DNA from: Bacteriovoracia bacterium
GTDB taxonomy: Bacteria > Bdellovibrionota > Bacteriovoracia > Bacteriovoracales > Bacteriovoracaceae
Assembly (NCBI GenBank): GCA_030431635.1
Contig: JAUIIL010000009.1
Location: 1-64,000, forward strand
Length of the DNA: 64,000 nucleotides
Reading direction: 5' to 3'
Below, in pieces: positions 1 to 64,000 of this stretch (positions are counted from its first letter, which is position 1; each line of letters opens with the position of its first letter). Both the position numbers and the translations under genes were made by a program. The notes under the pieces are model-generated. The model was given only the letters and a program-made list of their open reading frames with translations. It had not been told where the DNA came from and did no database searches.

Positions 1-2
1 TA

Positions 3-3000
3 GTCATGTTTATGACGGTCATCATGATGGTATTTGGTTATATTGCACTTAAAAAAATACCTCTTGATGCAATTCCTGATCTCTCCGACACTCAAGTTAT
101 TATTTATTCTCGCTGGGATCGTTCGCCTGATTTAATAGAAAATCAAGTCACTTATCCTATAGTATCTTCTCTTTTGGGCGCACCCAAAGTTAAATCCATT
201 CGAGGGATTTCTGATTATGGTTTTTCATATGTCTATGTCATTTTTGAAGATGGAACGGACCTTTATTGGGCCAGAAGCCGAGTATTAGAATATTTAAATC
301 GTATTTCAGCACAGCTTCCAAATGATGTGAAAACAGAATTAGGCCCGGACGCTACAAGCGTTGGTTGGGTTTATCAATATATTTTGCAGGATGAATCAAA
401 GAAATTAAACCCTGCTGATCTTCGCTCGATTCAAGATTGGAATCTTCGCTATCAACTTCAATCGCTATCAGGAGTGGCCGAAGTTGCAAGCATTGGTGGT
501 TTTGTCAAACAACTACAAGTAAAAGTTGATCCTAAAAAATTAGATTATTTCCAAGTGACACTTAATCAAGTCATGCAAGCAGTTAAAGACTCTAACCAAG
601 AAAGTGGTGCACGGACTATAGAGTTTTCAGGAACCGAGGCGATGATCAGAAGTCGTGGCCTGGTAACCAATGTCTCCGATCTTGAAAATGCAGTGGTTGC
701 CTATAACCCTACAAGCCGCGCTCCCATATTAGTTAAACAAGTGGCCCATGTCTCCTTTGGGCCAGAAATGAGAAGAGGAATTACTGATTTTAACGGTGAA
801 GGTGATGCTGTAGGAGGCATTGTAGTTATGCGACAGGGAGAAGATGCACCTGCAGTAATCAATCGAGTAAAAGATCGACTTAGAGAAATTCAAAAAACTC
901 TTCCAGATGGAGTTAAAGTTATTCCTGTTTATGATAGATCTGATTTAATTGAGCGAGCGATGGACACTCTTAAAAACACTTTAGTAGAAGAGCTAATTGT
1001 TGTTAGTCTTATTATACTTCTCTTTTTATGGCATATTCCTTCTGCTCTTGTACCTATTGTCACAATACCGATTTCGGTTCTTATTGCTTTTATCCCTCTT
1101 TATTTAATGGGAATCACTTCTAATATTATGTCCTTGGCAGGTATTGCCATCTCTATTGGGGTTTTAGTTGATGGCGCCATAGTTGAAGTTGAAAATGCTT
1201 ATAGAAAAATTCAGCTTTGGGATGAAGGGGGACGTAAAGAAGATTTTTTCAAAGTTCGTTTTGAAGCTTTAACTGAAGTTGGACCTTCTGTTTTCTTTTC
1301 ACTACTAGTTATCGCAGTTTCTTTTCTTCCGGTTTTCACTCTTGTGGATCAGGAAGGAAGACTCTTTAAACCACTGGCCTATTCAAAAACATTTGCCATG
1401 GCCATTGCGGCATTACTTGCTGTCACTCTTGACCCTGCCATGAGAATGCTCTTTGCTCGTTCAGAAAAATTTCGTGGAAGATACTCAATCCTTAATAAAC
1501 TTGGGAATGCTTTTTTAGTGGGGACTTATTATTCTGAACACAAGCATCCTATCAGTAAGAGGCTTTTTGCTGTTTATGAACCTGTTATCCACTGGGTTTT
1601 GAAACATAAGAAGAGAACTCTCGCCATTGCATTTGTGGGACTTCTGTCCATTATTCCAGGTTTTATGAAACTAGGTTCTGAGTTTATGCCAACTCTTCAT
1701 GAAGGAAGTCTTTTGTATATGCCAACAGCTCTTCCTGGAATTTCGGTTAGTGAAGCTCAAAGAATTTTAACTATCCAGGATAAAATTCTCAAAACTTTTC
1801 CCGAAGTTGATACTGTTTTTGGTAAAGCTGGAAGGGCAGATACTTCAACTGATACGGCACCACTTTCAATGGTTGAGACAACCATTACTCTAAAACCAAA
1901 GTCTGAATGGAGAAAAAAAGAAAGATTTTATTCTTTTTTACCTGAGTTTTTAAAATTTCCTTTTAAGGCCATTTGGCCTGAAACCTTGACAGATGAAGAG
2001 TTGGTCACTGAGCTTAATGATAAATTAAATTTTCTTGGAATGCCTAATATTTGGACCATGCCTATAAAAAACCGTATTGATATGCTCTCTACAGGAATAC
2101 GTAGTCCAATAGGAATTAAAATATTTGGCGAGGATCTAAGCCAAATTCAGCAAATTGGGGAAGAAATTGAAAAGATATTAAAATCTGTAAAGGGCACTAG
2201 ATCCATTGTGGCTGAAAGAATTGCTAGTGGCTACTTTCTTGATATTGATTTTAATAGAGAAAAATTAAAAGAATATGGGCTTTCAATGAGAGAGGCCCAA
2301 GATCAAGCGATGAGTGCAATTGGTGGAAAAAATGTTTCTTCTACACTTTATTCTCGAGAGCGTTATCCAATTCAAGTCAGACTGGCTTCTGATTTTAGAC
2401 AAGATATTAAGGCTATTAAGAAAGTGTTAATTTCTGCTCCTACAGGTGCACAAATTCCATTAGAGCAAATTGCTAATGTTCATTTTAATGAAGGTGCAGC
2501 AATGATTCGAGACGAGAACGCTCAGCTTGTAGGTTATGTGTATGTTGATATAGATCCTGCTCTGACAGATATTGGTTCTTATGTTGAATCAGCGAAAGAA
2601 ATTGTTGATCAGAAATTAAGTGTCCCCCAAGGCTATCACTTAGCGTGGAGCGGGCAATTTGAAAATATGCAAAGAGTGAAAGAAAATTTAAAGCTTGTAC
2701 TGCCTATTACGTTGCTCATTATTATTTTTTTACTTCACTTAAATACTAAGTCTTGGATAAAAACAGGAATCGTCTTTTTGGCCATACCATTTTCTCTTAT
2801 TGGAGCAGTCTGGTTTATGGTGGCCCTTGATTATAATATGTCTATAGCTGTGTGGGTGGGTATGATAGCCCTGATGGGACTAGATGCCGAAACAGGGGTT
2901 TTTATGCTTATGTATTTAGATCTTTCTCATGATGAAAGAGTTAAACAAAATAAAATGAACTCACTTGAAGACTTAGAGGAAGCAGTAGTTGAAGGAGCAG

Positions 3001-3242
3001 TTCATAGAGTCAGGCCAAAGCTTATGACTGTCGCCACGCTTTTTATTGGCCTTATACCTGTGATGTGGTCAATTGGGGCGGGAGCAGATGTGATGAAGAG
3101 AATTGCAGCTCCTATGATTGGAGGAGTATTCTCTTCATTTTTACTAGAGCTGATTATCTACCCTGTTTTATTTTACATTTGGAAGGCAAGGGCCGACTTT
3201 GGATTAACATATAAACAAATATTTAAGGAGAAAAACTTATGA
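3..3242 (+). CDS. cusA: CusA-like Cu(I)/Ag(I) RND efflux pump, 5' end outside window
   Basis: Inner-membrane proton-driven RND pump of the heavy-metal (HME) type, exporting monovalent copper/silver through a CusCBA-like complex. The reading frame is open to the left edge and alignment from memory with E. coli CusA suggests about 15 N-terminal residues are missing, so the ATG at position 6 is probably internal. Counting from that ATG, the three CusA methionines are all present: Met572 (LLYMPT), Met622 (APLSMVE) and Met693 (RIDMLSTG). The TM4 proton-relay aspartate lies in LVDGAIVEVEN. About 1080 residues, normal for the family. Its stop overlaps the next start as ATGA, so the DUF3347 gene is co-translated. 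The adaptor and outer-membrane genes presumably lie to the left. Confidence 0.93.
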   Translation, partial: VMFMTVIMMVFGYIALKKIPLDAIPDLSDTQVIIYSRWDRSPDLIENQVTYPIVSSLLGAPKVKSIRGISDYGFSYVYVIFEDGTDLYWARSRVLEYLNRISAQLPNDVKTELGPDATSVGWVYQYILQDESKKLNPADLRSIQDWNLRYQLQSLSGVAEVASIGGFVKQLQVKVDPKKLDYFQVTLNQVMQAVKDSNQESGARTIEFSGTEAMIRSRGLVTNVSDLENAVVAYNPTSRAPILVKQVAHVSFGPEMRRGITDFNGEGDAVGGIVVMRQGEDAPAVINRVKDRLREIQKTLPDGVKVIPVYDRSDLIERAMDTLKNTLVEELIVVSLIILLFLWHIPSALVPIVTIPISVLIAFIPLYLMGITSNIMSLAGIAISIGVLVDGAIVEVENAYRKIQLWDEGGRKEDFFKVRFEALTEVGPSVFFSLLVIAVSFLPVFTLVDQEGRLFKPLAYSKTFAMAIAALLAVTLDPAMRMLFARSEKFRGRYSILNKLGNAFLVGTYYSEHKHPISKRLFAVYEPVIHWVLKHKKRTLAIAFVGLLSIIPGFMKLGSEFMPTLHEGSLLYMPTALPGISVSEAQRILTIQDKILKTFPEVDTVFGKAGRADTSTDTAPLSMVETTITLKPKSEWRKKERFYSFLPEFLKFPFKAIWPETLTDEELVTELNDKLNFLGMPNIWTMPIKNRIDMLSTGIRSPIGIKIFGEDLSQIQQIGEEIEKILKSVKGTRSIVAERIASGYFLDIDFNREKLKEYGLSMREAQDQAMSAIGGKNVSSTLYSRERYPIQVRLASDFRQDIKAIKKVLISAPTGAQIPLEQIANVHFNEGAAMIRDENAQLVGYVYVDIDPALTDIGSYVESAKEIVDQKLSVPQGYHLAWSGQFENMQRVKENLKLVLPITLLIIIFLLHLNTKSWIKTGIVFLAIPFSLIGAVWFMVALDYNMSIAVWVGMIALMGLDAETGVFMLMYLDLSHDERVKQNKMNSLEDLEEAVVEGAVHRVRPKLMTVATLFIGLIPVMWSIGAGADVMKRIAAPMIGGVFSSFLLELIIYPVLFYIWKARADFGLTYKQIFKEKNL

Positions 3243-3631
3243 AGTATTTATTATTAATTTTATTTTCATTTTCAAGTTTTGCACATGAATTGCCTTACGC
3301 AAATTATTTAAAGATACAAGACTTTTTAGCAAAAGATAACTACAGTGAAGCGCTGAAAATTTGGAAATTAATTTGTGAAAAAGAGCTAGGGCATTACGCT
3401 AAAGATGCAAAGTACACTGATTGCAAAAAGAAGGTCAAAGATATTGCACAGCTAAGAGACTCATTTAAAGGATTATCTGAAATTTATATTAAGAACGGTG
3501 AGGCAATAAAAGATGGAAATATTGTGGTTGCAAGCTGTCCTATGGCCAAAGCACGTTGGTTACAAAATAAGGGTAAAATCGCTAATCCTTATTATGGTAA
3601 GGAAATGCTTCAGTGTGGAAGTTTTGAGTAG
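3239..3631 (+). CDS. Exported DUF3347-type copper-site protein
   Basis: A 130-residue protein with a short signal peptide (cleavage near residues 15-16). The C-terminal half carries the DUF3347 signature: CPMAKARWL at about residue 101 and NPYYGKEMLQCG near the end, i.e. a Cys-Pro-Met plus Met-x-x-Cys-Gly arrangement. In other bacteria this domain is often fused to the end of CusB-type adaptors and is thought to bind copper. Here it is free-standing and translationally coupled (ATGA) to the CusA-like pump, so a periplasmic copper-handling partner is the natural inference. The family assignment is from motif memory; metal binding is inferred. Confidence 0.8.
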   Translation: MKYLLLILFSFSSFAHELPYANYLKIQDFLAKDNYSEALKIWKLICEKELGHYAKDAKYTDCKKKVKDIAQLRDSFKGLSEIYIKNGEAIKDGNIVVASCPMAKARWLQNKGKIANPYYGKEMLQCGSFE

Positions 3632-3647
3632 CTTGTATATCCCTAAG

Positions 3648-3674
3648 GGCATACTTATAATGAGTATGCCTTTT
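3648..3674 (+). terminator. Rho-independent terminator after the cusA operon
   Basis: Inverted repeat GGCATACT (3648-3655) and AGTATGCC (3663-3670) with a 7-base loop, followed by TTTT. It sits between the DUF3347 gene and the DmeF-like gene, so the latter probably has its own promoter or partial read-through. Confidence 0.7.
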
Positions 3675-3699
3675 ATAATTAAGTCTTACAGGGGAGAAT

Positions 3700-4623
3700 A
3701 TGTCACATCTATCGCATACTCACGAACATGATTTTGTACTTGAAGATACAAAATTAGACTCTAATGAAAAGAAAACAATGTTTGTGGTTGTCCTGACATT
3801 TATCACAATCGTTGTTGAAATATCGTATGGCTACATAACAGGCTCAATGGCGTTGCTTGCTGACGGTTGGCATATGGGCAGTCATGTTGGGGCACTTGGC
3901 ATGTCTGTAATGGTTTACAGAATGGCCCGTTCTAAGAGTTTAAATAATAAGCTTACATTCAGAGCTGGAAAATTTATTCCTCTAGGAGGCTACACTAGTG
4001 CATTGATGTTAGGGCTTGTTGCTATCTTCATGGGAGTCGAATCAATTGAGAGGCTTCTAAACCCAACAAATATTAATTTTTCAATAGCAATTGGTGTTTC
4101 TATTGTAGGCTTAATCGTAAATGTTTTAAGTGCCGCACTTCTTTGGGATTCACATGATCATGAGCACCATGACGAACACAATCACGATGACCATGTTCAC
4201 GACCATAATCATAAGAGTGCTCTCATTCATGTTATCGCTGATGCGTTTACCTCTATATTGGCAATAGTCGCATTGTTTTTAGGAAAATATTTTGGATGGA
4301 ATTGGGGAGATCCTGCTATGGGCATAGTTGGTTCCTTGGTTATTCTCAAATGGGCATATGGACTATGTAAGGTAACAGTATGGGAATTATTGGATGGAAA
4401 ATCTAAAACCATCAGAGAAGAAAGTATAAGAGAATTATTTGAAGATGACTCGGATGTTGAAATCACTGATTTGCATATTTGGCGAATAGCTCCGAGTGCT
4501 CATGCTTGTGAAGTCATGATCTACAATAATAACCCTAAAGGTAGTGAATTTTATAGGAATAAAATTCTTGAAAAATACGAGATAGAGCATCTCATTATTG
4601 AAGAAAGAATGTGTCAGCATTAG
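3700..4623 (+). CDS. dmeF: CDF divalent-metal exporter, DmeF-like
   Basis: Cation diffusion facilitator, 307 residues, inner membrane, exchanging Co2+/Ni2+/Zn2+ for protons. The DmeF-type signature LLADGWHM supplies the first metal ligands (Asp55, His58 region); the second half has HVIADAF (His177, Asp181). A His/Asp-rich cytoplasmic loop lies at about residues 150-172, and a short His-rich N-terminus (SHTHEH) precedes TM1. The start is well supported by GGGGAG upstream. A terminator separates it from the cusA operon. DmeF is known for cobalt/nickel tolerance; the substrate here is inferred from similarity only. Confidence 0.88.
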   Translation: MSHLSHTHEHDFVLEDTKLDSNEKKTMFVVVLTFITIVVEISYGYITGSMALLADGWHMGSHVGALGMSVMVYRMARSKSLNNKLTFRAGKFIPLGGYTSALMLGLVAIFMGVESIERLLNPTNINFSIAIGVSIVGLIVNVLSAALLWDSHDHEHHDEHNHDDHVHDHNHKSALIHVIADAFTSILAIVALFLGKYFGWNWGDPAMGIVGSLVILKWAYGLCKVTVWELLDGKSKTIREESIRELFEDDSDVEITDLHIWRIAPSAHACEVMIYNNNPKGSEFYRNKILEKYEIEHLIIEERMCQH

Positions 4624-4670
4624 TTTTATTTTAGCTTCAAATTTTAATTACAAATAGTATTGAGCTGGCT

Positions 4671-4910
4671 TAGTTCGGGCATAAACTCATACTCACTATA
4701 CTCACCAAAACCGTGAAACAAGATGAAAAATCGTGAAAAATAATGAAAAACGAAAACGTTGCAAACGCCCTCTAGTATTGCCAACCAACGATTATTACAG
4801 TGTTTTTGTAAAAGGGCTTATATGCATCGGGTAGTTCTGGGATATGCCACCTAACCTGTTAATATTATTGATAAAATCGGCGAACTCCAATTCTAGGTCC
4901 GCCCATTAAG
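4671..4910. repeat. Dispersed intergenic repeat, copy A
   Basis: Begins with TAGTTCGGGCAT (4671-4682), continues with GTGAAA/ATGAAAA tracts (about 4712-4755), GCAAACG..CTCT.GTATTG (from 4761), TCGGGTAGTTC (4827-4837) and a 29-base block at 4859-4887 that is identical to 20031-20059. The same ordered motifs recur near 11745-11905 and 19765-20075. No open reading frame of note. It marks the left border of the accessory island. Nature unknown: a MITE-like or integron-like boundary element is possible, but no transposase or integrase is visible. Confidence 0.6.
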
Positions 4911-5245
4911 CAGTAGATTAGCTATTTAACATGTGATTGGTGGTTTGTTGAGTAGATTGAGTGTTGTAATTAAAGTTTTCTTAAGTGTTATTGAGCCTAG
5001 GTAGTGTTCATTGCTAATAAAACTATATTGAATAAAATGATAGAAAAGTAGGCTCCAAGTTTCTAGTCGGGATACAGTGAATCTCGAAATAGAACCAGGA
5101 ACCTGATGTACAAGAGCTTCCCGATTATTAGGGAATCTGCTTGAAAACATCCCAAGAAGGACCGACCTAGTTTATGTCAAAACTTGTTCATATTTTTAGA
5201 TTAGTTAAATAAAATTTGTTATAAAAGTTTTCACTGGAGGTGAGA
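4911..5245. other. Non-coding leader before the radical SAM operon
   Basis: No convincing gene: the longest minus-strand frame here has no ribosome site and no recognisable protein character. A small inverted repeat TTCCC/GGGAA lies at 5118-5122/5131-5135. The stretch presumably holds the promoter and 5' leader of the 5246-10491 operon; the region just before the start (5190-5235) is very A/T-rich. I could not assign a promoter with confidence. Confidence 0.4.
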
Positions 5246-6154
5246 TTGAACGGCTATAAACAACATGCAGGACCTGACGGGTTGCACGTATTTAATAGAA
5301 CGACAGGAATAAATATTCTTTTTAATGAAATAAGGTTTAAAAAAGAAAACTGGAACATTTCTCCCAAGAATGTATCAATCGCTTTAACGGATAAGTGCGA
5401 TTTGAAGTGTCACTTTTGTTATGCTCCTAAAAGTTCTTCCGAACTTGATTTTGAAGTATTGAAGTCATGGATATTGGAATTGGATGCAAATGGATGTCTT
5501 GGTGTTGGATTCGGAGGAGGAGAACCTCTTCTGTATAACCATTTTGACGAATTAATCGAATTCGTTAGCAATCATACACGATTAGCTACGACGATCACTA
5601 CGCATGGACACTTATTTAGTGATGATCGAATAGATAAATTAACAGGGAAAATTAATTTTGCAAGGTTTAGTATGGATGGAGTTGGGGAAACCTACGAAAA
5701 AATAAGGATGAGAAAATTTAATAACTTGATTAAAGTTTTAGAAGATGTGTCAGGGAAGATTAAGTTTGGAATAAACTATGTTGTAAACAGAGAAACGGTA
5801 AATGATTTAGATGATGCTTACAAAATTGCTTTAGAGTTAGGAGCAGAAGAATTCTTATTGCTTCCAGAGATAGAAACATCAAGGAACAGTGGGTTTAGGG
5901 AGAAGGAAAAGGATTTACTTAAAGCTTGGGTTGCCGAGAAAGGCAACGAAAAAATAAGGATGGCGATCAGCTTAAATAGCAGCGAAGGCTTTCCAGTTTG
6001 TGGCATTAGTGAAAATGAAATTGATGGATCGCATTTTTATCTTCACATAGACTCTAAAGGTTTTCTTAAAAGAGCTTCGTTTGTTTCACTTGGTGTGGAA
6101 ATAGCGGGAGAAGGAATAATTAAGAGTATCAATAGATTAAGGGAGAATTATTAG
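5246..6154 (+). CDS. Radical SAM enzyme of candidate defence operon
   Basis: Radical S-adenosylmethionine protein, about 302 residues. The Cys-x3-Cys-x2-Cys cluster site is C51, C55, C58 (CDLKCHFC), followed by GGGEPLL for SAM binding and a TIM-barrel-like middle. It lacks a recognisable C-terminal SPASM domain, so it probably carries a single 4Fe-4S cluster. A TTG start at 5246 is preferred: GGAGG at 5236-5240 sits five bases upstream, whereas the GTG at 5240 overlaps that ribosome site. Its stop is one base before the next gene, which runs on into a nuclease-NTPase gene. The CDLKCHFC/GGGEP context is generic, so the substrate (nucleotide, peptide or protein) cannot be read from sequence; it does not look like viperin. 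Confidence 0.85.
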   Translation: MNGYKQHAGPDGLHVFNRTTGINILFNEIRFKKENWNISPKNVSIALTDKCDLKCHFCYAPKSSSELDFEVLKSWILELDANGCLGVGFGGGEPLLYNHFDELIEFVSNHTRLATTITTHGHLFSDDRIDKLTGKINFARFSMDGVGETYEKIRMRKFNNLIKVLEDVSGKIKFGINYVVNRETVNDLDDAYKIALELGAEEFLLLPEIETSRNSGFREKEKDLLKAWVAEKGNEKIRMAISLNSSEGFPVCGISENEIDGSHFYLHIDSKGFLKRASFVSLGVEIAGEGIIKSINRLRENY

Positions 6155-6155
6155 T

Positions 6156-6545
6156 ATGAAAATCTGGAATGGATACAGCACTGAGCACTCAGCTAGGCTG
6201 GTTATGATTGGAAGGTTTGAAGAAGAAAAAGACGCTAAGACGGCGAAGAAAATGATAGATGAATTAACAGAGCAAGCTCAAAAAGATCACGATGAAGGAC
6301 ATATAGTGTTTGGAAATCATGGAGATAGATATAGTGATGAAATGCTTAAAAAGCTCTCTGAGTTGAATATAGGTTCCGTTGGATACAGTGAGCTAGAGCA
6401 GCTTTTGTATGACGTTAGCTTAAAGCAAGAAGGAAAGGAATTACGCATTGATACAGACGAAATAGATGTTTCTGTATTTATGAAAATATTAGTACTTGAA
6501 GGAGCTAAAGTAGAAGTCTTTTCAGGGCATAATTACGACGAATAA
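6156..6545 (+). CDS. Small acidic protein between radical SAM and NTPase genes
   Basis: A 129-residue soluble protein with no signal peptide, cysteine or known catalytic motif; I do not recognise its family with confidence. The pattern strand (ARLVMIGRF), long helix (about residues 22-46), helices, then strand (VFMKILVLEGAKVEVFSG) suggests a small alpha/beta, perhaps ferredoxin-like, fold. The start follows the radical SAM stop by one base and has GGGAG upstream. Its fixed place between the enzyme and the nuclease-STAND gene suggests it is a partner, a substrate of the radical SAM enzyme, or a regulator of the NTPase. Confidence 0.75.
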   Translation: MKIWNGYSTEHSARLVMIGRFEEEKDAKTAKKMIDELTEQAQKDHDEGHIVFGNHGDRYSDEMLKKLSELNIGSVGYSELEQLLYDVSLKQEGKELRIDTDEIDVSVFMKILVLEGAKVEVFSGHNYDE

Positions 6546-6564
6546 ACTTTATGGGAAATAATGG

Positions 6565-9500
6565 ATGACTATAAATTGGGAAAAGTTTGGTGATCTCTCA
6601 GGAGCGAGCGATAGAAATTTCGAGTTGTTGTGTAGAGGCCTAGTAAGAATTAATTATGGGCAGTACGGTCAATTTGTTTCCTATTCAAATATGGCCGGGA
6701 TTGAATTTTATATTGATCTTGAAAAAGATTGTCCTCTAGGAAACAAAGATGTCTGTATTGGATGGCAGTGTAAATGGTATGAGATTCAACAAGGTCGGGC
6801 TATCGGCACAACACGTAGAAATCAAATTCAAGACGCAATTTTAAAAACAGAGAAATATCACGACAACATTACTGATTGGGTTCTATGGACAAAGCATACA
6901 TTAACAGAGGGGGATCAAAAGTGGTTTAGAGGTATTGAAAGCCGATTAAGGCTGCACCTCTACGACTCCGAAGATATAGAAACTCTTGCGAAAGGGAGTG
7001 CAACCGCATTTTTTAACAGCTACTTTGGCAACCTTGCCTTAGACCTAAGCTCTCTTTCATATCTGAATGAGATTTCTTTTTCTCCAATTGCCCCAAGATG
7101 GAATCCAGAAGTACATCAACTGGTTGACATCGAGCGAGAAGCCCGAAAGCATCTAGGGAATCCTATGTCATGGGAAGTATTTAATAAGCTTTCAAATGAG
7201 TTGTTAACGTATAGTGACCATATTTTAAAGAAGCTAGAGGATTACGCTGAGAGAACGGACTTGTTAGACGATACAGTCTTACTGATTGTTAAATCTATAG
7301 GTCTTTCAGAACATTTGAAAAATTGTTATTCGAAGCTTGAGAGTAACGAATTCGAAATTTCTTTTTTGGAAATTAAAAAGTTTGAACTTACTGAGAATAA
7401 CAGAGTTTTATGTCGCTTATATCGAAAAAAATCGGATGTATTAGGTCTTTATGTTAATAATTTATTATCATTTCATCAGAGTGCACTAAATCAACTGGAG
7501 AATTTGAGAGAATTTCTTGAGCAAAGGATTGTGGTCGTTTCAGCCGAAGCTGGAGTTGGTAAAACAGAATTTGCAGCTAGTATCGCAAGCGAGTCTTTAA
7601 ATACAATTAGCGGTGTAATTCTTCATGGGAAAAATCTTACTCGAAATAGTAGTTTAAATTCTCTTGTTAGCTCTTTTTCAATTAACGGTGATTCGGTTCT
7701 AACATTTGAAAGGCTTTCATTGGCTCTTAGTTCTATAGCAGAGAGACATGGCAAAAAAGTGGCAATCGTTATTGATGGTTTAAATGAGTCAGAAGATCCT
7801 CGAATGTGGAAAGATATATTAAGAGAAGTAAATACCATGCTAAAGAAGCTGAACAATGTTATTGTTTTTGCAACAGTTAGACCTGCCTATCTTAAGGAGT
7901 CAGTACATAAAGAATTCCAGGTTATTGAGTCGGAGGGATTTGGTAAAGATTTAGACGACGCTATTGAAAAATATTTCGAGTATTATAAGATTAATGCTGT
8001 TCCTGGTGTTCTACCAATGGATATGCTTTCTCATCCTCTTAATTTAAGATTATTTTGTGAAACTGTAAATCCATCCAGGGCTGGCTGGATAGAGCTAGAT
8101 TCTGCACCTCAGTCATTAATGTCTTTATTTGAAATTCATCTTCGAAATTCAGCAGAAAGAATTGCGGAGCTATCGCATTTTGATCACAGAATTTATAGTT
8201 CAGATGTAACAATTGCATTAAATAAATTTGGCAACTATTTATGGGAAAACAATGTAAGGAGTTTGCCCCAAGAACAATTTAGAAACATTATTTCGGATCA
8301 AAATAGGCCATGGGGTCACTCATTGCTTGCCTTAATGGAGTCTGGAGGACTTTTGATCCGCTCCAAGTTTGGCAACGAAGACCACGTATATCCAATCTTT
8401 GATGCTTTTGCAGGTTTTCTCATGGCAGACTCTATTTTAAGAAGTGTGGGAAGTGTTCAATTTGAGAACTGGGTAAAGAGTGAGGAAAATAGAGAGTTAC
8501 TTTTTGGGGATCATACTAAGTCGCATACTTACTCTGAAGATATAATCAACGCATTTGTAGCGCTAACTCCTAACAAGATTTATGGAAGAAACTTCTGGAG
8601 CTATTTTGATGGTGAAGAAAAAGAAAAGTTAGTATTGAAATGTATGGAGATTGAAAAGAGGTATTTGGACTCAGAAACTTTAGCTGAACTTGAAAATATT
8701 TTTCTTTTAGGTAAGGCAAACAAAAGGTCCTGGTTGAGACTGTACTATATCAAGGGACTGCGAAACCACCCATTAAACGTCAAATGGACAGATAAAATAC
8801 TAAGCTCATTATCCATCAGCGTAAGAGACTCTAGCTGGACTGAATGGGTGAAAGAGCAAAAAAAAGGTTTTGTTGGCGTAATTGAAGATCTGAATGAACA
8901 TTTATTATCAGATGAACCTAAAGTTAGTGTTTCTACATTTATTTACTTTAAATGGCTATTAACTTCAAATGATAGAGAAATAAGAGATCGTACGAGTGAG
9001 CTTTTTTATAATTTAGGGATTAAATATCCAGAATTATTATTTAAGATCACGATAAAGTCTTTATCTTTGGACGATGACTACATTAGTTCGAGGCTCATCT
9101 CCATCTGTTTTGGCGTCATTACATCGTTAAATTATTGTGTTCAAAATGATGTTGATATAACTGTTAATTTCCTTTTTAAAATTAATGAAAATTTAATTGG
9201 TGATGAAGCAAAAAAACCAAACGATAATTATATTATTCGGCATTACGTTAAACATATCGTTGAATATCTTAGAAACGATGACAATTTTTCTAATTTAGAT
9301 ACGATTAAGGATTTTAGTTTTAACTTCAAGCCCGAACCAGAGGTCGAAAGAATAAATATAGATGATCCAAGAAGAGTTGACCTGCGGTATTCAATTCAAA
9401 TGGATTTTGAAAACTACACTCTCGGTAGGCTATTCAGAGATAGAAGAAATTATGATAACAAACACGTTGGACATAAAGATTGTGTAAGTTATGTGTATGG

Positions 9501-10491
9501 CTTATTATACAAGTTTGGTTGGAGAGCTGACAACGAGCTAGGAATAATTGACAAGAGAATTGGAAACCAAATACAACGACACAATAGAGCAAAGACAGAG
9601 CGATATGGAAAAAAGTATTCTTGGATTGGTTTTTATAAATATGCAGGGATATTAGCTTCAAAAGGATTATTAAAAGAAGATCGTATTACTTTATTGTCAG
9701 AAGAAATTGATCCATCTTTTCCATTAGAGATGAAATTTGACGAATTGGACTTAGTAAAATGGAATATTGCTTCTTCAAAAGATGATAGGAAGTGGATGGA
9801 AAAAGAAGAAATCTTACTTCCCGAGGATTTGCTTAGAAGAAAAAATTTAAAAGGCAAAGGTAAGTATTGGGTTTTAATTAGTGCATATCTGTCTCTATCG
9901 GATGAAATTACAGACAGAAACATATTTGGTTTTGTTACAACTCTGCTGTTTGCCAAGAGTAGTACACCTAACGTGATTACTAAGTTCAATTCTGGCTACC
10001 CCGGAGATGTTGCGCGAAGAGAAAATGTTGAGCTATATGGTATAACATCCGGTGAAATTCCTTGGGCCAAATCCTTTCTTGATGTTATGGATGAAGTTGA
10101 ATCTTATGAAAGTGATGAACATGGTGAAAATTTAACTTGTGAATATAGAAATGATGGTCTTGAAAAATGGTTGAAGAGTGCGGGAATTTACTACTTTCCA
10201 GTCCGGAAAATGATTCAAAATTGTAATTTGAAAAAGAAACTAAATAGTCTTGAATTTATTAATGAAAATGGTGAAGTTGTTTCAACTTCAATTAAGGCGC
10301 CTGAGGGCTATAATGGTGATTTGTTCTATGTTAGGGAAGATATCTTGATGCGGTATAAAGGAAACAGGGATGCAGTAACATTTTGCTGGGGGGAAAAGGA
10401 AATCCGTAAAAGTCGCTATGAAATTGAAGAATGGCAGCGAGAGTTAGCTAGATCTTATAAGAATATCTGGAGACAAGTTATTAAAAGGTAA
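6565..10491 (+). CDS. PD-(D/E)XK nuclease - STAND NTPase (candidate phage sensor/effector)
   Basis: A 1308-residue multidomain protein. Residues 1-160 resemble an Mrr/PD-(D/E)XK nuclease: G45-I-E47-F, then Q68-C-K70 in GWQCKWY. Residues 310-560 are a P-loop NTPase: Walker A AEAGVGKTE (Lys333), Walker B VIDGLNE (Asp404) and an arginine in ATVRPAY, typical of STAND ATPases. The remaining 700 residues are helical and repeat-like with no clear family. This nuclease-STAND-repeat layout matches Avs-type antiviral sensors, in which ligand binding to the repeats drives oligomerisation and DNA cleavage. What is unusual is the upstream radical SAM gene and 129-aa gene, 19 bases away. Earlier ATGs at 6551 and 6561 are quickly stopped, fixing the start at 6565. 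Confidence 0.85.
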   Translation: MTINWEKFGDLSGASDRNFELLCRGLVRINYGQYGQFVSYSNMAGIEFYIDLEKDCPLGNKDVCIGWQCKWYEIQQGRAIGTTRRNQIQDAILKTEKYHDNITDWVLWTKHTLTEGDQKWFRGIESRLRLHLYDSEDIETLAKGSATAFFNSYFGNLALDLSSLSYLNEISFSPIAPRWNPEVHQLVDIEREARKHLGNPMSWEVFNKLSNELLTYSDHILKKLEDYAERTDLLDDTVLLIVKSIGLSEHLKNCYSKLESNEFEISFLEIKKFELTENNRVLCRLYRKKSDVLGLYVNNLLSFHQSALNQLENLREFLEQRIVVVSAEAGVGKTEFAASIASESLNTISGVILHGKNLTRNSSLNSLVSSFSINGDSVLTFERLSLALSSIAERHGKKVAIVIDGLNESEDPRMWKDILREVNTMLKKLNNVIVFATVRPAYLKESVHKEFQVIESEGFGKDLDDAIEKYFEYYKINAVPGVLPMDMLSHPLNLRLFCETVNPSRAGWIELDSAPQSLMSLFEIHLRNSAERIAELSHFDHRIYSSDVTIALNKFGNYLWENNVRSLPQEQFRNIISDQNRPWGHSLLALMESGGLLIRSKFGNEDHVYPIFDAFAGFLMADSILRSVGSVQFENWVKSEENRELLFGDHTKSHTYSEDIINAFVALTPNKIYGRNFWSYFDGEEKEKLVLKCMEIEKRYLDSETLAELENIFLLGKANKRSWLRLYYIKGLRNHPLNVKWTDKILSSLSISVRDSSWTEWVKEQKKGFVGVIEDLNEHLLSDEPKVSVSTFIYFKWLLTSNDREIRDRTSELFYNLGIKYPELLFKITIKSLSLDDDYISSRLISICFGVITSLNYCVQNDVDITVNFLFKINENLIGDEAKKPNDNYIIRHYVKHIVEYLRNDDNFSNLDTIKDFSFNFKPEPEVERINIDDPRRVDLRYSIQMDFENYTLGRLFRDRRNYDNKHVGHKDCVSYVYGLLYKFGWRADNELGIIDKRIGNQIQRHNRAKTERYGKKYSWIGFYKYAGILASKGLLKEDRITLLSEEIDPSFPLEMKFDELDLVKWNIASSKDDRKWMEKEEILLPEDLLRRKNLKGKGKYWVLISAYLSLSDEITDRNIFGFVTTLLFAKSSTPNVITKFNSGYPGDVARRENVELYGITSGEIPWAKSFLDVMDEVESYESDEHGENLTCEYRNDGLEKWLKSAGIYYFPVRKMIQNCNLKKKLNSLEFINENGEVVSTSIKAPEGYNGDLFYVREDILMRYKGNRDAVTFCWGEKEIRKSRYEIEEWQRELARSYKNIWRQVIKR

Positions 10492-10589
10492 GTATCCAGT
10501 GATGACAAAAAATGTGTTTACTGAAAAGTTGGTTCAAGATTCTGCTCAGGATGTAGTGAGTCCATGAGTGAGGAGTCAGACCTGATGTC

Positions 10590-10612
10590 CGACTCGAATT
10601 AGTTCGGGCATT
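10590..10612. repeat. Fragment of the dispersed repeat (TAGTTCGGGCAT)
   Basis: TAGTTCGGGCAT at 10600-10611 is identical to the opening of copy A (4671-4682) and matches the core of copies B and C. It sits exactly at the end of the minus-strand nucleotidyltransferase module, separating it from the nuclease-STAND gene. Confidence 0.5.
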
Positions 10613-11178
10613 TATCCTCTCAAATAAGCTTGCATTTTAAACTCATGATTAATCCTATTCCTTGGATTAAAAGTCGCTTTAGCAATCTGATACAAACTAG
10701 AAAACTTTTTGTGTTTTTTCAAGTAGGCCTTTAAATCGGCCAGGGTATGATTATAGCCCTCAACACGAAACTTAAGCTCTGGGCAAAATTTAAGAATATA
10801 AGCATGAGTTTTAAGGTATTTTTCTTGATGGAGAACAAAAGTGAAGCGAGTACTTTTTTTGCAAAGTGGTTTTAAGATTTCCCAATTTTGCGAGTTCAGC
10901 GGATGATTTTCTATAATCAAGAGAAATTGCCCTAACCATTTGGGATTATATTCTTGGCCTTGCAAAATTCGACGAAGCTTCGATGGAGAAAGAAAGGGAG
11001 AGTAGCGGTGAAGCCAATTGAAAAACGTTTGTGTCGTTCTTGAGTCAATTTGCATATGATTTGTCGCCTCGGTAACAAACTCTTCCAAATCGACATAGTC
11101 TTTCAGCGGAGGACGGATTCCCAAATTACCACCAAAATAAATAAGCTTATCAAGGAATGTGATTTTGTCTTCAGACAT
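10612..11178 (-). CDS. Hypothetical partner of nucleotidyltransferase
   Basis: A 188-residue, basic, soluble protein with no signal peptide or recognised domain. It contains several aromatic-rich helical stretches (TFFNWLHRY, LGQFLLIIE). Its start overlaps the end of the nucleotidyltransferase gene by 8 bases, so the two are translated together. Paired NTase modules of this kind are commonly toxin-antitoxin-like, and this protein would then be the partner of the NTase; that is inference from gene order only. Confidence 0.65.
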   Translation of the reverse strand: MSEDKITFLDKLIYFGGNLGIRPPLKDYVDLEEFVTEATNHMQIDSRTTQTFFNWLHRYSPFLSPSKLRRILQGQEYNPKWLGQFLLIIENHPLNSQNWEILKPLCKKSTRFTFVLHQEKYLKTHAYILKFCPELKFRVEGYNHTLADLKAYLKKHKKFSSLYQIAKATFNPRNRINHEFKMQAYLRG

Positions 11179-11704
11179 TTTTTAATTCCTTTTCAATAAT
11201 CTTTAATCGTTTATGAAAATCATGCTGAAATTTTTCAACATCAGGCATGTGATGGGATTTAAGAAAATCTAGGGCTTCTTGTAATTCATTTGCTGAGACT
11301 TTCAGAGATTGAATATCGTCTTTATCTTTGGGATCAGAGTCACCTCGATAAAAATAGGCTGCGACTTTAAGTTTGATGAGATCAATTCTGGCGACATAAA
11401 AAAGCTTGATATTTGAATAAGAGCTGTCAGTCAGTAAGCGTTTTTCAAACTGTGGAGGCATAGTGAGATTATCAGCTTGGTCATTGAGCCAATGGGGAAG
11501 TCCATATTTGGCACCAATTTTTTCAATTTGCTTGAGGATCTTTTTATCTTCTATGGCCTTGATAGTATCGATATCCATGGTCATGCGGTTGGAATAGCCA
11601 TGCAAATGCAGAGCAAAGGCGCCAATGACAATCAGTTCAATTTCAAGCTCTTCTTGAGTGAGCCATTGGTTGAGTTCTTTAAGAGGTATTTTGAGATCTT
11701 GCAT
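11171..11704 (-). CDS. Nucleotidyltransferase-fold protein (DUF6036/AbiEii-like)
   Basis: A 177-residue protein with a minimal nucleotidyltransferase core: Gly28 in the VIGAFALHLHGYSNR helix followed by MDID (Asp44, Asp46), the usual metal-binding Asp-x-Asp pair, and further acidic residues near 118-125 (GDSDPKDKDD). This resembles DUF6036 and AbiEii-type NTases, several of which are toxins that modify tRNA or nucleotides. It is the first gene of a two-gene minus-strand operon lying between two copies of the dispersed repeat. Toxin function is an inference. Confidence 0.75.
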   Translation of the reverse strand: MQDLKIPLKELNQWLTQEELEIELIVIGAFALHLHGYSNRMTMDIDTIKAIEDKKILKQIEKIGAKYGLPHWLNDQADNLTMPPQFEKRLLTDSSYSNIKLFYVARIDLIKLKVAAYFYRGDSDPKDKDDIQSLKVSANELQEALDFLKSHHMPDVEKFQHDFHKRLKIIEKELKNV

Positions 11705-11744
11705 AGTGGTTATATTATATAACTATTTATTGATTTTGGCAAAT

Positions 11745-11905
11745 AGGGCGGACCAGGTCTGCCTATGAAGTGAAACATACTGAAATAACGTGAAAGAAAA
11801 TGAAAACGAGAAAGCGTGGACAAGACTCTTTGTCCTTCTATCCAAACGAAATAACTGGATTTTTGGTTGCTAGGTTTTTCATATCGGGTAGTTCGGGCAT
11901 GGGAT
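11745..11905. repeat. Dispersed intergenic repeat, copy B
   Basis: Shares with copies A and C the GTGAAA...ATGAAAA tracts (about 11770-11805) and the 17-base TCGGGTAGTTCGGGCAT (11884-11900), which is identical to 19999-20015. It occupies most of the gap between the NTase module and the metal RND operon. Apart from this repeat, 11705-12023 holds no gene that I can support; 11906-12023 is presumably the promoter region of the RND operon, but no clear -35/-10 pair was found. Confidence 0.55.
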
Positions 11906-12023
11906 ATTTAATATCATAGTGTATTTTAATTAAAAATATTAATCTTGATAAGAATCATAAGTTTACAGAAAATTGACTTAATCTCTGTTGTAATTCGTCC
12001 GATACTAAGATATAACTACTATT

Positions 12024-12356
12024 ATGAAGTTGTTTTTAGTTATTATGTTAATCTTCTCAACTCTTGCTGATTTTACGTCGGCTTCTGTCATTGATTTAGA
12101 GAATGCATCAATTGGCAAGAGTTCTACTTCATGTAATGATGTGGATTTACACCAAGAATCAGATAGAGAGCATGAAGAAGAGAATCACGAGCATCACTGT
12201 CATTGCCATACAGGACACTCTCATACAGCAGTAAATTACTTAACCTCAGCGTCAGCGAAGCCAGTTTTTAATCAAACAAAACTCAAATATCCATTATTCC
12301 AAAACAGTAAAACTCAAAATTACCATTACGATGTCATCCGTCCTCCTATTGCCTAA
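12024..12356 (+). CDS. Small exported His-rich protein heading the metal RND operon
   Basis: A 110-residue protein with a signal peptide (MKLFLVIMLIFSTL..., cleavage near residue 20) and a metal-binding stretch around residues 50-70 rich in His, Glu and Cys (HEHHCHCHTGHSH). Similar short His-rich exported proteins often open czc/cus-type operons and may sequester or deliver metal in the periplasm. No strong Shine-Dalgarno precedes the ATG. Function is inferred from composition and position. Confidence 0.7.
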   Translation: MKLFLVIMLIFSTLADFTSASVIDLENASIGKSSTSCNDVDLHQESDREHEEENHEHHCHCHTGHSHTAVNYLTSASAKPVFNQTKLKYPLFQNSKTQNYHYDVIRPPIA

Positions 12357-12407
12357 TTTTATTATTCTCTAGTTATTTAGGTATTAATTTTAATTAGGAC
12401 ATTTAAT

Positions 12408-13631
12408 ATGTATGCGTATGTAATAGCATTACTGATATTTTCAGTAAGTGTGAGTTTTGCTAATGAAAACTGCAAAATCACTAATATAAACAATTTTTAC
12501 AATTATGTGAGAGATAATGGCCCTACACTTCGTGAGGTTGAGAAACAAAAAGAACAAGTTAGTTCTGAGATAGACCTTGCTGAACAGAGACCCAATCCAC
12601 AAATTAATATAGATTATTTAAAAGGTGATCAATTTGGATTAGATGTTAATAACTATACTCTCTCGGCTCAACATATAATTGAATTTGGCTCAAAAAGAGA
12701 TAAACGAATATCTAAGGCCAAAGCTTTTAAAACTTTAAATGAATCTAAATTAGATTTGAGCCTATATAACTCGAACTCTAATTCAGCTTTGATATATCAA
12801 AAAGTAGCTCAGTTAGAAATTCTGATTGTATCTGTTAAAGAAGCAAGTAATACCTTTGATAAAGTTATAAAAAAACTGGCTTCACGAAAAAGATTAAACC
12901 CTGAAGAGACGGTTTCTTTATCAACTTTAAGACTTGCTTCAAATGATTATAAGGCCCAATTAAATGACCTTGAAAATCAAAAGAATCTGCTAGAAGGAAA
13001 ATTAGAGTTTTTTATAAAATGTGAAGGCCTTAAACCTAAATATCATAATTTCAAATTCCCAGAGAACGATAGTGTTACGGATAGTAATGAACAATCAGGA
13101 CTTGTTAAGCTTGAAGATTTTAAAGTTGATCTTGCCAGTGAAGAGCTTGAGGTTCAAAAATCACTAGGCTATTCAAATATTCAAATAGGGCCAATGGTTG
13201 AATATCAAACTCAAGGAAATGATGAGTTTGTTTCGGCTGGGGTTTCTATCTCTTTTGCGTTACCACTTTTCCATACTAATGACGGAGGGAAATTAAAGGC
13301 ACTCAATGGCCTACGAACGCAAAAGGTTCAATCATCAAACGCAAAAAATATGCTTTTGATTGAAAGAAAAAACCTTGTAAAAAAATATAATCGTTCTTTA
13401 AGAACATATCAAAATATGCCAACTCTAAAAGAGCTTGAGACAAAACATACTCAGGTGGAGAGCTTATTTGCCAGAGGGGTTGTTTCAATTCCAATGACTA
13501 TTGAATCTCACAGACAACAAGTGGATTTTCTTAGGTCAAGATTTGAAACAGAAAATGACCTGTTATCAACTTACATAAAAATAAACTTAATAGATGGAGA
13601 CTTAAAAGGTTTCGATAACTTAATAAGATGA
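12408..13631 (+). CDS. TolC/CzcC-like outer-membrane efflux protein
   Basis: Outer-membrane channel-type protein, 407 residues, signal peptide ending near ANA-like FANENC. The sequence has the two TolC-type helical hairpin repeats, e.g. VEKQKEQVSSEIDLAEQRPNPQI in the first half and EVQKSLGYSNIQIGPMVEYQ in the second. CzcC-type members pair with HME-RND pumps. It lies in the operon that ends in the CzcA-like pump, with AGGA upstream of its start. A second TolC-like protein follows two genes later, which is unusual. Confidence 0.82.
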   Translation: MYAYVIALLIFSVSVSFANENCKITNINNFYNYVRDNGPTLREVEKQKEQVSSEIDLAEQRPNPQINIDYLKGDQFGLDVNNYTLSAQHIIEFGSKRDKRISKAKAFKTLNESKLDLSLYNSNSNSALIYQKVAQLEILIVSVKEASNTFDKVIKKLASRKRLNPEETVSLSTLRLASNDYKAQLNDLENQKNLLEGKLEFFIKCEGLKPKYHNFKFPENDSVTDSNEQSGLVKLEDFKVDLASEELEVQKSLGYSNIQIGPMVEYQTQGNDEFVSAGVSISFALPLFHTNDGGKLKALNGLRTQKVQSSNAKNMLLIERKNLVKKYNRSLRTYQNMPTLKELETKHTQVESLFARGVVSIPMTIESHRQQVDFLRSRFETENDLLSTYIKINLIDGDLKGFDNLIR

Positions 13632-13642
13632 GGAGTTTTTGT

Positions 13643-14287
13643 ATGAAAAACATAGTTACTATTATTTTACTATCACTGACATTTTATTCTTGTAGCAAAG
13701 GTGGGGATGAAAGACTGAAAGAACAAGAAAGTATTCGTTCTCAAGAACAAATTAATGCTCAAAATGAAAATCAGCGTGAATGGGCCGAAAAAATGGAAAA
13801 AGATCTTAACCAAAGAAAACATTTCATAGAAGCAATTGAAGGTAGCTTCACTGGAGAAGCTGCTGTTGGTGATATTGACTTTGATATTAAGGCCAGATTC
13901 ACTTCAAGTATTCCTATTGCTTATTCAGACAGAATAAGAACTTTGGATGAAATTAATTACGAGTTATCTAACCTAGCACTTAACATGAATATCAAACTTG
14001 AAAACCCAAGAGTGAGCAATAGTGCTGCTAGCTGTATTGTGGAGAACTATCGCCCTGATATAAACAAAGGAATTATCAATATTATTTCTGAATCTTGTAA
14101 AAATACCTTTAAGCTGATGCTTGCAGATGATTTCACCATTAGCGATTTTCAAACTCAAGAAAGAAGAGCAATGCAACTAGCTCAAAGTGTTAGAAATAAC
14201 GAGATCGAGCAAATTGATATTTTGAGTGGGCTTTTTGAATCAAGTGTTAGCACTAACGAATATGAATTTAAGCTAAAGAGAGATTAA
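13643..14287 (+). CDS. Putative lipoprotein in metal RND operon
   Basis: About 214 residues. The N-terminus has a lipoprotein-type signal (LTFYSC, a slightly non-standard lipobox), then a charged coiled-coil-like stretch rich in Glu/Gln (about residues 20-55). The ATG at 13643 is preferred because GAGGAG lies just upstream; an ATG at 13628 in the same frame overlaps the preceding gene. No family recognised. Co-transcribed with the two TolC-like genes. Confidence 0.7.
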   Translation: MKNIVTIILLSLTFYSCSKGGDERLKEQESIRSQEQINAQNENQREWAEKMEKDLNQRKHFIEAIEGSFTGEAAVGDIDFDIKARFTSSIPIAYSDRIRTLDEINYELSNLALNMNIKLENPRVSNSAASCIVENYRPDINKGIINIISESCKNTFKLMLADDFTISDFQTQERRAMQLAQSVRNNEIEQIDILSGLFESSVSTNEYEFKLKRD

Positions 14288-14288
14288 T

Positions 14289-15542
14289 ATGAAAAAACTA
14301 ATATTATTATTATTCTTTATTCTAATTAATCAAATTGTAGTGGCACAAGATACGGTTATATCTTTAGATCAGGTTGCTCAGAAGGTTAAGGAAACGAATT
14401 ATTCTGTTTTAGAAAATGCTCAAAGAGTATATCAGGCCAAAGAAACAATAAACTTTAGTAAAAGAAATTTATTACCTAGACTTAATTTTTGGAACATTTT
14501 GAAACTTCCCTTTGATTGGGCATCTGCTATAGATATTGTCCAAGACTTAGCTCCCTTTTTAGTTCCAAATAACTGGTTTAGGGTTTCAGAAAGTAAACTG
14601 TTTTACTTAGCGCAAAAAGAGCAATATAGGGCATTATGGGCGAATGAAGTAATGACCTCTAAGCTTTTATATCTCAACACACTACGAGATATTGATTTTT
14701 TGAGTTTATTAGAAAATCAAAGTCGTCAATTAAAAGAGCTTATTGATATTGTTGAGACAAGAGCTGTTTTTGGTGAAGTTCCTCCCCAAGTTTTAAAATT
14801 TTTGAAAATTAGAAAACTGGAAGTACAAGAGGATATTCGATCCCTTGAAACTCTTGTATTTGAAGAGACTAAAGCTCTTACTCTTTTAATGGGCCTACCT
14901 CAAGAAACAAAGCTTAGATTACAGAGTATTCAACTACCTAATGTGGAAGATTTGTCTGCAATATCTTTCGACACATTTATTTTTAGGGCCATAGATAACG
15001 CTCCTGAGATAAACCAGTACATATATGTCAAGGAAGCTCTTAAATATGTTAAAAAGGAAGCATACTTCTCATTTCTTGGCTCATCAACAACATCGAGAGG
15101 AATCTCTAGTGGTGTTTTCAACAATATTCCCATTCAGGATGGGCTTGGATTTGGTTTAGGTAGTTCTATACGAATTTCTAAGAGTGAAGGTCAGATTATT
15201 GATATTAACAAACAAGCAACTACAGAAGTAATAAAGAAAAGCCTTTATGTCTTAGTTAATAATTTTAACTCTTATATTGAAAATATTGATAATCAAAACG
15301 AAAGATTTAAGCTCGCAGAAGAAAACTATGAAGTTGTTAAAACTCAGTTAATCCTCGGCATGAGTCTTGATCCTATAGAAATACTCGAAAGCATTCAAAA
15401 CCTTTTTGATGTTTCAATTTCACTCACAAACTACAAATATGAAGTAGTCAATACGATGGAAAAAATCAAAAGAAGTATTTTCAATGAAGATTATTCGAAA
15501 AAAGAAGGAAGGCTTGAAACTCTCTTGGAAGGAGTAAATTAA
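14289..15542 (+). CDS. Second TolC-like outer-membrane protein
   Basis: A 417-residue exported protein (signal peptide ending near VVAQ) with the long amphipathic helices of the outer-membrane efflux (OEP) family; paired segments around residues 110-190 and 310-400 are consistent with two TolC repeats. It shares little obvious sequence with the first TolC-like protein of this operon. Its end overlaps the next ATG by one base. Either the two form mixed channels or one has a structural role; neither can be decided from sequence. Confidence 0.7.
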   Translation: MKKLILLLFFILINQIVVAQDTVISLDQVAQKVKETNYSVLENAQRVYQAKETINFSKRNLLPRLNFWNILKLPFDWASAIDIVQDLAPFLVPNNWFRVSESKLFYLAQKEQYRALWANEVMTSKLLYLNTLRDIDFLSLLENQSRQLKELIDIVETRAVFGEVPPQVLKFLKIRKLEVQEDIRSLETLVFEETKALTLLMGLPQETKLRLQSIQLPNVEDLSAISFDTFIFRAIDNAPEINQYIYVKEALKYVKKEAYFSFLGSSTTSRGISSGVFNNIPIQDGLGFGLGSSIRISKSEGQIIDINKQATTEVIKKSLYVLVNNFNSYIENIDNQNERFKLAEENYEVVKTQLILGMSLDPIEILESIQNLFDVSISLTNYKYEVVNTMEKIKRSIFNEDYSKKEGRLETLLEGVN

Positions 15543-16015
15543 TGAAAAAGATATTATTAATAGTTAGTTTTATGATTTTATCATCTTGTAAATATGATGG
15601 GCCATTTTCTAGGGTTAAGAACCTTAAAGAAGGTAAGGAAAAAGTTGAGGTGATTGTTAATGATGAATTAACATCTGAAAATCAAGCATTACTCAGAGAC
15701 TATTTTGGGCAAATTAAGAATGTTATTTATGAAATAAAAAATAATTCTAAAATTCAAAAATATATTCACAAGAAATTTAGCAAATTTTTTAAAAGCACTA
15801 TTTGTAATGAAATTCTTCTGGATGAAGTTAACTACCAAACAATTATGGAAAAGTGTCAAGTTAGTGGCTTTTATATTTGTTCAGAGGAAGTCCGTGAATA
15901 CAAAGCATTACTAGCTGTGTCTAAAAAGATTCTTTCGGAGTCAGAATTTAGCAAGGTTATAGAAGAAGAAAAATGCAAAGAAAAATTAACGAATCTAGGA
16001 GTAATAAATGAATAA
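15542..16015 (+). CDS. Small lipoprotein in metal RND operon
   Basis: A 157-residue protein with a clear lipobox (LSSC, Cys16) after a short hydrophobic stretch. The rest is charged and helical with four further cysteines (TICNE, EKCQ, YICSE, EEKCKE), suggesting disulfides or metal ligands. Family unknown. Overlaps its neighbours on both sides (1 base and 8 bases), so it is firmly part of the operon. Confidence 0.72.
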   Translation: MKKILLIVSFMILSSCKYDGPFSRVKNLKEGKEKVEVIVNDELTSENQALLRDYFGQIKNVIYEIKNNSKIQKYIHKKFSKFFKSTICNEILLDEVNYQTIMEKCQVSGFYICSEEVREYKALLAVSKKILSESEFSKVIEEEKCKEKLTNLGVINE

Positions 16016-16565
16016 GAAGTTATTAATGGTATTGATTGTTTTGCTTACATTAAATTTTCAAGCCTTTGGAAATGAAAACTCTTCAACCCATCAACATAAT
16101 GATGAAGAACACTCTGAAAATGATGGCCACAATCATAAAAAAAAGAAGTCTCAATCTGAAGATGAACATAAAGATGGAGATGAAGAGGAACATGGGCATG
16201 GCGTTGGAGGAAAAGCAGTTGGAGAAGGAAAGGCCATCGTAGAGATAAGTGAAGAAAAAGGATTTAAACTCTCCAAAGAAGCAATTAAAACACTCGAGCT
16301 AAAATTACTTAATGTTGATAGTGACGAATTCTTAATTGAAAAAACGACTCTAGTTACTTCAAAAAAACTTAAAGGTGTTTACCGCTTCAGAGGTGGTTTT
16401 TTTAAGCTTCTTCCTGTAGAGCTAAAAAAAGAAGTTGATGGGAAATATCTTGTAAAAGTGAAAGGAGTTGATTTTGGAGATCAAATAGTTATTAACGGAG
16501 TTGGACTACTTAGAGTTGCTGATGTGTATTCAACAGATAAGGCAGAGTACTCTCACTCTCACTAG
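16008..16565 (+). CDS. Mini CzcB-like adaptor with His-rich N-terminus
   Basis: A 185-residue exported protein. After the signal peptide comes a His/Asp/Glu-rich linker (about residues 24-65), then VEISEEKGFKLSKEAIKTLELK and a closing section with FFKLLPVEL and VNGVGLLRV-like wording. These two parts match the first and last pieces of HME-type periplasmic adaptors (membrane-proximal domain), but the lipoyl, hairpin and most of the beta-barrel are missing; full adaptors have about 350-500 residues. It directly precedes the CzcA-like pump, so it probably serves as a reduced adaptor or metal chaperone. The assignment is partly inference. Confidence 0.65.
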   Translation: MNKKLLMVLIVLLTLNFQAFGNENSSTHQHNDEEHSENDGHNHKKKKSQSEDEHKDGDEEEHGHGVGGKAVGEGKAIVEISEEKGFKLSKEAIKTLELKLLNVDSDEFLIEKTTLVTSKKLKGVYRFRGGFFKLLPVELKKEVDGKYLVKVKGVDFGDQIVINGVGLLRVADVYSTDKAEYSHSH

Positions 16566-16576
16566 GATGTATAATA

Positions 16577-19500
16577 ATGATAAATAAAATTATTGAGTTT
16601 TCAGTTGGTAATAGAATGTTTGTCTTTATGGCAACAATATTACTGCTGATATTTGGTTATCGCTCATTTCAAACATTATCAATTGATGCTGTCCCTGATA
16701 TTACAAATACTCAGGTACAAATCAATACTTCAGTTAAGGGTCTTGTACCTGAAGAGATTGAGCGAATGGTAACTTTCCCCATTGAATACTCAATGAATGG
16801 TATTCCTGGGGTTGAAACAATTCGTTCTATATCCAGATTTGGAATTTCACAGGTAACGGTTATTTTTAAAGAAGACACCCCGATATTAACGGCAAGACAG
16901 CTTGTAAGTGAAAAATTACAAAACATTGAATTGCCATCTGGAATAACACCAGAGATGGGGCCAATAAGTACAGGACTTGGAGAGATTTTTCATTATTCAA
17001 TTTCTGCTAAAAATCCTAAGTCTGATCCAGAGGAAAGATTGAAAGAGCTAATGGAATTACGCTCTCTTCAAGATTGGTTCATTAAGCCAAGGCTTCTGAC
17101 GGTTAAAGGTGTTACAGAAGTTAATACTATCGGAGGTTATGAGAAGCAATTCTTTATACAGCCTGACATTGAACTTCTGGCCAAATATGGTCTTCATTTT
17201 GATGATATTGAAGTTGCGATTGAAAGTACAAACTTAAATGTTGGTGGAGGCTACATACAGCAATCTGGTGAGCAACTACTTGTTAGAGGTGTCGGTCTAT
17301 TAAAAACATTTAAAGATATAGAAGATGTCGTCGTAAAAAGACTCTCGGACTACCAAGTCATCAAAATCAAGGATATTGCCAAGGTTAAATTTGATAAACA
17401 AATTAGAACAGGAGCTGCTACCGTAAATGGTGAAGAATCAATTATTGGAACGGCCTTCATGCTCCTTGGTGAGAATAGTCGTACTGTATCAACTGATATT
17501 TTTGATAAGATAACTCAAATTAAAAAGGATTTACCTGACTGGGTAGAGCTTGATGTTCTTTATAATCGCTCCAATATGGTTAATGCAACACTTGGTACAG
17601 TGGAACACAATCTCTTTATGGGGGCCTTTTTAGTCATCTTGTTTCTTTTGATGCTTGTTGGAAATCTCAGGGCAGCTATCATAACTTCTATTATCATTCC
17701 TATTTCTCTTCTTATCACTTTCATTTTAATGAAATGGCAAAATGTTTCGGGAAATTTAATGAGTTTAGGTGCACTTGACTTTGGAATCATCGTAGATGGA
17801 GCTGTTATTGTTATTGAGAACTGTGTCCATAAACTCCAAAAGGAAGGTACTCGTTTAGGGCGAGAACTGACGAGAGATGAAGTTAAAAAATATGTAACTG
17901 ACGCTGCTATTGAAATACGCTCTGCTGCTGGTTTTGGTGAGTTGATTGTTATTATAGTGTTTGTTCCATTATTTGCTTTAACAGGAGTTGAAGGAAAGAT
18001 GTTTGGCCCAATGGCCCAAACATTTATAATGGCATTATGTTCAGCACTAGTGCTTTCGTTTACACTTGTTCCAGCTCTGGCTGCCACTTTTTTAAGTGGA
18101 AAAACAAGAGATTCTAAACCATACCTTATGAGAACGGCCGAGAATGCTTTTTCTCCCGCTTTGAAAAAAGCACTCGATTTTAAGAAGATTGTTCTAGGAA
18201 TTGGGATTGTCTCTATTTTTTCTGGTGTTATTCTATTTTCAAGAATGGGTTCTGAATTTATCCCTCAGCTTGATGAGGGAGATTTTGCTCTTCAATTTAT
18301 TCGCCCAGCGAATATTAACACTGAAAATTCAGTAAAACTTCAAATGCTTTCAGAAAGACTTATCAAAGAATTTCCACAAGTCGAAAACGTATTTGCAAGA
18401 ACTGGTGCTGCTGAAGTTGCGACTGATCCTATGGGAGTTAATATCTCTGATTCATACGTTATGTTGAAAGACAGAGATAAATGGCCAGAAGATAGTAAAA
18501 TCACAAATAAAGACGAATTGATTGAAGCCGTTAAAGCAAAAATAGAGCTTCATGTTCCGGGCCAAGTCTTAATGGTATCTCAGCCAGTAGAGCTAAGATT
18601 TAATGAGTTATTAGAAGGAACAAGGGCCGATGTTTCCGCCAAAATCTTTGGAGAGGATTTAGATAAACTCATTGCTTACTCAAAACAAGTTGCTGAAATA
18701 GTCGGTGAAATTCCTGATTCTGGTGAAGCTGAGTCTGAGTCAAAAGGTAAATCACCAATGATTCAGTACACACCAAAGATGAACGAGCTTGCCCAATTAG
18801 GTGTTACCGCTAGACCTGTACTTGATGCTATTAGTACCGCGGTTGGTGGAAAAGAGATTGGACACGTTTACGAAGGGGTACGAAAGTTCCCGATTGTGAC
18901 AAGACTTTCAGAGGCTCAGAGAAAAGATGTTTTTACCATTAGTCAGCTTCCAGTGGGAATTTCAGAGGGGTTTACTGTACCTATTTCACAAATAGCAGAT
19001 ATAGACTTTGTAGAAACATTCACTGCTGTGGCCCGTGAAAAATCACAAAGAAGAATTGCTGTCTTAATTAATCCTAAAACAAGAGATATTGAGACATTTG
19101 TAAATAAGGCCAAGTCACTTGTTGAAGAAAAGATTAAGTTTCCAGAAGGCTATTATATTGAATGGGGAGGAAGTTTTAAAAATCTTCAAAGTGCTAAAGA
19201 GCGTCTTTCGGTACTTGTTCCACTTGCGATGTTAATTATCATTGGAATGCTCTACGCTGCATTTAAAAACTTCGCCCAAGTTATACTGATTTTTGCCTGT
19301 GCACCAATGGCCTTAATTGGCGGTGTATTGTCTCTAAACATCGCTGGAATGCCATTTAGTATCTCTGCTGGTGTTGGTTTTATAGCCTTGTCTGGTATTA
19401 GTATTCTCAATGGAGTCGTCTTAGTTACTTACTTTAACCGATTGATTGAGGATGGGAAAACACCTGATGAAGTTGTGCAAGAAGGAGCAATGACCAGATT

Positions 19501-19708
19501 ACGACCAGTTTTAATGACAGCATTAACAGATATTTTTGGATTTCTGCCAATGATGTTTTCTAGTGGACTTGGTGCTGAAGTACAAAAGCCATTAGCAACG
19601 GTTGTTGTTGGAGGGATTTTTTCAGCAACTCTTTTAACATTAATTGTTATTCCGAGTTTATACAGACTATTTATTAAATATATGCAACCAAACCTGAATG
19701 AAATTTAG
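16577..19708 (+). CDS. czcA: CzcA-like HME-RND divalent metal efflux pump
   Basis: Full-length inner-membrane RND pump, 1043 residues with twelve predicted membrane spans. The HME signature GALDFGIIVDGAVIVIEN (about residues 394-411) supplies the acidic proton-relay residues of CzcA-type pumps. At the place where CusA has its copper methionine (YMP) this protein has ALQFIRPA, and there is no methionine triad, so Zn2+/Co2+/Cd2+/Ni2+ is more likely than copper. Last gene of the seven-gene operon; a GC-rich hairpin follows. Confidence 0.92.
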   Translation: MINKIIEFSVGNRMFVFMATILLLIFGYRSFQTLSIDAVPDITNTQVQINTSVKGLVPEEIERMVTFPIEYSMNGIPGVETIRSISRFGISQVTVIFKEDTPILTARQLVSEKLQNIELPSGITPEMGPISTGLGEIFHYSISAKNPKSDPEERLKELMELRSLQDWFIKPRLLTVKGVTEVNTIGGYEKQFFIQPDIELLAKYGLHFDDIEVAIESTNLNVGGGYIQQSGEQLLVRGVGLLKTFKDIEDVVVKRLSDYQVIKIKDIAKVKFDKQIRTGAATVNGEESIIGTAFMLLGENSRTVSTDIFDKITQIKKDLPDWVELDVLYNRSNMVNATLGTVEHNLFMGAFLVILFLLMLVGNLRAAIITSIIIPISLLITFILMKWQNVSGNLMSLGALDFGIIVDGAVIVIENCVHKLQKEGTRLGRELTRDEVKKYVTDAAIEIRSAAGFGELIVIIVFVPLFALTGVEGKMFGPMAQTFIMALCSALVLSFTLVPALAATFLSGKTRDSKPYLMRTAENAFSPALKKALDFKKIVLGIGIVSIFSGVILFSRMGSEFIPQLDEGDFALQFIRPANINTENSVKLQMLSERLIKEFPQVENVFARTGAAEVATDPMGVNISDSYVMLKDRDKWPEDSKITNKDELIEAVKAKIELHVPGQVLMVSQPVELRFNELLEGTRADVSAKIFGEDLDKLIAYSKQVAEIVGEIPDSGEAESESKGKSPMIQYTPKMNELAQLGVTARPVLDAISTAVGGKEIGHVYEGVRKFPIVTRLSEAQRKDVFTISQLPVGISEGFTVPISQIADIDFVETFTAVAREKSQRRIAVLINPKTRDIETFVNKAKSLVEEKIKFPEGYYIEWGGSFKNLQSAKERLSVLVPLAMLIIIGMLYAAFKNFAQVILIFACAPMALIGGVLSLNIAGMPFSISAGVGFIALSGISILNGVVLVTYFNRLIEDGKTPDEVVQEGAMTRLRPVLMTALTDIFGFLPMMFSSGLGAEVQKPLATVVVGGIFSATLLTLIVIPSLYRLFIKYMQPNLNEI

Positions 19709-19724
19709 ATAAATACTACAATTC

Positions 19725-19757
19725 AATGCCCGCCACCCCCGCCGGCGGGCATTTTCC
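19725..19757 (+). terminator. Terminator of the CzcA-like operon
   Basis: Perfect 10-base stem AATGCCCGCC (19725-19734) and GGCGGGCATT (19744-19753) with a 9-base loop, ending in a short T run. Located 16 bases after the pump stop codon. Confidence 0.7.
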
Positions 19758-19764
19758 TAGTATT

Positions 19765-20075
19765 TCTTACAGTAGTTCGGAGGCGGGAATTGTTCAATTA
19801 GAAAATATTTTGGTTACTACTTGAAGTAAGTATAAACAACGTTGTTCCCGCCATGCCCGCCGATTTCGTGAAATAGAATGAAAAATGATGAACTTGAGTG
19901 ACTGAAAGCGAATGAGCTTTCAGCAGGAAACGGGCAAACGAGCTCTGGTATTGGATCTTGGCGACTTTCTTGGATTAGTTAAAAGTTAGAATTATCCCTC
20001 GGGTAGTTCGGGCATATTGGTTCTAGCCTTTTAATATTATTGATAAAATCGGCGAACTCAAATTTCAGTTCCCGC
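19765..20075. repeat. Dispersed intergenic repeat, copy C
   Basis: Contains AGTTCGG (about 19773), GTGAAA/ATGAAAA tracts (about 19868-19887), GCAAACG.GCTCTGGTATTG (from 19934), TCGGGTAGTTCGGGCAT (19999-20015, identical to copy B) and the 29-base block 20031-20059 identical to 4859-4887. The gap 19709-20207 holds this element, the terminator and, at its end, the promoter region of the small exported gene; no other gene is supported. Confidence 0.6.
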
Positions 20076-20207
20076 TGAGGTTACTGTGTTGAATTTTGGC
20101 GCGTCTAAAAAGCGTTATATATCTTTTAGTTTTTTTGTATAAAAAATCTTATTATTTTTTTTAAGATTTATTAATTTTCTCCGAATATATTTTACCAAGG
20201 GAGGCTT

Positions 20208-20483
20208 ATGTTAAAAAAAATTAAACTAAAGATTTTTGCTATTACACTTTTATCATTATCTACGAATTTCGCTTACGCTGTATGCTATAACGTAGAAACC
20301 TCAGACGGAGGGTGTTACTCATATGGTGTGCAAGAAAGATACACCACAAATGTAGAATATATTTTCTATAAACACCCGACAGTGGTTTTAGGGCCTGATG
20401 ACGTGTTTTATAGCGATTTTCCAGATGGGCTTGGTGAAGGTGATTCGGCTTCGTACGGTTCATGTATGGCTTGTCAGCAGTAA
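20208..20483 (+). CDS. Small secreted cysteine protein
   Basis: A 91-residue protein with a clear signal peptide (cleavage after NFAYA, about residue 25) and four to five cysteines in the mature part, including CMAC near the C-terminus. AAGGGAGG precedes the ATG at good spacing. No family recognised. Probably disulfide-bonded and extracytoplasmic. Confidence 0.65.
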   Translation: MLKKIKLKIFAITLLSLSTNFAYAVCYNVETSDGGCYSYGVQERYTTNVEYIFYKHPTVVLGPDDVFYSDFPDGLGEGDSASYGSCMACQQ

Positions 20484-20494
20484 ATATTTAATAC

Positions 20495-20530
20495 TGAACA
20501 GGTGTATAAGGTTTGCTTCACACCTGTTCA
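20495..20530. terminator. Hairpin after the small secreted gene
   Basis: Inverted repeat of 11 bases, TGAACAGGTGT (20495-20505) with ACACCTGTTCA (20520-20530), 14-base loop. No T run follows, so it may be an RNA stabiliser or a factor-dependent terminator instead of a classic terminator. Confidence 0.45.
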
Positions 20531-20534
20531 TCAT

Positions 20535-20595
20535 TAAAGTAATAACGAAAACTTTTCAAACGTCCTTTAGAGTTACCAACTAAAGATTCTTAATT
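20535..20595. repeat. Partial copy D of the dispersed repeat
   Basis: The stretch CGAAAAC.TT.CAAACG.CCT.TAG followed by CCAAC.AA.GATT matches the middle of copy A (4750-4793) with scattered differences. It lies between the small secreted gene and the convergent kinase-fold gene. Confidence 0.4.
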
Positions 20596-21471
20596 ACCAT
20601 TTATTCGTCTTTCAAAGTTAATATCAAACTCAATATCTTTGAAGAGTTCATCTATTTCAGGGATTTGTTTCCTCCAGTTAATGTACTCCGTCCGTTTTGT
20701 GAAAACAGTTTGAGTACTTTCGCTTGGAGCTTTTTTCAAAGAACCATCAATATTTCGAATATCAATGTACATCCAACCATGTTCAGTGGAGAAAACTAAA
20801 TTTTCATCATGAAAATCATCCAGTGACTCAAGAGGAATTGATTTTTCTCCAAACTCTTTAAGTTTATCTTTAAGAAGTTTTTGAACATCAGGAGGAATAG
20901 CAGTCGGGTCTTTTTGCAGAATCTCCATCCAGTCTTTAAATGTTTTGATTTTTAAATCTACTTTATCAGGAGATTTAAAGTGAATACTTAATTTTATATT
21001 TTCAACGATAACAATATCATTCGCTTTATCTACTTCATAAAGATGGGGTAGAGGAAACTCTGTTGCTTCTTGAAGTAGATTGTAACCAGATTCGAAAGCG
21101 TGGGCTTCGGTTAAAAGTTCAGACTGGCCATGTTCAAAACTCACTCTTAAAGCTTTTCCATCACCAATGTCAAAAATAGCATTAACTTTGCCACGCCCTA
21201 GGATTCCTTTAACTTTAATTTCTCTACCACTTGGAAACTTAAGAATCGCTTCACTAAGCTCGCCTGTTTCAAGTTTCTTATAAATTTCTTCTAATACTGC
21301 TTTTCTGTCTCCAACTTTAAGCGTGTAAGTTTTAGAAACGAAAGTTTCATCAGTTATATTTTTTAATTTTGAAAGCTCGAACTCCCTTTTTTTTTCTAAA
21401 CAAGGTAAGGCCTCAACTCGGGCATGGGCTGTGTGAAAGAGAGTCAATATGGTAACTATTTGCAAAAACAC
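20590..21471 (-). CDS. Exported protein-kinase-fold protein (APH-like motifs)
   Basis: A 293-residue protein, GTG start, with a signal peptide ending near TAHA (residue 17). The middle shows an ATP-grasp-like N-lobe (LGRGKVNAIFDIG...KALRVSF, with the likely ATP lysine) and a catalytic segment D219-F-H-D-E-N224 equivalent to the D-L-H-P-G-N loop of aminoglycoside phosphotransferases, followed by MYIDIRN (DFG-equivalent Asp). Kinases with signal peptides are rare in bacteria because ATP is absent from the periplasm, so it may act after export, for instance in a prey cell. Substrate unknown. Confidence 0.7.
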   Translation of the reverse strand: MFLQIVTILTLFHTAHARVEALPCLEKKREFELSKLKNITDETFVSKTYTLKVGDRKAVLEEIYKKLETGELSEAILKFPSGREIKVKGILGRGKVNAIFDIGDGKALRVSFEHGQSELLTEAHAFESGYNLLQEATEFPLPHLYEVDKANDIVIVENIKLSIHFKSPDKVDLKIKTFKDWMEILQKDPTAIPPDVQKLLKDKLKEFGEKSIPLESLDDFHDENLVFSTEHGWMYIDIRNIDGSLKKAPSESTQTVFTKRTEYINWRKQIPEIDELFKDIEFDINFERRINGN

Positions 21472-21669
21472 AGTTCTTTATCGTAAAATCAATACATAAA
21501 CTTAATTGTCCGTAAAGTACCTGACTTCTTAACTTTGCCAAATAGTAACGGTAAGCTATGGGTAGATAATTTGTTACTTTATATTTCTTTTGAAAGTCAA
21601 AAAAGTTCAAGTCTGTACTCTTTTAATATTTTTGTATTCAGCATTCGCCTAATGAGCTAGGCTTTAACA

Positions 21670-22845
21670 ATGATAGATATAGAAAAGGTGAGAAAAGAAA
21701 CTCCTGGATGCAAGAACAGGATTCATTTCAACAATGCGGGATCTTCTTTTTCCCCTCAAGCTGTTATTGATGCTGTTAAAAATCATCTTAATTTAGAGCA
21801 GGAGATGGGTGGTTATGAAGCTGCCAACAAAGAGTTTATCAAAATTGAGAAATTTTATTTAAATACAGCAGAGTTAATAGGCTGTAAGTCAAATGAAGTT
21901 GCCTTTGTTGAAAATGCAACGAGGGCATGGGACATGATTTTTTATAGTTTACCTTTTAAAAGAGGTGACAAAATTGTCACTGATGTGGCTGAGTATGCGA
22001 GTAACTACATTGCTATGTTACAACTTTCAAAAAAGCTAGGTTTGGAAATAGAGGTTATTCCCGACGACAAAGATGGTCAGGTGGATTTAGATAAATTAAA
22101 AAAATCAATGGATGGAAAAGTAAAGCTTGTTGCTCTTACTCATATTCCAACAAACAACGGACTTATTAACCCAGCTAAGAAAGTGGGAGAAATTGCTAAA
22201 GAAGCAAACGCTTACTATTTGTTAGATGCTTGTCAGTCTCTTGGACAAGTAAACGTTAAGGTTGATGATATCGGTTGTGACTTTCTTTGCGGGACAGGAA
22301 GAAAATATTTACGAGGACCTAGAGGTACAGGACTACTCTATGTGCGTGGATCCCTCATCGAAAAAATTGAGCCTGTTTTCTTAGACTTACATGCTGCTAC
22401 GTGGACTTCTATGCACGGCTTTAAAATAAGAAATGATGCGAGAAGATTTGAAAACTGGGAGTGTCATGTAGCAGGGAAGTTAGGGCTAGCTACGGCTATT
22501 GGGTATTGTAATCAATTGGGAATTGAGAATATAGAGAAAAGAGTTCAAGAACTGGCCAAAAGTTTAAGACAATCTTTAGCAAAAATTCCTAGCATTACAG
22601 TACTAGATAAAGGTTGTGAAAAGAGTGGTTTAGTGACTTTTACAGCTCCTTTTAATATAGAAAATTTACAAAAAGAGTTAGAGCTTTCAGGCATAAATAC
22701 GTCCGTTTCTTACCTCGAATATGCACGATTAGATTTTGAACCTAAGAACTTAAAGATGGTTTTAAGAGCATCAGTGCATTACTACAACACGCTGGATGAG
22801 ATTGAAAAACTCTGTTCAAAAGTATCTGAAATCCTAAGAAGATAG
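21670..22845 (+). CDS. Class V (NifS-like) PLP aminotransferase
   Basis: A 391-residue cytosolic PLP enzyme of the cysteine-desulfurase/isopenicillin N epimerase-like group. Landmarks: HFNNAGSS at the N-terminus, LLDACQSLGQ with the cofactor aspartate, and GTGRKYLRGPRGTG with the Schiff-base lysine. No cysteine-desulfurase catalytic loop was identified, so it is more likely an EgtE-like lyase or an aminotransferase of unknown substrate than IscS. It stands alone, divergent from the kinase-fold gene. Confidence 0.82.
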   Translation: MIDIEKVRKETPGCKNRIHFNNAGSSFSPQAVIDAVKNHLNLEQEMGGYEAANKEFIKIEKFYLNTAELIGCKSNEVAFVENATRAWDMIFYSLPFKRGDKIVTDVAEYASNYIAMLQLSKKLGLEIEVIPDDKDGQVDLDKLKKSMDGKVKLVALTHIPTNNGLINPAKKVGEIAKEANAYYLLDACQSLGQVNVKVDDIGCDFLCGTGRKYLRGPRGTGLLYVRGSLIEKIEPVFLDLHAATWTSMHGFKIRNDARRFENWECHVAGKLGLATAIGYCNQLGIENIEKRVQELAKSLRQSLAKIPSITVLDKGCEKSGLVTFTAPFNIENLQKELELSGINTSVSYLEYARLDFEPKNLKMVLRASVHYYNTLDEIEKLCSKVSEILRR

Positions 22846-22862
22846 TTAGAGAATTTTTCATA

Positions 22863-23042
22863 CCCTGTAATAAGAAAGTCAGTTCGAAAGCCTCCATAAA
22901 CCCTTGGGCCAGTTCATGGTTTGGGAGAATAAGTTCGAGTCTTTCTAAAGAGGAAGCCTTAAAATTAGTGAAACTTGCAGCGATGGATCTTTTTATTTAT
23001 AAAAAAATATCATTATTTTTGAAGGTTATCAATCTATACTAG
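22863..23042 (+). pseudogene. Possible gene remnant
   Basis: An open frame without a proper start runs through this gap and reads like protein (INPWASSWFGR, then SKEEALKLVKLAAMDLF) before stopping inside the convergent kinase gene's end. It may be the tail of a decayed gene. Weak evidence: an AT-rich frame of this length can be open by chance. Confidence 0.25.
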
Positions 23043-23874
23043 AAAGCAATAGGTCCCTTTTTAAAAGAATACTTTGAATTTCCTCTTCGGATAATAAGTT
23101 ATCTAACACAGATAAGTTTTCTCTATTTAGACCCTTAAGTTGTTCCAAAACATCAGTATTTAATTCAATTTTATCAGCTCTTGGTCTTGTTATACGACCA
23201 CCTATATCTGGATTAAAAGAGAGCCCGTTATCAATTGCAACAAGATCGTTATTTGAATCAATTAAAACATTTCTTCCATGTCTATCGTGGATATTACCTA
23301 AAAAATCTAAAATAAAGATATGATTTAATTGTTCTTTTCTCCCTTTATTAGCTTTAGAAATGGCCCTTGCAAAAGGATTGGAATCAACAAAAGGATTAAT
23401 AACTCCAAGGAGATCGGTAAAGTGATTAGAGAAATTCTTTTTTCTATCAACCCAGGTCTGAACTGAAACTTTTGTTTTAACTCCGTTTATCTCTATTGTT
23501 CTTAAAAATGTAGGTGGGACGACATCAAATCCTAATAATTTTGATAACTCATATGCAGCGACTTCATATTCCGGTTTTAAAGAAAAGAGGCGATCAATTT
23601 CTCCTAAAGTTCCTATGTAACTACCTTCTTCTTTAATTATTACTTTCTGGCCATTTTCAAGTATTCCAATATGTTTTTTTCCTCCAAAAGTAAGAGCTCC
23701 TCTTGCGATTGGAAAACGCTCAATTTTAACGATTTTAGAATTTCTTAGTTCAGAATCACTACGAGTTAATTCCGACAACGTCTTTCTTAATTTATCGACA
23801 CAGCTTCCCTGTGCAGAGAACACAAGAAATAAGAAGGTGAATGAATATAAAATCTTATTGTTAACCAAAGTCAT
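23029..23874 (-). CDS. Exported PI3/4-kinase- or Fam20-like kinase-fold protein
   Basis: A 281-residue protein with a signal peptide ending near SAQG (residue 23). The catalytic region LGNIHDRHGRNVLI followed by LVAIDNGLSF is the pattern of PI3/PI4-kinase-like and Fam20-like kinases (D-x-H/R-x-x-N plus I-D-N-G). An upstream KHIGILENGQKVIIKEEG supplies the likely ATP-binding lysine. GGAGAAAG precedes the ATG. It is the second exported kinase-fold gene within 3 kb, but from a different kinase subfamily. Extracellular or prey-directed action is an inference. Confidence 0.72.
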   Translation of the reverse strand: MTLVNNKILYSFTFLFLVFSAQGSCVDKLRKTLSELTRSDSELRNSKIVKIERFPIARGALTFGGKKHIGILENGQKVIIKEEGSYIGTLGEIDRLFSLKPEYEVAAYELSKLLGFDVVPPTFLRTIEINGVKTKVSVQTWVDRKKNFSNHFTDLLGVINPFVDSNPFARAISKANKGRKEQLNHIFILDFLGNIHDRHGRNVLIDSNNDLVAIDNGLSFNPDIGGRITRPRADKIELNTDVLEQLKGLNRENLSVLDNLLSEEEIQSILLKRDLLLSSID

Positions 23875-23959
23875 CTTTCTCCACTATTAAATATCGTCTA
23901 TGACGCTATTTAAATTAAGTAGGTGAGTAAAACGGTTTTGTGTCTAGAGCGTTGAGTCC

Positions 23960-24088
23960 CTTCTGGTACTGGTTGAGCAATTAGATATTGAGCCTTCTGC
24001 GCTCTCACAAATCATGAATAGAGTTTGTGAGCTTTATGGGCATCCGGATGGTGTAGTGGAAGGAGGCTATTATAGAGCTGCACCCTGA
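23960..24088 (+). pseudogene. Possible gene remnant
   Basis: A 43-codon open frame with no proper start reads VEQLDIEPSALSQ, NRVCELYGHPDGVV and GGYYRAAP before a stop, with protein-like composition. It lies in an otherwise empty gap between two minus-strand genes. I could not identify a parent family. Confidence 0.25.
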
Positions 24089-24106
24089 AATCCCCAGTGA
24101 AAGAAC

Positions 24107-26341
24107 TTAATCCCAGCTTGTCATTTTTTGGTTCCTATAGAAAAAAACTCTGACTCTTCCTTTTCTCTTAAGGGGGATTTTTACCGTTGACCCACGGATA
24201 TTTAAAAAATTAATTCTTTTTATCCCTTTATTCATGTCTGAATCCAGAGTAATACTTTTGATATAACTATAATCATCCGAGTAAAGAATTGAGGAAGCAA
24301 AAAGGCTCTCTCCTTGAATATTAACCACCCCACGAGAAGGATATTGTTTTTCTAACTCTTCTTTCTTTTTTTGCTCTTCAATTCTTTTTAGTTCTTCTTC
24401 TTTTTTCTCTTCTTCAGCTTTTAAACGTTGAGCTTGCGCTTGTTTTTTCTCTTCTTCGATACAATCAAGAAAGCCTAAAATGGCACACCCAAAAACACGC
24501 GTCTTCTGGGGGATTATTAATTTATGGCTAGTGACACCATCAACGGTATTTTTTTCAAAAGTATAAGCAGTGTCCATTGTAGAGTAGTCTGATTTGTATT
24601 GAAACCCACGAACTGTATTGATTCGATTATTTAAAAAACTAATACTAAGTGATGAATATTCGTTTTCGTATTTTTTATAGAACATGAGATGTTTTTTGTA
24701 CTTTGAATTTGAATCGATGAGACGAAGTTCATGGTACTTGTCACGAGTATGCTCTTCAATTAAAACAGAATCTATCGTGTCATCTCCATTGAACTTAATA
24801 GATAAATCACTAAAGTTACTAAGAGTCGTCTCATAGTTCTCTTTAGTGATGAAAGTTATTTTATCCCGTCCTTTTTTTGAGGAGAGGCCACTAATGAGAT
24901 TATTATAAAAGTAGAGGTAATGATCCCCGAAATCCTGACTATCTCCTGCTGGAATAATAATTTTATTTTCTTTTGTTTTAAAAAATATTGTGGCCCCTTT
25001 AGGAAATGAAATCTTCGTCAGATCTCTTGATTCTTCGTAAAGCACTTGAATACTTTGAGCTGTAATCTCAATAGGTTGGTTGTTGGAGTTGAAAGTAAGT
25101 ACCGCAGGTTCACTCACATCACTTGAGATAATGTACTGATAATCATTTTCTTTAATAATGTTCTTAAAGTGAGAAATAGTATAGTTGATAGGTCCTATAT
25201 CAACAGATACATTATGGTTAGAACTGATTTCATTAGTCCTCCAATCTGAACCATCAAAATAAATCTTTGTTCCAATTGAAGACTTAATAAAACCGATAGG
25301 CCCAAGAATATCGGCTTCTTCCTGAAGAATATAGATATTTTGATTGTCATAATAAGGCTTAACCAGAAGGCCTTTGTAATGATAACTATTAGAAGGGTAA
25401 GCGAGATTATATTCTTTCATAATAAGAAAATACTCATCACTACTATAGTAATCGACAAACTCAGACATACTCAGATAAGTAAAAAAGCGAATACCATCAG
25501 AACCTCTGGCCGCATTATATTTAATATCCTCTTCAAGATAGAGTTCATGTAAGAGCGTTCCTACTTTATCTTGATAAGAAAAAACCTCAGAGTTATAAAT
25601 TTGACCACGAATAAGAACTTTAGGATCTCCCGGGAAAACTTCTGCTTTCGTTTGTTGATAGGCCAGGGGTACCTCGTAACAATTCTCATCTAAATAATCT
25701 CGTAGATTATAATCTGAGTCTTTAGCATCTGGAATTCTTCCTCTAACAACACTATAGAGAGGGTAGAGTTTGCTATTCTTTCCTTTTAATCTTTCAATGA
25801 GTCTGTTGGCCCTTGAAGGATCTTTCGTTTTAAGTCTATTTAGGACAGCGAGAACACCTTCTTCAACTAGCTCATCTCTTGCCGCTTCATCAGGCGCAAG
25901 TTGATAGTAAGCTTTCATCACTTTCTCTTCTTGTTCTTTATTATCAAAAATTTGAATTGAAAATTGATTGTTTTTCACTCTCTTTTCGTAGAGGTCAAGT
26001 AGTTGGGCTGAGACAAGTTTTGCTTCTTCCCCAAGAGGATATTTTATCTTACTTAAAACTTTAACTTCTTCCTTCTCATTTGCTTCACCTTCAATTTTAG
26101 ACTTTACAATATCAACTTTAACAATTGTATATTTCCCACTTTTATAATCTTCTTTCTCCTTCAAAGAAACCACGACGCTTTCAATGACTTCCTCATTACT
26201 AAGCTTCTCATCTTTTTCAACGGTCACTTCTTCAAAAAGAGGCTTGTCATAACAAGCGATCGCATCGGCACCGTTACCGCCTTGGCTTGCGAAGGTGCTT
26301 ATCGAACTCAATAGAGTTAAAGCTAAAATAAGTTTATTCAT
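24107..26341 (-). CDS. Large exported protein paired with a TIGR02147 regulator
   Basis: About 744 residues, signal peptide ending at STFA, then the GGNGADAIAC motif that recurs in many Bdellovibrio-group exported proteins. The middle has HELYLEED (His265, Glu266), resembling a degenerate zinc-peptidase helix, and the C-terminal third has a long Glu/Lys/Gln coiled coil (about residues 635-670) before a short beta-rich tail. The ATG at 26341 is preferred (AAGGAG upstream); an in-frame ATG 36 bases further upstream would overlap more of the regulator. Start and regulator stop overlap as ATGA, so the two are co-translated. Function unknown; secreted effector or surface protein is inferred. Confidence 0.78.
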   Translation of the reverse strand: MNKLILALTLLSSISTFASQGGNGADAIACYDKPLFEEVTVEKDEKLSNEEVIESVVVSLKEKEDYKSGKYTIVKVDIVKSKIEGEANEKEEVKVLSKIKYPLGEEAKLVSAQLLDLYEKRVKNNQFSIQIFDNKEQEEKVMKAYYQLAPDEAARDELVEEGVLAVLNRLKTKDPSRANRLIERLKGKNSKLYPLYSVVRGRIPDAKDSDYNLRDYLDENCYEVPLAYQQTKAEVFPGDPKVLIRGQIYNSEVFSYQDKVGTLLHELYLEEDIKYNAARGSDGIRFFTYLSMSEFVDYYSSDEYFLIMKEYNLAYPSNSYHYKGLLVKPYYDNQNIYILQEEADILGPIGFIKSSIGTKIYFDGSDWRTNEISSNHNVSVDIGPINYTISHFKNIIKENDYQYIISSDVSEPAVLTFNSNNQPIEITAQSIQVLYEESRDLTKISFPKGATIFFKTKENKIIIPAGDSQDFGDHYLYFYNNLISGLSSKKGRDKITFITKENYETTLSNFSDLSIKFNGDDTIDSVLIEEHTRDKYHELRLIDSNSKYKKHLMFYKKYENEYSSLSISFLNNRINTVRGFQYKSDYSTMDTAYTFEKNTVDGVTSHKLIIPQKTRVFGCAILGFLDCIEEEKKQAQAQRLKAEEEKKEEELKRIEEQKKKEELEKQYPSRGVVNIQGESLFASSILYSDDYSYIKSITLDSDMNKGIKRINFLNIRGSTVKIPLKRKGRVRVFFYRNQKMTSWD

Positions 26342-27084
26342 TGATTTCTCCTTGATAATGGAAAGAGGGCAACACATATTTGGTAAATTGAGTTCTTTTT
26401 TTTCTTTTGAGCATTTCTTAATTCAATTGAGTCATTAATAAACTCATTAATTTTTTTCTTAAAAAGAGGAAGATCCTCATCATTAATGGCAATGGTGAGA
26501 CTTGAGTTGGATCTTTCATTAAAGTCAACCCGATCGACTGCTTCTTGGGCCATGGACAATAACTGCTTCTGCATCATTCTACGAGCAGTTGTTGTAGAGC
26601 TGTAATTAAACCACTCATTGTTGGGGCTTAAAATTTGATAGCCTTCATCACATGATTCGATCAGTTTAAGTCTTTCAAGCCTTTCAAGGGCCAATTTTAC
26701 TTCAAAGCGCTTAAGCCCTAAGGTTTTGGCCATCCAAGAAGGATCGCTTTGAAAATCATCGAGTTTAAACAGTTCCAAAATAGCGAAGTGGTACCAATCA
26801 CTCATTATAATAAAGACATCATCTTCAATGCGATTGTGTTCTGTATCTAGTTTAAAACTCTCTGCCATTCTTTGTTTTGCCTCTGAAGTACTTAGGCCCA
26901 AAGAGTGAGAGAGTTTCATGGCCATTTTTGAAGAGAGGGTTCTTTGTCCTTTAAAGAGTTTGCAAAGAAGAGAGGGATCAACATCCAAGGATTTCGCATA
27001 CGATCTGAGGCTATAGTTTTTATTGCTCTTAACTCTTCTTAAGAATTCTTCTTGAACAAGATTTTTAATCACTTCAGTTTCCAT
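26338..27084 (-). CDS. TIGR02147/DUF4423-type transcription regulator
   Basis: About 248 residues from ATG 27084 (a GTG at 27132 would add 16 residues but overlaps the palindrome upstream). N-terminal helix-turn-helix (YSLRSYAKSLDVDPSLLCKLFKG, about residues 25-47), then the characteristic SDWYHFAILELFKL block near residue 95 and a winged-helix second half with ERLERLKLIE. The family is abundant in Bdellovibrionota and Fibrobacterota. It is translationally coupled to the downstream exported protein and preceded by a strong palindrome, suggesting autoregulation. Confidence 0.85.
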   Translation of the reverse strand: METEVIKNLVQEEFLRRVKSNKNYSLRSYAKSLDVDPSLLCKLFKGQRTLSSKMAMKLSHSLGLSTSEAKQRMAESFKLDTEHNRIEDDVFIIMSDWYHFAILELFKLDDFQSDPSWMAKTLGLKRFEVKLALERLERLKLIESCDEGYQILSPNNEWFNYSSTTTARRMMQKQLLSMAQEAVDRVDFNERSNSSLTIAINDEDLPLFKKKINEFINDSIELRNAQKKKKNSIYQICVALFPLSRRNQ

Positions 27085-27131
27085 ATAGGAGCTTATACTT
27101 GTCGCGAATAGTCGTTTCAACAGTTTTTCCA

Positions 27132-27160
27132 CATAGTGTAGACAGCTTGTCTACACTATG
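27132..27160. promoter_or_regulatory. Perfect 13+13 palindrome, likely operator
   Basis: CATAGTGTAGACA (27132-27144) and its exact reverse complement TGTCTACACTATG (27148-27160) around a 3-base centre. It lies between the minus-strand regulator gene and the plus-strand exported gene at 27305, 48 bases before the preferred regulator start. No T run follows in either direction, so an operator (for the TIGR02147 protein) is more likely than a terminator. Confidence 0.6.
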
Positions 27161-27304
27161 AATTTATTTCAGAAAAATATCTTCGCTGTGCGTTATGGAC
27201 ATAGGTTGTCAAAGTAAAGTCTTCTACTGCCTTTTTTACATATCACAGAAATAGATTTGTCCTTTTGTATGCAGAGTGTTACTTGAGCGCTAGGAGAATC
27301 TATT

Positions 27305-28006
27305 TTGAAGTTGTTGTTAAGTTTTTGCTTATTATTCTGGCAATTGAGTAGTTATTCAGAAGAGTGCTCGGAGCATTTTATTGAGAGAGCAAACGCGAAA
27401 ATACTTCATCGATTAAAAAAACAAAACCCAGAATTTTTAGAACAATTAAGGAAAGTTGAATATAGAGATGTCTGGGTTTCAACGGCCCCAGAGGATCCTT
27501 TTCTTCAAAAATATGCTCGTCAGTTCAAGAGTACTGGGGATGAGATGATTGATGTGAGAAGCCCTGAATTTGTGACTGTTTATCGTTCTTTGAAGGATAT
27601 AGAGGATATTCATAAACTCGATCTGAATAGAAGCTATGTTGACGATTCGTCATCTTCAGCAAGTGGATATGGTGGAGACTATGATTACGATCATGTCAGT
27701 GATGTTGATAGCTGGGCCCTACATTACACTTATAGAGATGGAAAAGATATTTTCATTGAATACAATATACCGGCGCTATTTTTAAGTCCCGATCGCCGCA
27801 TTTCAAGATCTGAGCCTTACTATATTATTGACCCAGATAAGCTAGGGGATTATGGAATCAAGTCGGTTGCTATGTTCGTAAGTAGAATAGCGAGGATAAC
27901 TGAGAGAAGTAAAAGATATCTCACAGTAAGAGATCCCTCGGTTGAATGGATTGAAGAAGAAGTTGTAGAAAAAATTATTCAAAACTCTTCTGTGATTACT
28001 TATTAG
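27305..28006 (+). CDS. Exported protein, possibly ADP-ribosyltransferase-like
   Basis: A 233-residue protein, TTG start with AGGAG nine bases upstream, signal peptide ending near SYSEE. The order VYRSL (about residue 98), DSWALHYTY (about residue 138) and RSEPYYIIDP (about residue 173) resembles the R, S and E elements of some mono-ADP-ribosyltransferases. A Ser/Gly/Tyr-rich stretch (SSSSASGYGG) lies between. The similarity is by pattern only; no family is certain. Confidence 0.6.
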   Translation: MKLLLSFCLLFWQLSSYSEECSEHFIERANAKILHRLKKQNPEFLEQLRKVEYRDVWVSTAPEDPFLQKYARQFKSTGDEMIDVRSPEFVTVYRSLKDIEDIHKLDLNRSYVDDSSSSASGYGGDYDYDHVSDVDSWALHYTYRDGKDIFIEYNIPALFLSPDRRISRSEPYYIIDPDKLGDYGIKSVAMFVSRIARITERSKRYLTVRDPSVEWIEEEVVEKIIQNSSVITY

Positions 28007-28099
28007 ATAAGAGTTTTCTTTAAGGAAATAATTACGGCCATCCTTGTTTAAGTCTATTCAAAATACTATATCCGTCTCAACCAAATTAAGGACTGTTAT

Positions 28100-28789
28100 A
28101 TGAAAGGTATATTTTTTCTCATTATTGCTATTTCTTTTTGCTTCAATGAAGCTCAGGCGAAGAACAAGAATCCCTATAAAATAAGAGCACTGAGAAAGAA
28201 CTGCTTACAAGCGTTTAGCAACATGGGCTTTAAGGATAACCTGACTTATATTTATGAAAAAGATGAACTCATCTCAATACTCAAAGAAGTGAGAGAGAAA
28301 ATGAAGGGCATCGCCTATGATAAAACAGCTTTTGATTCGCAAGATTATCGTCTAGCAATGCAAAACCCTCAGTGCAATCCTTTGCGAGGGCATTGTGGAG
28401 CTGCTGTTTACACGATTCAATTTCTCTTTGGTGGAGAGGCGAAACTTCTTTTTTATCAGAGTGAGAATGGAAAAGAGTTTTGGCATATGTATAATAAAAA
28501 TATTCCTTACCGTAATGAGGGAGATTCTAATACTAAAATTAAATATCTTGATGTTGATCTCACGAAGGGACAACTTGATAATGCTGATGAGGCAACTCTT
28601 ACTCCTATGGGAGATGTGATCGTTTATGATGGGTTAGAGTATAAGCTAGTTGAGCAATGGGATTACAAATGGGAAGAAGATAAGATAGGGCCTTTAAGAC
28701 CTCAAATTATCACTTTTTTCACTCGTTTTTTAACAGATGGTAAGGCGACTTTCCCTGCTCCAAAAGATAATAGCTCTCACTTTGATTAA
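28100..28789 (+). CDS. Exported YunG-like/transglutaminase-type protein
   Basis: A 229-residue protein with a signal peptide ending at EAQA. The mature part has GHCGAAVYTIQFLFGG, EFWHMYN and LDVDLTKGQ, an ordered Cys, His, Asp triad typical of transglutaminase/YunG-like papain-fold proteins. AAGGA precedes the ATG. Such an enzyme could crosslink, hydrolyse or process proteins outside the cell; the specific substrate cannot be read. Assignment by motif order, moderate certainty. Confidence 0.65.
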   Translation: MKGIFFLIIAISFCFNEAQAKNKNPYKIRALRKNCLQAFSNMGFKDNLTYIYEKDELISILKEVREKMKGIAYDKTAFDSQDYRLAMQNPQCNPLRGHCGAAVYTIQFLFGGEAKLLFYQSENGKEFWHMYNKNIPYRNEGDSNTKIKYLDVDLTKGQLDNADEATLTPMGDVIVYDGLEYKLVEQWDYKWEEDKIGPLRPQIITFFTRFLTDGKATFPAPKDNSSHFD

Positions 28790-28814
28790 AACTTAAATTT
28801 TAGGGCCGATCTTA

Positions 28815-28834
28815 TGTAATAGTTACTTATTACA
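28815..28834. promoter_or_regulatory. Inverted repeat upstream of second TIGR02147 gene
   Basis: TGTAATA (28815-28821) and TATTACA (28828-28834), 6-base spacer, about 50-70 bases before the regulator. Position is like the palindrome at 27132-27160 but the sequence differs and the arms are shorter. Confidence 0.35.
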
Positions 28835-28885
28835 ATTCTTGTCATGAGATTAAGTTCATAAGCACTGGTCACGGTGCTTTGCGCT

Positions 28886-29731
28886 ATGTTAAAACCCTTT
28901 CAAATGACGAAGAAGACAGATTACAACCATTTATTTGCGCAAAGCAACTCAGTTTCTGAGTTTTTGAAGGAAATATATTTAGAGAAAAAAGACAAGAATC
29001 CGGCCTACAGCATTTCGGCCATGGCCCGGGATCTGGAAATCAGTCAGTCGCTTTTGAGTTTGGTTCTTTCAGGAAAAAGAAACCTGAGTTCAAAAAAGTT
29101 AATTCAGGTTTCAAATAAACTCAAATTTAATACTCAGCAGACAGAAAAACTTTTTAATATTTCAAGATATGAAAATATCACGAACCCAGAAAAAAAAGAA
29201 GCTCTCTATTTAGAAGTTGATAAATTTAAATACATTTATAATTGGTATCATTTGGCCATTCTTGATCTCGTAACTCTTAAGAGTTTTCGCCCTCATTATG
29301 CATGGATTGCGAAAGCTCTTGGTATTGAACAAATTGAAGTTCAAGATGCGGTGGAAAGACTGCAGAGATTAGGTCTACTTGAGATTAATGAAAAAAATGA
29401 ATGGATTAACACCAATATGAGGTTAATCATTCCTACTAAGAACTCAAAAGCAAGTATTCGCAATTTTCATCTTCAAATGATGAAGAAGGCCATGGATGAG
29501 CTCTCTAAAACTTCTCAAAAAGATTTTTTAAGAAGAGAGATTTCAGGTATTACGCTAACTCTTGCTCCTGAAAAACTAGAAATAGCTAAAAAGAGAATAC
29601 GTCAATTTAAACAAGAAATGTATGACTTGCTTGATGACGAAGATTGTAAAGAAATCTACCAGCTTAATATACAATTTTTCCCGCTAACCTCGTTAGAAAA
29701 TATGGAGAACACAAATGAAAACATTCATTAA
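28886..29731 (+). CDS. Second TIGR02147/DUF4423-type regulator
   Basis: About 281 residues. The N-terminal HTH reads SISAMARDLEISQSLLSLVLSG, followed by the family's NWYHLAILDL block and a winged-helix VERLQRLGLLEI. It is recognisably related to the regulator at 26338-27084. No good ribosome site marks the start: GTG 28874, ATG 28886 and ATG 28904 are all possible. Its last 17 bases overlap the next gene, which encodes an exported HEXXH-ankyrin protein, repeating the regulator/exported-protein pairing seen on the other strand. Confidence 0.85.
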   Translation: MLKPFQMTKKTDYNHLFAQSNSVSEFLKEIYLEKKDKNPAYSISAMARDLEISQSLLSLVLSGKRNLSSKKLIQVSNKLKFNTQQTEKLFNISRYENITNPEKKEALYLEVDKFKYIYNWYHLAILDLVTLKSFRPHYAWIAKALGIEQIEVQDAVERLQRLGLLEINEKNEWINTNMRLIIPTKNSKASIRNFHLQMMKKAMDELSKTSQKDFLRREISGITLTLAPEKLEIAKKRIRQFKQEMYDLLDDEDCKEIYQLNIQFFPLTSLENMENTNENIH

Positions 29732-31379
29732 AAGCCTTTTCTTAGTTGCACTTATTACGAACGCTTACTCACAAAAGAAGCCAACTCAATCCTTTTTCGG
29801 TGGAGATGTTGGTGGAGGTGGTGATGTTGTGAAAATAAATGGTAAGTGGGTTATGCGCGATAGAGTTGATGATACGACGACTCTCTGCTATCACGGCTCA
29901 AAAAATATAGAAAATTTTCCTAAATCTTTTGATAAAGTTCTTGATTCACTTGATTCAGTAAACTGGTATATAGCAAGAATATACCGACAGGAAATTCAGA
30001 AGCTTTTCTTTTGTTATGGGAACGCTCCTTTACTTGAGTACGTGACTGAAAACTATAACCCCATTTTTGTTCCTTTTACTTGGAGGAACTACACCAGGAA
30101 AGTGGCCACAAGAGTAAAAAGTACAGTTTATGTTGATGGAAGTATCTATTATGGGACGGAAGATGAGGAAGGAATGGATGATCAGGCCAGAGGGGACTTT
30201 TTCCTTCATGAAATCTCTCACTCTTTTATGAACCCCTACGATCCGATGTATCAGACTCACTTGATGTCTTTTATTAAAGTTCTCATTAATCATGTTGAAA
30301 ATCCTTATCCAGCTGATTTTTTTAATCTCCAAGTAGAAATGAATCAAATGGCCTTACCTGCTAATTACGAGCTTTTTAACTTATTTAAAGACGAGCTTAA
30401 ATATGCTTTCAATTTAGAAAACCCTGTCAATTTAAGAGTGAATGAGGCCTTGAAGGTAAAGAAAATTATTCCCTACTTAACTCAAGCCGATCAAGAAATA
30501 ATTCGTCAGTTAATTGGTTTTCACTCAAATCTGCCTTTAAAAATTAAAGAAGGTGATACAGAAAGAGTGAGAAAGTTATTAGCTGAAGGGGCTTCACCAA
30601 ACTCTTTTCATGAAGGAAAACCTCTGCTTGTTTATGCGATGGAGCAAAAAGAGCAAGAAATTTTTCAAATGTTATTTCTTCACAAAAATTTCAAAATAAG
30701 TTCTCAAATAATGGTAGCGCTTAAAAAAGAAGAAAATAAAGAGTACCTCGAACTTATTCTCTCACATACTAAACCTGAAATTCTTTCTCAGAAAGGTTTC
30801 TTAGAAAACGCTTTAGAGACTCAAGACAAAATTTTTGTTGAAAAAATCCTGACTAATAAGTTTATCCAAGAAGCTTATGGGAATGAGAGAATTGTAAAAA
30901 ACATTAGAAATCTATTTAAAACTGAAGAAGAGTTATTAGATTTTGTAGATAGAAGTGAACTACCAAATGAGTATATTGAATCCTTTTATGATTCAGCTCT
31001 AGAAAAAGATGAGTTTGTAACTATCTATGGACTTCTTCAAAGTCAGTTTAAAAAATCACTGATTAACCGTAAAAATTCAGTTAATGAAACAATCCTCTAT
31101 ACGGCTGTAAGAAAGGATGATGCTGAACTATTGAAGTTTCTTTTAAAAGCTGAAGGGCTTGATCTTAATCAAACTTTTGAAGCTGGGAATACAATTGCCC
31201 ACGTGGTTGTTTATTATGCTCGCTATGAACTTTTACTTCTACTTCTTCAGACTGGAAAGGTTGATTTCTCAGCTGTTAATGAAGCAGGAGTGAGTCCTCT
31301 TGAACTTGCGACTAAACATAAAAAAGAAAATGATAAGGCGATGGAAATTTATAAATTGTTAAAGAAGGTAGGTAATTAA
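29715..31379 (+). CDS. Exported HEXXH metallopeptidase-like protein with ankyrin repeats
   Basis: A 554-residue protein: signal peptide ending at NAYS, a GGDVGGGGDVV motif, then FFLHEISHSF (His165, Glu166, His169), a zinc-metallopeptidase HEXXH. From about residue 270 the sequence turns into ankyrin repeats (DTERVRKLLAEGASPN, ETILYTAVRKDDAELLKFLL, NTIAHVVVYYARYELLLLLL). GGAG lies 7 bases before the ATG. Ankyrin repeats bind protein surfaces, so this may be a targeted secreted protease, e.g. against prey. Third zinc ligand not identified; activity is inferred. Confidence 0.72.
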   Translation: MKTFIKSLFLVALITNAYSQKKPTQSFFGGDVGGGGDVVKINGKWVMRDRVDDTTTLCYHGSKNIENFPKSFDKVLDSLDSVNWYIARIYRQEIQKLFFCYGNAPLLEYVTENYNPIFVPFTWRNYTRKVATRVKSTVYVDGSIYYGTEDEEGMDDQARGDFFLHEISHSFMNPYDPMYQTHLMSFIKVLINHVENPYPADFFNLQVEMNQMALPANYELFNLFKDELKYAFNLENPVNLRVNEALKVKKIIPYLTQADQEIIRQLIGFHSNLPLKIKEGDTERVRKLLAEGASPNSFHEGKPLLVYAMEQKEQEIFQMLFLHKNFKISSQIMVALKKEENKEYLELILSHTKPEILSQKGFLENALETQDKIFVEKILTNKFIQEAYGNERIVKNIRNLFKTEEELLDFVDRSELPNEYIESFYDSALEKDEFVTIYGLLQSQFKKSLINRKNSVNETILYTAVRKDDAELLKFLLKAEGLDLNQTFEAGNTIAHVVVYYARYELLLLLLQTGKVDFSAVNEAGVSPLELATKHKKENDKAMEIYKLLKKVGN

Positions 31380-31380
31380 G

Positions 31381-32397
31381 ATGAAAGTTTTATTTTTATG
31401 TGCTCTGTTTATTCTCATCAATTCATCATGGGCACAAAACTCAAAAGATTTTGAAAATTTTAGAAATAACATTCGTGAACTAAAAAACACGATTGAGAAT
31501 TTACCAATAGTTACTAAAATTGAAATCAACGCAGATAAAGATATCTCCATACCAGATTACGATAAGGAGTATGATTTATTTTTAGAACAAACAGAGGTTG
31601 CGAGGAAAGATTTTAAAAAGACGCTTCTTGATATTGAAGAGAGGGTCGAAGATGTGATTGGGGGTTATTACAGTGAGCTTGCTATTTGGGAAGAGAATTT
31701 AGAGAAGAATCCCCAAGAGTCTCACTGGATTAAGCCAACCATAGAAACTCTTAAAAATAAAATCAAAGAAGGAACAAATGATTTAACAAGAGAACTCAAT
31801 GAGAAATACCAAGAGGCCTTAAGAAGACTCATCTCAGTTAATGAAAGATTAGTTTATCGAACTTACAAAGGGCCACATGCTGGAAATCTACTTATTTTTG
31901 GACTTGCTGCTGTTGCTGGTGGTTTTGTTTATGGGAACTTTGCTATAGCAAAAGCGATAAGTCCTGAAGCTTGGTGGCTCGTCTTTTTGTTTGGAGAAGT
32001 TGCTCCAGGTTTTGTATTGGCTGAATCTGAAGATAATATCTTTGAGAAAGCTGTAAATTTTATTGATAACAAAGATACTTTTAGATTAAGAATTAAGGAT
32101 AACTTCAAAGGAAAAATAAGTGATAGAAGTTATGCTGACGAAGGACAATCCTTATTTGGAATGTGTCAAACTCAAGCTTGTGCAATTAGAATGGGAGTTC
32201 ACTTTGCTGAGTGGCAATCAAACACTTTGGAGTTGAATAAAAACATTAACCTTGTGAAAGGAATTAAGCTTAAAAATATTAAGCATGTGAATAAGAGAAA
32301 AGCTTCAAGAAAACTTATGAAAATGGCAAAGCTTCAGGCCAATACCCTTAAAGAGACGGCAGTGTATACTGAGCATAAGGAAATTCAGGAGAATTAG
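31381..32397 (+). CDS. Exported coiled-coil protein with membrane segment
   Basis: A 338-residue protein with a signal peptide ending at SWAQ, a helical coiled-coil-like region (about residues 20-155) and a hydrophobic segment around residues 165-205 (LLIFGLAAVAGGFVYG...WWLVFLFGEVAPGF). CQTQACAIR gives a close cysteine pair in the C-terminal part. It directly follows the HEXXH-ankyrin gene with a one-base gap and is probably its operon partner. No family recognised. Confidence 0.68.
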   Translation: MKVLFLCALFILINSSWAQNSKDFENFRNNIRELKNTIENLPIVTKIEINADKDISIPDYDKEYDLFLEQTEVARKDFKKTLLDIEERVEDVIGGYYSELAIWEENLEKNPQESHWIKPTIETLKNKIKEGTNDLTRELNEKYQEALRRLISVNERLVYRTYKGPHAGNLLIFGLAAVAGGFVYGNFAIAKAISPEAWWLVFLFGEVAPGFVLAESEDNIFEKAVNFIDNKDTFRLRIKDNFKGKISDRSYADEGQSLFGMCQTQACAIRMGVHFAEWQSNTLELNKNINLVKGIKLKNIKHVNKRKASRKLMKMAKLQANTLKETAVYTEHKEIQEN

Positions 32398-33098
32398 AAC
32401 TCTTTGATATAAGTGAGGCCAACTCTTGATGGAGTAATTTGAGGGACAAGGTAATACGAAACTTTACCTATCTTTTTTTCAAGGTAGTGCAGGCCTAGGC
32501 CATAGCCAATTCCGATAGTGGCTCCAGCTGTGACGTCATGAATGTAGTGCATATTATCGTTCATGCGGCTGTAGGCCACTAAAGCCGCGATTGTATAGGC
32601 CCCGATACCCCAGTAGATATTATGCCTGGCCCCAACAACTGAGGCGAAAGCGAAAGCTGTTGTTGTATGTCCTGAAGGAAATGAATTTCTACTTTGTCCG
32701 TTTGGTCTGGGCTCTCTTATCGTATATTTTAAAACTGTCGTAAGTAGCGACGAGTAAAGTGTTGCTTTGATCATTAAAACTGAGTTGGAGAACGAAGAGT
32801 TAAGATACATCCCTCCGGCATAAATAATATTAGGGACTAATTGCCCCATGATATCTCCGAATCTAGAGAAATCTCCTAAAGGTCGGTTTTCTACTGTTTC
32901 TTCTTGAACAGGATCGACTACCTGATCTTCAAAAATAGAAAGGGAAAGAGTGAGAGCTGAGCCTATTAGAACTGGAGAACGAGCTTCTGTTGTTAAGGGA
33001 GAGAGAGATTCTTCTTTGATAGTTTGTGAATAGACAGAGGAATTTATCAAAAAAATAATGGGAAAAAGAAGAAAAAAAAGCTTATAATAATCTCTCAT
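32394..33098 (-). CDS. Exported PAP2-family phosphatase
   Basis: A 234-residue membrane/periplasmic acid phosphatase. All three PAP2 motifs are visible: K-x6-RP (KYTIREPRP), PSGH (SFPSGHT) and SR-x5-H-x3-D (SRMNDNMHYIHD). The N-terminus is a signal/anchor. These enzymes dephosphorylate lipid phosphates such as phosphatidate, undecaprenyl-PP or lipid A phosphates. Its 3' end overlaps the convergent upstream gene by four bases; it is divergent from the LuxR-type gene. The EptA-like neighbour suggests a lipid A/envelope role. Confidence 0.9.
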   Translation of the reverse strand: MRDYYKLFFLLFPIIFLINSSVYSQTIKEESLSPLTTEARSPVLIGSALTLSLSIFEDQVVDPVQEETVENRPLGDFSRFGDIMGQLVPNIIYAGGMYLNSSFSNSVLMIKATLYSSLLTTVLKYTIREPRPNGQSRNSFPSGHTTTAFAFASVVGARHNIYWGIGAYTIAALVAYSRMNDNMHYIHDVTAGATIGIGYGLGLHYLEKKIGKVSYYLVPQITPSRVGLTYIKEF

Positions 33099-33134
33099 GT
33101 AGAACTTTTAAAAATCAACTACGTTGGGATAATA

Positions 33135-33668
33135 ATGAAGACATTTTTTTATAATACACTAAAACAAGATAGAAGCAATGTTTTAACTCTCTCTCTCTTT
33201 TCGCTACTCATAACTTTTAGTTTAACGACTGTTGATGTGATAGGAGAAGTAAGAGTGCACGCAAGTTTTGAGCATATTATTCTTGAACTATTAATTTTTA
33301 TCTCTTCTTTTGTGGGAGTTGTTGGTGTTGCGATCAGGTATTTAGAAGAAAGAAATTTACGTATAAGCAAGGGCAAAATTATTGATGAAATGGCAAGCGA
33401 ATTAGAGGTTTGGAAGTCAAAGGTTCAATCGCTCTCAACTCAATTCTTCCAAGCTGTGGATGATCAGCTTGAAAATTGGAAATTATCTAAAACTGAAAAA
33501 GACATAGCTATTTTGATTATTAAAGGTGCGAGTATTAAAGAGATCGCACAAGTGAGGAATGTGACAGAGAAAACGATTAGGGCCCATGCCTCATCTATCT
33601 ATAGAAAGTCAAAACTAAGTACCAGGTATGAATTGGCAGCATACTTTATAGACGGGCTTGTCGATTAA
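33135..33668 (+). CDS. Membrane-anchored LuxR-type regulator
   Basis: A 177-residue protein with two N-terminal membrane helices (about residues 15-35 and 50-70), a coiled linker and a C-terminal GerE helix-turn-helix (ASIKEIAQVRNVTEKTIRAHASSIYRKSKL). Lies between the divergent PAP2 gene and the convergent EptA-like gene, whose 3' end overlaps it by 23 bases. It may sense envelope state and control its neighbours; that is inference. GGGA-type site upstream. Confidence 0.82.
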   Translation: MKTFFYNTLKQDRSNVLTLSLFSLLITFSLTTVDVIGEVRVHASFEHIILELLIFISSFVGVVGVAIRYLEERNLRISKGKIIDEMASELEVWKSKVQSLSTQFFQAVDDQLENWKLSKTEKDIAILIIKGASIKEIAQVRNVTEKTIRAHASSIYRKSKLSTRYELAAYFIDGLVD

Positions 33669-35238
33669 AATGAGTCTTACAGCTTCGAAATAAGTCAAAC
33701 TCCTTTTGATATTTGGGATTATCGATTTCTAGAGCACCGAGCATTGAATGAAATAAATTGTCATGTGAAATTTTTTGATGAGTTTGTTTTTTCAAGCATT
33801 CTAGATTTAAATGAAAATCGCTTGTATAATTTTTAGAACTCCAAAAAATGAGAGGAATATGCTTTTGTTCCTCAGGCGCTAGCCAATAAGGTAGCCCATG
33901 AAGGTAAAGGTTATTTTCTCCTAAAGATTCACCATGATCTGAGATGTAGAGCATCGCTGTATTGGCGTTTGAGTATGTTTTCAAATTCTGTATAAGAGAG
34001 TAGAGAAAGTAGTCTGTTAAAAGAATCGTATTATCGTAAGTATTAATGATTTCTTCTTTTGAACAGGTATTTAATTTTTCAGTACGACACTCCGGTTTAA
34101 ATTTGGCAAAACGCTTTGGGTACCTTTTGAAATATGTTGGGCCATGACTTCCCAATTGATGAAAAACAAGCAATATCTTCTCCCCATGTTGAGAAATAAT
34201 ATCACTAAGACCGTCTAGCATTTTAAAGTCATAACCAGAGGTTTTTTTGTTTTCAACTCGTACACAAACACCTTTACAACCAGAGTTATTATCAATCCAA
34301 ACGACTTCAAAACCTGCTTTTTTGACAACGTCGAGAAGATTTTCTCGATTACTTTTTTCAGAAAACTGACCTTTTGGCAAATCTGAAAACATGCAAGGTA
34401 GGGAATTGGCCGTTGAAGTACCACAAGAATAAACATTTTTAAAACTCACTAGATTTTCTGTTTTTTTTAACAACGGGTTTGTCTCATGAAAATGATTATT
34501 TAATGAAAAATTTTGGGCCCTGGCCGTTTCTCCAATGACAAGGAAAAAAATAGTTTTTTTATGAATTGCCTTCCAATTAAATGAAAGTTTTGTTCCAGAA
34601 GTGATTTCTTCAAGTCGATGGTTCTTTTTATTGCCTTTATAAAAAACTTTTAGAGCATCAAGATAGTTAATAGGAACAAGAAGGTGTTTTATTTCACGAT
34701 GGGAACGTAAAAAAGAGCTGTACTCTTTATTAAGTCCAAAAAATAGAGATAAAATAAGAATAAAACTTGCACTTATGTTCATTATTTTAGATTTGATAGG
34801 CTGATGAATAATATTGAAACGAGAAAGAAAAAAGAAAGATGGCAAAAAGCCTAGAAGCAAAACAAAAAGCAGAAGTTCAAAATTCATAAACTCTAAGGCT
34901 TCTTGAAAATTTGTTTCAAAAATATTAACCAACATACTTTTATCCACCATGACGTGGTAACGAGTCATAAAGTATAGACACAATGAGTTATTGATTAATA
35001 AAATAGGAATATTAAAGCGAGCTACTTTTTTGGTTAATAAGAGATGAAAGAGAATATTAAATAGGCAGAGAATAAATAAAATAAAAGAAAGAAGGAAAAT
35101 AACTTTTCCTCTTAAATTATCTTCATAGTGAAGACCTAAGTATTGAAAAAATCCAATATTGTAAATTAAGTTAAAAATTGAAAAATAAATGATAAAGACA
35201 CTACTTTTAAGTGTATATTTTCTCTTAAAGAATTTCAT
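33646..35238 (-). CDS. eptA: EptA-like lipid phosphoethanolamine transferase
   Basis: A 530-residue inner-membrane enzyme with five N-terminal membrane helices and a periplasmic sulfatase-fold domain. VIGETARAQNFSLN supplies the metal-binding Glu, SCGTSTANSLPCMFS the catalytic Thr274, and SDHGESLGENNLYLHG further metal ligands; cysteines for the usual disulfides are present (CKGVC). Members add phosphoethanolamine to lipid A and confer cationic-peptide resistance. Its neighbours (PAP2, membrane LuxR) suggest a lipid A remodelling set. The exact acceptor is not shown. Confidence 0.9.
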   Translation of the reverse strand: MKFFKRKYTLKSSVFIIYFSIFNLIYNIGFFQYLGLHYEDNLRGKVIFLLSFILFILCLFNILFHLLLTKKVARFNIPILLINNSLCLYFMTRYHVMVDKSMLVNIFETNFQEALEFMNFELLLFVLLLGFLPSFFFLSRFNIIHQPIKSKIMNISASFILILSLFFGLNKEYSSFLRSHREIKHLLVPINYLDALKVFYKGNKKNHRLEEITSGTKLSFNWKAIHKKTIFFLVIGETARAQNFSLNNHFHETNPLLKKTENLVSFKNVYSCGTSTANSLPCMFSDLPKGQFSEKSNRENLLDVVKKAGFEVVWIDNNSGCKGVCVRVENKKTSGYDFKMLDGLSDIISQHGEKILLVFHQLGSHGPTYFKRYPKRFAKFKPECRTEKLNTCSKEEIINTYDNTILLTDYFLYSLIQNLKTYSNANTAMLYISDHGESLGENNLYLHGLPYWLAPEEQKHIPLIFWSSKNYTSDFHLNLECLKKQTHQKISHDNLFHSMLGALEIDNPKYQKEFDLFRSCKTHFNRQARL

Positions 35239-35413
35239 GACTTAAGGCTATAGTTTTTTTCTCGAAGGGAAATTAGACAAAAGTGAAGATACACGGGACA
35301 TATGGGTCTATTGATATTGGACAAATGACCTATTTAGGTTAAATAAGAAGGTTTCTTCCCCATCTTTAAAGAAATGCTTGATTGAGCAGAGGGTTTTGCT
35401 TCATAATGAGAAA

Positions 35414-35716
35414 ATGGAATTTAAAAAGATAATAATAGATCCAGATATTGAGGATATTATTCCTTCTTTTATTGAAAATACAATCCTAGATTTTAATAAA
35501 ATGAGATTAGCGTACTCCCAAAAAGATTTAGAGGAAATGAGAAGCGTATGCCATACGGTACTGGGGACTGCGGAGTCATATGGTTTTGTAGAACTTGATG
35601 AGATTGTTAGGAAATTACAAACATCTCTTAAAGAAAACAATTCTGATGAAATAGAAGAAAGTTTTAATCTGCTAACCTCTCATATAGATTTTATTAAAAA
35701 AGAATTTTCGGTTTAA
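35414..35716 (+). CDS. Stand-alone HPt phosphotransfer protein
   Basis: About 100 residues, single histidine-phosphotransfer helix bundle with the phospho-histidine motif CHTVLGTAESYGF. The ATG at 35414 gives a typical HPt start (IDPDIEDIIPSFIENT); a TTG at 35378 would add 12 residues with no better ribosome site. Its 3' end meets the convergent response-regulator gene with a 4-base overlap. It probably relays phosphate for the hybrid kinase at 37302, which lacks an HPt domain. Confidence 0.75.
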   Translation: MEFKKIIIDPDIEDIIPSFIENTILDFNKMRLAYSQKDLEEMRSVCHTVLGTAESYGFVELDEIVRKLQTSLKENNSDEIEESFNLLTSHIDFIKKEFSV

Positions 35717-36417
35717 TGATGGCTTTGTTTTTTTATGAACCATGCTTTTGCTTGAGCAATAGTTTCTTGGTTTTCAATACCATACTCTAAAAAAAGACGG
35801 TATTGATTTTCTGAAATCTTAGAATTTCTCGTAACCATCAACTTTAAAGAATCCTTGTTAAAAATTTCTGGGAAAAGACTTGAACTAACCTCCAAAACAC
35901 TTCCTTTGCTAATACAACTATTTCCAACAAGAGTGACTCCAAATTGCTCAATTGAGGATAAAGTGTATTCGGTATGGATGTAGGCAGAACTAAACCCAGA
36001 AGGGACTTTGCCAGTTGATAGAGAACTATGAAAAGTTTGCTGTGCTTTAATGATGTGTTCTACTTTAGTTAAAAGAAGATCGATATCAAGGGGTTTTTTA
36101 GCATAATCATTGGCCCCGCAGTCTAAGGCATGGGTGATTTTTTCACTACTATCATCTCTAGATAAAATAATAACAGGAATTGTTAGTTTCAACTTCTCTC
36201 TTAATAGTCTTAAAAGTGTAAAGCCAGCTTCTTGCCCTTCCTCAAGATTAAGGTCAATAAGAAAACAGTCCCATTTTTCACTAGATTGAACTTTGGTTAA
36301 AAAGGCTTTTACAGTGCTAGTTGTTGCTAACTCGATAGGAGTTTTTTCAATTTTTTTCTCTAAAAGAGCGTTAAACTTGGGATCATCATCAAGAGATAAA
36401 AACTTTATTTTCTTCAT
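35713..36417 (-). CDS. Response regulator with PilZ-like C-terminus
   Basis: A 234-residue protein: REC domain (residues 1-125; SLDDDPKF acid pocket, FLIDLNL phospho-Asp about 55, KKPLD switch lysine) and a C-terminal part (GKVPSGFSSAYIHTEYTL..., GSVLEVSSSLFPEI) like the PilZ-type or beta-rich output domains seen in this lineage. It is the second gene of an operon with another REC protein (ATGA overlap). Output domain identity is uncertain. Confidence 0.78.
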   Translation of the reverse strand: MKKIKFLSLDDDPKFNALLEKKIEKTPIELATTSTVKAFLTKVQSSEKWDCFLIDLNLEEGQEAGFTLLRLLREKLKLTIPVIILSRDDSSEKITHALDCGANDYAKKPLDIDLLLTKVEHIIKAQQTFHSSLSTGKVPSGFSSAYIHTEYTLSSIEQFGVTLVGNSCISKGSVLEVSSSLFPEIFNKDSLKLMVTRNSKISENQYRLFLEYGIENQETIAQAKAWFIKKQSHH

Positions 36418-37115
36418 TTAGAGGTTCTCCAACTTGATTTAAGCTGCCTTAACGTTGATGCCTCTTTATCGCTTACACCGATGATGGTACAAGATGTATC
36501 ATATAGACCCGGAGAAAGAGTCATTGATCTTTCGCTTGTTCTTAACTGTTTAATAGGTTTTATATATTCGCGAAGATGAATAAAGTTAATGGTAAAAAGA
36601 GTATTTTCATTAAAATTGATGGCTGATTGTAGCTTACAATTGGCTTCACCTATTTCTAAGACTTCAGCTTCTGATTTCACTTCAACAGTGTTATCACCAT
36701 CACTGGGCTTGATTTCATATTTAAGAATTGTTGGTTTATCTTTCAGTGCTTTTTTCACTTTCATCAAAAACCAATCAGGGCGTATTGGCTTGAGGATATA
36801 GTCTGAAGCTCCTAAATCATACATCTTATTCACAACAGACTTACGATCATTGGCCGAGCATACGATAATTTGTATTTGTTGTAGTTCAAAAGAGCTTTGT
36901 CTTTCAAGTAAAAGCCGAGCACCTGATTCTTTTTTAGATAAATTGAGATCAAGAACAATTAAATCGGGGCCTATCTCTTTTACTAGATCGTAGGTAGATG
37001 TTAAGTCACTACAGGTAAAAACCTTGTATCCTTTGTTTTCCAAAATTTTTTTTACCCATTCAATAAACTTAGGGTCATCATCAACTACAATAATTTTTTT
37101 GCTGCTAAAATCCAT
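36414..37115 (-). CDS. Response regulator with beta-rich output domain
   Basis: A 233-residue protein with REC domain (VVDDDPKF, IVLDLNLS phospho-Asp about 55, KPIRP) and an output domain resembling that of the downstream regulator (LYDTSCTIIGV tail), again possibly PilZ-related. Translation is coupled to the next gene by a 4-base overlap. AGGA upstream of the ATG. Together with the HPt protein and hybrid kinase it forms a local phosphorelay. Confidence 0.78.
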   Translation of the reverse strand: MDFSSKKIIVVDDDPKFIEWVKKILENKGYKVFTCSDLTSTYDLVKEIGPDLIVLDLNLSKKESGARLLLERQSSFELQQIQIIVCSANDRKSVVNKMYDLGASDYILKPIRPDWFLMKVKKALKDKPTILKYEIKPSDGDNTVEVKSEAEVLEIGEANCKLQSAINFNENTLFTINFIHLREYIKPIKQLRTSERSMTLSPGLYDTSCTIIGVSDKEASTLRQLKSSWRTSK

Positions 37116-37301
37116 ATATTCCTATTAAAAAAGCGATATGTTTATTTTAATCGTAAAAGATTAAAATAAACATTAGTGATTGTAAGTTTTTTTTTACCTT
37201 TGAGTGGACGAGTGTAACTGTCAGGAAAAGACTTATTGATACTGTAGTGCTTTAATATTTAAGACTTTATGCCGATAGTAGAACTAAGGTAGGGAGTTAA
37301 A

Positions 37302-40300
37302 ATGAAGAAGGCACCTAGAGATAAAAATGAACAAAAACGTCTCGAAAGTTTACGGGCATTAAGAGTTCTAGATACTCCTCCTGATAAAGATTTTGATGAG
37401 ATAGTTCAAATTGTTTCAGAGGTTCTACAGGTTCCAATAGTTTTGATTTCTTTGGTTGATGAAAATAGGCAGTGGTTCAAGGCATCTGTTGGGATTGATG
37501 TAAAAGAAACTGAACGAGATTTGGCCTTTTGTTCTCATACTGTTCTTGATAATGGGCCACTTATTGTAAAAAACTCATTAGAAGATGAAAGGTTTTTTGA
37601 TAATCCACTTGTCTTAAATGACCCCAAAGTTATTTTTTATGCAGGTGTTCCTCTTGAAACGAGTACTGGTTACAATATTGGAACATTATGTGCTATTGAT
37701 AGTAGACCAAGAGAGTTATCTGAAGAACAGTTAAGGATGTTGCAATCCTTTAGTAGAATTATTATTAATCAATTAGAGAGTAAAGTTAAAATTAAGGAGC
37801 TGGGGGTTTTCTCTAAAATGATGGAGAAAATTCACTCTTTAAATAACACTAAGTTTTTAAATAAGGACGAACTCTTTCTTGAGTATTTAAAAACGGGCTC
37901 ACAGGTTCTGGGTTTAAACTTTGGAATTGTGAGTAAAGTAGATGGAAAAATTTATAAAGTCAAACAAGCTATATCCCCAGGTAATATCATAAAGAAGAAC
38001 TCAGAGTTCTCTCTTGTTGAAACCTATTGTAAAGAGGTGATTGGTCTTGAAAAAACAATTTTTCATGAGCATGTAGGAAACAATGATAAAATGCTCTCTC
38101 ATCCTGTCTATATAAACATGAAGTTGGAGTCTTATATCGGGACTCCCATATTTGCGGGGAACATATTATATGGGACTCTCAATTTTTCCTCCCAAGAAAT
38201 TCGGCGAAATAATTTTAGTGAGGATGAAATTCGCTTTGTTGAAATTCTAGCACAAACAATAGGCAAAAAAATAGAATTACTTGAATCGAACGAAAAACAA
38301 GCAGTGGTACTAAGCGAGTTGGAGCAAGAAAAAGAGAGATCTCTTGATTTGATCCGTCTTGCTTCAGACGGTGTTCATATCCTTGATACAGAAGGAAATG
38401 TAGTTGAGTGTAGTGATTCCTTTGCGAGTTTATTGGGATACAATAGAAGAGAGGCAAAAAAACTCAATGTTAGAGATTGGGATAATAAATTTCCGCAGGA
38501 AGAATTAGTTCAAATAATAGATGACCTGATTAAGACCCCTCGAAAATTTACAACAGTACACAAGAAAAAGGATGGCTCTTTAATTGATGTTGAAATAAAT
38601 GCTCGTGGAGTTAACATAAACGGAGAAAATTTCTTATATGCATCATCAAGAGATATATCGGAGAATATAAAAAAAGATAATGAACTTCAAGAAAGTCTTC
38701 TTCAGTTTAGAACTTTAACAGAGCTAGCACCTGTTGGAATTTTTATGACAGACTTTAAAGGAGAATGCACCTATGTTAATCAAGCATGGTGTCTTTTTTC
38801 TGGGTTAGATTCTGAAAAAGCAATGAAGCAAGGATGGGTTGAGGCCATTTTAGAATCAGAAAGGGAATCAGTTTTTAAAGATTGGAACCAGGCGGCCATT
38901 TCAAATCAAGATTTTCAGAGAGAGATTAAGTTTAGAAACGTTAAAAGCGGGAAGGTCTATCACCTTTATACAAAAGCGACACCTCTCAGAACAAAGGCAG
39001 GAGAGGTTTTTGGTTATATTGGGATTAATCTAGATCTAGGCCATCAAAAAAAGGTTGAGAAAGAACTTAAGAGAGCTAGAGATGAGGCCATCAAAAATTC
39101 TCAAGCAAAATCTATTTTTCTCTCAAATATGAGTCATGAAATTCGGACTCCCTTGAACTCAATTGTAGGGCTTTCAGATATACTCTCTGACTTGTCTTTA
39201 ACCTCAGAGCAACATGATTATGTTTCAACTTTGAAAAACTCAAGTGAGTTACTGCTAAATATTGTAAATGACATTTTAGATTTATCAAAAATTGAAGCAG
39301 GTGAGATGTCACTTGAGAGTAAGCCTTTTAGTTTTGAAAATATGTTTGAAGATTTAATAGATTTATTTTCTCATCAGGTGAAAGAGAAAAGGTTGAGTTT
39401 TGATTACTTTATAGAGGAAGATTTTCATCGTTGCTATGTAGGTGATTATGTAAGAATTAAACAAGTTTTAATAAACCTGATAGGTAATGCTTTGAAATTT
39501 ACAGTATCGGGAAATATTACTTTCTCAATAGAGAAAAATAGGAATGCAAAGCGTAGAGGAAATATTCTTGTTACCGTATCTGATACAGGTATTGGGATTG
39601 CTAAAGAAAGGTTGAAGTCAATCTTTAAAAACTTTACCCAAGCAGAGTCGAGTACAACAAGAAAGTTTGGGGGGACAGGTTTAGGTCTATCAATTACTAA
39701 GCAGCTTTCGATATTAATGAAAGGAGATGTGTGGGTTGAGAGCCAAGAGAAAAAAGGAAGCAAGTTTTTTGTTACCTTTGATCTTCCTGAGATAGAGGCT
39801 AATATTGTTGGTCATCGTTTCACTTCGCTAGAAGAAGCCAATATCCGTGCCGTTGTTGTTGACGATAATCCTATTAATCTAAAAATTTTAGAGAACACTC
39901 TTAATCTATGGGGAATAGAAGGGCAGTATGTCAAAACAAATCAAGAAGCAACTGAGCTTCTCTCTTCTGGTCAATATAATCTTTTAATAGTGGATTATCT
40001 TTTGAATGGAGAGAATGGAATGGATCTTCTTCATAAGTTTAAAGAAGAAATAAAGGCCAGTAAGTTTAAGGCCATCTGCTTAAGTTCTTTGGATGATCAT
40101 AAAATGATACAACAAATGGCAGAACTTGGATGTCCCGTTATTATTAGGCCTTCAAAGAAAATGGTTCTTTATTCAAAAATATGCGAACTTTTAAAATTAG
40201 AAGTAAGAAACTCTTCTGAGAGCATGCATCATATTGATTCTAAGGCAAAGCTTGATACTGAATATCTTAAAAAAATTAATCTAAACATTCTCCTTGTTGA

Positions 40301-40673
40301 TGATACTCTGACTAACAGAAACTTAATAAAAGCTTATCTTAAAAACTTTCCTTATGAGATAGCTGAGGCAGTTAACGGAAAAGAAGCCCTCAAAATGATG
40401 AAGAAACAAAGATTTGACTTAGTCTTTATGGATATGCAAATGCCAGAAATGGATGGTTATACTGCCACTAGAAAGTTTCGTGAATGGGAGTTGTCAAATA
40501 GAAGTTTTAAAACGCCTATTATTGCTTTAAGTGCATACGCTCTCATTGAAGAGCAGAACAAAAGTCTGCAGTCTGGATGTAATAGCTATTTGTGTAAACC
40601 GATTAAAAAAGAGACTTTGCTTAACACGATTTATGGCCATGCTTATGAATTAATAAATAAAAAAACAGCTTAA
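37302..40673 (+). CDS. GAF-GAF-PAS-PAS hybrid histidine kinase with two REC domains
   Basis: A 1123-residue cytoplasmic sensor kinase. Order: GAF (residues 10-165; KRLESLRALRVLDTPPD), second GAF (about 190-335), two PAS domains (about 345-470 and 475-600), HisKA with phospho-His612 (SHEIRTPLNS), HATPase (VSDTGIGIA, GGTGLGLSI), a first REC with Asp898 (LLIVDYLL) and a second REC with Asp1044 (LVFMDMQMPEMDG). No membrane segment and no HPt domain, so the separate HPt at 35414 is its likely partner. GGGAG precedes the start. Confidence 0.92.
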   Translation: MKKAPRDKNEQKRLESLRALRVLDTPPDKDFDEIVQIVSEVLQVPIVLISLVDENRQWFKASVGIDVKETERDLAFCSHTVLDNGPLIVKNSLEDERFFDNPLVLNDPKVIFYAGVPLETSTGYNIGTLCAIDSRPRELSEEQLRMLQSFSRIIINQLESKVKIKELGVFSKMMEKIHSLNNTKFLNKDELFLEYLKTGSQVLGLNFGIVSKVDGKIYKVKQAISPGNIIKKNSEFSLVETYCKEVIGLEKTIFHEHVGNNDKMLSHPVYINMKLESYIGTPIFAGNILYGTLNFSSQEIRRNNFSEDEIRFVEILAQTIGKKIELLESNEKQAVVLSELEQEKERSLDLIRLASDGVHILDTEGNVVECSDSFASLLGYNRREAKKLNVRDWDNKFPQEELVQIIDDLIKTPRKFTTVHKKKDGSLIDVEINARGVNINGENFLYASSRDISENIKKDNELQESLLQFRTLTELAPVGIFMTDFKGECTYVNQAWCLFSGLDSEKAMKQGWVEAILESERESVFKDWNQAAISNQDFQREIKFRNVKSGKVYHLYTKATPLRTKAGEVFGYIGINLDLGHQKKVEKELKRARDEAIKNSQAKSIFLSNMSHEIRTPLNSIVGLSDILSDLSLTSEQHDYVSTLKNSSELLLNIVNDILDLSKIEAGEMSLESKPFSFENMFEDLIDLFSHQVKEKRLSFDYFIEEDFHRCYVGDYVRIKQVLINLIGNALKFTVSGNITFSIEKNRNAKRRGNILVTVSDTGIGIAKERLKSIFKNFTQAESSTTRKFGGTGLGLSITKQLSILMKGDVWVESQEKKGSKFFVTFDLPEIEANIVGHRFTSLEEANIRAVVVDDNPINLKILENTLNLWGIEGQYVKTNQEATELLSSGQYNLLIVDYLLNGENGMDLLHKFKEEIKASKFKAICLSSLDDHKMIQQMAELGCPVIIRPSKKMVLYSKICELLKLEVRNSSESMHHIDSKAKLDTEYLKKINLNILLVDDTLTNRNLIKAYLKNFPYEIAEAVNGKEALKMMKKQRFDLVFMDMQMPEMDGYTATRKFREWELSNRSFKTPIIALSAYALIEEQNKSLQSGCNSYLCKPIKKETLLNTIYGHAYELINKKTA

Positions 40674-40785
40674 ATCGATGTTTTTGCTCTTCTAGTCTCT
40701 GTACATTTTACCCTTAGGGTTTTTAGCCTTGCATCGCACCAGGAATAAGACTATGAATAAAGGACGATAGTCTTGGAGGTTAACT

Positions 40786-41166
40786 ATGAAAGTCTTATTA
40801 CTAGCGCTAGTTATATCAAGTTCTTATGCGTCCAAAATCAGCTTTACAGTCAAACAAGTTCCTTATGCTCACAAAAGTTTTGCAAAAACGAGGCATGGCC
40901 TATCCTTTATGGCCATCTATCAGAAATTGCAGGACATTGGCTGTGAGAATATAGATATCAAAAGTGAGTTTGAGAAAAATAAGTATGGTTGGATCAAGCA
41001 ATTTAAATGGAGAGGACAATACGAAGTTAAGGCCGATTGTAGTGATAAAGTAGAAAAACTAACTGCGGTTGAAGAGGATAGCATCACCTCCAAAGTCATG
41101 ATTGTTCAGAATGGAGTAAAGAGTCCCTTTCTAACAGATAAAGAATTAAACCCTCGTCATTACTAA
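40786..41166 (+). CDS. Small exported protein
   Basis: A 126-residue protein with a signal peptide ending at SYA. The mature part is basic and beta/alpha mixed with two cysteines (GCENID, DCSDK) that may form a disulfide. No family recognised. A clean terminator follows immediately, so it is a monocistronic gene; GGAGG precedes the start. Confidence 0.65.
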   Translation: MKVLLLALVISSSYASKISFTVKQVPYAHKSFAKTRHGLSFMAIYQKLQDIGCENIDIKSEFEKNKYGWIKQFKWRGQYEVKADCSDKVEKLTAVEEDSITSKVMIVQNGVKSPFLTDKELNPRHY

Positions 41167-41169
41167 AAG

Positions 41170-41195
41170 AAGGAGTCTTGTAAGACTCCTTTTTC
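41170..41195 (+). terminator. Rho-independent terminator
   Basis: AAGGAGTC...GACTCCTT stem (arms 41170-41177 and 41184-41191) with a short loop and TTTTT-type tail, directly after the small exported gene. Confidence 0.85.
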
Positions 41196-41268
41196 ACTTT
41201 CTTATATATTCAAAGCAATAAAATAGTTATACTCACCTAAGAATCTATTCTTTGAAAAGGAAAAGTGC

Positions 41269-42147
41269 ATGTCTCGTGATCATGCTCATCATCATCATCA
41301 TGGGAGCAAAAATATTTTGCTCGCCTTTGCTCTAAATGCTGTTTTTGCTTTGATAGAACTAGTGGGTGGTTATCTCACTAATAGTGTTGCCATATATTCT
41401 GATGCTCTTCATGACTTTGGAGATAGTCTTGCCTTATTATTTTCTTATTTTGCAGAAAAATTGAGTCAAAAAGAAGCAGACGAGAAATTTACTTATGGCT
41501 ATAGACGCTTTTCTGTTTTATCAGCTTTTATCAATGGTATAATACTTCTTGTAGGGAGTCTGTTTGTTATCTTTGAGGCCATCAACCGGATTTCAACACC
41601 TGAACAAGTTAAACCCGAAGGGATGCTCGTTCTGGCCTTTTTAGGGATTATTGTCAATGCCATTGCAGCTTACCGATTATCTAAAGATGATGGAATGAAT
41701 CAGAGAATGGTTATGCTTCACCTTCTTGAAGATATCCTTGGTTGGATATCAGTTCTTATTGTTAGCCTCGTTTTGCTATACAAACCTTGGTATGTTCTTG
41801 ATTCAATCCTCTCTATTCTTATTTCGTTGATTGTTTTAAGAGGAGTTTATAAAAACTTTATGAAGGTCGGAGCGATTTTTTTGCAGAAATTTCCAGATGA
41901 CATTCAAATCGTTCAACTCCAAGAAAAAATTAAGAACTTAGAACTGGTTCAAGGTATTCATGCTGTAAGAGGTTGGTCAATTGATGAAGTTACTTCTTTT
42001 TTGAGTTTTCATATTAGTGTTCCTTCAGAAACGACGATTGATGCTGTTGATGAATTAAAACACAAAATAAAAAAAATATTAAAAGAATTTAATGTGGAGA
42101 ACTCTTCGATAGAATTTGAAAGCACGAAAAATCAATGCTCCCATTGA
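41269..42147 (+). CDS. CDF zinc/divalent-metal exporter
   Basis: A 292-residue cation diffusion facilitator with a His-rich N-terminus (HAHHHHH). Metal site: SDALHDFGDS (Asp45, Asp49) in TM2 and HLLEDILGW (His151, Asp155) in TM5. C-terminal domain with the usual ferredoxin-like cytoplasmic fold. CzcD/ZitB-type zinc export is the best guess. The MntP-like gene follows 10 bases later, so the two form a metal-efflux operon. Confidence 0.9.
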   Translation: MSRDHAHHHHHGSKNILLAFALNAVFALIELVGGYLTNSVAIYSDALHDFGDSLALLFSYFAEKLSQKEADEKFTYGYRRFSVLSAFINGIILLVGSLFVIFEAINRISTPEQVKPEGMLVLAFLGIIVNAIAAYRLSKDDGMNQRMVMLHLLEDILGWISVLIVSLVLLYKPWYVLDSILSILISLIVLRGVYKNFMKVGAIFLQKFPDDIQIVQLQEKIKNLELVQGIHAVRGWSIDEVTSFLSFHISVPSETTIDAVDELKHKIKKILKEFNVENSSIEFESTKNQCSH

Positions 42148-42157
42148 AATATGAAGT

Positions 42158-42724
42158 ATGGAATATTTATTAGAAGCAACGATCGTGGGCTTTGTTTTGA
42201 GTCTAGATTCATTCTCAGCAGCGCTGGCCCTTGGCTTTAGACCTCATAGCTTAGTCGATTTATTAAAATTTGCGTTAATATCCGGAGGCTCTGAGGCCCT
42301 AGTCGCTTTCATTGGTGTTCATATTGGAGAACAAATAATTTCTACTTATGATTTAATCGATCATTGGATAAGTTTCACTTTATTTACCCTTGTGGCCCTT
42401 CATATGATTTATGAGGCCACTGCTCTTTTAAAGGTCAAAGATGCTAATAATAGAGCACAGCAGTTTCATCCAATAAGTAAAATCTTAATTGTCTCTTTTG
42501 CAACGAGCTTAGATGCCTTTGCCGTTGGGCTTGGTCTTGGGGTTGCTCATAAACCACTAGAGTTGTTTATCCCCTCCATTGGCCTTTGGGCCTTTTTGGC
42601 CACAATCCTAGGAATGAGTATTGCTAGGAAGGCTTCTGAAAGATTAGGGCCATTTTTTATTCTATTTGGAGCTCTAATCCTTATTATTCTGGCAACGACC
42701 ACTCTCATAGAACATTTAGGGTAG
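42158..42724 (+). CDS. mntP: MntP-like manganese efflux protein
   Basis: A 188-residue inner-membrane protein with six spans and the two MntP repeats: SLDSFSAALALGF at the N-terminus and SLDAFAVGLGLGV in the middle, each with the essential aspartate. Exports Mn2+ in characterised bacteria. It is encoded just downstream of a CDF exporter. No manganese riboswitch (yybP-ykoY) was recognised upstream. Confidence 0.9.
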   Translation: MEYLLEATIVGFVLSLDSFSAALALGFRPHSLVDLLKFALISGGSEALVAFIGVHIGEQIISTYDLIDHWISFTLFTLVALHMIYEATALLKVKDANNRAQQFHPISKILIVSFATSLDAFAVGLGLGVAHKPLELFIPSIGLWAFLATILGMSIARKASERLGPFFILFGALILIILATTTLIEHLG

Positions 42725-42818
42725 TTCTCCATTTTTCGGTTGTATTTGACCTATAAAAAATTCCTTCTAAAGCTGCAAGGCGTTGTCATTAACTTGCTTT
42801 CTTTGTAAAATGATAAGT

Positions 42819-44444
42819 ATGTATAAACTATTGTTTTTATTGTTCACCTGCCTCTCTCTAGGGTTCTCTGAAGCTTCAGATTGTGACGGAAACTTTAAAC
42901 AACAATCACTCCCAACAATATCTGTTCATTCTACTTCACAAATCAAGGCGACTTCTCCACCTAAAGCTTTAGAGAGTATTGAGAAAGAACTTTGGCCTAA
43001 TTGGTTGAAGCCTTTCAATACAGATCTTTATGAGAGAATCTCTGCTTCGAAAGATTGGAGTGAGTCACAAATAAAAAAGCGTTATAGACAAGCAGCGATA
43101 CTTCTTCACCCTGATAAGCATGAAACTAAAAGTGAAGAATTAAGAGGTATATATGAAGAAGCATTCAAGGCCATCTCTGAAGTGGGTGATATTTTACTAA
43201 GTAAAGAGAAGAGGGCTTTATACGATAGGACTGGTTCAAAAAACAATTCATTTGATAGAGCAGGAGCTGCAGCTGCTACGGCTAGTACAAACAAATGGCA
43301 ATTTTCAGCATCAACTTTTGAACAATTTTTAAGAATTCTCAGACAAGAAGCAGCTCCAGGTCCTTATCAAGAAATGTTTCAACGCCAGATGGATGGAATG
43401 AAAGGTAATATCCTAATTCTTTTTTATAATTTAGGATACCATCAAAACACTACAGTAAGGGATTTGCTCATCAAGGTGGCCAAAGGAGAAAGTCATGCTT
43501 ATGGAATAAAAGATAGTCTTAATTTAAGGTTAACGGCCTATACCATATTAAGCTATGGCTCTCACTACGAAGATTTCTATCAAACACTGCGCTACCTTTA
43601 CGATAGGATCAATTTTTATGAGGGGGTAGAAAAATTGGCCCTTCTTAAGGCGCAAATGAGAATGATAAACTTTCGAGCAGATATTAAACCCCATCTTGAA
43701 AAAATGATGAGTGAACATAGTTCATTAGAAGAAAAGAGTGCAATTCTCTCTCTTCTTTTAGAAGATGTATCTCAAAGACCAGAACAAGAAAAACTTCTCA
43801 TTCAATTTCTAAAAGATAATATTGATAGCTCAGAAGCTTTTGCTTCGTATGCAAATCAACTCTTTTTATGGGCTGTGCATTCATCACCAGAGAAAGAAGG
43901 GATTGATCTCTTTCAACAATTAATTTCTGAAAACCTTCGTCTTTATGAGAGAAATTTAAGGCATTATGTTTTTAGTAATGAGTATCGAGATAGCTTTTTT
44001 GAACTTCTCTCTCTTAATGGAAAACGAATGATTACACCTTCGGCGGATTTCTTTATTAAAGAGAGAATCCTTGAAGATGTTTCAGCTGGTTATATTGGCA
44101 GAAAATTCCAAGGAGCCAAACTCGATGCTGTTCTTGATCAATTATTCTATGTTATGAATAATGAAGAAATCCTTGATAAGTTAATTTATATCACCAGAAA
44201 CAACAAAACAATTTATACCGAGGAGCTACGAGAAAGTGTTCTTAATCACGTTATTGAATATCTAGGTGCTACAGGTTTGGAGCTTCCCAAGAGTATAGAA
44301 GAGAAAATGGATGAGCTTGTCAGAATTCAAGTCTACGATCCAAATAGAAAAATCGCGGATAAAGCGCTTCAATTCAGGTTCGATCGTAATCGAAAAAAAC
44401 AAAACGAGATTTTTTCAAATTTTTTAAAAGGGAAAGTGAATTAA
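42819..44444 (+). CDS. Exported J-domain protein
   Basis: About 541 residues. A signal peptide (MYKLLFLLFTCLSLGFSEAS) is followed by a J domain whose HPDK motif is His97-Pro98-Asp99-Lys100 (ILLHPDKHE), then a long helical repeat-like region without known family. The start is not certain: ATG 42810 or a TTG at 42783 are also in frame. J-domains normally stimulate DnaK in the cytosol, so an exported one is odd and might act on host/prey chaperones or fold a secreted partner; this is speculation. Confidence 0.72.
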   Translation: MYKLLFLLFTCLSLGFSEASDCDGNFKQQSLPTISVHSTSQIKATSPPKALESIEKELWPNWLKPFNTDLYERISASKDWSESQIKKRYRQAAILLHPDKHETKSEELRGIYEEAFKAISEVGDILLSKEKRALYDRTGSKNNSFDRAGAAAATASTNKWQFSASTFEQFLRILRQEAAPGPYQEMFQRQMDGMKGNILILFYNLGYHQNTTVRDLLIKVAKGESHAYGIKDSLNLRLTAYTILSYGSHYEDFYQTLRYLYDRINFYEGVEKLALLKAQMRMINFRADIKPHLEKMMSEHSSLEEKSAILSLLLEDVSQRPEQEKLLIQFLKDNIDSSEAFASYANQLFLWAVHSSPEKEGIDLFQQLISENLRLYERNLRHYVFSNEYRDSFFELLSLNGKRMITPSADFFIKERILEDVSAGYIGRKFQGAKLDAVLDQLFYVMNNEEILDKLIYITRNNKTIYTEELRESVLNHVIEYLGATGLELPKSIEEKMDELVRIQVYDPNRKIADKALQFRFDRNRKKQNEIFSNFLKGKVN

Positions 44445-44460
44445 AAGAGTAGAGTCCGTA

Positions 44461-46782
44461 CTATATCTTCTCGAGTTCATTTCCAAGTTCGCTCATTTCT
44501 TGTCTTAAATTTTCAAGATCGTGTTTCTTTGCTGCAATTTCTATCTTGGCCCCTATCTTTCCAATTTGAGGGAAGCCATATGTTTGAGCGCTCCCTTTAA
44601 GCTGGTGCCCAAAAATTTCTAATTCAGAAAAGTGAGGATCATAGGAATTAATTTTAAAACTATGATAAGTTTTCTTGATCTCTTCTTTATATTTTAAGGC
44701 CATTTTTTCAATTCTTTTTTGAACTCTTTCTTCAAAGTTATCTGGTACTTCTGGTAGGTCATTGGAACTAAGTTTATTTAAGAGCGTCATCACATTATTT
44801 TTATCAATAGGCTTATTGAGAATATGAGAGAACCCAAGAGAGAGCATTTCGTTGATTTCATCATCGGTGTTATTGGCCGTAAAAGCAATGAAACAAGCTT
44901 CATTTGAGCAAAAACTTTTTGCTTCTTTTATCACTTGATAGCCATCCATTTGAGGCATTTGGATGTCAAGAAAAACAATATCAATATCTTGTTGTCTAAG
45001 AATCGTTAGACAATCTTGGCCACTGTTGGCCGTATAGACTTTACCAAAGAACTTCTTGATATATTCATTGAGAATATCTCGGTTATCTTCTGAATCATCA
45101 CAGATAAGGATATTTTTATCTTGGAGATGAAACTCATACTGCTCTTCTGAATCTCGTTCATCGTTAATATTCCATGGAAGGATTGGAAAGTGATAAGTGT
45201 AGTCAATATGCTTTTTATTTTTGGGGGCCCTGGCCATGATGACATGACCCTCAATTTCTTCATAATTGAGGACTTCTTGCTTTTCCTGAGATAATAGTAA
45301 AAGCGAGTCAGCACTATCATGAAACTCATTGAGATTTTTTATTTGCTTGGTCTGATGAGGGTAGTGGAAACGACACCAGTGAAAAAGCTTAGGATCATCT
45401 AGAACATAAATATTTTTAAAGTGTGTGGTTTGAATATAGAGCTTGTCGCTATATTCCCGTATAGGAAGCTGAACAATAAATTGAGAGCCTTCTCCCTTCG
45501 TTGATTTAACGCTAATTCTCCCCTCTAAACAATCAAGATACTCACTTACAATGGCCAGACCGAGCCCTGAACCTCCGTATTTTCTCTTGGTGCTATTATC
45601 CTCCTGAATGAATTCAGTAAAAATATCACTAATCTTGTTCTCTGCTATTCCTACTCCTGTATCGTGAACTTCAATTGAGAGTATTTTTTCTTGAAACTTG
45701 AAAAAAACACTCACTTCACCCTTTGAGGTAAATTTAAAAGCATTACTTAATAAATTGATCAAAATATATTTAACCTTAATGAGGTCAGATTTAATATAAA
45801 GAGGGACATTAGGATCAATATAAAGATAAAAGTCGAGACTCTTTTTATCTGCTTCATTAAAAAAGAGAGAGATGACTTCTTCAATTATTTGCTTCAAATT
45901 AACCGTTATGAACTGGGCCTTAATTTTCTTGTTTTCAATCTTAGCGTAGTCAATAACATTATTGAGAAAGTCGAGTAGACCCTGGGCCGAAATTTTGAGA
46001 CGTTTAATATAGAGCTCATTAATTTTACTTGTATTATTTTTTTCAATGAGTTCGGCCATCCCTAGAATTGAATTCATAGGGTTTCTTATCTCGTGTCCAA
46101 TCTTACTGAGAAAGTTTGTTCTAGCTGCTAAGGCTTGATTGAGTTTTTCTAGGGCCGGAGCAAAGATAAAAAATGCTTCAAAGAGAAGGATGAGTAAAGT
46201 GAAAAAAGAGATAGCAAACTCAAGTAATCTTAAATTACTAAGTCTTTTGTTAAGGTTTTTTTCATAAGAGTCAAGTTCTTGGTCAAAATAGAAGATATAC
46301 TTTTCAATAAAGTCAGAAAGATTTAGAGATATTCCAGACATAACCTCAGGAGGAGCTTTCTGGATTTTATTCTCATTAAGTAGTTTGAGTATTCTGTCTT
46401 GAATAAAAGTAACAATTTTTTGACTCTTAAGATTTGAAGAAGATTTCCCCATTGGCCCCACAGCATCAAGTTTAAAAATAGCTTGAATTTTATTCAGGGC
46501 CTGAAGTAGATCTTCTCTGGCCTGATGAATATTATTCATTGTTTGTATTTCGAGCAGTTTGACCTTAAGAGTAGATAACTCATCAATATGTTGTCGAGAG
46601 TTCTGAACGAATTTAAAACCCTCAATTTGAGAGTCGAGATTGACTTGAATAAGAATTTGTTGGGAAATTGTTAGAACTGCAATAATAACTAAGGCGACAA
46701 TATAGCGAAGTTTGAAGTCTCCTTTTAAAAAGAGATCGCCTACTTTTAGTAAGTACAGTTTAATTTTAGAAATATTTTCCAA
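44461..46782 (-). CDS. Membrane hybrid histidine kinase with REC and HPt
   Basis: A 773-residue sensor kinase, TTG start with AGGAG upstream. Two membrane helices (about 27-47 and 195-215) flank a periplasmic helical sensor; HisKA with phospho-His230 (GHEIRNPMNS), HATPase (HDTGVGIA, GGSGLGLAI), REC with Asp606 (VFLDIQMPQMDG) and C-terminal HPt with His726 (GHQLKGSAQTYGF). It overlaps the upstream outer-membrane-protein gene by 17 bases. It is the third gene of an operon starting with the NtrC-type regulator, probably its phosphorelay input. Confidence 0.92.
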   Translation of the reverse strand: MENISKIKLYLLKVGDLFLKGDFKLRYIVALVIIAVLTISQQILIQVNLDSQIEGFKFVQNSRQHIDELSTLKVKLLEIQTMNNIHQAREDLLQALNKIQAIFKLDAVGPMGKSSSNLKSQKIVTFIQDRILKLLNENKIQKAPPEVMSGISLNLSDFIEKYIFYFDQELDSYEKNLNKRLSNLRLLEFAISFFTLLILLFEAFFIFAPALEKLNQALAARTNFLSKIGHEIRNPMNSILGMAELIEKNNTSKINELYIKRLKISAQGLLDFLNNVIDYAKIENKKIKAQFITVNLKQIIEEVISLFFNEADKKSLDFYLYIDPNVPLYIKSDLIKVKYILINLLSNAFKFTSKGEVSVFFKFQEKILSIEVHDTGVGIAENKISDIFTEFIQEDNSTKRKYGGSGLGLAIVSEYLDCLEGRISVKSTKGEGSQFIVQLPIREYSDKLYIQTTHFKNIYVLDDPKLFHWCRFHYPHQTKQIKNLNEFHDSADSLLLLSQEKQEVLNYEEIEGHVIMARAPKNKKHIDYTYHFPILPWNINDERDSEEQYEFHLQDKNILICDDSEDNRDILNEYIKKFFGKVYTANSGQDCLTILRQQDIDIVFLDIQMPQMDGYQVIKEAKSFCSNEACFIAFTANNTDDEINEMLSLGFSHILNKPIDKNNVMTLLNKLSSNDLPEVPDNFEERVQKRIEKMALKYKEEIKKTYHSFKINSYDPHFSELEIFGHQLKGSAQTYGFPQIGKIGAKIEIAAKKHDLENLRQEMSELGNELEKI

Positions 46783-47830
46783 TTTGTACTCCTAGACGTC
46801 TTGCTTTATCACTGCGTGAAGATTTTGCTTTGAATTTCTGATGACGATAATTTAAGCTCCAAATAAAGTCATTCCAATTTGTCTGTAAATGAAAATGATA
46901 AGAACGGTTATGATTTTCAGATGAAATCAATTTGGAAGATAGCTGAAAAGTAAAATGGGGCGACATAAGTAAAAGACCAGGAGATAATTCAATGGCCTCT
47001 TCATTACTAAAGTGCTGACGGACAAGATGAAAGTAACGGGCTTCAATAAATGGAATAAATCTTAAATTAGTGACGAAAAAGCTATTTTCATTAAAAAATA
47101 ATGAGTTTTCAAAACTAGAATAAGATTGACTAAAAAGATTTCCATCATCAGAAATAAAATCCGTTTTAAAGATACTTAGGAGTTGTATATTTTCAATAGT
47201 ATTGTTGAAGTTTAGTTGTGAACCAAGAAAACTATTATCTGAGTCAAGAGATTGAGAACGATAAGACCATGAGAGATGAATTGAGTTGTGAAAAAAGTTT
47301 TTATTAAGTTCATTCTCAATATAAGTAACTTTTGTTATTTTTTGAGTGAAGTAATCCTTTGCTGTTACCTTAATGCCTTGTTTAGAATGTGAACAGTATA
47401 ACATTTGAATTTTTTGAGGTTTCAGAAATTGTTTTTCATTAATTTCTGTAAGATGTTTACAACTCTGGCTTATTAGCACTTGAGCTTTTTGAACTTTTAA
47501 ATAAATAAAAAGCTTTGCTTTTTTTATTCTTTTCTTGTTTTGATAAATCTGTACCTCAGAATCTGTGATGCTATCTTTTAAAAGAATGGTTTTAACTTTT
47601 CCCTTAGTCTTTGAACTTAGAATAGCAAAATTATTAGGAGGGGAGAACTGGAGTTGAAGCAGGTCTTCTTTTTGGGTTACGCTACCTCTCCACTGAGGAG
47701 ATATTTTTTCTTTCCCTTCAATGATGAGTTTATAATTGACTTTTATATCACTTAGAATAGCATTGGCCGTAGAAGTAAGGAAAAAGAAGACTATACTCAG
47801 GTGAAGGGTTATTTGTTTATTCAAGTTCAT
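46766..47830 (-). CDS. Putative outer-membrane beta-barrel protein
   Basis: A 354-residue exported protein (signal peptide ending TANA). The N-terminal half is beta-rich; the C-terminal half shows alternating hydrophobic strands (FFVTNLRFIPFIEARYF, YHFHLQTNWNDFIWSLNYRH) and ends with an aromatic residue (GKYF), the classic outer-membrane barrel terminal signature. It is sandwiched between an NtrC-type gene (14-base overlap) and a hybrid kinase (17-base overlap), suggesting a role in sensing. Function unknown. Confidence 0.68.
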   Translation of the reverse strand: MNLNKQITLHLSIVFFFLTSTANAILSDIKVNYKLIIEGKEKISPQWRGSVTQKEDLLQLQFSPPNNFAILSSKTKGKVKTILLKDSITDSEVQIYQNKKRIKKAKLFIYLKVQKAQVLISQSCKHLTEINEKQFLKPQKIQMLYCSHSKQGIKVTAKDYFTQKITKVTYIENELNKNFFHNSIHLSWSYRSQSLDSDNSFLGSQLNFNNTIENIQLLSIFKTDFISDDGNLFSQSYSSFENSLFFNENSFFVTNLRFIPFIEARYFHLVRQHFSNEEAIELSPGLLLMSPHFTFQLSSKLISSENHNRSYHFHLQTNWNDFIWSLNYRHQKFKAKSSRSDKARRLGVQIGKYF

Positions 47831-49172
47831 AATCTTTAATCTTTCTGTAAAGTGTTTTTCTGTTTATTCCTAGTATTGAGGCTGCTTTTTCTTTAATATG
47901 ATTTGTATGTTGAAGAATAAAGCTTATATATTCTTTTTCAAGTTCAGCTAAACTTCTAAGTTTTTGAAATTCTTGCTGCTCAAAACTATCAATATTTGTT
48001 GCTTCTCCAAAAAAAATACTTTCTTCTGAGATCTCGGCCTCATTAGACATAATAAATGCCCTCTCTATTGTGTTCTCTAATTCTCTTACGTTTCCTGGCC
48101 AATCATAAGTCATAAGTTTCAAAAGAGCTTTATGAGAAATTGTTTTCTTATCTCCTTTTTTATTCTTTTTATTACTTTTTCTCATAAAATGGTCGGCCAA
48201 TAGAGGGATGTCTTCTTTTCTGGAACGAAGGCTTGGTAATTTGATATTAATGACATTAAGGCGATAGTAGAGATCTTCTCTAAATTTGTTCTCTTTAATT
48301 TTCTCAATTAGATTATTATGAGTTGCTGCAATAACTCTTACATCAATTTTTTTTTCTTTGTTCTCTCCAATTTTTCTAATCTTTCCTTCTTGTAAAACTC
48401 GCAATAACTTGGATTGCAGTTCAAAAGGCATATCACCGATTTCATCTAAGAAAATTGTGCTTCCATGGGCCAATTCAAAGAGACCAATTTTGTCTTTATC
48501 GGCCCCAGTGAAAGCTCCTTTCACATGTCCAAAAAATTCAGACTCTAGAAGGTTGGCAGGAATAGAAGCACAGTTGATAGCAACCATTTTTTGCTCACTT
48601 CTTTCACTTTGTTCATGGATGGCCCTGGCCACAATCTCTTTCCCTGTCCCTGTTTCTCCAGTTAAAAGAATGTTTGCGTTGGTTTTAGCGATTTTATTAA
48701 TGATTGAGCGAATATCTTCAACCAGCTTACTTTTCCCAATAAAAGATATCTTTTTTTGAGAAATCCCTTCAAGCTTTTTCATGAGTTCTGCATTTTGATC
48801 TTTGATTTCTTTTTGTCTAATTGCTCTTTTTGATAGCAGTGAAAGTTCTTTTAAATTAATAGGTTTAGTAATGTAGTCATAGGCCCCAATTTCTAAGGCC
48901 TTAATGGCCACATCGGAACAGTCGTGGGCCGTAATCAAAATAGCAGGTAGATTAGAATGAATTTTTTGAACTTTTTGAATAAACTCAAGTCCGTCGATAT
49001 GGGGCATTTTATAATCACAAATGAGCAGAGAAGTATTTTTCTTTGCATCTTTCTTGAAAAAATCAAGGGCCTCTATAGCAGAAGAGAATGAGGTGTAGGG
49101 CAATCTAAGCTCTTCACACATGGCCTCTAGAGCAAAAAGAATTCTGCTGTCATCATCAAGAAGAATAACCAA
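47817..49172 (-). CDS. NtrC-type sigma-54 response regulator
   Basis: A 451-residue activator: REC (Asp53 in LLICDYKMP), AAA+ domain with Walker A GETGTGKE (Lys178), sigma-54-contact loop GAFTGA (219-224), Walker B STIFLDE, and a C-terminal Fis-type HTH (KEKAASILGINRKTLYRKIK). TTG start with AAGGAG upstream. It faces a good sigma-54 promoter at 49289-49304 and heads an operon with an outer-membrane protein and a hybrid kinase. Likely target: the divergent 49359 operon. Confidence 0.93.
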   Translation of the reverse strand: MVILLDDDSRILFALEAMCEELRLPYTSFSSAIEALDFFKKDAKKNTSLLICDYKMPHIDGLEFIQKVQKIHSNLPAILITAHDCSDVAIKALEIGAYDYITKPINLKELSLLSKRAIRQKEIKDQNAELMKKLEGISQKKISFIGKSKLVEDIRSIINKIAKTNANILLTGETGTGKEIVARAIHEQSERSEQKMVAINCASIPANLLESEFFGHVKGAFTGADKDKIGLFELAHGSTIFLDEIGDMPFELQSKLLRVLQEGKIRKIGENKEKKIDVRVIAATHNNLIEKIKENKFREDLYYRLNVINIKLPSLRSRKEDIPLLADHFMRKSNKKNKKGDKKTISHKALLKLMTYDWPGNVRELENTIERAFIMSNEAEISEESIFFGEATNIDSFEQQEFQKLRSLAELEKEYISFILQHTNHIKEKAASILGINRKTLYRKIKDYELE

Positions 49173-49288
49173 GTAAACTCCTTTTTTAAGGATTTATGTC
49201 CCTAAAAGTCACATTGAGTATGTCCTATTTTGCCTCAGAAATGCAAGGAGGAAAATATAACTTACTGTAAATACTATGTTTTCAATTT

Positions 49289-49304
49289 TGGCATCAAGAA
49301 TGCA
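49289..49304 (+). promoter_or_regulatory. Sigma-54 promoter
   Basis: TGGCATCAAGAATGCA fits the -24/-12 consensus (TGGCAC, GG two bases in; GC at -12) with exact spacing. It lies 55 bases before the REC gene at 49359 and next to the divergent NtrC-type gene. Confidence 0.75.
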
Positions 49305-49358
49305 AATCAACTATCAGTGCTAGAAGCACCCAAATGATTTCCACCCAAGGAGGAGAAA

Positions 49359-49892
49359 ATGGAACTTCATAAACTGGATGAGGAAACTTTAGGAAAAAGA
49401 GCGATGGAAGAGATTTTTGCAAAAGACATTTTTGACAAGTACGCACCAACGGAGAGTCTTTTCTCAAGCCATGATTTACATCTTTTTTTAGGCGCTGAGG
49501 AAACAAAGAAAGTGCTGATTGTGGAAGATGATTTATGGCAAATAAATGTTTTAGAAGAACTGGTTCTAGAAATTAACTCAGAAGCTCAAATTGACTGGGA
49601 AATCGATATACCAAGGGCCATTAACCGTTTAACCAGCGAAAAAAATGAGAGTAAAGGCTATGATGTGATTATTTGTGATATTGAACTAGGTACAGAGGCT
49701 TCGGGAGTTGATCTTTTTCAGTACTGTTTAGAGCATGAACCTTTTACAGAATTGATTTTGATATCAGCTCACTCGCGGGAAAAACTAAATAGAAAATACT
49801 TTAAAAAAATGGTTCCACTTAATTATATGAAGAAACCATTAAACTTTGAGTCTTTTTTTAGAAGAGTTTCACCCATTTTAACTCAAACTTAA
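49359..49892 (+). CDS. Single-domain response regulator
   Basis: A 177-residue protein with a short N-terminal extension (about 45 residues) and one REC domain (VLIVEDDLWQ, DVIICDIELG with the phospho-Asp, KKPL switch). No output domain. CAAGGAGG precedes the ATG. It is the first gene after the sigma-54 promoter and precedes three small genes in the same direction, so it may relay or drain phosphate from the hybrid kinase at 44461. Confidence 0.88.
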   Translation: MELHKLDEETLGKRAMEEIFAKDIFDKYAPTESLFSSHDLHLFLGAEETKKVLIVEDDLWQINVLEELVLEINSEAQIDWEIDIPRAINRLTSEKNESKGYDVIICDIELGTEASGVDLFQYCLEHEPFTELILISAHSREKLNRKYFKKMVPLNYMKKPLNFESFFRRVSPILTQT

Positions 49893-49908
49893 ATAGAGAT
49901 AAAACTCA

Positions 49909-50352
49909 ATGAAGAAGAGAACAGTGATTTTTATCACAGCATACTTATTTTTATTATTGCTAAGTACAACTGAGGGAGGAGTGATGTTTGCTTACAAAGA
50001 CTTTAACAATTATGAATCAAAGCAATATTTTCAACTTAAAGACTTTGAAGAGAGATTAATGGATCTTGAGGCAGAGGCCAAACAAATAGAAAGAGAGCTT
50101 GTTTCCTACGGGAAGGCACACGAAGTCTATAAAAAAGAGTTAGTTGAGATAGGGGATCTTATTTCACTTATTAACGAGAAAATTCTAGATTTTGAAATTA
50201 TGAATGAAGCCTACTCTTCAAGCATTGTTGTTGATATCGAGCTTTGCCTAATTGAGCTCAAAATAAAGATGGAAGCATTAAAAGATAAGTCGATTCAAGA
50301 TTATGAGATTTATCTTTTATTAGAGGAGGTTCTTTATGAAAAACAAAAGTAA
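49909..50352 (+). CDS. Small membrane-anchored coiled-coil protein
   Basis: A 147-residue protein with an N-terminal hydrophobic segment (about residues 5-20) and the rest charged coiled coil (DFEERLMDLEAEAKQIEREL). No family recognised. Overlaps the next gene by 17 bases; co-transcribed from the sigma-54 promoter. Confidence 0.65.
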   Translation: MKKRTVIFITAYLFLLLLSTTEGGVMFAYKDFNNYESKQYFQLKDFEERLMDLEAEAKQIERELVSYGKAHEVYKKELVEIGDLISLINEKILDFEIMNEAYSSSIVVDIELCLIELKIKMEALKDKSIQDYEIYLLLEEVLYEKQK

Positions 50353-50713
50353 TTTATTACTAGCTTCCTTATTACTAGTAGTTGGGTCTGCTTTTATAGG
50401 CACAGATATAAAAAGCTCTGAAAATCACGTGAAGACAACAGAAAGTAAAAAAAGAGAAAGTGTTAAGAGAATTAGTCAGAGGATTCAAGTTGTAAAAGAA
50501 GAAATTAAGAAAATTCAAAAGAAAACAAATCCTCACGATCAAGCAATTCATAAAAGAATTGCCCTTGTGAAGTCTAAATTACAGATTATTGAAAGTATCA
50601 TGGAAACAAATCGAATAGAAGGTCAGCTTTATTCGAGAATGAGTGTCGAGTATTTAAGAAAAAAAATGACAGAAATTAACGAAGTAGTTCTTGAGTTAGA
50701 ACTTTCTGTCTAA
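50336..50713 (+). CDS. Small exported coiled-coil protein
   Basis: A 125-residue protein with an N-terminal hydrophobic segment (LLLASLLLVVGSAF) and a helical, Lys/Glu-rich body. GAGGAGG precedes the ATG. Resembles the preceding protein in architecture. No family recognised. Confidence 0.62.
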   Translation: MKNKSNLLLASLLLVVGSAFIGTDIKSSENHVKTTESKKRESVKRISQRIQVVKEEIKKIQKKTNPHDQAIHKRIALVKSKLQIIESIMETNRIEGQLYSRMSVEYLRKKMTEINEVVLELELSV

Positions 50714-50728
50714 AACAAAGGAGTGTGT

Positions 50729-51031
50729 ATGAAAAAGATGGTTGCCTTTAAGAAATCTCTCAATAAAAACATTAGAAATGCCCAAGTGATAGATATATCA
50801 ACCAGAAAGAAAGAGCGTAAATTTGAAACGAGAATAAAAATTCAGTCACAAAATCATATTTTTTACGCCTTAAAATCTGGAGGTTCGTTTAATAAATCTC
50901 TTAGTAGGGCAGGTAAGGCCATTATTAAGCAAGTTGAAAAGTATAACGGTCTGAAAGAGCCGAGAATGAGTATTGCTGAGGCCCTGGAAGCCTATAGACA
51001 GACCAACCCTGAAGAACAGCTTGCAAGCTGA
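50729..51031 (+). CDS. Small basic protein
   Basis: About 100 residues, basic and without signal peptide. ATG 50729 is preferred (AAAGGAG at 50717-50723); a GTG at 50723 overlaps that site. The middle (TRIKIQSQNHIFYALKSGGSFNKSL) is beta/helix-like and could be a nucleic-acid-binding or scaffold protein. Last gene of the sigma-54-driven operon. Confidence 0.55.
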   Translation: MKKMVAFKKSLNKNIRNAQVIDISTRKKERKFETRIKIQSQNHIFYALKSGGSFNKSLSRAGKAIIKQVEKYNGLKEPRMSIAEALEAYRQTNPEEQLAS

Positions 51032-51046
51032 TTTTTCCCCTTCCTT

Positions 51047-51083
51047 CCTCGTATAGGTTAAACCTATACGAGGCCTTTATTAT
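51047..51083. terminator. Terminator hairpin between convergent genes
   Basis: Perfect 13-base inverted repeat CCTCGTATAGGTT / AACCTATACGAGG (51047-51059 and 51061-51073) with a one-base centre, then CCTTTATTATT. Ends the plus-strand sigma-54 operon and the minus-strand SRPBCC gene. Confidence 0.8.
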
Positions 51084-51514
51084 TCACACACAGTTCCAGA
51101 TTTTAGAGAAACCCCAAATTCGAGGTAGGCCTTAAGTGAACTCGCCATAGCTTGCCAACCTGAACAATTGTCATAAGAGTTTTTAAGAGATTTTTCGTTT
51201 TCCTTCCAACCTTTTTCTGTTATTTGAAATAGAGTCCCTTCATCATGCTCGAAAAATTTCATTTCAACACTCGTTCTATCACCACAGTGGTTATCCCAAT
51301 CAAAATTGACTTGTTTATTATCAATAATTTCTTTCACTTCAATTTCTTCAGTGCCATACTTATTCCAAGTCCAACGGACGTGGATATTCTCATTGAGATC
51401 TCCTGAACTTTTATCAACAAAATACTTCTCAACATCCTTAGCTGCAATGACAGCTTTAAAAACTTCTGCAGGTTCTTTTTGAATAATAGTTGAAATTGAA
51501 AATTTAATTTCCAT
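51080..51514 (-). CDS. SRPBCC/AHSA1-like protein
   Basis: A 144-residue START-like protein (IKFSISTIIQKEPAEVFKAVIAAKDVEKYF start, GWQAMASSLKAYLEFG end) of the AHSA1-like group, often paired with an ArsR-type regulator. Here the ArsR-type gene is divergent, sharing a palindrome. AAGGAG precedes the ATG. Ligand unknown. Confidence 0.85.
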   Translation of the reverse strand: MEIKFSISTIIQKEPAEVFKAVIAAKDVEKYFVDKSSGDLNENIHVRWTWNKYGTEEIEVKEIIDNKQVNFDWDNHCGDRTSVEMKFFEHDEGTLFQITEKGWKENEKSLKNSYDNCSGWQAMASSLKAYLEFGVSLKSGTVCE

Positions 51515-51539
51515 AAAATCTCCTTGTTTTTTATTCTAT

Positions 51540-51559
51540 ATGTTATATATTTATAACAT
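51540..51559. promoter_or_regulatory. Palindromic operator overlapping ArsR-type start
   Basis: ATGTTATA (51540-51547) and TATAACAT (51552-51559), 4-base spacer, overlapping the ATG at 51558. Position between divergent SRPBCC and ArsR-type genes is that of an autoregulatory operator. Confidence 0.55.
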
Positions 51560-51887
51560 GTCTAGGAAAAAATTTAACAATAAAATATGGGAAGCTCTTT
51601 CCAATGAAAAGAGACGAAAAATCATGGACTTACTTGCTAACGGGCCTCGAACTACTGGTGAGGTTGTTGCTGAGTTCAAAGAAATATCTCGCTGTACAGT
51701 TATGCTCCATATGAAGGTTTTAGAAGAGGCAGACCTTATTATCATTAGGCGCCAGGGCCGCTATCGTTGGAATTATCTCAATATTGAACCAATTCAGCGT
51801 ATTTATGATAGGTGGCTAAATCAATACGCGGCTCCAGTTGCAAAGGAAATGGTTCAATTAAAAGATAGTCTTAAGAAAAAAGATTAA
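51558..51887 (+). CDS. ArsR-type HTH regulator
   Basis: About 109 residues of a winged-helix repressor: KIWEALSNEKRRKIMDLLANGPRTTGEVV, then HMKVLEEADLIIIRRQGRYRWNYLN. No metal-binding CxC site, so it belongs to the SRPBCC-linked ArsR subgroup. No Shine-Dalgarno is visible before either in-frame ATG (51540 or 51558), so the mRNA may be leaderless. Divergent from the SRPBCC gene. Confidence 0.85.
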   Translation: MSRKKFNNKIWEALSNEKRRKIMDLLANGPRTTGEVVAEFKEISRCTVMLHMKVLEEADLIIIRRQGRYRWNYLNIEPIQRIYDRWLNQYAAPVAKEMVQLKDSLKKKD

Positions 51888-51920
51888 GAGAGAAAAGAGC
51901 GCTTTTCTCTCTTTGTTTTT
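51886..51920 (+). terminator. Rho-independent terminator
   Basis: 12-base stem AAGAGAGAAAAG / CTTTTCTCTCTT (51886-51897 and 51902-51913), loop AGCG, then TGTTTTT. Follows the ArsR-type gene; its 5' arm begins in the stop codon. Confidence 0.9.
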
Positions 51921-52006
51921 CTTACCTGATCGAGGAAAAAAAGTTGCCTATATATTAGAGTTCATCATACTTTTCAAACAGCAAAGTATTGTAGTGGAGC
52001 GTGAAT

Positions 52007-53023
52007 ATGAAGTGGTTTTTTTTAAATTTTCTCTTTTGTTTTTCAATATTTGCTCAACTTGGACAAAATCATTTTGATAATGAACTTATTATCTATATCA
52101 TAAGACCTAAATATAAAATCAGTTGGAAATCTCCAAGTCATTTAGGCGCCACTTCTTTTTTTAACACTTTTGGAGATGACTATGCTCCTATTGGTCATTT
52201 CGCTGTAGAAGTTCGATGTCAAGAAAAGAACTCTTTTGGAGTGAGGCATATTCTCACTGGAATGGAGAGAGTTGATAAAAAAGAGTCTAAAAGAATAACG
52301 ATGGAGAAAAAACTTGGACTAGGAAGCCTTTTTTATAATTTTGCCGGAGACATTCAGTCAGCGCTCACAACTCATCATGAGATCGAACAAGCCCGCACTG
52401 ATGAGAGGTTAAAGACAGTGAAAATTCCTATCTCAGGGGCCAGTTGCCAAAAGATGTTAGAGTTCACAAGAAGATGGATATCACATGGCTCTTATACTGT
52501 TTATGGGGGAAATAAAAAAGTTTCCCTTGGAGAAGGATCGGGTTGTGCTGATTTTGCTCTAGAGTACTTTAGTATTGCTACGGGAATTGAATTACCTCCA
52601 GAGCTTTTTGTAAAGGTGAAAGTACCAATGAGCTTAATTGGAGATGGAAAAAAGAGAAAAGTGAGCTTTGTTGATATTGGTGCAAGATTTAGTTGGGCCA
52701 AGGAAGGGGAGAGGTTTCGTCATTACCAAACACCAGACACGAATAAAACAATGGAGTTCATTGCTGGTAAAGGACAATCTCTAGAAGATCATTATATCTA
52801 CACCCGCCATTTAACTGGTATGACTGAGAAATATGGAATTTGGACAACAGACTTGCCTCAAATATTTAAGGATGTTCTTAATCAGAAAGCAGAAGAGCTC
52901 TCTCCCCACGAGAAAAGACCTTTAAAAGACTTTAGCTACTGTTATGAACTTAGAGAGAGTGAAGAGGAGACTTGGCAAAGAATTGATGCTGAGACCCTCG
53001 GCCTTGACTGCGAAGAGAATTAA
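52007..53023 (+). CDS. Secreted protein, possible permuted papain-like enzyme
   Basis: About 338 residues with a signal peptide (FFLNFLFCFSIFAQ). The ATG at 52007 has GGAG eight bases upstream; a GTG two codons earlier is less likely. The order GHFAVEV (about residue 63) then GSGCADFALEYF (about residue 175) resembles the His-then-Cys order of circularly permuted NlpC/P60-like enzymes. That is pattern-level only. Function unknown. Confidence 0.65.
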   Translation: MKWFFLNFLFCFSIFAQLGQNHFDNELIIYIIRPKYKISWKSPSHLGATSFFNTFGDDYAPIGHFAVEVRCQEKNSFGVRHILTGMERVDKKESKRITMEKKLGLGSLFYNFAGDIQSALTTHHEIEQARTDERLKTVKIPISGASCQKMLEFTRRWISHGSYTVYGGNKKVSLGEGSGCADFALEYFSIATGIELPPELFVKVKVPMSLIGDGKKRKVSFVDIGARFSWAKEGERFRHYQTPDTNKTMEFIAGKGQSLEDHYIYTRHLTGMTEKYGIWTTDLPQIFKDVLNQKAEELSPHEKRPLKDFSYCYELRESEEETWQRIDAETLGLDCEEN

Positions 53024-53062
53024 GCACTTACAAAATCAAAAAAACTAGGATAGAATTTCTTC

Positions 53063-54061
53063 ATGATGAAAAAGAAAATTAGTGTAATGACTCCTTGTTA
53101 TAATGAGGAGCTGAATGTTGAAAATATCTACCAAGCAATTAAAGAGACTTTTGCTAAACAAGACAAATATGACTATGAACATATTTTTATTGATAATTGC
53201 TCTAAAGATAGAACAGTTGAAATCTTAAGAGGGATTGCCCAAAAAGATAAAAATGTTAAGCTCATCTTAAACTATAAAAACTTTGGTCAGGCCAACTCTC
53301 CTTTTTATGCCATTCTTCAATGTTACGGCGATGCGGTTGTGGTTTTTGCTTGTGACTTACAAGATCCACCAGATCTCATCTTGGAATTTATTAAAAAGTG
53401 GGAACAAGGGCATGACATTGTTATTGGTGTTAAAAATAATGCACAAGAGAGCTTCTTTATCAACTCTCTTCGAAAACTGTTTTATTTTATTATGTCCAAA
53501 ATTTCAGAGAAAGATCATATTGATAACTTCTCTGGCTATGGGCTGTACGATCAATCTTTTGTCCAAGTCTTGAGAAAACTCGATATTGCTTACCCTTATT
53601 TTCGTGGACTCGTTGCCGAGTATAGTAGAAACCGGTGTGAGATAGCTTATACTCAAAGCAAAAGAAGAAAGGGTAAGTCTAGTAATAATCTCTACACACT
53701 CTATGAGATTGCAATGCTGGGGATTGTAAACCAATCAAAACTTCCTCTAAGACTCGCGAGCTTTATTGGCTTTATCGTTGCTGGTTTAAGTCTTGCCGTT
53801 TCAATTGGTTACTTCGTTTATAAAATTCTCTATTGGGATCAGTTTGAATTAGGGATGGCCCCACTTGTGATAGGCCTTTTCTTTTTCTCGGCCATCCAAT
53901 TGGCCTTCGTCGGTATTTTAGGAGAGTACATCTCTCTTATTTTCACAGAAGTAAAAAAAGATCCCCTTGTTATCGAAAAAGAAAGAGTGAACTTTACTGA
54001 TTCTGAGATTGAACAGGCAAAAAAGAGTATTTCTGTTGCGAGAGAGAAACACCTAACTTAA
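53063..54061 (+). CDS. GtrB/ArnC-like polyprenyl-phosphate glycosyltransferase
   Basis: A 332-residue GT2-family enzyme: TPCYNEELNVE start, VVFACDLQDPPD (DxD-type metal site near residue 98), and two C-terminal membrane helices (about 230-255 and 265-290). Members move a sugar from a nucleotide to undecaprenyl phosphate. Its last 68 bases overlap the convergent glycosyltransferase gene. Neighbours suggest O-antigen modification. Confidence 0.88.
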   Translation: MMKKKISVMTPCYNEELNVENIYQAIKETFAKQDKYDYEHIFIDNCSKDRTVEILRGIAQKDKNVKLILNYKNFGQANSPFYAILQCYGDAVVVFACDLQDPPDLILEFIKKWEQGHDIVIGVKNNAQESFFINSLRKLFYFIMSKISEKDHIDNFSGYGLYDQSFVQVLRKLDIAYPYFRGLVAEYSRNRCEIAYTQSKRRKGKSSNNLYTLYEIAMLGIVNQSKLPLRLASFIGFIVAGLSLAVSIGYFVYKILYWDQFELGMAPLVIGLFFFSAIQLAFVGILGEYISLIFTEVKKDPLVIEKERVNFTDSEIEQAKKSISVAREKHLT

Positions 54062-55574
54062 GATAAGTTTTCACCTTTTGAGAGAACTCCTGCGGTCTAA
54101 ACCTCTCCAAGAAAATTAATTGTAGGATATCAAAAAAATTAGGCTTGCGATTTTCTTCAATCTCAACATAAGTGATTAGGTATTCACCTGGTTTGAAATC
54201 TTGATAGAGATGTTCTCCCCAACTTCCCTGACCAATTTTCCCAGCAAGTTCTTGTAACTCATCGAGGTTATAAGAGCCAATATGATTTTTGTTTCTAAAA
54301 GCACTAATAAGAAGACCATGATACTCATAAGATCTTAAATACCTTTTCATAGCATATGGCCAAGTTGTTTTATCAATAAAAATAATAGGCCCGGCCAATT
54401 TTATCTCTTTGATACTTCTCATACTATGAATAAGACTCTTCTGCTTATACCAGTCTTTTTGGTACTGGTAGTAAGCATTCAGATGTTGAAGACCAAAAAT
54501 GAGAACACAGATCCAGCTAAGGAGCTTAAAAATCTTATTCGAAAAAGATTCAGAGATGATTTTAATAAGAGCAAACAAACTTAGAGAAGCCCCTAACGGG
54601 ATGAGTGCCTGATGACGTGAATCCCAGTCGAAGTTTCTTGGAATTTTTCCAACTAACAAATAAGGAATAATGGCCATGAGAAGTAAGAAAAGACCAACGA
54701 TGAATATCTGTAAGAGTCTATTTGGGGTGAGCTTTTTCATTTCAATTTTCTTCGAAATGATTGCTCCTATCACAAAAAGTAAGAAAAGAAAGAGAGGAAA
54801 AAGATTAGATTGGGCCAAGGCCAGAATTAGGTTCTTTGGTAGCTGGGTTAAATAGTCAGGAGATAAACTATTATAGGCCTTAAAACTTTGATGAGGAGTA
54901 AAAAAGGTTTTCTTTATGACCCAAAAGAAAAAGGGAAGAAGTAGAAAATCTAAATATTTTAAGAATGTTTTTTTTATTCTTGTGAGATGAAAGTTTTGAT
55001 AAAGATCATTTTTTACAATGAGTAGAATAGGGATAATAATATACAGGACCAGTAGCGAGTTCATCGCAAAAGAGAGAAAAAATAAAAGTAAGGATAGGAT
55101 TCTTCTGAAGGGATTTTTATTTGAAGTGAGAAAGAAATAGAGTGCACTATAAAACCAGAGTAAGCAAACACAATACCCTAAACAAGAAAGCGCACTTCTT
55201 GCAAAAAAAGCAGGAAAACTCATAAAAAGCAGCGCCAGGAAGAAGTCTTCATCATTATTGAGATTAACAATCTGTTCTCTAGTAAACGAGTTTATCTTTT
55301 TTAGGCAGAGGTAGAAAAAAAGTGCACAAAAAACTGTTGAGAGAACGATAGTAAGCTTTCCCAAGAAAACACCATAAGCATTTTGAGTGATATAAAAAGT
55401 GAGATGGCTTAGAATAGGATTACCAAGGTCCCATAAGGTTCTCTCTTGTGCTAATTTATCAAAATGCCAAAACCAGTCATCCCAAAAAAGCCCTTTGTTT
55501 AAAAGAGGCCAGATGTGAATGCCAAGAGTTATAAGAAGAAACTTTTTAAGATTGTTAGACTCACTTTGCTGCAT
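53994..55574 (-). CDS. Multi-span membrane glycosyltransferase-like protein
   Basis: About 526 residues, roughly ten to twelve membrane spans, with GLFWDDWFW near the N-terminus, the acidic pair placed as in GT-C-type glycosyltransferases such as GtrC-like enzymes. ATG 55574 is preferred; it overlaps the end of the RfbH-like gene by 14 bases. It would use the lipid-linked sugar made by the GtrB-like protein. Specificity not readable. Confidence 0.75.
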
Positions 55575-56877
55575 GAGTTTTTTGTTTGATAAAATTCTTA
55601 ATTGTTTGGCAGACATAATTGAGGTGGACCTCTTGAAGACCTGGCCATACCCCAATCCAAAAAGTGCTGTTCATAATAATATCGGTGTTAGTGAGATCAC
55701 CTATGACTCTTTTTTGAATCCCTTTGTATAAAGGTTGCTTCAGGAGATTTCCTGCAAAAAGAAGCCTTGTCCCTATTTTATTTTCTTCCAGATAGGTCAC
55801 GAACTCTTTGCGTCCAAAGAAAGTATTTTCTTTGACTGTCATTGGAAAACCAAACCAACTAGGAGCCGCGTTTACGCTATGACTAGGAAGAATAAAGAAA
55901 TCCTCTAGCTCTTGAAGGTTTTCTTTTAAAAATTGAAAATTTCTATTTCTGCGCTCAATGAATTGCGGTAATTTTTTTAATTGAGAAAGTCCAATAGCAG
56001 CTTGCATATCTGTTACTTTTAAATTGTAACCAATATGGCCATAGACATATTTATGGTCGTATCCATCTGGAAGACCATCAAAATCCATGTTAAAGCGCTT
56101 CCCACATGTATTATCTTTACCAGTTGGACACCAACAATCTCTTCCCCAATCACGCATGGAAAGAGCTATTTTTTTTAATTGAGTATTACTGGTAAGAACT
56201 GCTCCACCTTCTCCCATGGTAATATGGTGAGCTGGATAGAAAGAAACGGTGGCAATATCTCCATAAGTCCCAACCATTTTCCCCTTATATTTAGCACCTA
56301 AGCTGTCACAACAATCCTCAACAAGCCATAAGTTATTTTTTTGACAAAATTCTTTCACGGCTTCAAGATCAAAGACATTGCCTAGAGTATGGGCCACCAT
56401 AACGGCCTTTGTTTTTTCACTTAAGGCCATTTCTAATTGCTCAACATTTATTTGGTAGCTACCTAGATCAACATCAAGAAAAACGGGTGTGCAGCCATAT
56501 TGAATAATAGGATTAACTGTTGTGGGAAACCCAGCTGCAACAGTGATAACTTCATCTCCAGGTTTTACCTGTCTTTCTCCTAGAGTTGGTGAAGTTAAAG
56601 AAGAGAAGGCCACTAAATTAGCAGATGAACCTGAGTTCACAATAAGACAGTATTTTTGCTCCATAAATTTGGCGAACTCTTTTTCAAATTCTTTAGCAAA
56701 GCGCCCCGTTGTGAGCCACATATCAAGACTTGAATCAATGAGGGCCAAGAGATCTTCTTCATCAAGAACTTTACCTGAGACAGGAACATAGTCTTTTCCA
56801 GGAGTGAATTCGTGCTTTTGTTGGACATTGTTAAGATAATACTCTTTGCAGTTCTCTAGTATCTGCTCTCGGTTCAT
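55561..56877 (-). CDS. rfbH: CDP-4-keto-6-deoxyglucose-3-dehydrase (E1)
   Basis: A 438-residue PMP/2Fe-2S enzyme of the DegT family that starts 3-deoxygenation of CDP-4-keto-6-deoxyglucose. Diagnostic features: the lysine is replaced by His217 ([13 protein letters not shown]), and cysteines C190, C248, C250 and C258 fit the C-x57-C-x-C-x7-C 2Fe-2S motif of E1. The reductase partner (RfbI/E3) is not in the window. rfbG lies 7 bases upstream. Confidence 0.93.
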
Positions 56878-56884
56878 ATAAGAC

Positions 56885-57952
56885 CTATTCCTCTAGAAAT
56901 GAGTTGATTTGCTCTCTTGTGATGAGGCGTTTTTCTTCATAAAAAGCTCTATACCAATTAACGGTTTCAGAAACTGAGCGCTCAAAGTCCCAGATATTTG
57001 CCCACTTAAGTTCTGCTATGGCCTTGGAAGAATCAAGTTTTAAAATTTTACTCTCATGTTGTTTTTCTTGACCTTCTTTATAGTCAAACTTCTCCCACTG
57101 CTCTTTGACTTGTTGGGTAAGTTTTTGAACACTCACGAAAGATTTGGGCTCTGGCCCAAAGTTCCAGGCTCCTGCATGATCTTTCTTTTGTTTAAGTAGA
57201 GATGAACCTAAAAGCAGATAACCATACAAGGGTTCAAGCACATGCTGCCAAGGCCTGATTGAATGAGGGCTTCTGATTTCAAGGGGGGATGAAGTTGTTA
57301 TGCTTTTGATAATATCAGGAATAATTCTGTTAGCTGCCCAATCTCCTCCGCCTATGACATTACCTCCACGGGCAGTTGCAATTAAGCATTGATGAGATTT
57401 TTTGTACTCACTGAGGGAGAAAAAAGACTTTTGAAAAGAGTCTGTGACAAGTTCTGAGCAAGATTTTGAATTGCTGTAAGGATCATGGCCTCCCAAAACA
57501 TCATCTTCTCTGTAAGGCCAGTGCCATTCTTGGTTTTTATAAACTTTATCAGTCGTAATATTCACAATGGCCTTAATGTTTTGATTGCTACGGCAAGCTT
57601 CAAGCAGGTTGATTGTTCCCATCACATTGGTTTCGTAAGTTTCAACAGGATTTTCATAGGAGGCAATAACAAGTGGCTGGGCCGCGAGATGGAAAACAAT
57701 ATCAGGGGCAAAACTAGATAGGCTTGTTTTTAGAGCTTGCAAATCTCTAATATCCGCAATTGTTTCATTAAGTTCCAGTTTAAGCAATTCATAGTGGGAA
57801 GGATTTGTATTAGGAGCGAGGGAGTAACCAAAAACTTCAGCCCCAAGTTCTTGCAAAATAAGAGTTAACCAACTTCCTTTAAAACCAGTATGTCCAGTGA
57901 GAAAAACTTTTTTCCCCGCATAAATTTTTTTTAGCTCGTTTTTGATACTCAT
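56885..57952 (-). CDS. rfbG: CDP-glucose 4,6-dehydratase
   Basis: A 355-residue SDR enzyme: Rossmann [16 protein letters not shown] and the YSNSK (Tyr-x3-Lys) active site. Converts CDP-glucose to CDP-4-keto-6-deoxyglucose, the substrate of RfbH downstream. First gene of the minus-strand sugar operon; rfbF is divergent. Confidence 0.93.
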
Positions 57953-57984
57953 TATCTTTTGTGCTTTCTAAAGTAATAATGTTT

Positions 57985-58133
57985 TCGTTTTTATCATAAA
58001 GATCGATCGAAGCAAAATAGTTCTTTTGAAGGCCTTGTTGAAAACGCCGATAAGGGCATTATTCTTGACAAACAGTGGCCGCAAGTGGATTTATTAGAAG
58101 TATTTCTTAAGAGTAACTCTGAGGGCAAGATTT
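57985..58133. promoter_or_regulatory. Divergent rfbG/rfbF intergenic region
   Basis: About 180 bases between divergent rfbG and rfbF. A plus-strand frame here is open and somewhat protein-like (GLVENADKGIILDKQWPQV) but has no start or ribosome site. Presumably holds both promoters; GAGGG lies just upstream of the rfbF ATG. Confidence 0.35.
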
Positions 58134-58916
58134 ATGAAAGTAGTCATTTTTGCAGGTGGTTATGGAACTCGCTTGAGCGAAGAAACTGACCTAAAACCAA
58201 AACCTATGGTTGAAATTGGTGATAGACCAATCATTTGGCACATCATGAAGTATTACTCTCATTTTGGTTTTAATGATTTTGTTCTTTTACTTGGTTACAA
58301 AAGCTACATGATTAAGGAATACTTCGTTAACTACTATCTGCATCATAGCGATATTACAGTTGATACGGCCAATAATGGTTTAGAGATTCACAACAACAAG
58401 AGTGAGGATTGGAAAATTACTCTTGTCGATACTGGACTTCATACCATGACAGGGAGCCGTTTAAGAAAGGCCAGAAAATATATTGGTGATGAAACTTTTA
58501 TGCTCACTTATGGAGATGGTCTTAGTGATGTTGATTTAAATCAACTGTTGGATTTTCATAAAAGCCACGGAAAAGCTCTCACTTTAACTTCTGTTCTTCC
58601 AGAAGGAAGATTCGGGGCCCTCGAATTAGAAGAAAATAAAGTGAAAAAGTTTTGGGAAAAACCAAAAGGGGATGGGGCTTGGATTAACGGAGGTTTTTTT
58701 GTTTGTGAGCCAGAGGTTTTTGACTATATAGAGTCAGGAAAAGATAATGTGGTTTTTGAAAGAGGACCTCTTGAGAGCTTAGCGCGTTCGGGTCAGCTTT
58801 ACGCCATGCCTCACAGTGGTTTTTGGAAGCCAATGGATAATATTAGAGACAAAAATATTCTCTGTGAACTTTGGGAAAACGATAAAGCCGCTTGGAAAGT
58901 GTGGAGTGGCGCGTAG
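58134..58916 (+). CDS. rfbF: Glucose-1-phosphate cytidylyltransferase
   Basis: A 260-residue nucleotidyltransferase: FAGGYGTRLSEETDLKPKPMVEIG signature core (CTP and metal binding), GDGLSDVD, and WEKPKGDGAWINGGFF. Makes CDP-glucose from CTP and glucose-1-phosphate, the entry step for CDP-3,6-dideoxyhexoses. Divergent from rfbG/rfbH. Confidence 0.95.
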   Translation: MKVVIFAGGYGTRLSEETDLKPKPMVEIGDRPIIWHIMKYYSHFGFNDFVLLLGYKSYMIKEYFVNYYLHHSDITVDTANNGLEIHNNKSEDWKITLVDTGLHTMTGSRLRKARKYIGDETFMLTYGDGLSDVDLNQLLDFHKSHGKALTLTSVLPEGRFGALELEENKVKKFWEKPKGDGAWINGGFFVCEPEVFDYIESGKDNVVFERGPLESLARSGQLYAMPHSGFWKPMDNIRDKNILCELWENDKAAWKVWSGA

Positions 58917-58995
58917 TTTGTTTATTCAGAGTGTCTGATATAAGCTAAAGAAAATCTTTACAATACTTGAATGGATAATGAAAGGAAACGGAATT

Positions 58996-60111
58996 ATGAG
59001 CAACACAGCGTTATTAGAGTCTGAAAAGAACCTCACCGAAACAGAAAGAAAAAAGCGTGGGGACTTAATGAAGAGAAAGCCTTACGTCGCCAAAAAATTG
59101 GCCAACATTTCTGCAATGGAAGCCAGAGGACAGGTAAGCCCTATTATTAGACTTGAAAAAAGTTATCTTTGTAACTTTCAGTGTACTCACTGTTCTGCTG
59201 AATACTATATGGACCGTCACCTTAACAAAACCAAGGTAACTGATGATAGAACAAAAATGACCCTTGATGATGTTCGTGAACTTTCTCGTCAAGCTGATGA
59301 ACTTGGTTTGGCCAGATTTGTTATCACTGGTGGTGAGCCTTTGGTCATGAGAGACTTTGATGAAGTTGTTGCCGCTATTGATCCTGATAAACACTATATT
59401 ATCAGTGATACAAATGGATGGTTTTTAGATGATGCTAAAGCTAAGCACCTCAAATCAATTGGTGTTGAAAAAATTCAACTCTCACTTGATAGCATGATTG
59501 AAGAAGATCACGATGCTTTTAGAAATAAGCCAGGATCGTATAAAAGAGCAATGAGAGCTTTAGATGCTGCTTTAAATGCAGATTTAAATATTATTCTTTC
59601 TACTGTTTTAGTAAGAGGAAGGGCCAATACAAAAGAGTTCTTAGATTTTTGTCAGTTTTGTACAGATAAAGGTGTAGGACTTTATGTTTCTTATGCGAAG
59701 CCAACGGGTTCTTGTACTGAGCACCCTGAATTTGTCATCACCAAAGAAGATGCAGATATCCTAAGAGAACTAGAGAAAGAGTATAGTGTTTTCTCTCACA
59801 TGACTCCTTCATATGGATCATACAAAGGGTGTATTACTGTGAAAGGAATTATTACAGTAACTTCTACGAATGAAGTCACTCCATGTCCTTATATTGATAT
59901 GTCTATTGGGAACTTAAGACAGACTCCCTTAAAAGAAATTCTTGAAAGAGGGATGAGAAACCCATGGCTTGGGCCACATAGACCAGATTGCCTTATTGGT
60001 GAAGATCAGCAATTTATTGACCTTCATACAAGAATTACTTCTCAGTACAAGACGCTACCTGTGCCTTGGGGAGAAGGTTTCTCAGATTCAAATACTTTGT
60101 TTGATAAATAA
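58996..60111 (+). CDS. Radical SAM enzyme with SPASM-like C-terminus
   Basis: A 371-residue radical SAM protein (ATG 58996, AAAGGA upstream). Cluster site C59, C63, C66 (CNFQCTHC), TGGEPL SAM motif, and a C-terminal Cys-rich part (GCITVKG, VTPCPYIDMSIGNL, RPDCLIG) like a SPASM/twitch auxiliary cluster. Sits in a sugar locus and is followed by an unknown gene. It may act on a sugar nucleotide or on a peptide/protein; not decided. Not closely similar to the other radical SAM gene in this window. Confidence 0.85.
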   Translation: MSNTALLESEKNLTETERKKRGDLMKRKPYVAKKLANISAMEARGQVSPIIRLEKSYLCNFQCTHCSAEYYMDRHLNKTKVTDDRTKMTLDDVRELSRQADELGLARFVITGGEPLVMRDFDEVVAAIDPDKHYIISDTNGWFLDDAKAKHLKSIGVEKIQLSLDSMIEEDHDAFRNKPGSYKRAMRALDAALNADLNIILSTVLVRGRANTKEFLDFCQFCTDKGVGLYVSYAKPTGSCTEHPEFVITKEDADILRELEKEYSVFSHMTPSYGSYKGCITVKGIITVTSTNEVTPCPYIDMSIGNLRQTPLKEILERGMRNPWLGPHRPDCLIGEDQQFIDLHTRITSQYKTLPVPWGEGFSDSNTLFDK

Positions 60112-60132
60112 ATAAAAAAGAAGGATATAACA

Positions 60133-60903
60133 GTGCAATTATTTAATGAATACGGAAGATGCCAACCACAAAACATTCAGTCTTTGGTTCATGCTCAGTC
60201 TAGACGCTACTTTTATTGTGAGCAACCAGATACAAACTTAGACGAAGTTTATAACCGAACAACGCAAGCTCTTGGAAAGTGTGAGCTTTCTCTCGACGAT
60301 TTTAAAAAGCAAGCTCAAGAACTTCTAACGAGTCTTGAAAGCAGAAGTGAGCTTCAAGGAATTTTAGGTGGAGTGAAGGTTCCATTTCTTATCCCAAAAG
60401 ATGAGAATCTTGATGATGTAGGAACTGCCCTTGAAAAAAAATATCTAGGAGCTGTAGAGAAGGCCTATCAAAGTTTTTACCCCAAGTATGAATTTAAGAG
60501 TCATTTTAAAGATACACTTGAGGGAAGAGTTGATGTTAAGGAAGGTAGTCGTCATCAAACTTTACTTGATAAAGCAAAAAAACAAGATGTTGTTGGATGG
60601 TACTTTCCTTGTTTAACTGAATATTCTGTTCCAGCTTCACTAGAGCAAATGCAATACTTGCCAGAAGACGCTCTTTTGGCCGGTGGTATTGATCTTTGTA
60701 GTGTTTTTATTGGTAACCCAGCTCTTTTAATGAACAAAAAAGGGTACTCTCCTTTATTGTGGTTATCTGCTCTACAAGACAAGAAGCATGAAGATGGGGC
60801 TTTTCACTTTGAGCCTTATGGATATAATCTTAACTTTAATCACCGTCACCACTACAATCAGTGCGCTGAGTATTGGTGGGGTGGACTCACTTTCATTAAT
60901 TAA
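60133..60903 (+). CDS. Hypothetical protein paired with radical SAM gene
   Basis: A 256-residue soluble protein, GTG start with AAGGA upstream, no signal peptide. Contains PCLTEYSVP, DLCSVF and a Tyr/His/Trp-rich C-terminus (HRHHYNQCAEYWWGG). No family recognised. Follows the radical SAM gene by 21 bases; probably its partner or substrate. Confidence 0.68.
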   Translation: MQLFNEYGRCQPQNIQSLVHAQSRRYFYCEQPDTNLDEVYNRTTQALGKCELSLDDFKKQAQELLTSLESRSELQGILGGVKVPFLIPKDENLDDVGTALEKKYLGAVEKAYQSFYPKYEFKSHFKDTLEGRVDVKEGSRHQTLLDKAKKQDVVGWYFPCLTEYSVPASLEQMQYLPEDALLAGGIDLCSVFIGNPALLMNKKGYSPLLWLSALQDKKHEDGAFHFEPYGYNLNFNHRHHYNQCAEYWWGGLTFIN

Positions 60904-60912
60904 AAAAATGAT

Positions 60913-60942
60913 AAAAAAAGCACCTTCAAGGTGCTTTTTTTA
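60913..60942. terminator. Bidirectional terminator
   Basis: A run, GCACCTT...AAGGTGC-type stem with short loop, then T run; works for the plus gene ending at 60903 and the minus gene ending at 60940. Confidence 0.88.
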
Positions 60943-61806
60943 TTTGGGCCTACAAGCAACTTGGAGAATATAATCTGAGGTTTCGCCCGTAATAGGAAGT
61001 TGGTTTTCTTTAACGATTTCAAAACCATTAGAGATAAGTAATTGCCTCATGGATTCTGGATTATAGAAATTGATGTGTTCATGCCAGTGTTTTTTCTTTT
61101 TGTGGAGATTAGCCAGGTCATCCGAAGTTCTGACTAAATCTTCATAAGGAACTTCTATATAAAGAGTTGTGTCTTTGTTCATGGCCTTTTTAATATCTTC
61201 GAGTAAGTCAGCAGGGTAAGGTGTGTGTTCTAAAACGTTACTGCAGACAATTAAGTCATAATGATTCTTTTGAGTTTGCTCTTTAGAAACAAATTGAGCA
61301 CTCTCTTCATAAGACTCAATGTCAGAGATCTCATAAATATGAAAAACTTTAGCCTGAGACTGGAAAGGGGTATTTTTTCCTGTATCCCCCCCCCAATCAA
61401 GTAGGGAAGGTTCTGGTTTAACACAATCCTCGAGGAAGGATTCTATTTTGGAAACATAATTGACTCCTCCATGAAGGAGATCGTTTTTTTCTTTATAACC
61501 AGGTTCATAGTGATCGCGGATTCGCACATATTCACCTTGTCTATAGTCATTATAAAGGTTGGCCATCTGCTCATCATCAAAACGATAATCCATAAAAAGG
61601 TGATGACAATTTTTGCAAATGAAAGAGTTACAGATACTATAGGCCATACCTTTTGGGATTGTTCTTAATCCCCAACTCTCATCAATTTCAACAGGTCGCC
61701 AATTAAACACGCGGTGTGAAATGAAAGGCATCATAATGGCCGGGGAGGATTCTAAGTCGTTGCTTGAACAACAAACACATTCTTTAGCGATTGAACTTCT
61801 TTTCAT
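60940..61806 (-). CDS. SAM methyltransferase with N-terminal zinc-binding part
   Basis: A 288-residue class I methyltransferase. N-terminus has Cys pairs (CVCCSS, CNSFICKNC) as in sugar C-methyltransferases with a zinc domain; LLDWGGDTG is the SAM motif I, and CSNVLEHTP motif typical of the fold. Likely methylates a nucleotide sugar or glycan in this locus. Target not shown. Confidence 0.78.
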   Translation of the reverse strand: MKRSSIAKECVCCSSNDLESSPAIMMPFISHRVFNWRPVEIDESWGLRTIPKGMAYSICNSFICKNCHHLFMDYRFDDEQMANLYNDYRQGEYVRIRDHYEPGYKEKNDLLHGGVNYVSKIESFLEDCVKPEPSLLDWGGDTGKNTPFQSQAKVFHIYEISDIESYEESAQFVSKEQTQKNHYDLIVCSNVLEHTPYPADLLEDIKKAMNKDTTLYIEVPYEDLVRTSDDLANLHKKKKHWHEHINFYNPESMRQLLISNGFEIVKENQLPITGETSDYILQVACRPK

Positions 61807-61815
61807 GCAGAAATT

Positions 61816-63150
61816 CTACAACATTTCTGGTGGTTGTTGAAGGGCTCCTTTCTTTATGCCATGTCCAACACCAATGAGTTTTTGTAATTTAGTGCTCATT
61901 CCATTAACGATATTGGGGTTAATGACTTGCAGATGATCCTCTTCCAAGCTCATTTCTTTCAAATGGCTTGCAGCAAAACATCCCAAAAGAGCAATTCTTT
62001 TGTTAGTTGTATTATTGGCCCCACTCTTATGCCAAAGGTGCCCGTCCCAAATGGCCAGTGAGCCTTTTTTCCCTGTAATGGAAACAAGATCAGAGCGGTT
62101 CTGATCTTCTGATTTTGGTTTACGCAAAAATTTGTGTGAACCAGGTAAGCATAGAGTCGCTCCGTTTTCGACCGTGAAATCATCAAGCATATAATTAATA
62201 TTGGCCCTAATGATCCATTGGGGTAGTGGCTCAGGAACAGCTGCATCAACGTGAAGAATAGAAGCCTTTCCTCCTTGCCCAATAATATTTGTGTGCCAAC
62301 TACTTAAGACATATTTGTCATGAAGAGAGTCTCTATTAAACATATGCTCCATGATTTCAAGAATAAGAGGGCGTTGAATGAGCTCTCTGAATTTTTCATG
62401 CTTATTAAGAAGATTATAAACTCTTTGACATTTATCCTGCCCACCATAGAAGAAACCACAACCTTGTTTGGCCTCCCACTCAGCGAGCTTAATAATAATT
62501 TCTCTGACTTCCTTTGCTTCATCTTCACTTAGAACATTTTCAATCAGAGCATATCCTTTTTCATCAAGAGACTTTTTAATTTCACTTGTAAAAAGTGAGC
62601 CTTTGCCTTGAAGTTCTCCCACAAGACCTTTGTGAGCAATAAGTCCAAGGATATTAGAAACAAAACAGGTAATTGCTGAAAGAGTAGGAGTGAGTTCTTT
62701 TTGCTCATGAGTAGCGAGGAAATCACCAACATAAGAATTGTCTTTATAAGATTTCACAGAGTCTAGTGAGTCTTTTATTTCGAGAGTCCCCAAAGCTATT
62801 TTTTCTGCATTCATAAGACTCAGAAGTTTTTCATTTAGTTTTTTAGTTAGGGATACAAGAGAAGGTCCCATCTTGTTTACTTCATGCTTAAGGATATCGT
62901 TTGAAGCAAGGAAGTTAAGACCTAAGGATTCTTGAAAATAGCGGTTGGTGGTAAAGAGATTGATATCATTTAAGTCATATTTTCCAAGTGAGAAAAGTCC
63001 AACAAGAGTTTTGAAATAATTCACTGCGTCTTCACTCTGCTGAACACCGAACTCAGTCTCAGTAATGAGTTTATCTAAAAGCTCGTTGATTATGGAAAGA
63101 CTTGTGTAAGACTTAACGTAGTTTTGACTCTCTGATGTCCAGTATCCCAT
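61816..63150 (-). CDS. PhyH-type Fe(II)/2-oxoglutarate dioxygenase
   Basis: About 444 residues (ATG 63150, GAGG upstream). C-terminal half is a phytanoyl-CoA dioxygenase-like domain: ILHVDAAVPEP (His-x-Asp metal site), distal His in GHLWHKSGAN and the 2-oxoglutarate Arg in NKRIALL. The N-terminal about 200 residues are helical and unassigned. In a polysaccharide locus it might hydroxylate a sugar or lipid carrier; that is inference. Confidence 0.8.
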   Translation of the reverse strand: MGYWTSESQNYVKSYTSLSIINELLDKLITETEFGVQQSEDAVNYFKTLVGLFSLGKYDLNDINLFTTNRYFQESLGLNFLASNDILKHEVNKMGPSLVSLTKKLNEKLLSLMNAEKIALGTLEIKDSLDSVKSYKDNSYVGDFLATHEQKELTPTLSAITCFVSNILGLIAHKGLVGELQGKGSLFTSEIKKSLDEKGYALIENVLSEDEAKEVREIIIKLAEWEAKQGCGFFYGGQDKCQRVYNLLNKHEKFRELIQRPLILEIMEHMFNRDSLHDKYVLSSWHTNIIGQGGKASILHVDAAVPEPLPQWIIRANINYMLDDFTVENGATLCLPGSHKFLRKPKSEDQNRSDLVSITGKKGSLAIWDGHLWHKSGANNTTNKRIALLGCFAASHLKEMSLEEDHLQVINPNIVNGMSTKLQKLIGVGHGIKKGALQQPPEML

Positions 63151-63253
63151 CGAATCCTCACTCTTTTTGATTATCTTCTTATCATTTCTAGCATGAAGCC
63201 AGTGAACAAACAAAATAAAATTTATGGCCTTTAGAACTGACCTAGCTCATTGA

Positions 63254-64000
63254 CTAATAGTGAAATTCTTCTTCTTTAATTTCTTCTTTGTTCTGCCAGT
63301 ACCATTGATAGAGTTTAGCGATACTCTCTTCAATAGGAGTGAATTTAAACTCTGGGTATTGGGCCAAAAACAAAGAGTTATCTCCACTATAGCATAGGGG
63401 ACTATCCTGCTTGACTCTGACTTCAACGGTTTGCGAAGATTGAGAGGCCATGATACTGGCCAATTGGGAGAACTTGTATTCATTGCCAGTACAAATATTA
63501 TAAACGTGATGCTTAGGTTGCTGTTTAATAAAATACTCAGTGACACGAACTAGATCATCAACACTTAAAAAATCAAAGGCCTTGTCATCGTTGATCGTTA
63601 GTGGAAGACCCAAAACAGCTTTAGCACAAAAATTTGAAATGACTCTGTAGCGCCAGTCTTCGTATTTTCCAAAAACTCCAAAGACTCTTAAATTATAAAT
63701 ATTACTACTTTTAAGTGCATGTTGAGTCATGATGTACTTAGAAAGACCATACTGATCAGTAGGGACATGCTGATCAAAATAATCTTCTCTCATTTTTGAT
63801 TTCCAAAAAGGACGACTAAACTCCGCCCCTGAACCGTAATAAAGCATCTTTCCAAAGTGATCGCTATTTCTAGCCAGGTGAAAATACATTTTAGTGTTAT
63901 TTTCTAAAACTTTTGCAGGATCTTTTTTGCTATCAATAGGAGCAGCGTCATAAGTTGCAGTATGAATAACAACATCATATTTTGATTCTTTTAAATGCGT
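63254..64000 (-). CDS. NAD-dependent epimerase/dehydratase, 5' end outside window
   Basis: SDR-type sugar epimerase or reductase. The gene starts beyond the right edge: 37 further codons read in frame upstream of the ATG at 63889 (KYDVVIHTATYDAAP). Features: YYGSGAEFSR, YGLSK (Tyr-x3-Lys) and FLSVDDLVR. The Rossmann GxxGxxG is not in the window. Could be the final ketoreductase for a CDP-dideoxyhexose (RfbJ-like) or another epimerase. Confidence 0.85.
   Translation of the reverse strand, partial: THLKESKYDVVIHTATYDAAPIDSKKDPAKVLENNTKMYFHLARNSDHFGKMLYYGSGAEFSRPFWKSKMREDYFDQHVPTDQYGLSKYIMTQHALKSSNIYNLRVFGVFGKYEDWRYRVISNFCAKAVLGLPLTINDDKAFDFLSVDDLVRVTEYFIKQQPKHHVYNICTGNEYKFSQLASIMASQSSQTVEVRVKQDSPLCYSGDNSLFLAQYPEFKFTPIEESIAKLYQWYWQNKEEIKEEEFHY

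What the first reader, a model, noticed from the sequence alone, without database searches (positions are those of the whole stretch)
20590..23874. Two exported kinase-fold proteins of different subfamilies
Both have signal peptides and recognisable kinase active-site patterns (D-F-H-D-E-N; H-D-R-H-G-R-N with I-D-N-G). Bacterial periplasm lacks ATP, so activity would be expected after delivery into another cell. In a predator this points to prey-directed effectors.
Basis: partly seen in the sequence, partly recalled or inferred. Interest (0 to 1): 0.65.

Follow-up and report, generated by a model that had tools for sequence, protein, structure and literature searches.

The report
Two exported kinases of predatory bacteria
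Two neighbouring genes of a bacterium from the predatory Bdellovibrio phylum encode proteins built like kinases (enzymes that attach phosphate from ATP) yet carrying tags for export from the cell; each belongs to a largely unstudied family found across that phylum, so they may be enzymes used on prey, although that last step is untested.

Summary
P1 (window 20590-21471, minus) and P2 (23029-23874, minus) are real genes with N-terminal signal peptides and complete kinase active-site motifs, from different kinase families. P2 is clear: PI3/PI4-kinase Pfam match above cut-off; its family profile hits FAM20C (2.8e-15), FAM20B and PI4KII in the PDB; its model resembles PI4KII, CtkA, HipA and Fam20. 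P1 matches no curated family, but its 51-member family aligns end to end with aminoglycoside-phosphotransferase-like kinases (hhalign 96%, E 4.8e-9; 31 shuffled or reversed controls at about 0.1%). Signal-peptide-like starts occur in 48 of 50 P1 relatives and 29 of 32 bacterial P2 relatives, so export is a family trait. The families occur in 49 and 76 of 330 sampled genomes of the phylum. In phage contigs the P2-type kinase is fused to head proteins (MuF), where delivered toxins sit. The two genes are not an operon. Not shown: catalysis, secretion beyond the periplasm, any substrate, any role in predation. Prey-directed action is the most likely reading but remains inference. P1's family mostly has Gln where kinases have the metal-binding Asn; P1 itself keeps Asn.

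The parts
20590..21471 (-). P1: exported APH-like kinase-fold protein, 293 aa, GTG start
   Evidence: ORF; family profile vs APH hhalign 96%, E 4.8e-9; Foldseek top 50 nearly all kinase-fold entries, best E 1.3e-3; not in Pfam or NCBIfam
21421..21471 (-). P1 predicted signal peptide, residues 1-17 (cleavage after AHA); no positive charge in n-region
   Evidence: sequence; SP-like starts in 48 of 50 relatives
21184..21201 (-). P1 glycine-rich loop L91-G-R-G-K-V96
   Evidence: G92 82% and G94 92% conserved in the family
21145..21147 (-). P1 Arg109, in place of the ATP-binding Lys
   Evidence: Arg in 47 and Lys in 4 of 51 relatives
20800..20817 (-). P1 catalytic loop D219-F-H-D-E-N224
   Evidence: Asp 98% conserved; position 224 is Gln in 45, Asn in 5 and Lys in 1 of 51
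20761..20763 (-). P1 second metal-binding Asp (D237, DFG-equivalent)
   Evidence: 98% conserved; aligns with the APH LDWE Asp
23029..23874 (-). P2: exported FAM20/PI4KII-like kinase, 281 aa
   Evidence: PF00454 2e-7; TIGR03843 6e-15, below cut-off; family profile hits FAM20C 2.8e-15, FAM20B 1.3e-14, PI4KII about 1e-10 in the PDB; model Z 13.6 to PI4KIIbeta
23803..23874 (-). P2 predicted signal peptide, residues 1-24 (AQG|SC)
   Evidence: sequence; 29 of 32 bacterial relatives have an SP-like start
23632..23634 (-). P2 ATP-binding Lys81
   Evidence: 95% conserved
23563..23565 (-). P2 helix-C Glu104
   Evidence: 93% Glu, the rest Asp
23269..23289 (-). P2 catalytic loop H196-D-R-H-G-R-N202
   Evidence: D197 98%, N202 98% conserved
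23224..23235 (-). P2 metal-binding motif I214-D-N-G217
   Evidence: I214 and D215 invariant in 43 aligned domains
21670..22845 (+). class-V aminotransferase (SufS/EgtE-like), opposite strand; separates the two kinase genes, not part of the finding
   Evidence: PF00266 6.6e-65; no link to the kinases seen

Best explanation
P1 and P2 are two exported kinases from different branches of the kinase superfamily, each from a family widespread in the predator phylum Bdellovibrionota. Shown by sequence: kinase-type active sites, membership of the kinase superfamily (strong for P2, profile-level for P1) and N-terminal Sec-type signal peptides as a family trait. Inferred: they idle in the ATP-free periplasm, leave the cell (probably through the type II secretion system) into the prey or the bdelloplast, and phosphorylate prey molecules with prey ATP. 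P2 most likely phosphorylates protein Ser/Thr, as FAM20C, CtkA and HipA do, or less likely a lipid or sugar; P1, being APH-like, more likely a small molecule or a protein hydroxyl.
For: Kinase families: P2; P1. Active-site conservation. The second exported P1-type protein of the same genome (G000:C2, locus L107) has the textbook pattern DLHAEN...LVLDFG. Export. Type II secretin in the same genome. Sec-dependent signal peptides send a reporter out of Bdellovibrio cells (PMC12622784). The clade is used in proteins that look delivered elsewhere: fused to MuF or minor-capsid head proteins in phage contigs, once next to an ADP-ribosyltransferase-like domain; MuF proteins carry toxin domains (PMC5576092). 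HMG-CoA reductase is present, though 284 of 330 genomes of the phylum have it.
Against: No proof of catalysis, secretion or prey contact. P1's own signal peptide lacks positive charge and its start is weak. P1's family mostly has Gln instead of the metal-binding Asn and Arg instead of Lys, so many relatives could be pseudokinases. Both structure models are of low confidence (mean pLDDT 48 and 59). The families are patchy (15% and 23% of genomes), so they are not core predation genes. No kinase was named in the main text of the Bdellovibrio papers looked at for secreted or lineage-specific proteins.
Confidence: 0.48

Rival explanations
1. Exported pseudokinases: the fold is kept as a binding or scaffold module in the periplasm or on the surface, without phosphotransfer.
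For: The P1 family has Gln at the metal-binding position in 45 of 51 and Arg for Lys in 47 of 51; one relative (L120) has lost both Arg109 and the second Asp; no ATP is expected in the periplasm.
Against: Both catalytic Asp residues are 98% conserved in the P1 family; the full set K-E-D-N-D is kept in P2 and in its family at 93-100%; the window P1 and its own-genome paralogue keep Asn.
Confidence: 0.22
2. Extracytoplasmic kinases acting on the predator's own envelope or secreted proteins, like CotH on spore coats or FAM20C in the Golgi, with ATP coming from lysed cells or the bdelloplast.
For: P2 is closest to FAM20 by family profile; CotH also appears among fold neighbours (Z 9.2).
Against: No known ATP supply in the periplasm; no neighbouring gene that could be a substrate was identified.
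Confidence: 0.15
3. Effectors aimed at something other than bacterial prey, such as protists or competing bacteria, or polymorphic-toxin cassettes shared with phages.
For: MuF-kinase and minor-capsid-kinase fusions; a 1639-aa protein with two kinase domains in a relative; CtkA-like fold.
Against: P1 and P2 are small, single-domain, carry Sec-type signal peptides and have no delivery module or obvious immunity gene.
Confidence: 0.1
4. Ordinary cytoplasmic small-molecule kinases whose hydrophobic N-terminus is not a signal peptide.
For: P1 start: GTG, weak ribosome-binding site, no positive charge; the SP rule also fires on 36% of control ORFs.
Against: 48 of 50 P1 relatives and 29 of 32 bacterial P2 relatives have a hydrophobic SP-like N-terminus although the rest has diverged to 20-30% identity.
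Confidence: 0.05

Closest known systems
FAM20 secretory-pathway kinases (FAM20B/C)
   Same: P2 family profile hits FAM20C at 2.8e-15 and FAM20B at 1.3e-14; DRH and [IL]DN motifs; made with a signal peptide
   Different: P2 keeps the metal-binding Asn where the FAM20-type sequence has Glu (DRHHYE); a single Cys, so no disulfide; much shorter
Type II phosphatidylinositol 4-kinases
   Same: best structural match, Z 13.6, 4.1 A over 200 residues; Pfam PF00454 above cut-off
   Different: P2 is an exported bacterial protein; lipid substrate unknown
Helicobacter pylori CtkA
   Same: fold match Z 13.2, 3.3 A over 200 residues; a bacterial kinase acting on host cells
   Different: CtkA is linked to a type IV secretion system (PMC5536186); P2 has a Sec-type signal peptide
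HipA toxins
   Same: same kinase branch, Z about 12
   Different: HipA is cytoplasmic with a HipB antitoxin; P2 has a signal peptide and no such partner next to it
Aminoglycoside phosphotransferase (APH) family PF01636
   Same: P1 family profile aligns over the whole kinase core (96%, E 4.8e-9)
   Different: no P1 member reaches the Pfam cut-off; exported; DxHxxQ in most relatives; invariant C-terminal Arg (42 of 42)
MuF polymorphic toxins of temperate phages
   Same: in phage contigs the P2-type kinase sits at the C-terminus of MuF or minor-capsid proteins
   Different: P2 has no MuF domain and is a bacterial-genome gene with a signal peptide

Membership tests
PI3/PI4-kinase superfamily (Pfam PF00454), P2 | score above the curated cut-off | tested here: met
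   31.7 bits against 27.1
PI3/PI4-kinase superfamily (Pfam PF00454), P2 | phosphorylates a phosphoinositide | not testable with these tools
   needs a biochemical assay
FAM20 kinases, P2 | Fam20C Pfam model above cut-off | tested here: not met
   17.5 bits against 26.8
FAM20 kinases, P2 | profile-level homology to solved FAM20 proteins | tested here: met
   FAM20C 2.8e-15, FAM20B 1.3e-14
FAM20 kinases, P2 | metal-binding Asn replaced by Glu | tested here: not met
   P2 has N202; the FAM20-type protein in the alignment has E; Asn is 98% conserved in the P2 family
FAM20 kinases, P2 | conserved disulfides | tested here: not met
   P2 has one Cys only (C25)
TIGR03843 / SCO1664 family, P2 | score above the curated cut-off | tested here: not met
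   55.3 bits against 172.4; homologous but not a member
HipA toxins, P2 | partner antitoxin gene (HipB-like HTH) directly next to it | tested here: not met
   the neighbours are an aminotransferase and an exported protein without an HTH match
MuF polymorphic toxins, P2 | N-terminal MuF domain | tested here: not met
   281 aa, kinase domain plus signal peptide only; the fusion was seen only in phage contigs
Protein-kinase-like superfamily, APH branch, P1 | profile-profile match over the kinase core | tested here: met
   hhalign 96.0% local, 97.0% global; reversed and 30 shuffled controls at about 0.1%
Protein-kinase-like superfamily, APH branch, P1 | catalytic Asp and second metal-binding Asp | tested here: met
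   D219 and D237, 50 of 51 each
Protein-kinase-like superfamily, APH branch, P1 | metal-binding Asn in the catalytic loop | tested here: inconclusive
   Asn in P1 and 4 relatives, Gln in 45 of 51
Pfam APH (PF01636), P1 | score above the curated cut-off | tested here: not met
   no hit for P1; one of 15 relatives at E 0.12
Kinase fold, P1 | confident predicted kinase fold | tested here: inconclusive
   mean pLDDT 48; much of the N-lobe 63-84; Foldseek top hits are kinase-fold entries but best E is 1.3e-3 and best Z 7.9
Sec-exported proteins, P1 and P2 | signal peptide | tested here: met
   family-level rule-based test; no trained predictor was available and P1's own peptide is weak
Prey-delivered predator effectors | found in prey or bdelloplast during predation | not testable with these tools
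   needs proteomics or imaging

The most novel reading that the evidence does not exclude
Predatory Bdellovibrionota carry a patchy, fast-diverging arsenal of at least two different families of secreted kinases that phosphorylate prey proteins or metabolites with the prey's own ATP, one of them a new kinase family (P1) that mostly uses Gln in place of the metal-binding Asn.
Probability: 0.33. Interest if true: 0.8.

Novelty: new variant of a known kind. Interest (0 to 1): 0.56.

Why it matters
How Bdellovibrio-like predators kill and process prey is mostly thought of in terms of hydrolases: proteases, nucleases and wall enzymes. Exported kinases would add phosphorylation of the prey as another way of acting, and would be a bacterial counterpart of the FAM20 enzymes of the animal Golgi. 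The Gln-for-Asn change in an otherwise conserved site is also a clean question for kinase enzymology.

Tried and rejected
(1) Single-sequence and plain-profile searches of the PDB and Pfam for P1 gave only chance hits; only the profile-profile comparison settled the superfamily. (2) Operon or two-gene system: rejected; a plus-strand gene lies between, no P1-type gene was found in the P2-type neighbourhoods fetched, and co-occurrence is weak (17 genomes with both, odds ratio 2.0, p 0.04, not corrected for relatedness). (3) Toxin-antitoxin (HipA-like) or defence: no HipB-like neighbour; no PADLOC hit. (4) Mobile origin: no match on plasmids (P1, P2) or in phage records (P2). (5) Mevalonate pathway as a predator marker to correlate with: useless here, 284 of 330 genomes have it. 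(6) P1 family tree: too many long branches to place the window protein. (7) Promoter scan: no more sites than shuffles. (8) The genome-collection scan with P2 alone found nothing, and the alignments of all relatives were too diverse for that tool. (10) VIA-align for P1: the rows are kinases but Z is below 8 on a low-confidence model, so it is given little weight. (11) Relatives from the genome search were not handed to structure prediction because its stated rule does not list them; the P1 model therefore rests on four sequences.
Full report
WHAT IS THERE. A class-V aminotransferase gene on the plus strand (21670-22845) separates them, so they are not one operon. P2 has a good ribosome-binding site. 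P1's start is weak, and an in-frame TAA just upstream means the protein cannot begin earlier. The window is the first 64 kb of contig 19 (169,863 bases) of a 3.3-Mb genome.

P2 IS A FAM20/PI4KII-LIKE KINASE. Pfam PI3_PI4_kinase 2e-7 (above cut-off), Fam20C 0.0035 (below cut-off); NCBIfam TIGR03843 6e-15 (below cut-off). A profile of ten relatives finds FAM20C (2.8e-15), FAM20B (1.3e-14), FAM20A and PI4KII (about 1e-10) in the PDB. Although the AlphaFold model is of modest confidence (pLDDT 59), the fold searches agree: PI4KIIbeta Z 13.6, H. pylori CtkA 13.2, HipT/HipA about 12, Fam20 12.3. Lys81, Glu104, Asp197, Asn202 and Asp215 are conserved at 93-100% over 43 aligned domains. It is not a FAM20 member in the strict sense: it keeps Asn where the FAM20-type protein aligned has Glu, and it has a single Cys.

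P1 IS AN APH-LIKE KINASE OF AN UNRECOGNISED FAMILY. No curated family matches P1 or its relatives above cut-off. A phylum-wide search found relatives at 20-30% identity, and a profile search raised this to 49 of 330 genomes. The profile of 51 members matches an alignment of 29 APH proteins at 96.0% (E 4.8e-9; global mode 97.0%); the forced full alignment runs through the Gly-rich loop, the Arg/Lys position, the catalytic loop (P1 DDFHDENLVF against APH NDFRFDNAVF) and the second Asp; the best-supported part is the N-lobe. The reversed profile and 30 column shuffles gave about 0.1%. The low-confidence model (pLDDT 48) still has a kinase-like order of strands and helices and retrieves mostly kinase-fold structures (PRPK, RIO, APH, MTR kinase), but below firm thresholds. 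Asp219 and Asp237 are conserved in 50 of 51; the ATP-binding Lys is Arg in 47 of 51; the metal-binding Asn is Gln in 45 of 51. The window protein, the second family member in the same genome (locus L107: DLHAEN...LVLDFG) and three others keep Asn. A C-terminal Arg (R288) is invariant in the 42 members aligned there; its role is unexplained.

EXPORT. With a simple rule (charge-free 10-residue hydrophobic stretch near the start, followed by a small-x-small site), 48 of 50 P1-family ORFs score, and 31 of 41 P2-family ORFs, which is 29 of 32 once the nine phage proteins are left out. The same rule scores 109 of 302 other ORFs from the same stretches. The individual peptide of P2 is typical; that of P1 lacks positive charge, as does that of the paralogue L107. 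No trained signal-peptide predictor was available. The genome has a type II secretion secretin (GspD), so a way out of the periplasm exists. In Bdellovibrio, Sec signal peptides send a reporter into the medium (PMC12622784).

WHERE THEY WOULD ACT. This part is inference. Kinases need ATP, which the periplasm is thought to lack (general knowledge). A predator living inside its prey has a possible supply: the prey's. Bdellovibrio is reported to take up intact nucleoside monophosphates (Ruby et al. 1985, seen only as a reference title in PMC7529429). The strongest indirect hint for delivery comes from elsewhere: in uncultured phage contigs the P2-type kinase is the C-terminal domain of MuF (1.2e-17) or phage minor capsid proteins (5.4e-97), once beside an ADP-ribosyltransferase-like domain. 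This is the place where MuF polymorphic toxins carry their toxin domain (PMC5576092; that paper's main text does not mention kinases). CtkA, a fold neighbour, acts on host cells after export (PMC5536186).

DISTRIBUTION. P1-type in 49 and P2-type in 76 of 330 sampled genomes, 17 with both. Both are patchy, and the P1 family is fast diverging (median end branch of the tree 1.16 changes per site), which fits accessory effectors better than housekeeping enzymes. P2-type kinases also occur in at least one genome without HMG-CoA reductase (G093), so they are not strictly tied to that loose predator marker. Genomes that look like Bdellovibrio carry the domain at the C-terminus of exported 735-769-aa proteins; the identity of these genomes is inferred from size and contig number only.

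LITERATURE. In the held library, the FAM20 review and structural papers do not discuss bacterial relatives, the Legionella pan-kinome places several effector kinases in the FAM20/CotH group (PMC9758233), and the main texts of the Bdellovibrio proteome and comparative-genomics papers looked at do not mention kinases. Supplementary tables and subscription papers were not searched, so 'undescribed' is a statement about this library only.

VERDICT. Observation confirmed. Prey-directed function: plausible, about one chance in two, untested.

Noticed in passing
L035, L037, L038, L040, L041, L042 (viral contigs): PI3/PI4-kinase-like domains fused to MuF-type or minor-capsid head proteins of uncultured phages, one of them (L037) together with an ADP-ribosyltransferase-exotoxin-like domain: they look like delivered kinase effectors.
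   Followed up: partly
L127:5529-10445 (minus): A 1639-aa protein of a same-family genome carries two P2-type kinase domains, each after a similar region with an HExxH stretch.
   Followed up: partly
L107:3012-3944 (minus), own genome contig C2: Second exported P1-type kinase of the same organism, with DLHAEN...DFG; next to it another exported-looking protein of unknown family (L107:4040-5056).
   Followed up: partly
L120 (G230:C85), two neighbouring P1-type genes: One of the two copies has lost Arg109 and the second Asp, so it looks like a pseudokinase beside an intact copy.
   Followed up: no
window 20608-20610 (P1 residue R288): An Arg invariant in all 42 P1-family members aligned there, outside the known kinase core; role unexplained.
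   Followed up: no
window 24107-26377 (minus): Large exported-looking protein (756 aa) without any significant family match, directly upstream of P2.
   Followed up: no
window 26338-27132 (minus) and 28874-29731 (plus): Two DUF4423 regulators flank two ORFs (27305-28006, 28100-28789) without family matches.
   Followed up: no
window 29715-31379 (plus): Ankyrin-repeat protein; an ankyrin protein serves self-protection in Bdellovibrio (PMC4686830).
   Followed up: no
window 12408-19708 (plus): Efflux cluster with an AcrB-family pump and two outer-membrane efflux proteins.
   Followed up: no
window 33646-35238 (minus): EptA/EptB-like phosphoethanolamine transferase.
   Followed up: no
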